A stretch of DNA of 29,526 bases, taken from positions 1 to 29,526 of IMG/VR virus record IMGVR_UViG_3300032516_000129, one strand, 5' to 3'. The translations under genes were made by a program, and so were the position numbers. The notes under the pieces were generated by a model, which saw only the letters and a program-made list of their open reading frames with translations, was not told where the DNA came from and ran no database searches. This DNA comes from a virus. Each line of letters starts with the position of its first letter. The stretch's first letter is position 1. Positions 1 to 29,526 of this stretch are shown here, piece after piece.

Positions 1-1812
1 GCCTACCTTCGTGTCCACCGGGCTGATGTAGTCCCAGGCATCAGGCTCCGTACCGGACTGTGGCCAGCACTTGAAGTAGCTCTGGCCAGCATCGTCGATC
101 TCCATCTTGAGGTATCGCCACTCGCCCGTGGTCCCCCCGATGGCTTCCTTCCAGACGTCAGACCCAGTGAAGGGTGGATCGGGGGCCGGGCCAGGTGAGA
201 AGTGGTAGCTGACCGCCCGCACCAGCGGGTTGAGTGACCATATCGGGGACTGCCCGACGCCCGGGCTGTCCCTGGCGAAGCCAAACATTATGTTCCACCC
301 CAGGGTCCAGCCAGTGGGGACCTGCATCCTCCATAGCCATTGCGTCTGGAACGGGCGGGTATACGGGAACGGCAGCATCCCTTCGCCGAGGCTGTCGCCC
401 GGGACATCGATGGGGTAGCCCACGTCTGCCTCGACCCCGAAGTCATTGTCGACGTAGAACTGGACGGTATGACCGCCCTGTGGGTTGTTGGCTATGTCCC
501 ACAGGTAGCCAGAGGTGGCGGTCCCCCAGCCAAAGCCGTCCGGGATCAGGTAGAACAACCTGTCGAACTCGTCGATCGAGCGGACGATCCCGGTCGGCGG
601 CGGGTCGTCCTTGCGGTTGTTCGTGTCGTCATCGTCAACGGGATCGACACGCCCGAACGGGACGTCGATGTTGTGGCTGAGATGCAGCTCCCACCTGGCT
701 GACGTGGGGGTCGGGAACGTGATCGTCACGGTCCGGATGGGGACGTTGTCCTGGTATGAGTAGACCGTGCTCTCGAAGTCGACGACCTGGGCTGCCCGGA
801 ACCCCTGCCGGAACACGGTGCAGGAGAGGAAGTCCTGGTCGTCCTTGTGGCCCCGGCGATGCGATGGCGAACCCAGGACGTAGGTGCGGGCGCGCCGAAG
901 GACAGTGGCCTCCTTCCAGGAGCCCGAGAACTGGTCAGCCCACTGGAAACGCCCATGAAGCGCGACCGAGGCTGCATCCTCGTACCTGGCAAAGACCGGA
1001 TCGGACGAGCCCTTGCCAGCGCCCCAGACAAGGGCATCGTTCGCCATGGCATCGGCCTTGCTCGAGATCTCCATCTCCCGGTAGCCCACATCGCCAGCGG
1101 TCAGCGGATGGTCCGTCAGCCGGTAGGGAGCCGTGGCAGCCGAGTCGTCTGCATAGACGAGGTATCCATCCGGGTCGATGTAGAAGACGCCGCCAGTGAT
1201 CTGGCAGATGTCCGTGAAGAGCACCGACAGCGGCTCGCCGACCGAACCGACCAGGAACTCCTGCTCCGGATCCGGTGATGCGATCGTCTGCACCTTGGTC
1301 GTATCCGGGAACTCGCCGTCGTACAGCATGGGCAGGCCACCGACGTCCACGAACTTCTCGACGAAGTCCTGGATGACGTCCTTGTCCAGCGTGCCAGCCG
1401 GGTAGATGGGGAACCGCTTGTTGCTCGATGGGTTCGCACGCTTGTACAGGTAGCGCCGCTGGAAGGCCAGGTTGACATCGGCGCCGTTGAGGACCCAGAA
1501 GCGAGGCGTGGTGGCAGGCGTCTGCGTGTCGTCGACCGGGAAGGCATACACCACGCTGGCTGCCATCACCCAGCCTCTCCACTCGGGGATGCCATCGATA
1601 TAGAGGACGAGGGTGCCCCCGGCATGGAAGAACCCCGGCACCATCTCGTTGGTGTCGTGGTCGTAGTACTGCGGCGGGAAGATGTGGTCGACATCCTTGA
1701 CCCGGAGGATCGCCTCTCCCGGGTTGCCGTCCGTCCTGGTCGTGAACGAGGCATCGGCCAGGATCGTCCAGGGGGCGATGTCGTTCCCCTCGTAGATGAT
1801 CTCGATGATCAT
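1..1812 (-). CDS. Minor tail protein (3' end outside window)
   Basis: An open frame from ATG at 1812, overlapping the tape measure stop by four bases (ATGA), runs 604 codons without a stop to the left edge, so the C terminus is missing. It starts MIIEIIYEGNDIAPWTIL, like distal-tail/minor tail proteins. A middle part (about 150-300) has FVEKFVDVGGLPMLYDGEF, VGEPLSVLFTDICQITGG and FYIDPDGYLVYADD, fitting the tail-hub type of fold. The last part (about 480-604) is concanavalin-like, with YLKMEIDDAGQSYFKCWP and GTEPDAWDY, a pattern common in actinophage minor tail proteins. It probably forms part of the tail tip and contacts the host. The plus-strand and other minus-strand frames here are shadows. 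Confidence 0.85.
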   Translation of the reverse strand, partial: MIIEIIYEGNDIAPWTILADASFTTRTDGNPGEAILRVKDVDHIFPPQYYDHDTNEMVPGFFHAGGTLVLYIDGIPEWRGWVMAASVVYAFPVDDTQTPATTPRFWVLNGADVNLAFQRRYLYKRANPSSNKRFPIYPAGTLDKDVIQDFVEKFVDVGGLPMLYDGEFPDTTKVQTIASPDPEQEFLVGSVGEPLSVLFTDICQITGGVFYIDPDGYLVYADDSAATAPYRLTDHPLTAGDVGYREMEISSKADAMANDALVWGAGKGSSDPVFARYEDAASVALHGRFQWADQFSGSWKEATVLRRARTYVLGSPSHRRGHKDDQDFLSCTVFRQGFRAAQVVDFESTVYSYQDNVPIRTVTITFPTPTSARWELHLSHNIDVPFGRVDPVDDDDTNNRKDDPPPTGIVRSIDEFDRLFYLIPDGFGWGTATSGYLWDIANNPQGGHTVQFYVDNDFGVEADVGYPIDVPGDSLGEGMLPFPYTRPFQTQWLWRMQVPTGWTLGWNIMFGFARDSPGVGQSPIWSLNPLVRAVSYHFSPGPAPDPPFTGSDVWKEAIGGTTGEWRYLKMEIDDAGQSYFKCWPQSGTEPDAWDYISPVDTKVG

Positions 1813-4800
1813 GACTGGTTGGTTGCGAAGATCGCGGCCCTCCGGTTGAGGCGGTCCTCGACCCGGCGTGCGATCCGCTCCGCTACGGCATCGACGTCGC
1901 TCGTCTCGCGGACGCGCCAGTCGCCGCTGATGTTGACGTTGACGCTGGTGCCGCCCCCGCCCCCACCGAACATGGCGCCCATCGGCACCCGTCGCGGGTT
2001 CCGCAGGACGGCGACATGCTCGTTGCCAGCCTCGCCGACGGTCATGGACGTCCCGCCGCGGGTGTCGAAGACGGTCCCCCGGGCATGCTTGTTCACGAAG
2101 CCCGGGAAGAGTCCCTGGATGCCCTGCTGAAGCGAGACGAGACCGTCAAGAAGGCTGCCGACCGCGGTGCCCGTCCCTATGGCCCCGGACCCCTTGTCGC
2201 CGCCCGCGCCAGTGCCAGTGCCAGTGCCGGTGTCAGGTGCGGCCGTCGGCACCAGGGCTGCCAGGGTGGTCTGGTACTTGGTGGTCAGGTTCGCAAGGCT
2301 GGTGTCGACCTCCTTGTTGAAGGCCGCGCTGAACTTGCCGGTAGCAGCCTCGATCTCGGCCTCGGTGGAGATGGCCATGTTGTGGATCCCAAGCCCAAGG
2401 TCCTTGAAGGTGTCAGCCATCTGGACCTTCATGTTCAGGGCCTGCTGCTTGAGGTCGACGACCTGGTTGAGCCCCTTGACGTCGACCTCGATGGCGTGAC
2501 CGGCCATCGTGCTCTTGAGCGCAGCCACCGCATCCAGCGATGCACGGCTGAACTCGATCTTCTGGATCTGGATCCCGGTGCCGAACTGCTTCTTGTTGAT
2601 GTCCAGGAGACGCTGCTGCTGCTTGGCCTCGTAGTCGGCATCACGGGCCCGGCTGGCACGCTCCGTGGCCGTGGCCCCGGGAGTGCTCAGGCGGCTCACC
2701 GCGCGGGAGAAGTTGAGCTGGCGCTGGCTCATGGCCAGCTGGATCCGGTCTGCCTCCCGGGACGAGAGCAGCTGTTCCTTCTGGAGCTGCCCCAGCTTCG
2801 TGGCGACGACGACCTGGTCCTGGTACCGGGCGGTCCCCTTCTCGGTGAAGCCGACCAGGGCACGCACGATCGTCGACCGCTTGCCCTCCATGGCCAGCGC
2901 GTCGCCCAGGGATCTCTTCTGCAGCATCAGGTCGCGGTTGTACTGTGCCTGGGCCAGCCCGCCGGTCTCCTTGCCAGCCCGCTCCTTCAGGTCCCGGATC
3001 TCGTTCCCCAGGGACTTGATGGCTGCGATCTGGTCGGGCGGTACCTTCAGGTCGGCCCACGCCTTGTCGCCTATCGCCTGCAACGCCTGGAGTTCCTTCC
3101 GGGCGTCATTGGTGGCGGACGCGTACGTCTTGACCGACATCGTGACCGTTGGGTCGACCGCGCTGAACTGGGGCCCCAGGGCGCCCAGCGTCTGGGAGCC
3201 GACCGCGGACTGCGCGACAGATGCCTTCGATGCCAGCGGGTTGACGGCCAGGTTCTCGGCGAACGACGTAGGGATGGTCGTGGTGCGAGCTAGCGCCGCC
3301 TGGGACTCGAGCGCGTGGATCTGTGCCTGCAGGCCACGCTGCATGCTCTGCAGGAGATAGCCCGGGTCCTGGATGTTCTGGCCCTTGAGCTGGCCCTCGA
3401 AGAGGTTGTTGATGTCCCTGGCCGAAGACACGGTCGCGCCGGTCCCGGTCTGGGCAGAGATGCCAGCCTGCCGATACTTGTCAGCGATCGGGCCCGCGAC
3501 CCCGGCAGCGATCATCGCCTTGTAGGTCTGCTCGATCTCCTTGGTCTTGGTCGGGTCGTAGACCAGCTTCCCGAACTCGGACCCCGCCTTGGTCACCGTC
3601 TCGTTGAAGACCTTGACCGTGTCGATGATGTCGGCCGGTCCGGATGCGTCCCCCGTAGTGGCATGCCGGGACTCGTCGACGAGCTTCAGGATGTTGGCGT
3701 TCTTGGTCGCCTGGTCGGACCCGCCCAGGTTCTCGCCAGCGATCTGGAAGAGCTTCTGGACGTTGTTCGGGATCGCTCCGACCGAGTTCGCCTCGGGGTT
3801 GGCTGGATTGAATAGGCCTGCCGTCTGCTCGACGGCTCCTGGCGTCTGGCCCAGCCAGTTGAACGGTGTCCCGGGCAGGACGCCGTTACCCATGCCGATG
3901 CCGATGCCGACCTGGTGGTTGCCACCTTCCGGACCGCCGCGGTCTACACGACGCCCCGCCCGGATCAGGTCGATGGCCGTCTGGAGGTTCTTGTTGCCAG
4001 CCTCACGCCCAGCCATCGTCTCGATGCCCGCGGTGTTGAAGCCGCCTGGAAGGCCTGCCGCTCCAGCAGCAGCTGCCACGGTTCCCCTGACGTCACCGCC
4101 GCGCGCCTGGACCTGGGCCCCAAGCTCGCTCGTGACACGGGCTGCCGTACCGGCGAAGCCAGTGAACGCGTCAGCAGCCGGGCCAGCTGCCTTGCCTACC
4201 AGTTCCAGGGCCACCTGGACAGCCGTCATCGCAGCCGTGAACAGCACGGTGCCGCCGATGATGCCTGCCAGGCCAGCCCCCTGCGCCCGGACTGCCTGGA
4301 CCGGAGACAGGATGCCCTTCTGCGCTACCCGGGCAGTGTCGGTGCGCTCGGTAGCGATACGACGCTGGTCAGCGGTCGCCTTGCGCTGGGCAAGGTAGTC
4401 CGCAACGTTCTGCTGACGGGTCTCCAGCTTCTCCGTATCGGTCTTGAACATGTCCTGGCGCCCAGGGCCGACCGTGCCTCGCCGGATGAGCGCGGACTGC
4501 TCCCGGATGGTGGTCAGCTTCTCTTCCTCGGCTGCCGCCATCGATGTCGCGCGGGTAGCCCGCTGCTGGAGGGAGCGAGCCCTGCCAGCCCGCTCCAGGA
4601 TGCCCTTGCGGCCACCGACGAGGGTCTGGGAGATCTGCCCGAAGGCAACCGATGCAGCCCGGACAGGGGACAGCTGGAGGGCCTCGCTGATGCCCGTGTT
4701 GATCTTGTCGAGGTCTTCCCGGAGGGCATCGACGCTCTGGAATGCCTGCTCGCGTCCCTTGATCCTGGATACCGCGCCAGTCCTGGGTGGCCTGACGAGA

Positions 4801-7800
4801 CGGCCACCAGCGACCGGCCCGGCAGCAGCGGCAGCAGCGCCTGCACCGGCAGCAGCTGGTCCGGCAGTGCCTGCCGTGGCGCGCGGCATCCCGGCAGCGG
4901 GAGCGTTCGCACGGGGCACGCGGGGAGAGCCAGCCGCACCACCGCCACTGAACATCCCAGCGAGCTGCTGGGGGTTCGAGAAGGCATTCGGCCAGTTGAC
5001 GACACGGACCGGCTGGGCGTTCTGGGCGATCGACATCGAGGTGCCGCGGAGCAGGGATGTGCCGTGCGCGGTGCCTGCTGCGATACGGCGGCGATTGGCA
5101 TCGCCCATGTACCAGAGGTTGCCGCCCTGGTTGCCGACCGGCCCGCCAGCGACGCGCCTGGACATACCGCCCAGCTGATGGTGCGGGATGATCTGGCCAT
5201 CCTCGGGGAAGCCCCTGACCTCGGGGCCATGCTGCCCGACCATCTCGGCCTGGCCGCTCTTGCCGACGTACATCTCCTCGCCGACTTCACCGACAAGGTA
5301 GGTCTGTTTGCTCAGGCCGAGGCGCTTGGCCGTCAACCAGGAGGAGGGATGGAGGTCGGCCCCGGGGCCCCGGACCTGAGCTGTATAGTCGGTCGTCCGC
5401 AGACGGTCCTTCCAGACTGGACCGCCACCAGCCCGGCCCTGGCGATAGGCCAGCAGGCGGTCGGCAGCAGCACTGCCTGGCGGGGGCTCCATGTCCTCCC
5501 GGACGGCTCCACCAGACTGGGGGCTCCCCCCCTGCATGATGCCTACCAGGGCGTTGTAGTACTGGGACTTCCGCTCGTCCCCTGGCCTGATCGCACCGCC
5601 CTGGTACAGGGTCGACTGGAGGATCCGCCCCAGGAGCCCGCCCATCGGGCCACCCTGGACCGGACCGCCACCCGCCCGTCGCTTCATGGCATCCCGGATG
5701 CCACCGACATTGAAGAACCGGCCTCCGGGCAGAAGGTCATGGGTCGTCGCCTTCAGGCGCGAGTCCTGCATGATCCCGCGTGGCCGGGGCTTGTCCCATG
5801 CCCCATGGGAGCCCGATTGGTATCCCTTCCGGCTATTGCAGCTCGTGCATAGCGTCTGCAGGTTCTGGGGATCCCATGGATCGCCACCATGGGCCTGCGA
5901 GGTGATGTGGTCAGCGGTCAGGAAGTTGCGCTTCTGGGTAGCCTCCAGCCGTCCGATGCCGCAATGCGAGCACCAGGGCTGCGAGCGAAGCTGACCGCTG
6001 CGAAGCTTCTTCCAGGCAGAGCCATTCTCGCGGGCGACGTTGACGTGGCCCTCAGGCGCTCCGCTACTTGCCCCGAACGGGCGCGACAGGAAGCCAGCCT
6101 TGACCGGCCCGCCTGCGGCACGCCTGAATATCGCGGGCGGCTCGGGGAAGGAGCCGGTGGTCCCTGCCGCCGCGGCCTTCTTGGCCTCCTTGAGGATGCG
6201 CTCATTCTCGGAGGACCGGAGGTCATGGGTCTGCGGCAGGTTGTGCTTCTTGACCAGGTCCGCGATGTGCATGGACGGGTCCACGCCACCCAGGCTAGCG
6301 CTGGGGATCGGGGCGCCCTCGCCACCCAGGCGCAGCATCCAGTTGCGCTGGTTCTGGCTTAGCCCTGCCCAGTTCTGCTTGCGCTGCCCGACCTGTTCCG
6401 TGAGCTGCTGCGCCTTCGCCTGGGCAGCCAGCTCGGCCTCTGTCGGCGCACGCTGGGCGACCTGCTGCGGATGGGCGAGGCGGTACTCCATCTCGGTATC
6501 GCGCTGTGCGATCGCCGCAGTCTGGATGGGCCCTGACGACTGGCCCGCGAAGCCAGAGGGCTGGCCCGGGGACGGCTTGTTGATCCGCTTCGGGGGCTCC
6601 CTGCGACTGTCGCGAAACTTCTGGGCCTTCTCGGGGTCCTCTTCCTCGAGCGGGGCAGCAGCGTAGTAGGAGCCGACCCCAGGCAGGTTGACGGGCTGCG
6701 CCTGGATGTTCCCAAGTTCGCCCTTCAGGTCCTCGGCCGACGGCAATGCCTGCTCTTCGAGGCGATCCCGCTGTGCCTGCTGACGCTTCAGGGCAGCATT
6801 GGACTCGGCTGCCGACTGCTGGATCGCCACGGCACCGGTACTCCGGGTGCCAGCGTTGCCCTTGGCCGCAGCCTTCCTGTTCCTTGATGTCGGCGTCTCC
6901 TGGGACGTGATGTCGCCCCGGATCGCGTTGGCGAACCCTGCTCGCAGGAGCATGGCGGGGTCCAGGCTGTATGGGTCAGTCTTGCCGATCTGTGCCCGCC
7001 GCAGCCTCTTCAAACGCTTGGCAGCCTTGGCCGGATCCCCACCGTAGGTGTAGAACGACCCCTCGATACCGCCACCCTCCCACTCGGAGGACAGTGCCTT
7101 GGCAGCTGGGTAATCGCCGCTCATGTGAGCGAACAGCGCATCGGACATGGGCTGGTCCATGGCGGACAACTTCGTGAAGCTGCCATCGTCCCGGACGTCA
7201 GCCAGAGCCTCACGAACCTGCGTGGCGCGCGGAGACTGGTCTGCAGCCAGCATCTCGCCATAGCGACTGGTCTGGAGCTGGGCAAGGATCCCGCCTGGAC
7301 CCATGCGTGCCAGTTCAGCCTGCTGCCTGTGCGCTTCCGGGACCTGTCCGATCGGGCCGAGCTTGACGCCCTTGACGCCCTGGCCGACCTCTGTCAGCAG
7401 GTTGATGTCGCGCGTGGACGAGCGTCGCCCCAGCCCTCGCCCACCCCGGTCTGCCTTGCGCGGCAGGGCCATATGCGCCTGCCTGGCAGCCTCTTCCTCG
7501 GGGCTCAGGGACATGGCCCGGGCGTTCAGGGAGCGGTCTGCCACTTGCCGCTGGACGACGTCGGGAGCAAAGGTGGTCCTGTCGCCAGCAGTCCCGGTCG
7601 CTGTGCCTACACCCCCGCCGCCTGCGACACGCGTGGTGGTGACAGGGGCCCGGAGGGCCTCACGCTCGGCCCGTCGCTGGGCCCGCGAGGCCCTGGCGGG
7701 AGAGTCGGCAGAGGGACGTGTCGAGGGTGCCCCGGTGATGACCGGGGGCGGGATCGACATCCCGGCGTCACGGGCGGCTGCCGCCTGGTGGGCAGCGGTC

Positions 7801-8735
7801 CGGACATCCTGCGTCGAACCACCGGCAGCCCGAACCGCCTGGGCCCGCTGCCGGTTGTGTGTGCCACGGATATGTCCGGTGAGGCTTCCCTCGGACGTGA
7901 ACGCCTTGCCGCACTCAGGGCAGGCGAACCCACCCCTGGCTGCGCCACTGGTCGCCACGCCACTGGTCGCTGCGCCACCACTGGCCGTGACTGTGGCTGC
8001 CTTCACGGTCCTGGGCCTGGTGGCATTGACGGCGGCGATCGCGGTCTTCGCCTGCGCCTCGGAGGCGCTGGCGATGCGTTCCTGGGCCCGGGCGTCGCGC
8101 AGCCTGGCAAACTCGGCCTTGTTGGCAGCACTCCGCTCCGCGCGCGTCTGGCCTGCTGGTCGCCCCTGCCGGACGTTCGCCTCTGCCTGTGTAGCGGCTA
8201 CCTCACTCGACTTGGCGATGCGCTCCTGGGCACGCTGATGCCGGACAGCCGTCTGGCTGCCAGCACCGCCACCGGAAGTGCCCCCGCCGCCTGCCGGGGA
8301 TGCGCCGCCCGCGGCGCCGCCAGGACGCCCGCCACCCCTGTAGACCAGCTCGACCGGGATCTTGATGACCCCGACGTCCTTGGCGATCTGCAGGCCAGCC
8401 GCCCTGGCCCCACCTGCGACATGCAGCTTGACGGGGAGGGTGGTCAGGCCTACCTGCTTGACCAGGCCCGCCGAGAAGTTCTTGGCGGACGCAGCCGAGA
8501 TCGTCGGGGTAAGGACAAGCGTCTTCCCCAGCGTGTCCTTGAGCTTCTTGCCAGCCGCCTCGACTGACGCGGTGCTCGGATTGATCTTGACCGAGAAGGT
8601 GATCTCTCGGGGCTTGCCCTTGTACCCGAAGGCGTCCAGGCGTTCCTTGGCAGCCGTGATCTGCTTGTTGAGGCCCTCGACGTCAACGCCGAGCGCGACA
8701 TAGATGCTGCCGACCTTCTGGCCGTTACCGGACAT
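1809..8735 (-). CDS. Tape measure protein with embedded C2H2 zinc finger and HNH nuclease motif
   Basis: A 2308-residue tape measure protein, the largest gene here, following the chaperone genes and preceding a minor tail gene. The opening VGSIYVALGVDVEGLNKQI is typical of the family. A C2H2 finger lies at 272-293 (C272, C275, H288, H293). An HNH motif lies at 922-970 (zinc Cys C922, C925, C963, C966; D942-H943, N958, N967). Four A-G-G-(G)-P-V modules end at V878, V1026, V1107 and V1200. VGE-x-G-x-E motifs start at V1148 and V2233. A hydrophobic segment lies near 1487-1530, then long helical regions. It ends in an ATGA overlap with the next gene. Expected to set tail length and leave the tail at infection. 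Confidence 0.92.
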   Translation of the reverse strand: MSGNGQKVGSIYVALGVDVEGLNKQITAAKERLDAFGYKGKPREITFSVKINPSTASVEAAGKKLKDTLGKTLVLTPTISAASAKNFSAGLVKQVGLTTLPVKLHVAGGARAAGLQIAKDVGVIKIPVELVYRGGGRPGGAAGGASPAGGGGTSGGGAGSQTAVRHQRAQERIAKSSEVAATQAEANVRQGRPAGQTRAERSAANKAEFARLRDARAQERIASASEAQAKTAIAAVNATRPRTVKAATVTASGGAATSGVATSGAARGGFACPECGKAFTSEGSLTGHIRGTHNRQRAQAVRAAGGSTQDVRTAAHQAAAARDAGMSIPPPVITGAPSTRPSADSPARASRAQRRAEREALRAPVTTTRVAGGGGVGTATGTAGDRTTFAPDVVQRQVADRSLNARAMSLSPEEEAARQAHMALPRKADRGGRGLGRRSSTRDINLLTEVGQGVKGVKLGPIGQVPEAHRQQAELARMGPGGILAQLQTSRYGEMLAADQSPRATQVREALADVRDDGSFTKLSAMDQPMSDALFAHMSGDYPAAKALSSEWEGGGIEGSFYTYGGDPAKAAKRLKRLRRAQIGKTDPYSLDPAMLLRAGFANAIRGDITSQETPTSRNRKAAAKGNAGTRSTGAVAIQQSAAESNAALKRQQAQRDRLEEQALPSAEDLKGELGNIQAQPVNLPGVGSYYAAAPLEEEDPEKAQKFRDSRREPPKRINKPSPGQPSGFAGQSSGPIQTAAIAQRDTEMEYRLAHPQQVAQRAPTEAELAAQAKAQQLTEQVGQRKQNWAGLSQNQRNWMLRLGGEGAPIPSASLGGVDPSMHIADLVKKHNLPQTHDLRSSENERILKEAKKAAAAGTTGSFPEPPAIFRRAAGGPVKAGFLSRPFGASSGAPEGHVNVARENGSAWKKLRSGQLRSQPWCSHCGIGRLEATQKRNFLTADHITSQAHGGDPWDPQNLQTLCTSCNSRKGYQSGSHGAWDKPRPRGIMQDSRLKATTHDLLPGGRFFNVGGIRDAMKRRAGGGPVQGGPMGGLLGRILQSTLYQGGAIRPGDERKSQYYNALVGIMQGGSPQSGGAVREDMEPPPGSAAADRLLAYRQGRAGGGPVWKDRLRTTDYTAQVRGPGADLHPSSWLTAKRLGLSKQTYLVGEVGEEMYVGKSGQAEMVGQHGPEVRGFPEDGQIIPHHQLGGMSRRVAGGPVGNQGGNLWYMGDANRRRIAAGTAHGTSLLRGTSMSIAQNAQPVRVVNWPNAFSNPQQLAGMFSGGGAAGSPRVPRANAPAAGMPRATAGTAGPAAAGAGAAAAAAGPVAGGRLVRPPRTGAVSRIKGREQAFQSVDALREDLDKINTGISEALQLSPVRAASVAFGQISQTLVGGRKGILERAGRARSLQQRATRATSMAAAEEEKLTTIREQSALIRRGTVGPGRQDMFKTDTEKLETRQQNVADYLAQRKATADQRRIATERTDTARVAQKGILSPVQAVRAQGAGLAGIIGGTVLFTAAMTAVQVALELVGKAAGPAADAFTGFAGTAARVTSELGAQVQARGGDVRGTVAAAAGAAGLPGGFNTAGIETMAGREAGNKNLQTAIDLIRAGRRVDRGGPEGGNHQVGIGIGMGNGVLPGTPFNWLGQTPGAVEQTAGLFNPANPEANSVGAIPNNVQKLFQIAGENLGGSDQATKNANILKLVDESRHATTGDASGPADIIDTVKVFNETVTKAGSEFGKLVYDPTKTKEIEQTYKAMIAAGVAGPIADKYRQAGISAQTGTGATVSSARDINNLFEGQLKGQNIQDPGYLLQSMQRGLQAQIHALESQAALARTTTIPTSFAENLAVNPLASKASVAQSAVGSQTLGALGPQFSAVDPTVTMSVKTYASATNDARKELQALQAIGDKAWADLKVPPDQIAAIKSLGNEIRDLKERAGKETGGLAQAQYNRDLMLQKRSLGDALAMEGKRSTIVRALVGFTEKGTARYQDQVVVATKLGQLQKEQLLSSREADRIQLAMSQRQLNFSRAVSRLSTPGATATERASRARDADYEAKQQQRLLDINKKQFGTGIQIQKIEFSRASLDAVAALKSTMAGHAIEVDVKGLNQVVDLKQQALNMKVQMADTFKDLGLGIHNMAISTEAEIEAATGKFSAAFNKEVDTSLANLTTKYQTTLAALVPTAAPDTGTGTGTGAGGDKGSGAIGTGTAVGSLLDGLVSLQQGIQGLFPGFVNKHARGTVFDTRGGTSMTVGEAGNEHVAVLRNPRRVPMGAMFGGGGGGTSVNVNISGDWRVRETSDVDAVAERIARRVEDRLNRRAAIFATNQS
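5826..5972 (-). other. HNH endonuclease motif inside the tape measure
   Basis: Residues 922-970 carry CSHCG, then LTADHITSQAHGGDP, then NLQTLCTSCNSRKG. The two CxxC pairs (C922/C925, C963/C966) fit the zinc site, D942-H943 the first HNH block, N958 the central Asn, and N967 the third position, where N or H is allowed in the McrA-like HNH group. All key residues are present, so activity is plausible. The surrounding frame is continuous, with no intein splice blocks seen. Confidence 0.85.
7857..7922 (-). other. C2H2 zinc-finger motif inside the tape measure
   Basis: Residues 272-293 of the tape measure read CPECGKAFTSEGSLTGHIRGTH, given here by key residues: C272, C275, F279, L285, H288, H293 (C-x2-C-x12-H-x4-H). 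This is the complete classical C2H2 pattern including the conserved hydrophobics. It lies in a Pro/Ala/Arg-rich linker region that otherwise looks disordered. It could bind DNA, RNA or a protein partner. Confidence 0.8.
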
Positions 8736-9362
8736 GGGTCAACCCCAATCGCTCGTCCATGTCGATCACCTCCATGTCCGGATCATCACTGGGGATCTCC
8801 GTGGAAGACGGAGAGGAATGAGCACGGATCCAGAGGTCCCGCAGGGCCTTGAAGTACGAGAACGGGAAGCGCCTGACCTCGTGGGGCTTCCATCCCCACT
8901 CAGCTGCTATCCGACCACAGAGATCGGCGGTCGACCAGGCGCGGCCTATTCCCCCGGCTTGTCCTCGGCGTTCTGGGACTCGCGCTCGACGCGCTCCTCA
9001 TCGGTCTCGATGTCGCCGTAGTGCATCTCGTTGACGATGTCGTTGAGCTTCCGGGCCACCTTGGTCGGCAGTTCGGTCAGGAACGCCACTGGCGGCTGGG
9101 TGGCGAGGGCCCAGCATTCCTCCGCGGTCTTCCCCACGGCCTGCTCCTTGGGCATCGTCCGGCACGTCTCCCGTACCAGGAGCTTCAGCAGGAGGATGTT
9201 GTCGATCCGGTCGTCGCTGGTCTTGGCCCGGTCAAGCTGCTTCTGGTATCCGGTGATGTCCAGCTCGCGCAGCACGAACGTAGTGGATCCGATGGTCGCC
9301 CTGACGACCTCGAACGTGTCATCCAGCTCGTCGATTGAGGGACCCGCATCTGACTTGGTCAT
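8725..9362 (-). CDS. Tail assembly chaperone, long form by -1 ribosomal frameshift (gpGT-like)
   Basis: At 8949-8955 the message reads GGGGGAA just before the TAG of the short form. A -1 slip on the glycine codon (GGG re-paired with GGG) enters a frame open for 75 more codons, down to TAA at 8725-8727, giving about 212 residues (join of 9362-8952 and 8952-8725). The extension reads WSTADLCGRIAAEWGWKP then FPFSYFKALRDLW, which fits the T-part of known chaperones ('la..fGw.p.e...l.l..l'). It overlaps the tape measure start by 11 bases, as in lambda. No ATG opens this frame, so it would be missed by a plain gene finder. The slip is inferred; its rate is unknown. Confidence 0.85.
8946..9362 (-). 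CDS. Tail assembly chaperone, short form (gpG-like)
   Basis: A 138-residue acidic, largely helical protein between the tail tube and tape measure, the usual place of the lambda G-like chaperone. It opens MTKSDAGPSIDELDD, has a beta part (TIGSTTFVLRELD), then helices with LLLKLLVRETC and KLNDIVNEMHYGD. The ending EDKPGE stops at TAG right after a GGGGGAA run, which allows a -1 slip into the extended form. ATG at 9362 follows GAGGAG. It is expected to coat the tape measure during tail assembly. Confidence 0.85.
   Translation of the reverse strand: MTKSDAGPSIDELDDTFEVVRATIGSTTFVLRELDITGYQKQLDRAKTSDDRIDNILLLKLLVRETCRTMPKEQAVGKTAEECWALATQPPVAFLTELPTKVARKLNDIVNEMHYGDIETDEERVERESQNAEDKPGE
8949..8955 (-). 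promoter_or_regulatory. Programmed -1 frameshift slippery site
   Basis: GGGGGAA in the frame CCG GGG GAA TAG. The P-site glycine tRNA can move back one base and still pair fully with GGG; the A-site GAA tRNA would then meet GGA, so this is a one-tRNA slip rather than the canonical two-tRNA heptamer. The nearby stop codon should slow the ribosome and help the slip. Confidence 0.75.
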
Positions 9363-9365
9363 CTT

Positions 9366-9695
9366 CTACTCCTCATGCCTGGTGATGTCTATCACCGAGC
9401 AAGCTTCCATCAGCAGGCCCAGCCCCTCAAGACGGGCCGTGGACCCTGGTTCCTGGTCTAGCCTGAACTGTTGCTTCCCCAACTTGATGACCACGGTCTT
9501 CTCGTAGTCAGCATCGTCCCAGAGATGGGGGTTGACATAAGAGAACACGGCGCGGAGATCGTACAAGCCCGCCTTTGGGCCGTCGTCTCCACGCCGTGTG
9601 AGCGTCCAGCGCCCCATCGTCCCGATGAGAGCCCCAAGCGCCTCGATGCGTATGGTGCCGTCTACCCCAGACAGCTTGAGATCATTGAACAGCAT
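9366..9695 (-). CDS. Hypothetical tail protein between tail tube and chaperone
   Basis: A 109-residue protein with a mixed pattern: MLFNDLKLSGVDGTIRIEALG at the start, a central VFSYVNPHLWDDADYEK, and a hydrophobic helix LGLLMEACSVID at the end. ATG at 9695 has GGAGAAGGG a short way upstream. It occupies the place where some siphoviruses have a small tail gene between tube and chaperone. I do not recognise a family. It ends three bases before the chaperone start. Confidence 0.7.
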   Translation of the reverse strand: MLFNDLKLSGVDGTIRIEALGALIGTMGRWTLTRRGDDGPKAGLYDLRAVFSYVNPHLWDDADYEKTVVIKLGKQQFRLDQEPGSTARLEGLGLLMEACSVIDITRHEE

Positions 9696-9730
9696 CTAGT
9701 GCCCTTCTCCCGAAGGATCCAGGGTGGCAT

Positions 9731-9759
9731 GGGCGACCGTGTGTTGACCACGGTCGCCC
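9731..9759 (-). other. Perfect 11-bp inverted repeat after tail-tube gene
   Basis: The stem is 9731-9741 and 9749-9759 (GGGCGACCGTG and its complement) with a seven-base loop. It lies in the 79-base gap between the tail-tube gene and the next small gene. No T-run follows on either strand, so it is not a standard factor-independent terminator. It could partly stop transcription or shield the tail-tube end of the message, lowering output of the downstream genes. Confidence 0.6.
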
Positions 9760-9774
9760 CTAGATCATGTCAGG

Positions 9775-10194
9775 TCAGACGGTGAACACCGTCCACGCAC
9801 CAGCTGCGCGGAAGTTGCCCGACACGCGGACAGCGTCGGTGTTGCTCGCGGTGATCGCCGCATCGATGAGGCCCGGGCCATGCGCGACGAGGATGGGGCT
9901 CGCGCCGTCATCCGCGTACAGGTAGACCTGGGTGGCGTCGCTGTCCGTCGCGTTGACCATCAGGTCGCCCGACGTGTCCAGGATGCCATTGAACGTGCCC
10001 GAGACGTCCTTCAGGCCCGTGAGGTACGTCTTGTTGACGTCACCGAACACGGTGGCATCGACGTAGTCACGGTTGAGGTTCAGTGTCCACTCGTTCTTGG
10101 TGGCCACCTTGAATGCCCCAGCCTGGCCCTTCGCTGCGACCAGATAGATCGCACCGTTCTTGCCATGGAGCTTGGTTCCTGAGTTCGCGGTCAT
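9775..10194 (-). CDS. Major tail protein (tail tube)
   Basis: A 139-residue beta-rich protein. Core block WTLNLNRDYVDATVFGD, then YLTGLKDVSGTFNGILD, is the tail-tube signature of phi13/lambda-like siphoviruses ('w.l....d..d.T.fgd....y..gl.d...s.sG.wd'). It continues with VYLYADDG and ends GAWTVFTV. The length suits a short tail-tube subunit. ATG at 10194 follows AGGAGACGGC, a good ribosome binding site for an abundant protein. An 11-base-pair hairpin follows the gene. A conserved tube protein with no sheath gene nearby supports a siphovirus tail. Confidence 0.88.
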   Translation of the reverse strand: MTANSGTKLHGKNGAIYLVAAKGQAGAFKVATKNEWTLNLNRDYVDATVFGDVNKTYLTGLKDVSGTFNGILDTSGDLMVNATDSDATQVYLYADDGASPILVAHGPGLIDAAITASNTDAVRVSGNFRAAGAWTVFTV

Positions 10195-10210
10195 GCCGTC
10201 TCCTACTGCC

Positions 10211-10630
10211 CTACATCAAGGGTTGGCTAGTCCAGATCTCGTACGTGCCGCCGACCTGGTAGATCAACTTCCCCTCGGCATCGACATCAGGGGACGCCGG
10301 GACGTCCGCGATGCGACGGCAGATCAGGGTGGATTGGTCATCGACCGTCAACTGCGCACTGTCGAGCGCATCGGCGATGGTCTGGTCACCGTTACGAGCG
10401 GTGACCTGGTTCTCCGAGAACACGAACACGTCCACGACCGCGACGATCATCCGGCTCCCCCAGTCGTCCTCGTAGGGCGCTGCGACTGGTGAATATGTCG
10501 CGAATGGATAGTCCACCTTCTCGGGAGCGATACCCTCGTGGATCCCGCCTGTTATGGCGGTCCGGAAGGCTGCATCTGATCGAAGGGCCTGGACGAGTCC
10601 ACGCCAGATCCCAGCTGAGGTCTTGGGCAT
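10211..10630 (-). CDS. Tail terminator protein
   Basis: A 139-residue protein with the pattern of tail-terminator/DUF3168-like proteins: an N-terminal helix (GIWRGLVQALRSD), then YPFATYSPV, VAVVDVFVFSEN, a helix with DQTIADALDSAQL, and a final IYQVGGTYEIW strand. These proteins form a ring that ends tail-tube growth and joins tail to head. ATG at 10630 overlaps the previous stop by one base (TGATG). The next gene, after 16 bases, is the tail tube, which is the classical order. Confidence 0.82.
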   Translation of the reverse strand: MPKTSAGIWRGLVQALRSDAAFRTAITGGIHEGIAPEKVDYPFATYSPVAAPYEDDWGSRMIVAVVDVFVFSENQVTARNGDQTIADALDSAQLTVDDQSTLICRRIADVPASPDVDAEGKLIYQVGGTYEIWTSQPLM

Positions 10631-11553
10631 CAGAAGTTCCCCGTGCCCAGGCCAGACTCGCGGCCCGTCACGCCACCGATGCGTGCACCGCTGCCCTTGC
10701 GGGCCTTGTCCCCGGTATTCCTGACACCGCGTGCCACCGAGTCGCGGAGTTTCGTCCGTGCCTCGTAGAGCGCAGGCCTCAGGAATGGATGCGGGCGGTT
10801 ATGCCGGGTTCCGTACTCCTGGGGAGCCGAATATTCGACCGGCGAGATGACGAAAGCCCAGTAGAAGTTGCCCTGTCGCTGGGGCGGCGTCGGGAAGATC
10901 TCCCCCCGGAGCCTGCCGCCCAGCCGCAGGAAGTCGCTTGTCTTGGTAGGGACCCTGGTGATCTTCCCGTTCGGCCCCGTCTCGAGACGTGACCTGGTGA
11001 CATCCCGGTACCCCGCCCTGCCGCTCCGCGCCTCCTGGCGCCCGCGGTACGAAAGGAAGTCGTTGGGGTTCACCTCGGTCTCCCGGACACCTTCCCGGCC
11101 GACCTTCTTGAACGCCTGGATGTGCGGGGAGAGCGTCTTCGCCGACGGGCTGTACCTGCGCATGTCGCCCGAGACGACCGTGTTGCCATGGAGGTCCATG
11201 TAGCGCATGACCGGGATGAAGCTGTTGTTGTGCCCATACCTCGGGCCAGCCTGGGCGAAGGCGTTCTGCGGGACGTCGATGCGCCGGTTCTGCGCCCTGC
11301 TCCGCTTCCATGCCTGGTATCCGCTGCCCCCGGGCGACGTCCGTCCGCCCCGGATATGCTCCCCGATGGCACCGAAGTTCCCCGTGAAGGATGCTCCCCG
11401 GCGGTTGCGGTTGAAGATCGCCCGGACCGGGGCGTACTTCTTGGCACGCACGGCAGTGAAGTTGACAGCCCCCTGGAGGCCCGCGATCGCGCCCCCGATA
11501 AGGTCGTTCTCGATGCCACTCCAGTCGACCGAGATGCTGGGCTGCGGGCTCAT
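10630..11553 (-). CDS. HK97 gp10-like protein (head-tail joining/tail component)
   Basis: A 307-residue protein beginning MSPQPSISVDWSG. The start at 11553 is in an ATGA overlap with the upstream stop; a longer in-frame start at 11763 would lie inside the head-closure gene. The C-terminal block VEYSAPQEYGTRHNRPHPFLRPAL is the typical signature of HK97 gp10-like proteins ('veyGt..rpaqPFl.PA'), and YAPVR near residue 40 is the family's early block. The usual length is about 110-150, so some 150 residues between the two blocks, basic and Arg/Gly-rich, are extra. It ends in TGATG with the next gene. A role at the head-tail joint is inferred from family and position. Confidence 0.8.
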   Translation of the reverse strand: MSPQPSISVDWSGIENDLIGGAIAGLQGAVNFTAVRAKKYAPVRAIFNRNRRGASFTGNFGAIGEHIRGGRTSPGGSGYQAWKRSRAQNRRIDVPQNAFAQAGPRYGHNNSFIPVMRYMDLHGNTVVSGDMRRYSPSAKTLSPHIQAFKKVGREGVRETEVNPNDFLSYRGRQEARSGRAGYRDVTRSRLETGPNGKITRVPTKTSDFLRLGGRLRGEIFPTPPQRQGNFYWAFVISPVEYSAPQEYGTRHNRPHPFLRPALYEARTKLRDSVARGVRNTGDKARKGSGARIGGVTGRESGLGTGNF

Positions 11554-11924
11554 GGCGTGTTCCTGGTCAGGCTGCAGGTGAGCCATTCCTGCCAGGAGGA
11601 CTCCCGCGCCGTGTCGACGACCCCGAACCGCTGGCCATTGATGACCACGTGATCCTCGGGCTCGATGAGCGTCCCGAACGGGACCCTGAGCTTGAACTGC
11701 CCAAGCGCGATCACCTGGGCCTGGTATGCGTCGACGGTCTTGCCCAGTGTCGAGGTCATCCACCCCTTGACAGTGACCGGGTCCGGCTCGGACTCGATGG
11801 TGTCGTCACCGTACGGGTTCGAGGGGTCGAGGGCAAAGGCTGCCTTGTGGTAGATGGTGACGTTGGTGACCATCCACTTCTCGCCCAGGCTCTGGACGTA
11901 CCGGAGCTGCGCCGGGCTGATCAT
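11550..11924 (-). CDS. Head closure (stopper) protein
   Basis: A 124-residue mostly beta protein. The segment GTLIEPEDHVVINGQRFGVVDT matches the 'gd.v.v.G..y.Vv.v' core of phage head-closure or stopper proteins (SPP1 gp16/HK97 gp7-like), which seal the connector after packaging. The ATG at 11924 overlaps the connector stop by four bases and the stop overlaps the next ATG by four bases, both ATGA, so it is coupled to both neighbours. Position between the connector and gp10-like protein supports the call. Confidence 0.75.
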   Translation of the reverse strand: MISPAQLRYVQSLGEKWMVTNVTIYHKAAFALDPSNPYGDDTIESEPDPVTVKGWMTSTLGKTVDAYQAQVIALGQFKLRVPFGTLIEPEDHVVINGQRFGVVDTARESSWQEWLTCSLTRNTP

Positions 11925-12799
11925 TGGCTGATGAACCGGAACCCGTCGAGCAGACGGGCAGCCCTGTCGGGGATGTCGTCCATCACGGCCGAGGCCGAGT
12001 TGCGCGGGACGTTCCGCTCGAGACTGATCTCGCCGACCTTCAGGCTGCGCAGCCCGGTCATGCCACCAACGGCCATGGCCTTCTCGGCTGTCATGTCGGT
12101 CGTGATCCAGCCGACTGCCTCGGCGATCTCGCCCGGCAGCGTGTAGCCATACGAGGCGGTCACCACGTCGCCAGCGGCGAGCCCTGCGTCAAAGATGACC
12201 AGGCCCTCCTCGCGGTCGAGCGTGTAGTCGTTCGGGTCGGCGACAGACCCGTTGACCTTGACTTCCACGGCAGTCGTGTCCCAGAACTGGTTCGACGCGC
12301 GGTAGGCCTGGGCATCCGTGTCCTCGAGGATCTCGTCGACCTCGGAGAACTGGTACCCGTAGGTGTAGTTGGTCCGGATCTTGGGCACGCCCAGACCGAG
12401 CACCGGGGTGATGGCTGCCCCGAAGAGGCCGTGGCTGGACATCGCCAGGGACACGATCTCCACCGAGTTGTGGCTGACGAAGAGGTCGGCCGGGTCGAAG
12501 TTGACGTACTGGGTGTTCGTGACGTGGATGCGCATCTGCGTCACCGTCAGCAGTGGCGTGTGCCACAGGAAGATGGTCCGCTGGACCCCCTCCCAGACTC
12601 CGTTGCCTATCCGGTAGTCGTGCTGTTCCTGTGTGATCGTCCCCCCTCGGAACGAGTGGCGCTGCGGGAGCGTGGGCACTGCGCAATAGCTATCGACTGC
12701 CCGCGAAGCACGGTTGAGGATGGCACGAAGGTCAGAGTCCTCCATGTCTTCCGCCCCGAAGCCACGCGCGCGGTACCCATCAGGTGTCAAGTACAGCAT
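11921..12799 (-). CDS. Head-tail connector (adaptor) protein
   Basis: A 292-residue protein following the capsid gene. The opening MLYLTPDGYRARGFG and the early helical block LRAILNRASRAVDSYC resemble head-tail connectors of the gp6/gp15 type, which begin with 'hT..el...g......d..l...i..As..id..c'. The middle is an unusually long beta-rich insert (about 80-200), followed by VVTASYGYTLPGEIAEAVGWITTDM, a helix block typical of the connector core. ATG at 12799 follows GGGGAGGCGTGG. It is larger than the usual ~100-residue connector, with the extra part in the middle. It ends in an ATGA overlap with the next gene. Expected to sit under the portal ring. Confidence 0.78.
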   Translation of the reverse strand: MLYLTPDGYRARGFGAEDMEDSDLRAILNRASRAVDSYCAVPTLPQRHSFRGGTITQEQHDYRIGNGVWEGVQRTIFLWHTPLLTVTQMRIHVTNTQYVNFDPADLFVSHNSVEIVSLAMSSHGLFGAAITPVLGLGVPKIRTNYTYGYQFSEVDEILEDTDAQAYRASNQFWDTTAVEVKVNGSVADPNDYTLDREEGLVIFDAGLAAGDVVTASYGYTLPGEIAEAVGWITTDMTAEKAMAVGGMTGLRSLKVGEISLERNVPRNSASAVMDDIPDRAARLLDGFRFISQ

Positions 12800-12819
12800 C
12801 CACGCCTCCCCAGGGTGTC

Positions 12820-12847
12820 GGGAGCCCCAGCTGGGGCCAGGGCTCCC
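12820..12847 (-). other. Inverted repeat between capsid and connector genes
   Basis: An 8-base-pair stem (12820-12827 with 12840-12847, GGGAGCCC and its complement) with a 12-base loop that itself contains CCCCAGCTGGGG-type symmetry. It lies in the 54-base gap after the major capsid gene. No T-run follows, so it is not a standard terminator. It may protect the 3' end of the capsid message or reduce read-through, letting capsid be made in excess. Confidence 0.55.
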
Positions 12848-12853
12848 AGCGTC

Positions 12854-14185
12854 CTACTGCTTGACTCTCACCTTGTTCGAGAACGTAGGCGCCTTCACGG
12901 CGAGACCCCACATCCCGAAGATGATGAAGAGATGGGTCAGCTGGCCCGAGATCCCGATCGGGATGTCCAGGACGGTCGGACCCTCGGAGCCCAGGTAGGG
13001 CAGGGAGATGGTCCGCTCATCGAGGAGGTAGATGTCCCGAACGGAGTTGCTCGAGTACGTCGCCGCCGTGTAGGCGTCGATCGCAGTGCCGGGCACCACC
13101 GCGAGGGGCGTCCGGCCCATCGAGGTGTTCACAGCGTTGGTCGTGATGCCCGGGGCAACATCGACCTGGCTGTTCATGTACAGGACGTTGGCGTCCTGCT
13201 GCTCGTCGAACGTCTCCTTGTCGAGGGGGTTAGCCCACCCGATGTTGGGACGTCCGGCCTGCTGCATGGCCTGGGTGACCGCGCTGTTGAGCGCCCGGCG
13301 CATGGAGCCAGTGGTCGTCGGCGACGTCGCCGGGTCCACGTTGACTGCACGTGCGGAGTTGAGGATGGAGCGCAGGCCCGTGAACGCGTTCGCGTCGTAG
13401 AGACCCAGCTCGTTGGTCGTCAGACCGCCGCTGTCAGTGGCGTGACCGGAGAAGATCTGCTTCTGCATCCGGTTTGCCATGGCCAGCAGGCCACCCTGCA
13501 GCTCGAGCTGCTCGGGGCTGAAGCCTGAGCCCGACTGCACGGCAGCGAACTGTGACTTCAGCGAGACGCCGCGCCGGGTCGCCAGGATGGCCACGTTGGT
13601 GGTCGCCCGGACGTAGGTGCTGGCGTCATCGGTCACGGTCCCCAGCTCACCCATGAACTGGGCATCGCCGAAGGACGTGATCTGCTGGTAGGTGTGGGTC
13701 AGGCCGTTCGCTGGTTCCTTGGTGAACCGGTCGAACGCCGGGAACTCCCGGATGTACAGCTCGTAGAGGATGGGCTCGAGATCCTGGCGGATCAGAGCGG
13801 CAGCCCCGGAGCTGTCCAGAGCCTTCTGGACGCCTGGGTCCAGCTCGCGCCCGATGCCACCGAAGGCCTCGGAACGTGCCTGGCCACCAGCGGTGAGCCA
13901 CGCGTCGAGCGGGATACCTGTGTTCTTCTGGACCGCCTGCTCGTAGAACATGGCGGTCAGTTCGGACGAAGACTTCTTGCGAAGCTCGGAGCGGATCGCG
14001 AGCTGGTCGGAACGACTGAGCATCCGGCGAGTGATCGGCGGGGTGCCCTGGTCACCGATGCCCTGCATCACCGTGGGGGCGACGAGGGTTCCGGGGTTGT
14101 CGTTCAGTCCAGCCAGCATCGCCCCGATGTCGCGCAGCGTGTTCTGCGCATTGGTGAGGGCAGCAGCCCTCTCCTCGGGAGTCAC
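12854..14185 (-). CDS. Major capsid protein, HK97 fold
   Basis: A 443-residue protein directly after the protease, as in HK97-like phages. The first ~110 residues are helical and charged (KKSSSELTAMFYEQAVQK), perhaps a removable N-terminal part. The later body has beta-rich P/A-domain-like segments (FTKEPANGLTHTYQQIT, TRRGVSLKSQFA), then NVLYMNSQVDVAPG and YLLDERTISLPYLG near the C terminus, ending with a hydrophobic LFIIFGMWGLAVKAP strand typical of HK97-fold capsids. The start is a GTG at 14185 with AGGAGG nine bases upstream, overlapping the protease stop by four bases. Assignment rests on gene order, length and overall pattern. Whether the N terminus is cleaved cannot be told. Confidence 0.88.
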   Translation of the reverse strand: MTPEERAAALTNAQNTLRDIGAMLAGLNDNPGTLVAPTVMQGIGDQGTPPITRRMLSRSDQLAIRSELRKKSSSELTAMFYEQAVQKNTGIPLDAWLTAGGQARSEAFGGIGRELDPGVQKALDSSGAAALIRQDLEPILYELYIREFPAFDRFTKEPANGLTHTYQQITSFGDAQFMGELGTVTDDASTYVRATTNVAILATRRGVSLKSQFAAVQSGSGFSPEQLELQGGLLAMANRMQKQIFSGHATDSGGLTTNELGLYDANAFTGLRSILNSARAVNVDPATSPTTTGSMRRALNSAVTQAMQQAGRPNIGWANPLDKETFDEQQDANVLYMNSQVDVAPGITTNAVNTSMGRTPLAVVPGTAIDAYTAATYSSNSVRDIYLLDERTISLPYLGSEGPTVLDIPIGISGQLTHLFIIFGMWGLAVKAPTFSNKVRVKQ

Positions 14186-15609
14186 TGGTCGGAACCTCCT
14201 GTAAGCATCTTCATGAAGTCGTCGCTGTACGGTCCACCCTGAAGGCGCGCCGTCAGCTGCTCGACCTCGGCTGCCGCGGATCGCACCATCTGGGTCTTGC
14301 GGCCCATCGGGATGTTGCCCACGGTCTGGATGATCCTGGCTGCCTGGGCGATGATCTCGCCTGTCTCGGCCAGGGCCTGTTCACGCTCGGCCACCACCGA
14401 CGCATTCGCCACCAGCGACTCGCCCAGCTGCCGCCGCACGTCCACCAACTCCGTGGTGGTCTCGCGTAGCAGGTCGAGAATGCCCTGGAGTTGGGTCAGG
14501 TCGACCTCTCCCGGTGCGTTCTCCAGCAGGCTGATCGCCGACGCGGTCACGTCAGGCGTCGGAGCACTGAACTCGCCATCGTCCGCAGGGTCGCTCGCAG
14601 CATCCTGGGATGGCTCGTCCGCTCCGTCAGACGAACCGGCTGGCTCGTCCGTGTCGATCGTGATGACCTGGATGCGGGCGTCGGTCAGATCCGGCGTCAC
14701 ATCCTTGTGCATGGAGTTCTCGCAGTCGCCCTTGGGGCTGCCTGCCGAGCCGCCACAATCCGGGCACGCTGCCAGGGTGAGGCCACTCCATGAATGACCG
14801 TCGCCCTCGGCGTGGTCGGTTTCGTAGTTGCAGAGGAGACCGGTCTCCCCGAACTCCAGGCCGCAGATGGAGGCAAGGATCTCCGGGTCGATCTCGAAGA
14901 TGCGCGGCCCAGCGGGGGGCGCAGACTCAAGGTCTTCGTTCGTGACCCCTGCGAGTTGCAGGCCCTCGAGGGACCCCTCGATGTGATAGCGCCCGGCATC
15001 AAGCGTGATGGTCGGCGAACCCAGTTGATGGGTCGTGCTGCGGCGGATCTCCAGGTCCTCAAGCGCGCGGATCGCATTCGAGATCCAGGACCGCTGGTTC
15101 GCGGGGATGCCGACGATGCTCGTCTCCAGCAGCTTGACGTGCTGGATGCGCATCGCGCCGGTCTTCTTGTCCCGGATGTAGCCGCCCTCCGGGATCATCG
15201 CGCCGATCGACAGGCCGATCTTGTGGCCGTTGTCGATGGCCTTCCACGCCTTGATCGCGCGGTCGTTCTCATCGTTGATGTCGATGTCGAAGTCGAGGTC
15301 GTAGTTGGGGTTGCCCTCGCCGTCGACGCCCCTGGTCCACATCTTCGCGTGGGTGACCATGCCGCCCACGTCCTCGGGCACCTTGTACTCATGGTTGAGG
15401 AAGATGGTCAGCCCGTCATTGGCATCGCGCTCCATGTCTGCGAGCGCGGTGTCCTCCATGGTGTCGCCGTGGAGGTCCCTGGTCGTGGACGATGCCACGC
15501 CATGGAGCGTCATCTTGCCGTCAGGAGTCTTCGCCGCCTTCAGCAAGCCCGAGAACAGCTTGAACGTGGCCACGTTCGTGGTCTGGATCGCCTGGTCGAT
15601 CAGATCCAT
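14182..15609 (-). CDS. Prohead serine protease (HK97/U35 type) with cysteine-rich insert and scaffold-like C terminus
   Basis: A 475-residue protein, much longer than a stand-alone HK97 prohead protease (about 200). Residues 1-185 form the protease: HGVASSTTRDLHGD, then FLNHEY with probable catalytic His (H73), IGLSIGA with probable Ser (S134), and LLETSIVGIPAN, a hallmark of the family. A cysteine-rich stretch (C249, C260, C282, C285, C296, with His nearby) may bind zinc. From about 310 an acidic linker leads to a likely coiled coil (about 355-455: Leu, Glu, Gln and Arg rich), as in scaffold/delta domains. Start: ATG at 15609 with AAGGAGG nine bases upstream. It ends in a GTGA overlap with the capsid gene. 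It probably scaffolds and then matures the prohead. Confidence 0.9.
   Translation of the reverse strand: MDLIDQAIQTTNVATFKLFSGLLKAAKTPDGKMTLHGVASSTTRDLHGDTMEDTALADMERDANDGLTIFLNHEYKVPEDVGGMVTHAKMWTRGVDGEGNPNYDLDFDIDINDENDRAIKAWKAIDNGHKIGLSIGAMIPEGGYIRDKKTGAMRIQHVKLLETSIVGIPANQRSWISNAIRALEDLEIRRSTTHQLGSPTITLDAGRYHIEGSLEGLQLAGVTNEDLESAPPAGPRIFEIDPEILASICGLEFGETGLLCNYETDHAEGDGHSWSGLTLAACPDCGGSAGSPKGDCENSMHKDVTPDLTDARIQVITIDTDEPAGSSDGADEPSQDAASDPADDGEFSAPTPDVTASAISLLENAPGEVDLTQLQGILDLLRETTTELVDVRRQLGESLVANASVVAEREQALAETGEIIAQAARIIQTVGNIPMGRKTQMVRSAAAEVEQLTARLQGGPYSDDFMKMLTGGSDQ
14195..14200 (-). promoter_or_regulatory. Ribosome binding site of the major capsid gene
   Basis: AGGAGG nine bases before the GTG at 14185, inside the last codons of the protease gene. 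It supports the GTG start with its GTGA overlap and suits strong expression of the capsid protein. Confidence 0.75.
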
Positions 15610-16825
15610 GTGTCAGTTCCTCCTTCGCCATGGCTCCTTGGTGGAGCCCGGTCAAGAACTCATGGAACCGAGCCGCTGCGTAGTCCCATTGGAAGGAGCT
15701 ACGAACGTGCTCGACACCTGCCTCGCCCAGCTTCCGGCGCGCTCCACTCGATGAGTAGAGCTGCTCGATCGCGTCGCTGAAGGCCTCGATGTCCGCCAGC
15801 CAGAGGTCCTGGCCAGAGGGAACAGTGATGAGCCGCTGTGGCTCGATGAGGATCCCGCCTGGCCCGACGACTTCGGGGATGGCCGAGATGTTCTGCGCGA
15901 TGACCGGGACGCCACATGCGAGCGCCTCGGCCAGGGTCAGCCCGAAGCCTTCGCCGCGGGACGTGGACACGACCAGGTCGGCAGCGTTCACCAGGGCATT
16001 CAAGTCCTGCTGTGGCCATCCCTGGAAGGTGTTGTGGAAGTCGGGGCCGAAGAACCGGCTGCGGTCGATCCGGGGTTCACGGGTGTAGAGCGTGTTCAGG
16101 TCGACACCGGATCCCAGGTCGCTCTGTGAGCAATGGAAGTGCACCTGGATCTCGCGATGCCGCAGCATCACGGGCACCAGGGCCTTGTAGGTGGCGGCGA
16201 AGTCCTTCCGCCCGCTGTTCTTGTCGATGCGCAGTACCAGGAACCCATCGGGGTCGAAGCCGAACGCGCGCTTGCAGTCCTTCTTGGACCGCAGAACCTC
16301 GCCGCTCTGGACCTTGATCGGCTTCTCCCTGACTGGCCAGAAGAGGTCCGTGTCAACGCCGTGGTAGACGAGCTTCGAGCCCGGGTAGTGCTGCCGCCCC
16401 CAGTTGCTCATGGCGACGACGTTCGTGACCTTCGAGAGCACCTCGCCCCATGCAGGGGGGAGGTTCGTCCCGTCGCACGGGATGTAGCTCAGGATCGGCC
16501 GGTACTGGAGCAGCATCCGCTCGGGGTCGTAGCGGTTGTTGAACAGGTAGTGGATGAGGACCGTCGGATCGTTGAGCATCACGACCACGTCCGGCTCCAG
16601 CTTGGCCAGCATCTCGAGGACCCTGGAATAGCCGTAGAGGTCGGTGCCGACCAGCGAGTCTGGCCGGTACAGGTGCATCGGGGTGGGCCAGTAGTCACCG
16701 CGATGGTTGATCGCCAGGACGCTAACCTCGTGCCCGTAATCCTGGACGAGCCGGTCACCGACCGAATGGGTCACCCGGCCGAACCCCGTATGGCAACCGC
16801 CATCCCCAAGCCATAGAACCTTCAC
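15521..16825 (-). CDS. GT4-family glycosyltransferase, GT-B fold
   Basis: A 434-residue retaining-type glycosyltransferase. The N-terminal Rossmann half opens MKVLWLGDGG with a glycine-rich acceptor loop (HTGFGRVTH). The C-terminal half has FLVLRIDKNSGRKD, matching the conserved 'G.....KG/R' donor-phosphate block, and STSRGEGFGLTLAEALACG with the E-x7-E motif (E292, E300) of GT4 enzymes. The linker carries YHGVDTDLFWP, the usual 'hGVD...F.P' signature. The GTG at 16825 follows GGAGGCAGCGC. The last 29 codons overlap the start of the protease gene by 89 bases; the ending is hydrophilic and probably dispensable. Phage GT4 proteins can modify virion proteins or host envelope; the acceptor here is not known. 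Confidence 0.9.
   Translation of the reverse strand: MKVLWLGDGGCHTGFGRVTHSVGDRLVQDYGHEVSVLAINHRGDYWPTPMHLYRPDSLVGTDLYGYSRVLEMLAKLEPDVVVMLNDPTVLIHYLFNNRYDPERMLLQYRPILSYIPCDGTNLPPAWGEVLSKVTNVVAMSNWGRQHYPGSKLVYHGVDTDLFWPVREKPIKVQSGEVLRSKKDCKRAFGFDPDGFLVLRIDKNSGRKDFAATYKALVPVMLRHREIQVHFHCSQSDLGSGVDLNTLYTREPRIDRSRFFGPDFHNTFQGWPQQDLNALVNAADLVVSTSRGEGFGLTLAEALACGVPVIAQNISAIPEVVGPGGILIEPQRLITVPSGQDLWLADIEAFSDAIEQLYSSSGARRKLGEAGVEHVRSSFQWDYAAARFHEFLTGLHQGAMAKEELTHGSDRPGDPDHERGHVQAVLGLAEGGEDS
15619..15625 (-). promoter_or_regulatory. Strong ribosome binding site deciding the protease start
   Basis: AAGGAGG lies nine bases before the ATG at 15609, inside the end of the GT4 glycosyltransferase gene. It shows that the 89-base overlap between the two genes is real and that the protease does not start further downstream. 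Confidence 0.8.
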
Positions 16826-16858
16826 GCGCTGCCTCCACGCCCCGGATGGGGCTCATGG

Positions 16859-17179
16859 TTACTGGCGGCGCACCGTGATCACATTCGGCTCCGCCTGGGT
16901 TTGGATCCTTCCCCCAGCGAAGGTGACCTCCCACTGGACGAGGTAGTCGCCCGGCACCGCGAGGTCGTTCGTGGCCCAGGAATAGCGCACCTGCCCCAGC
17001 GAAGCGTCCACGATGTCCGCAGGCTGGTTCACGGTGAAGCGCTTGTCGTTCTCCTTGCGCATCTGGAAGCGGACTGCCGCAGTCGACAGTCCGGGAAGCG
17101 GCGTCGTCGTCCCCAGCAACACGAGTGTCGAGGTGATGAACGGGCTGGTGTCGCCCTGGACGAAGGTGGCTTCTGTCAT
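16859..17179 (-). CDS. Ig-like protein resembling the N-terminal domain of BppU baseplate upper protein
   Basis: A 106-residue beta protein. The order of short motifs fits the BppU N-terminal/Ig-like pattern: D-x-S-P-F-I near the start, AAVRFQMRK with a hydrophobic strand, DASLGQVRYSW (the 'd...G.v.Y.w' core), LAVPGDYLVQWEVTFAGG (the 'pG.Y..e.evtf..G' core), and a closing NVITVRRQ strand. In lactococcal phages this domain links receptor-binding protein to the baseplate, and small stand-alone forms are common in phages with fibres. ATG at 17179 overlaps the repeat-protein stop by four bases (ATGA). It may anchor the repeat protein or fibre to the virion, which is inference from adjacency. Confidence 0.75.
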   Translation of the reverse strand: MTEATFVQGDTSPFITSTLVLLGTTTPLPGLSTAAVRFQMRKENDKRFTVNQPADIVDASLGQVRYSWATNDLAVPGDYLVQWEVTFAGGRIQTQAEPNVITVRRQ

Positions 17180-19158
17180 GCGATCACGGCCTCCAGGCTG
17201 AAGCTGCCCGTCCTGGTCACCAACTGATAGTCGATGCTGGCGCCGAACTCCAGGGCCGGGTCATCCAGGATGGATGCGAAGTGGTCCGGGGTGCCGATCG
17301 TCCCTCCGAACATGTCCACGGCCAGGATCGAGCTGAACCGGCCGAGGTGGATGTCGGAGATCGATGCGTTCAGCGGGAACGACCCGGACCGGCTGCGGAG
17401 GAAGACCGCGTCGAGCGGGAAGGTGGTCGATGCCGTCCTGAAGATCGTCGCGTCGAAAGTGACGGTACCCGTGCGGAGCCGGTAAAGGATCGCATCGAGT
17501 GTGAGCAGGCCTGCGCGATTGGCCCGCAGAACGGCATCGAGAGCAAGCGATCCGGATGTCCGCCGGATGATCGCTGCATCAAGTGAGAAGTCTCCCGTCC
17601 GGTGCACCAGCACCGACGAGACAAGCGCGTCCAGGGTGAACGACCCGGACCGTGATGCGAACGCGACCGCGTCCAGGGTGAACGACCCGGACCGGTGGGC
17701 CAGGACGATCGCATCAAGGGGCACCGACGCCGAGCGAACGATGTTCAGCTGGGCATCGAGCGAGAAGGAGGCTGCCCGGTGGGTCAGAAGGACGGCATCG
17801 AGGTTCGCCCCGACCGTTCGGGTTGCCCGCACCACCGCGTTGAGGGTGATGCTAGCCTGTGCCGTCTTCCCGATGACCGCGCTGAGCGTCAGGGTGCCAC
17901 TTCGGCTGACCTTGACGACCGCGTCAAGGGTGAGCGTAGCAGACCGATGGGCTAGAAGTACAGCATCCAGTGCGAGGGTGTGCTGTTGTGTGCTGTTGAT
18001 GACCGCATCGAGCGTGATGCTGCCCAACCGGGAACGCAGGATGACGGCATCAAGGGTCAGGCTGGCAGACGCCGTCTTCCTGATGACCGCGCTGAGGGTG
18101 AAGTTCCCGCTGCGCGTGATGACGATGACTGCATCAAGGGTGAGCGTGCCCGTCCGCGTCTTGAAGATGACCGCATCGAGGGTCGCTGTTCGTGCCTGTT
18201 CACGCTTGATGACCGCGTCAAGGGTGAGGCTGACGGACCTCGGTGCCAGAACGATGGCATCAAGCTTGAATGACCCAGCCTGGGTCTTGAACAGGACCGC
18301 GTTGAGGGTGAATTCGCCCCCGGTGACCCCCTGGATCCAGGCGTCAAGGGTGAAGGTACCGGCCTGGGCCCTGAGGACGATCGCGTCCAGCACAAGTGTG
18401 CTGGTGCGAGTCTTCAGGACGACCGCATCGAGGGTGAGGCTCGCAGCCAGCGTCTTCTGGATGACCGCGTCGAGGGCGAAGCTCGACGCCTGTGTCTTCC
18501 TGATGACCGCGTCGAGGGTAAGGCTGCCCGACCGCGTGATGACGATGACCGCGTCGAGGGTGAAGCTGCCCGACCGGTTCTTGAAGAGGACCGCGTCGAG
18601 GGTGAGCGACCCGGACCTGGCCTTCAGGATGATCGCATCGAGCGTGAATGACCCCGAGCGCGTAACGGCGATCGCCGCATCGAGTGTGAACGGGATGCCC
18701 CAGTTCGCGAGCAGCGTCCGGGACGTGACCTGCGTGACGCGAGCTACCGCGTCATTGGGCAGGACCAGCGTCCTGGCGATGACCTGGGTGAACCGCGCGA
18801 CCGCGTCGTTCGGCAGGACCAGCGTCCTGGCGGTGACCTGGGTGAACCGGGTGGGCGGGAACTGGATGACCGCATCAAGCGTGAACGTGGCCGTCCGGGC
18901 CTTGAGGACGACAGCGTCGAGCGTGAACGATCCCGACAGCGTCTTCTGGATGACCGCGTCGAGGGTGAAGCCGCCAGAGAAGCCGCGGACCAGGACTGCG
19001 TCGAGAGCAAAGCTGCCCGACAGCGTCTTCTGGATGACCGCGTCGAGGGTGATACCCGTCGGCGTGACAACGGTCTCCTCCATAAGGAGGTTACCGGAGG
19101 CGTCTTCCAGCTGATAGCCAAAGGCCGAGGTTTCGAGTTCGTACTTGGGGGTTGCCAT
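17176..19158 (-). CDS. Protein made of about 38 tandem 14-residue repeats (consensus SGSFTLDAVI-x-K-T-R)
   Basis: A 660-residue protein built almost wholly of a 14-residue repeat (42 bases) with consensus S-G-S-[FL]-T-L-D-A-[VI]-[IVL]-x-x-x-[RL]. About 38 copies are seen, with L-D-A best conserved (Asn or Ser sometimes replaces Asp). The array is broken once by two and a half copies of an 18-residue repeat, and once by a three-residue insertion in the unit with LVSSVLVHR. The C-terminal 70 residues have a non-repeat segment (SSILAVDMFGGTIG) followed by one last unit. The alternating hydrophobic pattern with a basic turn suggests stacked beta strands, as in a solenoid or fibre shaft. Start: ATG at 19158 with AAGGG upstream; a GTG at 19197 is possible but has no clear ribosome binding site. 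Family not recognised. Confidence 0.78.
   Translation of the reverse strand: MATPKYELETSAFGYQLEDASGNLLMEETVVTPTGITLDAVIQKTLSGSFALDAVLVRGFSGGFTLDAVIQKTLSGSFTLDAVVLKARTATFTLDAVIQFPPTRFTQVTARTLVLPNDAVARFTQVIARTLVLPNDAVARVTQVTSRTLLANWGIPFTLDAAIAVTRSGSFTLDAIILKARSGSLTLDAVLFKNRSGSFTLDAVIVITRSGSLTLDAVIRKTQASSFALDAVIQKTLAASLTLDAVVLKTRTSTLVLDAIVLRAQAGTFTLDAWIQGVTGGEFTLNAVLFKTQAGSFKLDAIVLAPRSVSLTLDAVIKREQARTATLDAVIFKTRTGTLTLDAVIVITRSGNFTLSAVIRKTASASLTLDAVILRSRLGSITLDAVINSTQQHTLALDAVLLAHRSATLTLDAVVKVSRSGTLTLSAVIGKTAQASITLNAVVRATRTVGANLDAVLLTHRAASFSLDAQLNIVRSASVPLDAIVLAHRSGSFTLDAVAFASRSGSFTLDALVSSVLVHRTGDFSLDAAIIRRTSGSLALDAVLRANRAGLLTLDAILYRLRTGTVTFDATIFRTASTTFPLDAVFLRSRSGSFPLNASISDIHLGRFSSILAVDMFGGTIGTPDHFASILDDPALEFGASIDYQLVTRTGSFSLEAVIA
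17355..19056 (-). repeat. Array of 42-base coding repeats
   Basis: About 37 imperfect copies of a 42-base unit, in frame with a 14-residue protein repeat. The plus strand shows the recurring core GACCGCGTCGAGGGTGAA with variation, about every 42 bases. Copies differ at many third positions, so the array is old or under selection for the protein pattern; a few neighbouring pairs are close to identical (for example near 17630-17700 and 18540-18600), suggesting more recent duplication. Confidence 0.9.
18697..18852 (-). repeat. Two and a half copies of a 54-base (18-residue) repeat
   Basis: Copy 1 is 18796-18849, copy 2 is 18742-18795, and a partial third ends near 18709. The encoded unit is RFTQV-x-ARTLVLPNDAVA. 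The two full copies are nearly identical in DNA, so the duplication is recent. It interrupts the 14-residue array without breaking the reading frame. Confidence 0.85.
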
Positions 19159-19207
19159 CAGGGGACCCTTCGGCTGCTTGGGCTTCTTGCGAGGCACATC
19201 AGCGTGA

Positions 19208-20905
19208 CTACGAGTACGCAGTCACGACGATGCAGCCGTGTCCTCCCCGTCCGCCGAAGCCTCCCGCGATGCCGCCACCGCCGCCGCCGCCGCCGCCAGG
19301 GAAGCCGCCCGTCCCGCCCGTGACGACAGCCGAGCCGCCGCCCACGCCACCAGAGCCGCCGTACGGCAGCAGCGTGGAGTCGGTGCCGCTCTGGCCCTGC
19401 GTGGCGATGACTCCGATGGCCCCGCCTCCAGCGCCAGAGCCACTGATGGTCGCCGCCGTCTTGCCGCCCGAGCCGCCGCCGCCGCCGCGCAGCGAGTAGC
19501 CGTTGTTGACGCTCGTGAGGCCCGCGTCGGTGTCCGCTCCGGACTCACCGCCCCCACCGCCCCACTCGGCAGGAGAGCCGCCTGTGTTCGCGGTCGTGCC
19601 GGATCCACCGCGCCCACCGACAGCGCCCAGCCCTGCACCTGCCGTGGCTGCCTCCAGGGCGACGCGGGTGGTCGCCACTGCGGGGGTCGTGACACCTCTA
19701 CCAGCCCCAGAGCCACCGTTACCACCGTCCGCTGACGCCGCCGCCGTGGCGACGACGCCGAGGACGCGGGATGTGCTCGTGAGGGGGCCTCTGTTGCCCT
19801 TGTCGAACTCCGACAGGGAGGCGGCAGACCCGGCTGCGTTGAGCGCCACGCCGACGATGCCACCCTTGCCGGGGTGGACGTTGACGGGCGAGGTCAGGTC
19901 GTCGGCGCGATACCACGCCTCGTCATACCCGCCTCCGCCTCCGCCCCCGCCACCGGCAGCGGTGGCCACAGACTGGCCTCCAGATCCGCCCTGGCCACCG
20001 TCGCATACCTGGACGAAGACATTGCGGGCGAAGGGCGGGATAGGCCACGAGTCATCGACGTCGATGGACGACCCGATGAACGTGAAGATCTCGGGCGGGA
20101 ACCCTGCCGCTGGCTTGCTCGCGGTGTCGGCAGGCAGCCAGTGGATGCGGGTGCACAGGTCGGACGACGAGTTCGTCCACACGACCGTCGTCGCCTTGAC
20201 CGAACCGTGCGACGCCTTGATGCCCGTCGAGACGTAGATCCCCCCGCCGGTACCGTCCGTGGTCCCGTCATCGAACTGCTCCGTGACGCTCGTCAGGTCC
20301 GTATTCGCGAGCGTCCCTCCGGCCATTCCGGCCGCGTTATCAGCCGAGCCGACCCAGACGTCCATGACCAGCACCTGATCGCACGGCGCAACGCTCTTGG
20401 GGCTGGTGCCTGCGGTCGAGGCGGTGACCTTGAAGTTGTTGCCGCCGAAGTGGAACGGGTTGCCCGTGGTCGGGCATCCCCGGATGGCGATCATCACGCC
20501 GTAGGTATGGTCGCCCGTGTCCGGGATGGTCGGCGCGACCTCGGAGCCACCGTCGCGCTTCCACCACAGGCCCGCGCGGGTCGAGCCAGCCGTCACGGTC
20601 AGGCCGATGCCGTTCTGGGGGCCGAGCCTCGTGTAGCCAGCGATGTCGGTGATGTTCTCGTTGCTCGACTGGAGGATGAGCAGGAGGATGTCGTTGGTCG
20701 CGTGCACCCCCGGCAGGGTGGCGGTGGGGACGCCGGTCCCAGAGAACTCGACGCCAACAGACGCGATGGTCGGCACGTCCACGCCGAACGCAGCGATCTG
20801 CGACAGCGTCATCTTCTTGGAGGTGCCGCTCTCGTTGACGCCGAACTCCGACACCCCGGTGGGGGTCGTGACAGCCGAGAGGGCTGAGATCTTGGTATCG
20901 GGCAT
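19208..20905 (-). CDS. Glycine-rich tail-fibre-like protein
   Basis: A 565-residue protein. The N terminus, MPDTKISALSAVTTPTG followed by KKMTLSQIAAF, is typical of the virion-attachment end of phage fibre proteins. A middle beta-rich domain follows (about 45-260). From about 280, the segment WPIPPFARNVFVQV leads into long runs of glycine broken by short polar stretches, up to a glycine run and GRGGHGCIVVTAYS at the C terminus. This layout matches glycine-rich fibre and adhesin domains that pack as polyglycine-type helices and often carry host-recognition loops. ATG at 20905 follows AAGGGAGGGATCC. A surface fibre is likely. Finding it between portal and protease rather than after the tail genes is unusual. 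Confidence 0.8.
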   Translation of the reverse strand: MPDTKISALSAVTTPTGVSEFGVNESGTSKKMTLSQIAAFGVDVPTIASVGVEFSGTGVPTATLPGVHATNDILLLILQSSNENITDIAGYTRLGPQNGIGLTVTAGSTRAGLWWKRDGGSEVAPTIPDTGDHTYGVMIAIRGCPTTGNPFHFGGNNFKVTASTAGTSPKSVAPCDQVLVMDVWVGSADNAAGMAGGTLANTDLTSVTEQFDDGTTDGTGGGIYVSTGIKASHGSVKATTVVWTNSSSDLCTRIHWLPADTASKPAAGFPPEIFTFIGSSIDVDDSWPIPPFARNVFVQVCDGGQGGSGGQSVATAAGGGGGGGGGYDEAWYRADDLTSPVNVHPGKGGIVGVALNAAGSAASLSEFDKGNRGPLTSTSRVLGVVATAAASADGGNGGSGAGRGVTTPAVATTRVALEAATAGAGLGAVGGRGGSGTTANTGGSPAEWGGGGGESGADTDAGLTSVNNGYSLRGGGGGSGGKTAATISGSGAGGGAIGVIATQGQSGTDSTLLPYGGSGGVGGGSAVVTGGTGGFPGGGGGGGGGIAGGFGGRGGHGCIVVTAYS

Positions 20906-20946
20906 TTGGGCTGGATCCCTCCCTTGTCGACCCGGCTGGATCCGGG
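20906..20946 (-). promoter_or_regulatory. Leader of the glycine-rich fibre gene (small hairpin plus ribosome binding site)
   Basis: The 41-base gap holds a 5-base-pair hairpin (20931-20935 with 20942-20946) followed by AAGGGAGGGATCC at 20913-20925, with two GGATCC palindromes. It resembles the leader at 21931-21974. Confidence 0.5.
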
Positions 20947-21930
20947 CTAAGCAGTGACCTTGACGCCGAACTCGGCCGCGTTGACGTTAGCTACCGTCCA
21001 GGCAGCGGAGGTATTGGGGTCCGTCTCGTACACCTGGGCAAAGCCACCATAGACAGCCCCGAGCGTCTGGCTGTTGCCGTCGTAGTTGACGCCCCCGCGC
21101 CGGATCACCGTGCCTGCAGAGCGCACGCCAGCGTCGGTCTTCTCGGCAACGAAGGACGGCTGTACCCCGATGACCGTCCCCGTCAGGCCAAGCGCCGGGA
21201 AGGTGAACGAGTCCCGCAGCCCGCTGACGCCGGACGAGACGTAATCGGTATCCGAGTTGGGGGTGGCATCGTCGACGTCATCGAAGTGGGTGCCGCCCGT
21301 CGAGGGAGTCAGGTCTACGTTCGTGCCATCCGCGGTCGGGAACTTCGTGAGGACCCGGCAGTCCCCGTAGAAGGCGCTGCCGCCAGAGGCGAGGTACACG
21401 TCATCGAAGTCCTGCCGGGTACCCACATTGGAGCGCAGGCTGATCGCGTCGATGACACCAGTCCCGCCGTTCCTGGTGTCAAGGCTGCCCGTCGGGCCGA
21501 TGATGGAGACGCCGTTGAAGCGGACCTCCCAGGCGCCCGTCGTGTCATGGCACTTGTAGTAGACCTCGATGAAGTACCAGCCGTTCGTGGCGACCCCCTG
21601 GGCCGAGCTCGTGGCAGGGATGTTGCCGCCCCGGGAGATGGTGAAGGTGCCATTCCCGTTGTAGGTGAACCGTCCATGCTCGGTCGCGCCCTCGAAGAAC
21701 CGGAGGAGGTCCTGTGCCGAGGAGGCGTTGGCAGGGCGCCACGCGAAGCCGACGAGGTATTCGGCGTTGGCGGGGACGCCCCTGAGGAGGTTCAGGTTGG
21801 TCAGCCCGCAGGAATTGCCGCTGAACCGGCCGGTCTGGATGGTGGGCGTCCCGCCAGACCAGCCCCAGATGATGATGTCGGACCCGGCGACCTCATCGAA
21901 ACCTTCGATGTACTCGAGAACTTGAGCCAC
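20947..21930 (-). CDS. Virion structural protein with lectin-like (concanavalin/LamG-like) N-terminal part
   Basis: A 327-residue all-beta protein. The first 190 residues begin with IEGFDEV and continue through FTYNGNGTFTIS, GWYFIEVYYKC and GAWEVRFNGV, ending with DDVYLASG; this order matches the jelly-roll (concanavalin/LamG-like) modules of phage surface proteins, where 'W..iE.......G..ev.vnG' is typical. The second part has YGDCRVLTKFPTADGT and ends with AAWTVANVNAAEFGVKV, a pattern known from structural proteins of many environmental phages. The GTG at 21930 follows AAGGAGGG. Its leader resembles that of the next gene. Probable role: fibre or capsid surface protein that binds sugar. The binding target is unknown. 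Confidence 0.8.
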   Translation of the reverse strand: MAQVLEYIEGFDEVAGSDIIIWGWSGGTPTIQTGRFSGNSCGLTNLNLLRGVPANAEYLVGFAWRPANASSAQDLLRFFEGATEHGRFTYNGNGTFTISRGGNIPATSSAQGVATNGWYFIEVYYKCHDTTGAWEVRFNGVSIIGPTGSLDTRNGGTGVIDAISLRSNVGTRQDFDDVYLASGGSAFYGDCRVLTKFPTADGTNVDLTPSTGGTHFDDVDDATPNSDTDYVSSGVSGLRDSFTFPALGLTGTVIGVQPSFVAEKTDAGVRSAGTVIRRGGVNYDGNSQTLGAVYGGFAQVYETDPNTSAAWTVANVNAAEFGVKVTA

Positions 21931-21974
21931 GGGCGGGATCCCTCCTTACGCCGGTTGGATCCGGCGAGCGGAGG
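21931..21974 (-). promoter_or_regulatory. Leader of the lectin-like gene (small hairpin plus ribosome binding site)
   Basis: The 44-base gap holds a 6-base-pair hairpin (21949-21954 with 21961-21966) followed by AAGGAGGGATCC at 21936-21947. Two GGATCC palindromes are present. The same arrangement occurs before the next gene at 20906-20946, so it looks like a duplicated translation leader. Confidence 0.5.
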
Positions 21975-22442
21975 TCAGGCCTCCGTTGCGTCTAGTGTGC
22001 CTGATATGTCGGGGTCTGGATAGATGGGTTCCACAAGGGACAGGAGCGGTCTGGCGAGGGTCTCGACATCATCGCCCATGCAGACCTGTCCATTGGGCAG
22101 GATCCACATCCGGTCGAAGTGCCACTCGTGACACGGGTCGCGCCGCCTCTTGCCGATGCCATAGGCGATCAGCTCCCGGCGTTCGGATGGGGCGAATGTG
22201 CCGATGTGCTTGGCTGTGTAGTAGGGGATCTCCCCCTCCCAGACGACCATCGAGAAGACCAGCGCCCCCATCCCCTTGTGGAAGAAGTGCCAGGTGCCCT
22301 CGCACCGCATGAAGTAGAAGTGCTTCTTCGACCAGCCCGGCTCGTCCAGGTCGATCGTCTGGGGCTCGGCGCCTGCAGGCACGACGACGAGGAAGTACGG
22401 GTTGTCGCCCTGCCACTCGGGCAGGGCAAGCTGGTCTACCAC
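21975..22442 (-). CDS. Hypothetical protein downstream of GT2 glycosyltransferase
   Basis: A 155-residue protein, aromatic- and His-rich in the middle (KKHFYFMRCEGTWHFFHKG, then CHEWHFDRMW) with only two cysteines far apart. It has no signal peptide or membrane segment. The start is a GTG at 22442, overlapping the glycosyltransferase by seven bases, so the two are likely co-translated. The acidic Pro-rich tail (EPIYPDPDI) looks disordered. I do not recognise a family. Context allows an accessory to glycosylation or a small virion protein, and neither can be decided here. Confidence 0.7.
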   Translation of the reverse strand: MVDQLALPEWQGDNPYFLVVVPAGAEPQTIDLDEPGWSKKHFYFMRCEGTWHFFHKGMGALVFSMVVWEGEIPYYTAKHIGTFAPSERRELIAYGIGKRRRDPCHEWHFDRMWILPNGQVCMGDDVETLARPLLSLVEPIYPDPDISGTLDATEA

Positions 22443-23269
22443 TCCAGGAGCCGCTTGGCCTGGGAGGCCGACATGGTCGGCAGCCCCATCTTGCTGTTCA
22501 TCTTCCGGCGCATCCGCTCGGTGTCAGGGTCGCGCTTGGCGATCTGCTCCCAGAAGTGCTCCAGGCCGAATATGGTCTCGCCCACATGCCCGATCTTGAT
22601 CCTGGTGTCGACGAAGATCCGGACACCCGCGTCCTTGGCCTTCTGGCAGAAGCCGATGTCCTCGCCCATGTAGGCGGTCCACTCGAAGAAGAGCCAGGGA
22701 GGCAGGGAGGCCCGCTCGGCCACGTGCGGCATCGGGCCACCCATGATCGCCTCGAATGCCGGTACCCCGATGATCACGAAGGCCATGCCGGTGGCATCGA
22801 CCTCGACCACATCCGATGCCCACTTCTCGAGGAAGTTGTAGGCGCCCGACCTTGGCTGCTCCCGCATGTACATCGTGGGCTGATGGGGAGGCACGCGCCG
22901 GACGCAAAGCCCGCCCATCATGATCGGGGCGCCCGGCAAGTACTCGACCATCTCGTCATAGCTCTTGACCAGCGCGCCGATCTGGCCTGGATCCCAGACC
23001 ATGTCATCGTCGATGAACAGCAGCCAGTCACCCCTCATGCGCTGAACGCACTCGTTGCGCTGGAGCGTCAGGACGCTGCCCTGGACGATCAGCCGGTCAA
23101 GCGTCTTCCCGCCCAGGAAGTTGTACTCGGACTGCATCAGCGACGTCGCCGTGCGGGTGTTCATGTGGTCCCGGACCGGGAGGGCCAGCGTCCCCATGGG
23201 ATCGCCAGCCCGGGTCTGGATGACAGAGACCGACGCCAGTGGCGCCGGATCGACATGCACGACCTTCAC
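22436..23269 (-). CDS. GT2-family glycosyltransferase
   Basis: A 277-residue GT-A glycosyltransferase. The metal and nucleotide-sugar binding motif is WLLFIDDDMVWDP (D87-D89). The catalytic-base region is YMGEDIGFCQKAKDAG (E203, D204), where GT2 enzymes carry their 'ED' motif, and a following IKIGHVG holds the late His (H228). An RNECVQRM segment upstream corresponds to the usual 'aRN..v' acceptor block. No membrane segment is seen, so it acts in the cytoplasm. The start is a GTG at 23269 overlapping the epimerase stop (GTGA). It is closest to phage-borne GT2 proteins that modify virion components or cell-surface sugars; which of the two is not clear from sequence. Confidence 0.88.
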   Translation of the reverse strand: MKVVHVDPAPLASVSVIQTRAGDPMGTLALPVRDHMNTRTATSLMQSEYNFLGGKTLDRLIVQGSVLTLQRNECVQRMRGDWLLFIDDDMVWDPGQIGALVKSYDEMVEYLPGAPIMMGGLCVRRVPPHQPTMYMREQPRSGAYNFLEKWASDVVEVDATGMAFVIIGVPAFEAIMGGPMPHVAERASLPPWLFFEWTAYMGEDIGFCQKAKDAGVRIFVDTRIKIGHVGETIFGLEHFWEQIAKRDPDTERMRRKMNSKMGLPTMSASQAKRLLEW

Positions 23270-24225
23270 TTCTTGATCACGTAGGGCGGGGTGGTGTAGC
23301 GGAGCACATCGATGACCCTGGTCAAGCCCTCGCGCAGGGTCACCGGTTCATACCCGGCTCCTGCCTCGCCCAGCATGCGGGTCATCCTGCCAGTGTCGGC
23401 CCAGCGCCGGTCGACCCCCTTGGGCTTCGTGTCGTCGTACACGATCTGCGGCTCATATCCGATGATCTCGGCACATGTCCTGGCAACGTCAGCGAACGAG
23501 ACCGGGAAGCCGTTGCCCAGATTGACGTTGCGATAGCCGCTCTTCTCGGTACCAGAGCCAGCGATCGCCATGGTCCACTTGACGAGGTCAGTGACGTAGA
23601 GGAAGTCGCGGGCCTGTAGGCCATTGCCCCAGATGACAATGGGGTCCTCCCGCCGCACAGCACGGAGTGCGATCGACGGTACGGGATAGTCGAGGGATTG
23701 CCCGGCTCCGTAGCCCGAGAAGGGCCGGATGCAGAGCACGTCGAGACCGTATGTTGCGGACGTCCACGCGAGCACCTCACCTGCGAGCTTGGTGAACCCG
23801 TACATCTGGTCCGGCTTGAACCACTGCGGGTCCGCTGGATTGAACATGCCTTCCTGCAGGGCCCTGCCTGCGCCGGTCTGGGCGCCAGGGGCATAGACCG
23901 CGCTGGAGGACGGGTAGATCAGCTGCTTCGCGTGCCTGGTGGCCCAGCGGAAGATGACCGAGTCCAGCCGCAGGGCGTCTGCGTTGAACATCGGGTCGCC
24001 CTCGATGACAGCGCGCCCACCAACGGGACCTGCCATGTGGATGACGAGGTCGACGTCCTGGTCGAAGTCATCGAGCCAGGCCTCCATATCGGCAACGTCC
24101 ATCTGGACACCGTCCGGGTGCTGGACCTTGTCCATGTACCAGATGTCATGGATGCCCTGGAGCATCATGTACTCCAGGAAGTAGCGACCCAGGAAACCTG
24201 CCGCTCCCGTGATCAGGATCTTCAC
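23266..24225 (-). CDS. NAD-dependent sugar epimerase/dehydratase, extended SDR family
   Basis: A 319-residue protein of the size and layout of UDP-glucose 4-epimerase or GDP-sugar epimerase/reductase enzymes. The NAD-binding glycine motif is TGAAGFLGR (G7, G10, G13). The catalytic set is the Ser cluster YPSSSAVY (106-108) and YGFTK (Y142, K146). Later conserved blocks are RPFSGYG, RDFLYVTDLV (the 'RDf.yV.D' block) and GNGFPVSF. These identify an extended SDR acting on a nucleotide sugar; the exact sugar cannot be told. The GTG at 24225 follows AGGAGACATC, a good ribosome binding site. It ends in a GTGA overlap with the next glycosyltransferase. It probably supplies an altered nucleotide sugar for the glycosyltransferases here. 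Confidence 0.92.
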   Translation of the reverse strand: MKILITGAAGFLGRYFLEYMMLQGIHDIWYMDKVQHPDGVQMDVADMEAWLDDFDQDVDLVIHMAGPVGGRAVIEGDPMFNADALRLDSVIFRWATRHAKQLIYPSSSAVYAPGAQTGAGRALQEGMFNPADPQWFKPDQMYGFTKLAGEVLAWTSATYGLDVLCIRPFSGYGAGQSLDYPVPSIALRAVRREDPIVIWGNGLQARDFLYVTDLVKWTMAIAGSGTEKSGYRNVNLGNGFPVSFADVARTCAEIIGYEPQIVYDDTKPKGVDRRWADTGRMTRMLGEAGAGYEPVTLREGLTRVIDVLRYTTPPYVIKK

Positions 24226-24269
24226 GATGTCTCCTGTCTATACCGCCCCTGACGGGTCACGGATGAGGG

Positions 24270-24923
24270 CTACCGGCGGCTGCCGTGCCCGATGACCATG
24301 CGCTCATAGGTGCCCATGGGGAAGACGAACTTCTCCCATGGCTGGAAGCCAGCCCTCTGGAACCAGCCGACCCAGTCGTCCTCCGTGTAGCTCCAGCAAT
24401 GCCCTGGCTCGAAGGGCGGGTCTGGTTCATCCAGAGGATGCCCGATGATCGCCCAGCGCGCACGGGTCATCCACCTGTCGATGATGTCGAGCGGCTTCTC
24501 GACGTGCTCCAGGAACTCGCACATCACGAGGATGTCGCAATCGATGGGCTCGATCTCCTCGACAGGCTGAAGCATGAACGTCATGCCTGGCCAGCGGGTG
24601 TTGCAGGCGACCTGGGCTGCCGGGACCACATCGACGCCGATGACCTCGATCCCGTCGCAGTCGATGCCGCCGCGCGGCTGGCGATATATAGCACTGCCGC
24701 TATACGGGCCCGAGATGTCCCCGGCGCCGCAGCCCAGCTCGATGATCCGGAGTGGGCGAGCCTGCTCCTGCACCAGGATCTTCTCGAGCAGGAAGCGGGC
24801 GATGTCGATGCGGCCAGGCTGGTTGGCCTCGAAGTCGATCGCCCGGCCATCCTTCAAGTGATAGGCCATCTGGTCGCCGAACGACCGGGATCCGCCGTGG
24901 AGCGCCTTCACCGGCAGCCCCAT
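24270..24923 (-). CDS. SAM-dependent methyltransferase, class I (second of a tandem pair)
   Basis: A class I methyltransferase of about 217 residues. Motif I is IIELGCGAGDI (60-70), followed by VIGVDVVP, then DILVMCEFLEHVEKP, and a C-terminal block GHCWSYTEDDW that matches the same block in the preceding methyltransferase (NHEHVWSYSTGDYF). The two are probably diverged duplicates. Start choice: ATG at 24923 is used. A GTG at 24911, making a GTGA overlap with the upstream stop and preceded by GGGG, is an equally possible start four codons inside. A longer GTG start at 24983 would overlap the upstream gene by 76 bases and is less likely. The probable role is O- or N-methylation of a sugar in the glycan made by the neighbouring enzymes. 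Confidence 0.82.
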   Translation of the reverse strand: MGLPVKALHGGSRSFGDQMAYHLKDGRAIDFEANQPGRIDIARFLLEKILVQEQARPLRIIELGCGAGDISGPYSGSAIYRQPRGGIDCDGIEVIGVDVVPAAQVACNTRWPGMTFMLQPVEEIEPIDCDILVMCEFLEHVEKPLDIIDRWMTRARWAIIGHPLDEPDPPFEPGHCWSYTEDDWVGWFQRAGFQPWEKFVFPMGTYERMVIGHGSRR

Positions 24924-25489
24924 GTCTGGAAGCGGTAGACGTACCCAGGCAACTCCAGCATCTGGCTGATCACCGGGTTCCACCCGGCCTCCCTGAGCAT
25001 GTCGAAGTAGTCCCCGGTCGAGTACGACCAGACGTGCTCGTGGTTGCCGGTCCCGGGCACCTCGTCGATGGGCGAGCTAGCGACCAGCGCTCCCCCGACC
25101 CGGCGGGCTTCCCGCAGGAGGGTCTCGGGGTCCTCGACGTGTTCCAGGATCTCGGTCAGGACGACCACGTCGACTGACTTGTCCGGAAGGTCACCGAGCG
25201 TTTCGATGGCGGTCCCGAACCGCAGCTTGGCCGGGAACGACGGACGAAGGGCCTCGATCTGGGGTACCGAGATGTCGCCCAGGATGGCGGACACGAAGGG
25301 CCGCAGGCGATAGGCAGCCTCGAGGATCGAGGCGTCGCCACAGGCTGGATCGCAGACAGTGCCCGGCCCGAACCAGGCGACGATCCCCGCCGTGGTCAGA
25401 AGCCGCGCGATGTGATCGGGCCAAACGAAGTTGTCCCGTACGACCTGGTAGTCGTACGGGGTCAACTCACTGGCGAGGCGGGTCCTCAA
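24908..25489 (-). CDS. SAM-dependent methyltransferase, class I (first of a tandem pair)
   Basis: A 193-residue class I Rossmann methyltransferase. Motif I is VCDPACGDASI (residues 45-55). The acidic post-II loop is ILGDIS. Motif IV region is DVVVLTEILEHVEDPETLL, the 'EHV.dP' signature of Methyltransf_11/23-type enzymes, followed by VASSPIDE. Start choice: the frame extends up to a GTG at 25600 but that would overlap the previous gene by 115 bases with a non-conserved-looking lead, so I take the TTG at 25489, which forms a TTGA overlap with the upstream stop. A second TTG at 25465 is the alternative. Most such enzymes near glycosyltransferases methylate sugars, but the substrate is not visible. 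DNA methylation is less likely because the (D/N/S)PP(Y/F) motif is absent. Confidence 0.82.
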   Translation of the reverse strand: MRTRLASELTPYDYQVVRDNFVWPDHIARLLTTAGIVAWFGPGTVCDPACGDASILEAAYRLRPFVSAILGDISVPQIEALRPSFPAKLRFGTAIETLGDLPDKSVDVVVLTEILEHVEDPETLLREARRVGGALVASSPIDEVPGTGNHEHVWSYSTGDYFDMLREAGWNPVISQMLELPGYVYRFQTWGCR

Positions 25490-25872
25490 TCGACCGTGAC
25501 TGAGGCGTTGAGGGCAGAGATGACGGAGTCGTCCGCGCCCTTCAGGAGCCGGATCGTGTACGACCCGGCAGCCGGGAAGACATAGTCGTCCCAGGTCCAC
25601 TTGTAGTCGTCATTGGGAGTGAACTTGGGGCCATACGCGTCGTCCACGCCAGCAGGTGCATCGACCTTCATGCGATAGGTCAGCGGTGCCTGCACCGGGC
25701 CGTTGTCATGGGTGTGCTCGCCAGCCGGGGCCAGCGCAGCCATGTCAGTCGTCGCTGGCGTGTATAGCGGGGTGTTCGTCAGGCTGCCGATCAGGTCGAG
25801 ATGAACGGCGGTCTTCTTTGCGACCGGGTTGCCGACCGTGCTTTCACGGACGGTGATGGTGTCTGCTGCCAT
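25486..25872 (-). CDS. Small beta-rich structural protein, C-terminal Ig-like domain
   Basis: A 128-residue protein with ATG at 25872 in a TAATG overlap with the upstream stop and AGGAGG a few bases before. The last 50 residues (DYVFPAAGSYTIRLLKG followed by alternating hydrophobic strands and a final NASVTVD) follow the pattern of an Ig-like or PKD-like domain, where 'aGsYtv.l' precedes the last strands. Such domains decorate phage capsids and tails. The N-terminal part has HLDLIGSLTN and a His pair in GEHTHDNGP. A virion surface or decoration role is inferred. I do not recognise a named family. Confidence 0.7.
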   Translation of the reverse strand: MAADTITVRESTVGNPVAKKTAVHLDLIGSLTNTPLYTPATTDMAALAPAGEHTHDNGPVQAPLTYRMKVDAPAGVDDAYGPKFTPNDDYKWTWDDYVFPAAGSYTIRLLKGADDSVISALNASVTVD

Positions 25873-26663
25873 TAGAGCTTGCCTCCTATATCGGGGTCCA
25901 TCCCGCTGAACGAGATCTCAAGGACTTCCGGCCACCAGGCGAACCCCTTGACGTAGGGCCACCCCTTGACCGTAGCGACGCCCCTGCAGGCCTCGCGCAT
26001 CATCATCGTGTTGTGCTCATCCCACGATGGATTGCCACGACCGACCTCGTAGTAACGCAGGTAGTCCTGCATCATCTCGTCAAGGGTCCGGTCATGGCGG
26101 TACTGACCCCGGCGCCAGATGATGGCCTGGTGGATCGGGGGCCGCGAATGCAGCAACCCTGGCCAGCCCTTCTTCGTCTTGAACAGGCGCAGGTGAGAGT
26201 GCTGCTCGTTGTACTCCTGGCCGTCCACGGCTGAGCCGAACGGGATCCATACCCCGTCCACCCCTGCCATATCCGCGGCCCAGGTGGCATGCGATAGGCT
26301 GGCGAGCAGGTCCGATGAGGGCCACTCGTCCACGTCAACCTTGAGGGTCCACAGGTGGGGGATCTTCGGCAGGAGCAGCGGGCCGAAGCTCGCGTCCCCG
26401 AAGCCACGGTGGTCATCCTCGACCACGACATCAGCCAGCTCCATGGCCGCTCCCAGCGTTCCATCAGTCGATCTCTGGACTGCCACGAACAGTTGCCCGA
26501 AGTACGGACGAACGTAGGCCAGGAGATCCCGGAGCCGGGCCGCGTCCTGCCAGACGACACAAGCGAACGCGATGTGGGTATAGGGCGTCGGGTTGGGGTA
26601 GGGGATCCCCGAGGAGGCTTCTACCTCAGACGGGCTGGGGCACTCCCGTATGTCGTCGGACAT
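25872..26663 (-). CDS. Glycosyltransferase-like protein with DVDE motif (GT2/GT92-like)
   Basis: A 263-residue soluble protein. After a 28-residue lead it shows the pattern of GT-A enzymes that begin with an 'h-x-E/D-...L...L.y..p.f' block: FACVVWQDAARLRDLLAYV at about 33-51, then VAVQRSTDGT at 60-69, which resembles the 'vD..StDgT' nucleotide-binding segment. The metal-binding DXD is very clear in WTLKVDVDEWPS (D110, D112, E113). His- and Trp-rich segments follow, around HSRPPIHQAIIWRRG. It overlaps the preceding glycosyltransferase by 38 bases and shares TAATG with the next gene. A different fold from the preceding gene is possible; the two are not obvious duplicates. Acceptor unknown. Confidence 0.75.
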   Translation of the reverse strand: MSDDIRECPSPSEVEASSGIPYPNPTPYTHIAFACVVWQDAARLRDLLAYVRPYFGQLFVAVQRSTDGTLGAAMELADVVVEDDHRGFGDASFGPLLLPKIPHLWTLKVDVDEWPSSDLLASLSHATWAADMAGVDGVWIPFGSAVDGQEYNEQHSHLRLFKTKKGWPGLLHSRPPIHQAIIWRRGQYRHDRTLDEMMQDYLRYYEVGRGNPSWDEHNTMMMREACRGVATVKGWPYVKGFAWWPEVLEISFSGMDPDIGGKL

Positions 26664-27333
26664 TCTCGACGTCTACCTCGAACTGGGGCGAGCCTCTCCA
26701 TTCCTGGAAGGCCGCGAGGTCATGGGCATACCGCTCCGAGCTGTTGTTGTAGCGGTACTGGGAGTCCCACTCGGCCTTGCCGACCGCTGGGTGCATGTGC
26801 TCGATGACGACATTGGGCATCCAGTAGAGACAGTCAGCTGCCTCGGCCAGATCCTTCCAGGCGTTGTCCAGGTACAGGTGCGCACAGCCCGGGAGGGCCA
26901 TCCACCCCAGCTCCCTGACGATCGGGGAGCTGATGAAGATCTGGGTCGGAAGTTCACCGTTGTGCCAGAAGCGGTCATGTCCGTAGACGAAGCCACCGCC
27001 GACATCCCTGAGGTGGTTGGTGAAGTACGAGTCCCAGCCCTTGGACCGGAAGCGATGGTCATCCCCAACGAAACCCATGATCGCCGGGTCGTCCCCCAAT
27101 GCGAGGACCGCGGTCACGGCAGTGTTCAGGGCACCGGCCATGCCGCCGCCAGGTGTTGGCTCGATCCGCATGACGTCCAGCCCCAGCCGTTCATAGGTGG
27201 AGGCTGTGACGTCATCGGAGTCGACTACGAAGAGGAGCCTGGAGTCCGCGCTGCGGGAGTCATCGAAGCTGTCCCGCAGCTCCGCTGCCTTCTCTGGCCT
27301 GCCTCTGGATGGGCACAGAACGAGGGCATCCAC
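26626..27333 (-). CDS. Glycosyltransferase-like protein, GT-A fold (GT2-type)
   Basis: A 235-residue soluble protein. It opens with LVLCPSRGRPEKA, the nucleotide-sugar binding opening seen in GT-A enzymes (beta strand, then S/T-R-x-R-P). A FVVDSDD strand lies at about 35-41. The likely metal-binding motif is FVGDDHRF with D91-D92, where a DXD is expected. After that, YLDNAWKDLAEAA resembles the acceptor/catalytic-base region of GT2-like proteins. The start is a GTG at 27333 with AGGAG about 12 bases upstream, which is slightly long spacing. Together with the neighbouring glycosyltransferases it probably helps build a glycan on phage or host structures. Sugar donor and acceptor cannot be read from the sequence. 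Confidence 0.75.
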   Translation of the reverse strand: MDALVLCPSRGRPEKAAELRDSFDDSRSADSRLLFVVDSDDVTASTYERLGLDVMRIEPTPGGGMAGALNTAVTAVLALGDDPAIMGFVGDDHRFRSKGWDSYFTNHLRDVGGGFVYGHDRFWHNGELPTQIFISSPIVRELGWMALPGCAHLYLDNAWKDLAEAADCLYWMPNVVIEHMHPAVGKAEWDSQYRYNNSSERYAHDLAAFQEWRGSPQFEVDVENVRRHTGVPQPV

Positions 27334-27352
27334 GAACGGATGCTACTCCTTC

Positions 27353-27841
27353 CTAAGTCTCGTCGTACGAGTAGTTGACGGTCTCCTGGACCCAGTTGCC
27401 CGGGTCAGCGGTAGCGGCCACCTGAAGCTGGAACACCACGGCCTTGGTCGTGCTGTTCGTCGTCGAGTAGCTCGTCGCGTCCCAGGTCGCCTTGTTCCCC
27501 GACGTGTAGGTGTTGAAGTTGGCGTTGGCGATGGTGCTGACACCCGTGGTCGGCGTGGTGCCGGTCACGTACGCCGCGGTGACGAACAGGGTCGTCGAGG
27601 TCTGGACTGCGCCATCCCCCCAGACCTTGAAGTTGGTGACGCCGTTCGCGGGAGCGGTGTCGACCTTCAGCCGCAGCCACGACTCGTAGCTGTTGTTGCC
27701 GACCGTGATGGGGTTGGCCTGGCGGTTGGCCAGGGTGTTCGTCGCGTTGTCAGCGGACGACAGGTCCACACCCGTGATGACGGCGGACTCGGTACCCGCC
27801 GATGCCCCCGTGTACTTCCTAAGGGAGAGCGATGCTGCCAT
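27353..27841 (-). CDS. Thr/Ser/Asn-rich beta-structured hypothetical protein, probable virion surface protein
   Basis: A 162-residue protein with no cysteine or membrane segment, and very rich in Thr, Ser, Asn and Ala. Alternating short hydrophobic stretches (for example SWLRLKVDTA, AVVFQLQVAATA) suggest an all-beta fold. It ends NYSYDET, a kind of ending common in small phage structural proteins. The ATG at 27841 follows GGAGGATCTAG, a good ribosome binding site, and lies inside the end of the portal gene. It sits between portal and the first glycosyltransferase. The Ser/Thr content and neighbourhood make it a candidate acceptor for O-linked sugar, but this is inference. I cannot name a family. 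Confidence 0.75.
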   Translation of the reverse strand: MAASLSLRKYTGASAGTESAVITGVDLSSADNATNTLANRQANPITVGNNSYESWLRLKVDTAPANGVTNFKVWGDGAVQTSTTLFVTAAYVTGTTPTTGVSTIANANFNTYTSGNKATWDATSYSTTNSTTKAVVFQLQVAATADPGNWVQETVNYSYDET

Positions 27842-29252
27842 CTAGATCCTCCATGCCCTTGCCAGCCGCTCCGGGGCCGGACCCGCTCGCGGGCCTCCCG
27901 TCCGGTGGCGCAGGGCTCTTCTTGCCCTCTGCCAGCTCCCGCGCCGACGGGACATCGTCAAGGATGACGACCCCCTGCGACGTGTTCGCCATCAACTTGT
28001 CGTAGATGTCTCCCTCGAGCTTCGGACGGCCTTCATCCTGCCGAGCTTCGTTGGGGGTCTTCCATGGCATCCCAGCAAGGGCCAGCCGGTTGATCTGCGC
28101 CCGGCTAAGGCTCTCCTTCAGGTTGAGACTGGTGAACGCGAAGGCCAGGTTGTTATCGGGCCCGCCGTTGGATCGGTCCTGGACCACCTCCTGGGTTATG
28201 TGCGACTGCACGAGACCGAGAAGGGGTCGCAGGCCGCGATCCTCGGTGTTCTCCTGCTGGACCTCCCCGTTCGCGCGGTTGATGTCGAAGCCCAGGCCCA
28301 GGTCATTCGCTGTCAGCCCGAACACCGCCGCCACCTTGCGGACGAGGTAGATCTGCCACTCCAGGAACTGCATATCGCGGTTGGATCCGCGGAAGGGGAT
28401 GAACTTGGCGTTCTTCGAGCCACCGATGAACGCCATGGCCCCACGGCCTGCCACCTCGGCAGACCAGTAGCCCTTGAACTTCTCGATCTGCTCGGGGCGT
28501 GCACCCTCACCAAGATCGAGCATCCCGTCGGGAGCCGCGTTCTGCACCTGCCGCGAGTTGTAGGCGTGGCCTGACAACTCCGCGTCGATGGTGAGCTTGA
28601 GCGTCTCAAGAGGGGAGAGGCCGACGACCCGGTAGGTCGCCGGGTTCATCATCACGTAGATGAAGTCCCCGTTGGTGAACTTCGCCGCTGCCCGGCCAAG
28701 GGCATCGGGGTACCAGTAATAACGGGGCTCCTCGGGTTCACCCGCCCAGAAGCGGGACACCTTCATCTCGCCGCCGTCCACGGCGTGGAGGTAGGCGATC
28801 TGGCCCCGGAGCGTGCGTTCCTTCTCTACGCACCCGGCGTCCAGGACGAGGATGTCCTCGATGATCGGCTGGATGAAGGTGCGCCAGCTGTCATCCCTGG
28901 GGTTCGGGTGATTGAGCTGGTATGTGATCTGGTCAGCAAGCTTCTGGCTGAACGGCTTCTCGGCGTCGACCGGGGCGATCGTCCATTCTGCCTGCGCGAC
29001 CTGGTCACGCCGGATGTTGATGGCAGCCCGGACCCACTCGCTGTGCTCTGCCCAGTGACGGAAGAGCTTGACGTTGGCCTTGCCGACCCTGCTCACGTCC
29101 TGGTAGACCATCCCGGAGGATGCGGCCCGGTTGGGGATGTTCTGTGGTGACGTCCGCCAGGCCCGCCGTACCTGCATCCGGACAGCAGCACCCGCTGGTC
29201 CCCGGTCCAGGAAGAGGGCGACGGTAGGTATCGACGACCGGACGAGGCTCAT
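27819..29252 (-). CDS. Phage portal protein, HK97 type
   Basis: A 477-residue protein expected to form the dodecameric ring at the capsid vertex through which DNA is packaged and to which the tail attaches. The length suits HK97-like portals. Recognisable features are an N-terminal clip/wing region with the WVRAAINIRRDQVA stretch (a typical portal signature for repeated interactions), a central DFIYVMMNPATYRVVGLSPLE segment matching the conserved 'GxSPLE' portal motif, and a later VRKVAAVFGLTANDLGL segment matching the conserved 'vA.afgvpp..lG' region. The C-terminal 40 residues are rich in Pro, Gly and Ala and look disordered. The ATG at 29252 overlaps the stop of the small upstream gene by four bases. 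The 3' end overlaps the next gene by 23 bases. Confidence 0.93.
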   Translation of the reverse strand: MSLVRSSIPTVALFLDRGPAGAAVRMQVRRAWRTSPQNIPNRAASSGMVYQDVSRVGKANVKLFRHWAEHSEWVRAAINIRRDQVAQAEWTIAPVDAEKPFSQKLADQITYQLNHPNPRDDSWRTFIQPIIEDILVLDAGCVEKERTLRGQIAYLHAVDGGEMKVSRFWAGEPEEPRYYWYPDALGRAAAKFTNGDFIYVMMNPATYRVVGLSPLETLKLTIDAELSGHAYNSRQVQNAAPDGMLDLGEGARPEQIEKFKGYWSAEVAGRGAMAFIGGSKNAKFIPFRGSNRDMQFLEWQIYLVRKVAAVFGLTANDLGLGFDINRANGEVQQENTEDRGLRPLLGLVQSHITQEVVQDRSNGGPDNNLAFAFTSLNLKESLSRAQINRLALAGMPWKTPNEARQDEGRPKLEGDIYDKLMANTSQGVVILDDVPSARELAEGKKSPAPPDGRPASGSGPGAAGKGMEDLDGSIALP

Positions 29253-29452
29253 GACCGGATCCCCCCATGCTCCTGGAAGTGCCCGGCCAGGACGCGGTCC
29301 ATGGCCTTGTCGATCTGGGTCGCCATGAGCTTCTTGTTGGCCGCGGCGACCGCTTCCTGGTATGTCATCCGGGCCGTCTCGATGCCCTGCATCATGTCGG
29401 CCAGGTGATCGGGGATCTCGCGGATCCCGGTACGGAACTCGACTTCAGCCAT
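29249..29452 (-). CDS. Small hypothetical protein upstream of portal
   Basis: A 67-residue protein starting MAEVEFRTG. The start at 29452 was chosen because a strong GGAGGTG ribosome binding site lies just before it and because it begins one base after the upstream stop. A longer in-frame start at 29518 would lie inside the upstream gene. The protein is mostly helical in character (an alanine- and methionine-rich middle with alternating charges) and has no signal peptide or membrane segment. It overlaps the portal start by four bases (ATGA), so it is probably translationally coupled to the portal. I do not recognise a family. A small head-assembly or DNA-packaging accessory role is a guess from position. 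Confidence 0.7.
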   Translation of the reverse strand: MAEVEFRTGIREIPDHLADMMQGIETARMTYQEAVAAANKKLMATQIDKAMDRVLAGHFQEHGGIRS

Positions 29453-29453
29453 G

Positions 29454-29526
29454 TCACCTCCGCACCGATCCGAAGAAGAACGCCTCGCCGCCCATGTCCA
29501 TGGCCAGCCCCTCTGCATCGATCATG
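29454..29526 (-). CDS. C-terminal end of an upstream gene, possibly terminase large subunit (5' part outside window)
   Basis: An open frame enters from the right edge and ends at a TGA at 29454-29456, one base before the ATG of the next gene (TGACATG). The visible end reads MIDAEGLAMDMGGEAFFFG followed by SVRR. It is too short to assign by sequence. Position suggests a terminase large subunit, because the portal lies 200 bases downstream and terminase-portal order is the rule in HK97-like phages. This rests on position only; another small head gene is possible. Confidence 0.5.
   Translation of the reverse strand, partial: MIDAEGLAMDMGGEAFFFGSVRR

What the first reader, a model, noticed from the sequence alone, without database searches (positions are those of the whole stretch)
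5826..5972. Intact HNH nuclease motif inside a tape measure protein
The tape measure carries every key residue of a McrA-like HNH nuclease (C922, C925, D942-H943, N958, C963, C966, N967) in one continuous frame, with no splice blocks of an intein. HNH proteins in this kind of phage normally sit as separate genes near terminase. Tape measures leave the tail ahead of the genome, so a fused nuclease could be a cargo that cuts host DNA or a resident competitor at entry. It could also be a homing element that inserted without breaking the gene.
Basis: partly seen in the sequence, partly recalled or inferred. Interest (0 to 1): 0.8.

Follow-up and report, generated by a model that had tools for sequence, protein, structure and literature searches.

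The report
HNH nuclease module in tape measure
In an uncultured group of tailed phages, the tail's ruler protein carries interchangeable enzyme-like modules, here an intact HNH nuclease domain; this suggests, but does not prove, that the ruler also carries working proteins into the infected cell.

Summary
Window ORF 1809-8735 (-), 2308 aa, is a tape measure protein (TMP). Residues 902-978 are an HNH domain with every signature residue in an unbroken frame (PF01844 above cut-off; bba core in the AlphaFold model; nearly all top structural matches are HNH folds). Six other IMG/VR contigs of the same phage group also have an HNH inside the TMP, in at least three sequence groups; homologous TMPs lack it while flanks align.

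HNH is one of many interchangeable modules. Among 40 TMPs of this group (37 non-redundant), the region N-terminal of the hydrophobic core holds HNH (7), DUF7178 (10), RamC_N (4), HPr (2), and less certain GNAT, ParB-like, zincin, JAB-like, ART-like and C2H2 modules. In two pairs the HNH is better conserved than its flanks (dN/dS about 0.2). Nearly all cysteines of the 40 TMPs lie in zinc modules.

Best reading: the TMP doubles as a polyvalent-type cargo protein ejected with the genome, HNH being a nucleic-acid-acting cargo. Delivery and catalysis are inferred; one relative lost the catalytic His. Homing element and intein are poorly supported. I found no paper describing this in phages; tape-measure-like effectors of contractile injection systems are the nearest precedent.

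The parts
1809..8735 (-). tape measure protein, 2308 aa, one open frame
   Evidence: gene order downstream of portal, capsid and major tail protein; residues 1118-1190 match annotated Gordonia phage tape measures at 5e-7
5802..6032 (-). HNH domain, TMP residues 902-978 (signature residues C922, C925, D942, H943, N958, C963, C966, N967)
   Evidence: PF01844 and PHROG matches; profile to solved HNH enzymes; bba core in model
6102..6122 (-). linker RAAGGPV before the HNH (residues 872-878)
5658..5678 (-). linker RAGGGPV after the HNH (residues 1020-1026)
5415..5435 (-). third linker RAGGGPV (residues 1101-1107)
5136..5156 (-). fourth linker RVAGGPV (residues 1194-1200)
5166..5384 (-). conserved GEVGEE...GPEV...IIPHH element of tape measures (residues 1118-1190)
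   Evidence: matches Gordonia phage tape measures and family TMPs
7857..7928 (-). C2H2-type zinc finger (residues 270-293), below the Pfam cut-off
4206..4262 (-). most hydrophobic segment of the TMP (residues 1492-1510), start of the conserved core
   Evidence: alignment
9775..10194 (-). major tail protein (context)
   Evidence: phrog_1407 1.7e-7
12854..14185 (-). major capsid protein, used to find relatives
   Evidence: PF17236 and phrog_752
27819..29252 (-). portal protein (context)
   Evidence: PF04860 1.2e-34

Best explanation
The HNH domain is one of several interchangeable cargo modules in the variable, linker-rich N-terminal half of the tape measure protein of this phage group. Shown: the domain is intact, in frame, recurrent in seven contigs, present or absent between relatives, and better conserved than its flanks in two tested pairs; other enzyme-like modules occupy the same region in relatives. 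Inferred: the TMP sits in the tail lumen and is ejected with the genome, its hydrophobic core engages the host membrane, the modules fold in the host (zinc modules taking up metal there), and the HNH module nicks, cuts or binds nucleic acid early in infection (host DNA, a competing element or a defence target).
For: Seven TMPs of one phage group carry an in-frame HNH; presence/absence with flanks kept; at least three sequence groups, not one clade; module 78% identical where flanks are 27% and 56%, dN/dS 0.26, and 0.18 in a second pair; DUF7178, HPr and RamC_N above Pfam cut-offs in other TMPs of the group; the same module at different positions in different TMPs; zincin metallopeptidase module; cysteines confined to zinc modules; modules N-terminal of the hydrophobic core. 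Precedents: polyvalent proteins injected with phage DNA (PMC5512222) and tape-measure-related injection-system effectors with exchangeable domains (PMC13277306).
Against: No experiment on any of these phages. One relative (G012) has lost the catalytic His and another (G011) has two changed zinc ligands. Whether a folded domain fits or unfolds in the tail tube, and whether the N-terminal half reaches the cytoplasm, is unknown. Several of the relatives' modules (ART-like, JAB-like, ParB-like, GNAT) are weakly supported. dS is near saturation in one of the two pairs.
Confidence: 0.55

Rival explanations
1. The HNH fold is kept as a small zinc-stapled nucleic-acid-binding or structural part of the TMP and cuts nothing, for example touching the leading genome end inside the tail.
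For: G012 lacks the catalytic His yet is otherwise the closest relative of the window's module; the non-catalytic HNH-like DotN is among the structural matches; the window TMP also has a C2H2-type finger.
Against: Five of six relatives keep the catalytic His and the module is replaced by unrelated enzyme-like modules in other TMPs, which a structural role does not explain.
Confidence: 0.25
2. A homing endonuclease that inserted in frame without breaking the gene and now spreads itself.
For: HNH genes are common homing elements and tape measure genes are known homing targets (PMC10448857); presence/absence pattern.
Against: No in-frame start codon in residues 841-925; no intron or intein signs; the same region carries non-nuclease modules such as HPr, DUF7178 and RamC_N; no homing DNA-binding domain was reported by Pfam beside the HNH.
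Confidence: 0.08
3. Leftover of a past fusion, decaying without function.
For: G012 His loss; the lower GC3 of the module, 0.75-0.77 against 0.80-0.84 around it, is compatible with later acquisition.
Against: dN/dS of 0.26 and 0.18 in the module, lower than in the flanks of the same pairs; all cysteines of otherwise cysteine-free proteins kept as zinc ligands.
Confidence: 0.06
4. Chance motif or assembly artefact.
For: The window is a single metagenomic fragment.
Against: Seven separate contigs with continuous frames, and no chance match in 20,000 shuffles.
Confidence: 0.01

Closest known systems
Free-standing phage HNH endonucleases (Pfam PF01844; phrog_589, phrog_144; solved 4h9d, 5h0m)
   Same: Same motif and predicted bba-metal core; profile matches at 5e-10 and 5e-8
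   Different: Here a domain inside a 2308-aa tape measure, not a separate gene
Polyvalent proteins of phages and conjugative elements (PMC5512222)
   Same: Several unrelated enzyme-type domains in one polypeptide expected to be injected; GNATs, peptidases and ParB-like domains are in both repertoires
   Different: The carrier here is the tape measure; that paper's text has no 'tape measure' and mentions HNH only for GmrSD. The window's own TMP shows only HNH and a finger
Tape-measure-related effectors of contractile injection systems (Sle1, Tme; PMC13277306)
   Same: Tape-measure-related carrier with exchangeable functional domains
   Different: Those belong to bacterial injection systems and carry the functional domain at the C-terminus; here it is a phage TMP with modules in the N-terminal half
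HNH homing genes that interrupt the ICP1 tape measure gene (PMC10448857)
   Same: HNH associated with a tape measure gene
   Different: In ICP1 the HNH gene splits the gene and splicing restores it; here the HNH is part of the protein

Membership tests
HNH endonuclease (PF01844) | HNH profile match above curated cut-off | tested here: met
   33.7 bits against 21.4
HNH endonuclease (PF01844) | Catalytic His/Asn and two zinc CxxC pairs | tested here: met
   D942-H943, N958, N967, C922/C925, C963/C966 present
HNH endonuclease (PF01844) | bba-metal fold | tested here: met
   strand 71-76, strand 91-95, helix 96-102 of the model, core pLDDT about 80; HNH folds lead the structural matches, Z 3 to 5 each
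HNH endonuclease (PF01844) | Nuclease activity | not testable with these tools
   needs an assay
Tape measure protein | Longest tail gene, after the major tail protein, with hydrophobic segment and similarity to tape measures | tested here: met
   two family members match phrog_1538 tape measure
Polyvalent protein | Several domains of disparate activity in one polypeptide | tested here: met
   met in relatives: L190 has DUF7178 and two HPr; the window itself has HNH and a weak C2H2 finger only
Polyvalent protein | Delivered into the host with the DNA | not testable with these tools
   inferred from the tape measure role
Homing endonuclease | Own expression, or intron/intein location | tested here: not met
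   no in-frame start in residues 841-925, no Rfam hit, no HN[CST]
Sle1/Tme-type injection-system effector | DUF4157 effector-core partner and contractile sheath operon | tested here: inconclusive
   no such hit among the window genes scanned, but the window is a fragment and not every gene was scanned in both libraries

The most novel reading that the evidence does not exclude
In a widespread uncultured phage group the tape measure is a modular effector-delivery protein: its N-terminal half is a cassette in which nuclease, glycosylase-like DUF7178, HPr, acetyltransferase-like, peptidase and zinc-finger modules are swapped between phages and delivered into the host at entry.
Probability: 0.5. 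Interest if true: 0.85.

Novelty: new variant of a known kind. Interest (0 to 1): 0.72.

Why it matters
Tape measures are usually seen as rulers that may also help open the cell envelope. If their variable half carries exchangeable effectors, tails of this kind inject proteins as well as DNA, the modules show what these phages need at the start of infection, and the phage counterpart of tape-measure-derived injection-system effectors becomes directly testable.

Tried and rejected
Direct IMG/VR searches with the TMP (C-terminal third; HNH region) found nothing; going through the capsid protein and the 565-aa protein worked. Alignment A1 was too diverged to scan with. Genome contigs gave one capsid relative, on an Anaerolinea MAG contig. 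Pfam gave no supporting match for the ART-like and JAB-like modules; the ART half of the second AlphaFold model had pLDDT about 25, so no fold is claimed; the JAB profile found no JAB structure. The zincin and JAB-like modules had no match in isolated phages and the ART-like one only a weak match in Bacillus phage SP-15; an IMG/VR scan found the zincin only in three TMPs already known here, and one for the ART-like module found only itself. The Microcystis phage HNH hit is a gene next to terminase, not a TMP. Among the HNH hits listed in isolated phages none is annotated as tape measure at the HNH itself, but not all hits were listed. Intein, intron and artefact were rejected.

Full report
The observation. 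The window is a 29.5-kb IMG/VR virus fragment. ORF 1809-8735 on the minus strand encodes 2308 aa. Upstream lie portal (27819-29252), head protease, major capsid (12854-14185), connector and major tail proteins. Residues 1118-1190 match annotated tape measure proteins of Gordonia phages at 5e-7, and a strongly hydrophobic segment lies at 1492-1510. PF01844 (HNH) matches residues 922-972 above cut-off and phrog_589 matches 902-997 at 9e-19. The pattern does not arise in 20,000 shuffles. A profile of the module finds solved HNH enzymes (4h9d 5e-10, 5h0m 5e-8). The AlphaFold model is poor overall (mean pLDDT 53) but its core is about 80, with D942-H943 on the first strand and N967 on the helix. 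Nearly all leading structural matches are HNH folds (Cap5, Cas5-HNH, GVE2 HNH, McrA, EndoVII, Cas9 HNH), individually weak at Z 3 to 5.

Relatives. Direct searches with the TMP failed, so I went through the capsid protein. A profile of it fetched 80 virus loci, and TMP frames were found about 4 kb downstream of the capsid gene. With the window, 40 TMPs were compared; 37 are non-redundant (L160, L165 and L166 are one; L174 and L197 are 97% identical). Many are cut by contig ends. HNH lies inside the TMP frame in seven: the window, G011, G012, G030, G046, G047 and G060, in open frames of 1265 to 2308 aa. This excludes an assembly artefact.

Presence, absence and replacement. Aligned with L149, the G060 TMP has the HNH as an extra segment while the following RAEGGP, HTGLLGR, VGERGPEL and VNWP stretches are kept. 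Aligned with L054, the window's HNH is replaced by a GNAT-like segment (below the Pfam cut-off) while the downstream LLGRILQSTL-like, GEVGEE-like and GGPV stretches are kept. A-x-GG-P-V linkers stand on both sides of the HNH in the window and similar ones in several relatives; other TMPs have few, so the linker is frequent but not universal.

Several captures. In a tree of 82 HNH domains the TMP-embedded ones do not form one clade: G030 with G060 (0.99), G046 with G047 (0.94), the window with G012 and one free-standing HNH (0.87), and G011 apart. With about 75 residues the deep branches are unreliable, but the groups also differ plainly in sequence. G030 and G060 carry separate HNH genes of another type as well.

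Selection. Between G030 and G060 the HNH module is 78% identical, the upstream region 27% and the downstream region 56%; dN/dS in the module is 0.26. Between G046 and G047 it is 0.18, against 0.41 downstream and 0.47 upstream, with dS near saturation. Five relatives keep the catalytic His (EH in G030), G012 reads DA, and G011 has two zinc Cys replaced by His.

Cysteine. The window TMP has six Cys: the four HNH zinc ligands and two of a C2H2-type finger. In the other 39 TMPs Cys occur only in HNH or CxxC zinc-type modules, apart from four residues at the very N-terminal ends of the frames, probably upstream of the true starts. At the rate of the other window proteins scanned (0.69%), about 16 would be expected in the window TMP. 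Several other virion proteins of the window are also cysteine-free, so avoidance is not special to the TMP; the retention in zinc modules is.

Other modules. Pfam over the first part of 39 TMPs gave DUF7178 in 9, HNH in 7, RamC_N in 3, HPr in 2, and single weak hits. Searches of the records gave DUF7178 in 10 of 39, all in frames of 1067 to 2893 aa, two HPr domains in G057 and one in G053 (a further HPr in G039 lies in a 947-aa frame that I did not analyse), and RamC_N in four records, three of them one phage. Counting only these four families, 22 of 40 TMPs carry a module; with weaker of 40. The HPr modules keep GLHMRPS and match solved HPr at 8.5e-11. DUF7178 also exists as a separate gene in mycobacteriophages and Streptomyces phages, some annotated as glycosylase. 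The L176 metallopeptidase module has HEFGH and matches ATLF/PPEP-type zincins at Z 9.6 over about 150 residues, although from a low-confidence model. ParB-like modules reach ParB only at E 0.01. ART-like and JAB-like calls rest on motifs read by eye and gained no Pfam support. The same module appears at different positions in different TMPs. Where the hydrophobic core is present in the fragment, the recognised modules lie N-terminal of it; for fragments that end early this could not be judged.

Interpretation. The region behaves as a cassette of exchangeable modules in the tape measure. The most economical mechanism is that the modules ride in the tail and are delivered on infection, as proposed for polyvalent proteins (PMC5512222) and as found for tape-measure-related effectors of contractile injection systems, whose functional domains vary (PMC13277306). 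Delivery and nuclease activity here are inferences. The loss of the His in G012 leaves room for a binding-only role. A homing origin is disfavoured because non-nuclease modules swap in the same region, no intron or intein is seen, and no in-frame start lies within residues 841-925.

Novelty. Only an open-access paper library was searched; it held no paper found by my terms on enzyme modules inside phage tape measures of this kind. In ICP1, HNH genes interrupt the tape measure gene and are spliced out (PMC10448857). I therefore call it a new variant of a known kind.

Noticed in passing
L190 aa 272-359 and 1185-1284; L182 aa 534-626: HPr phosphocarrier domains with the GLHMRPS active site inside tape measures, directly after an AGGPV linker.
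   Followed up: partly
L176 aa 581-765, L059 aa 720-896, L188 aa 620-785: A zincin metallopeptidase module (HEFGHAVDF...FAELF) of ATLF/PPEP-type fold inside tape measures (low-confidence model).
   Followed up: partly
window 7857-7928; L177 aa 233 and 883; L157 aa 300; L059 aa 638: C2H2-like zinc fingers inside tape measures.
   Followed up: partly
all 40 tape measures compared: Cysteine is almost absent except as zinc ligands of HNH or finger modules.
   Followed up: yes
L174 aa 233-347, L176 aa 374-488 and 840-974, L171 aa 488-657, L184 aa 999-1178, L190 aa 540-692: Segments that look by motif like ADP-ribosyltransferases or JAB peptidases; no profile support.
   Followed up: partly
window 15521-16825, 22436-23269, 23266-24225: Glycosyltransferase and nucleotide-sugar epimerase genes lie between portal and capsid genes, hinting at glycosylated virions.
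   Followed up: no
window 19208-20905: A 565-aa protein without Pfam or PHROG match is conserved (53-68% identity) in eleven IMG/VR contigs.
   Followed up: no
L207: The only capsid relative in bacterial genomes lies on an Anaerolinea MAG contig, a possible hint at hosts.
   Followed up: no
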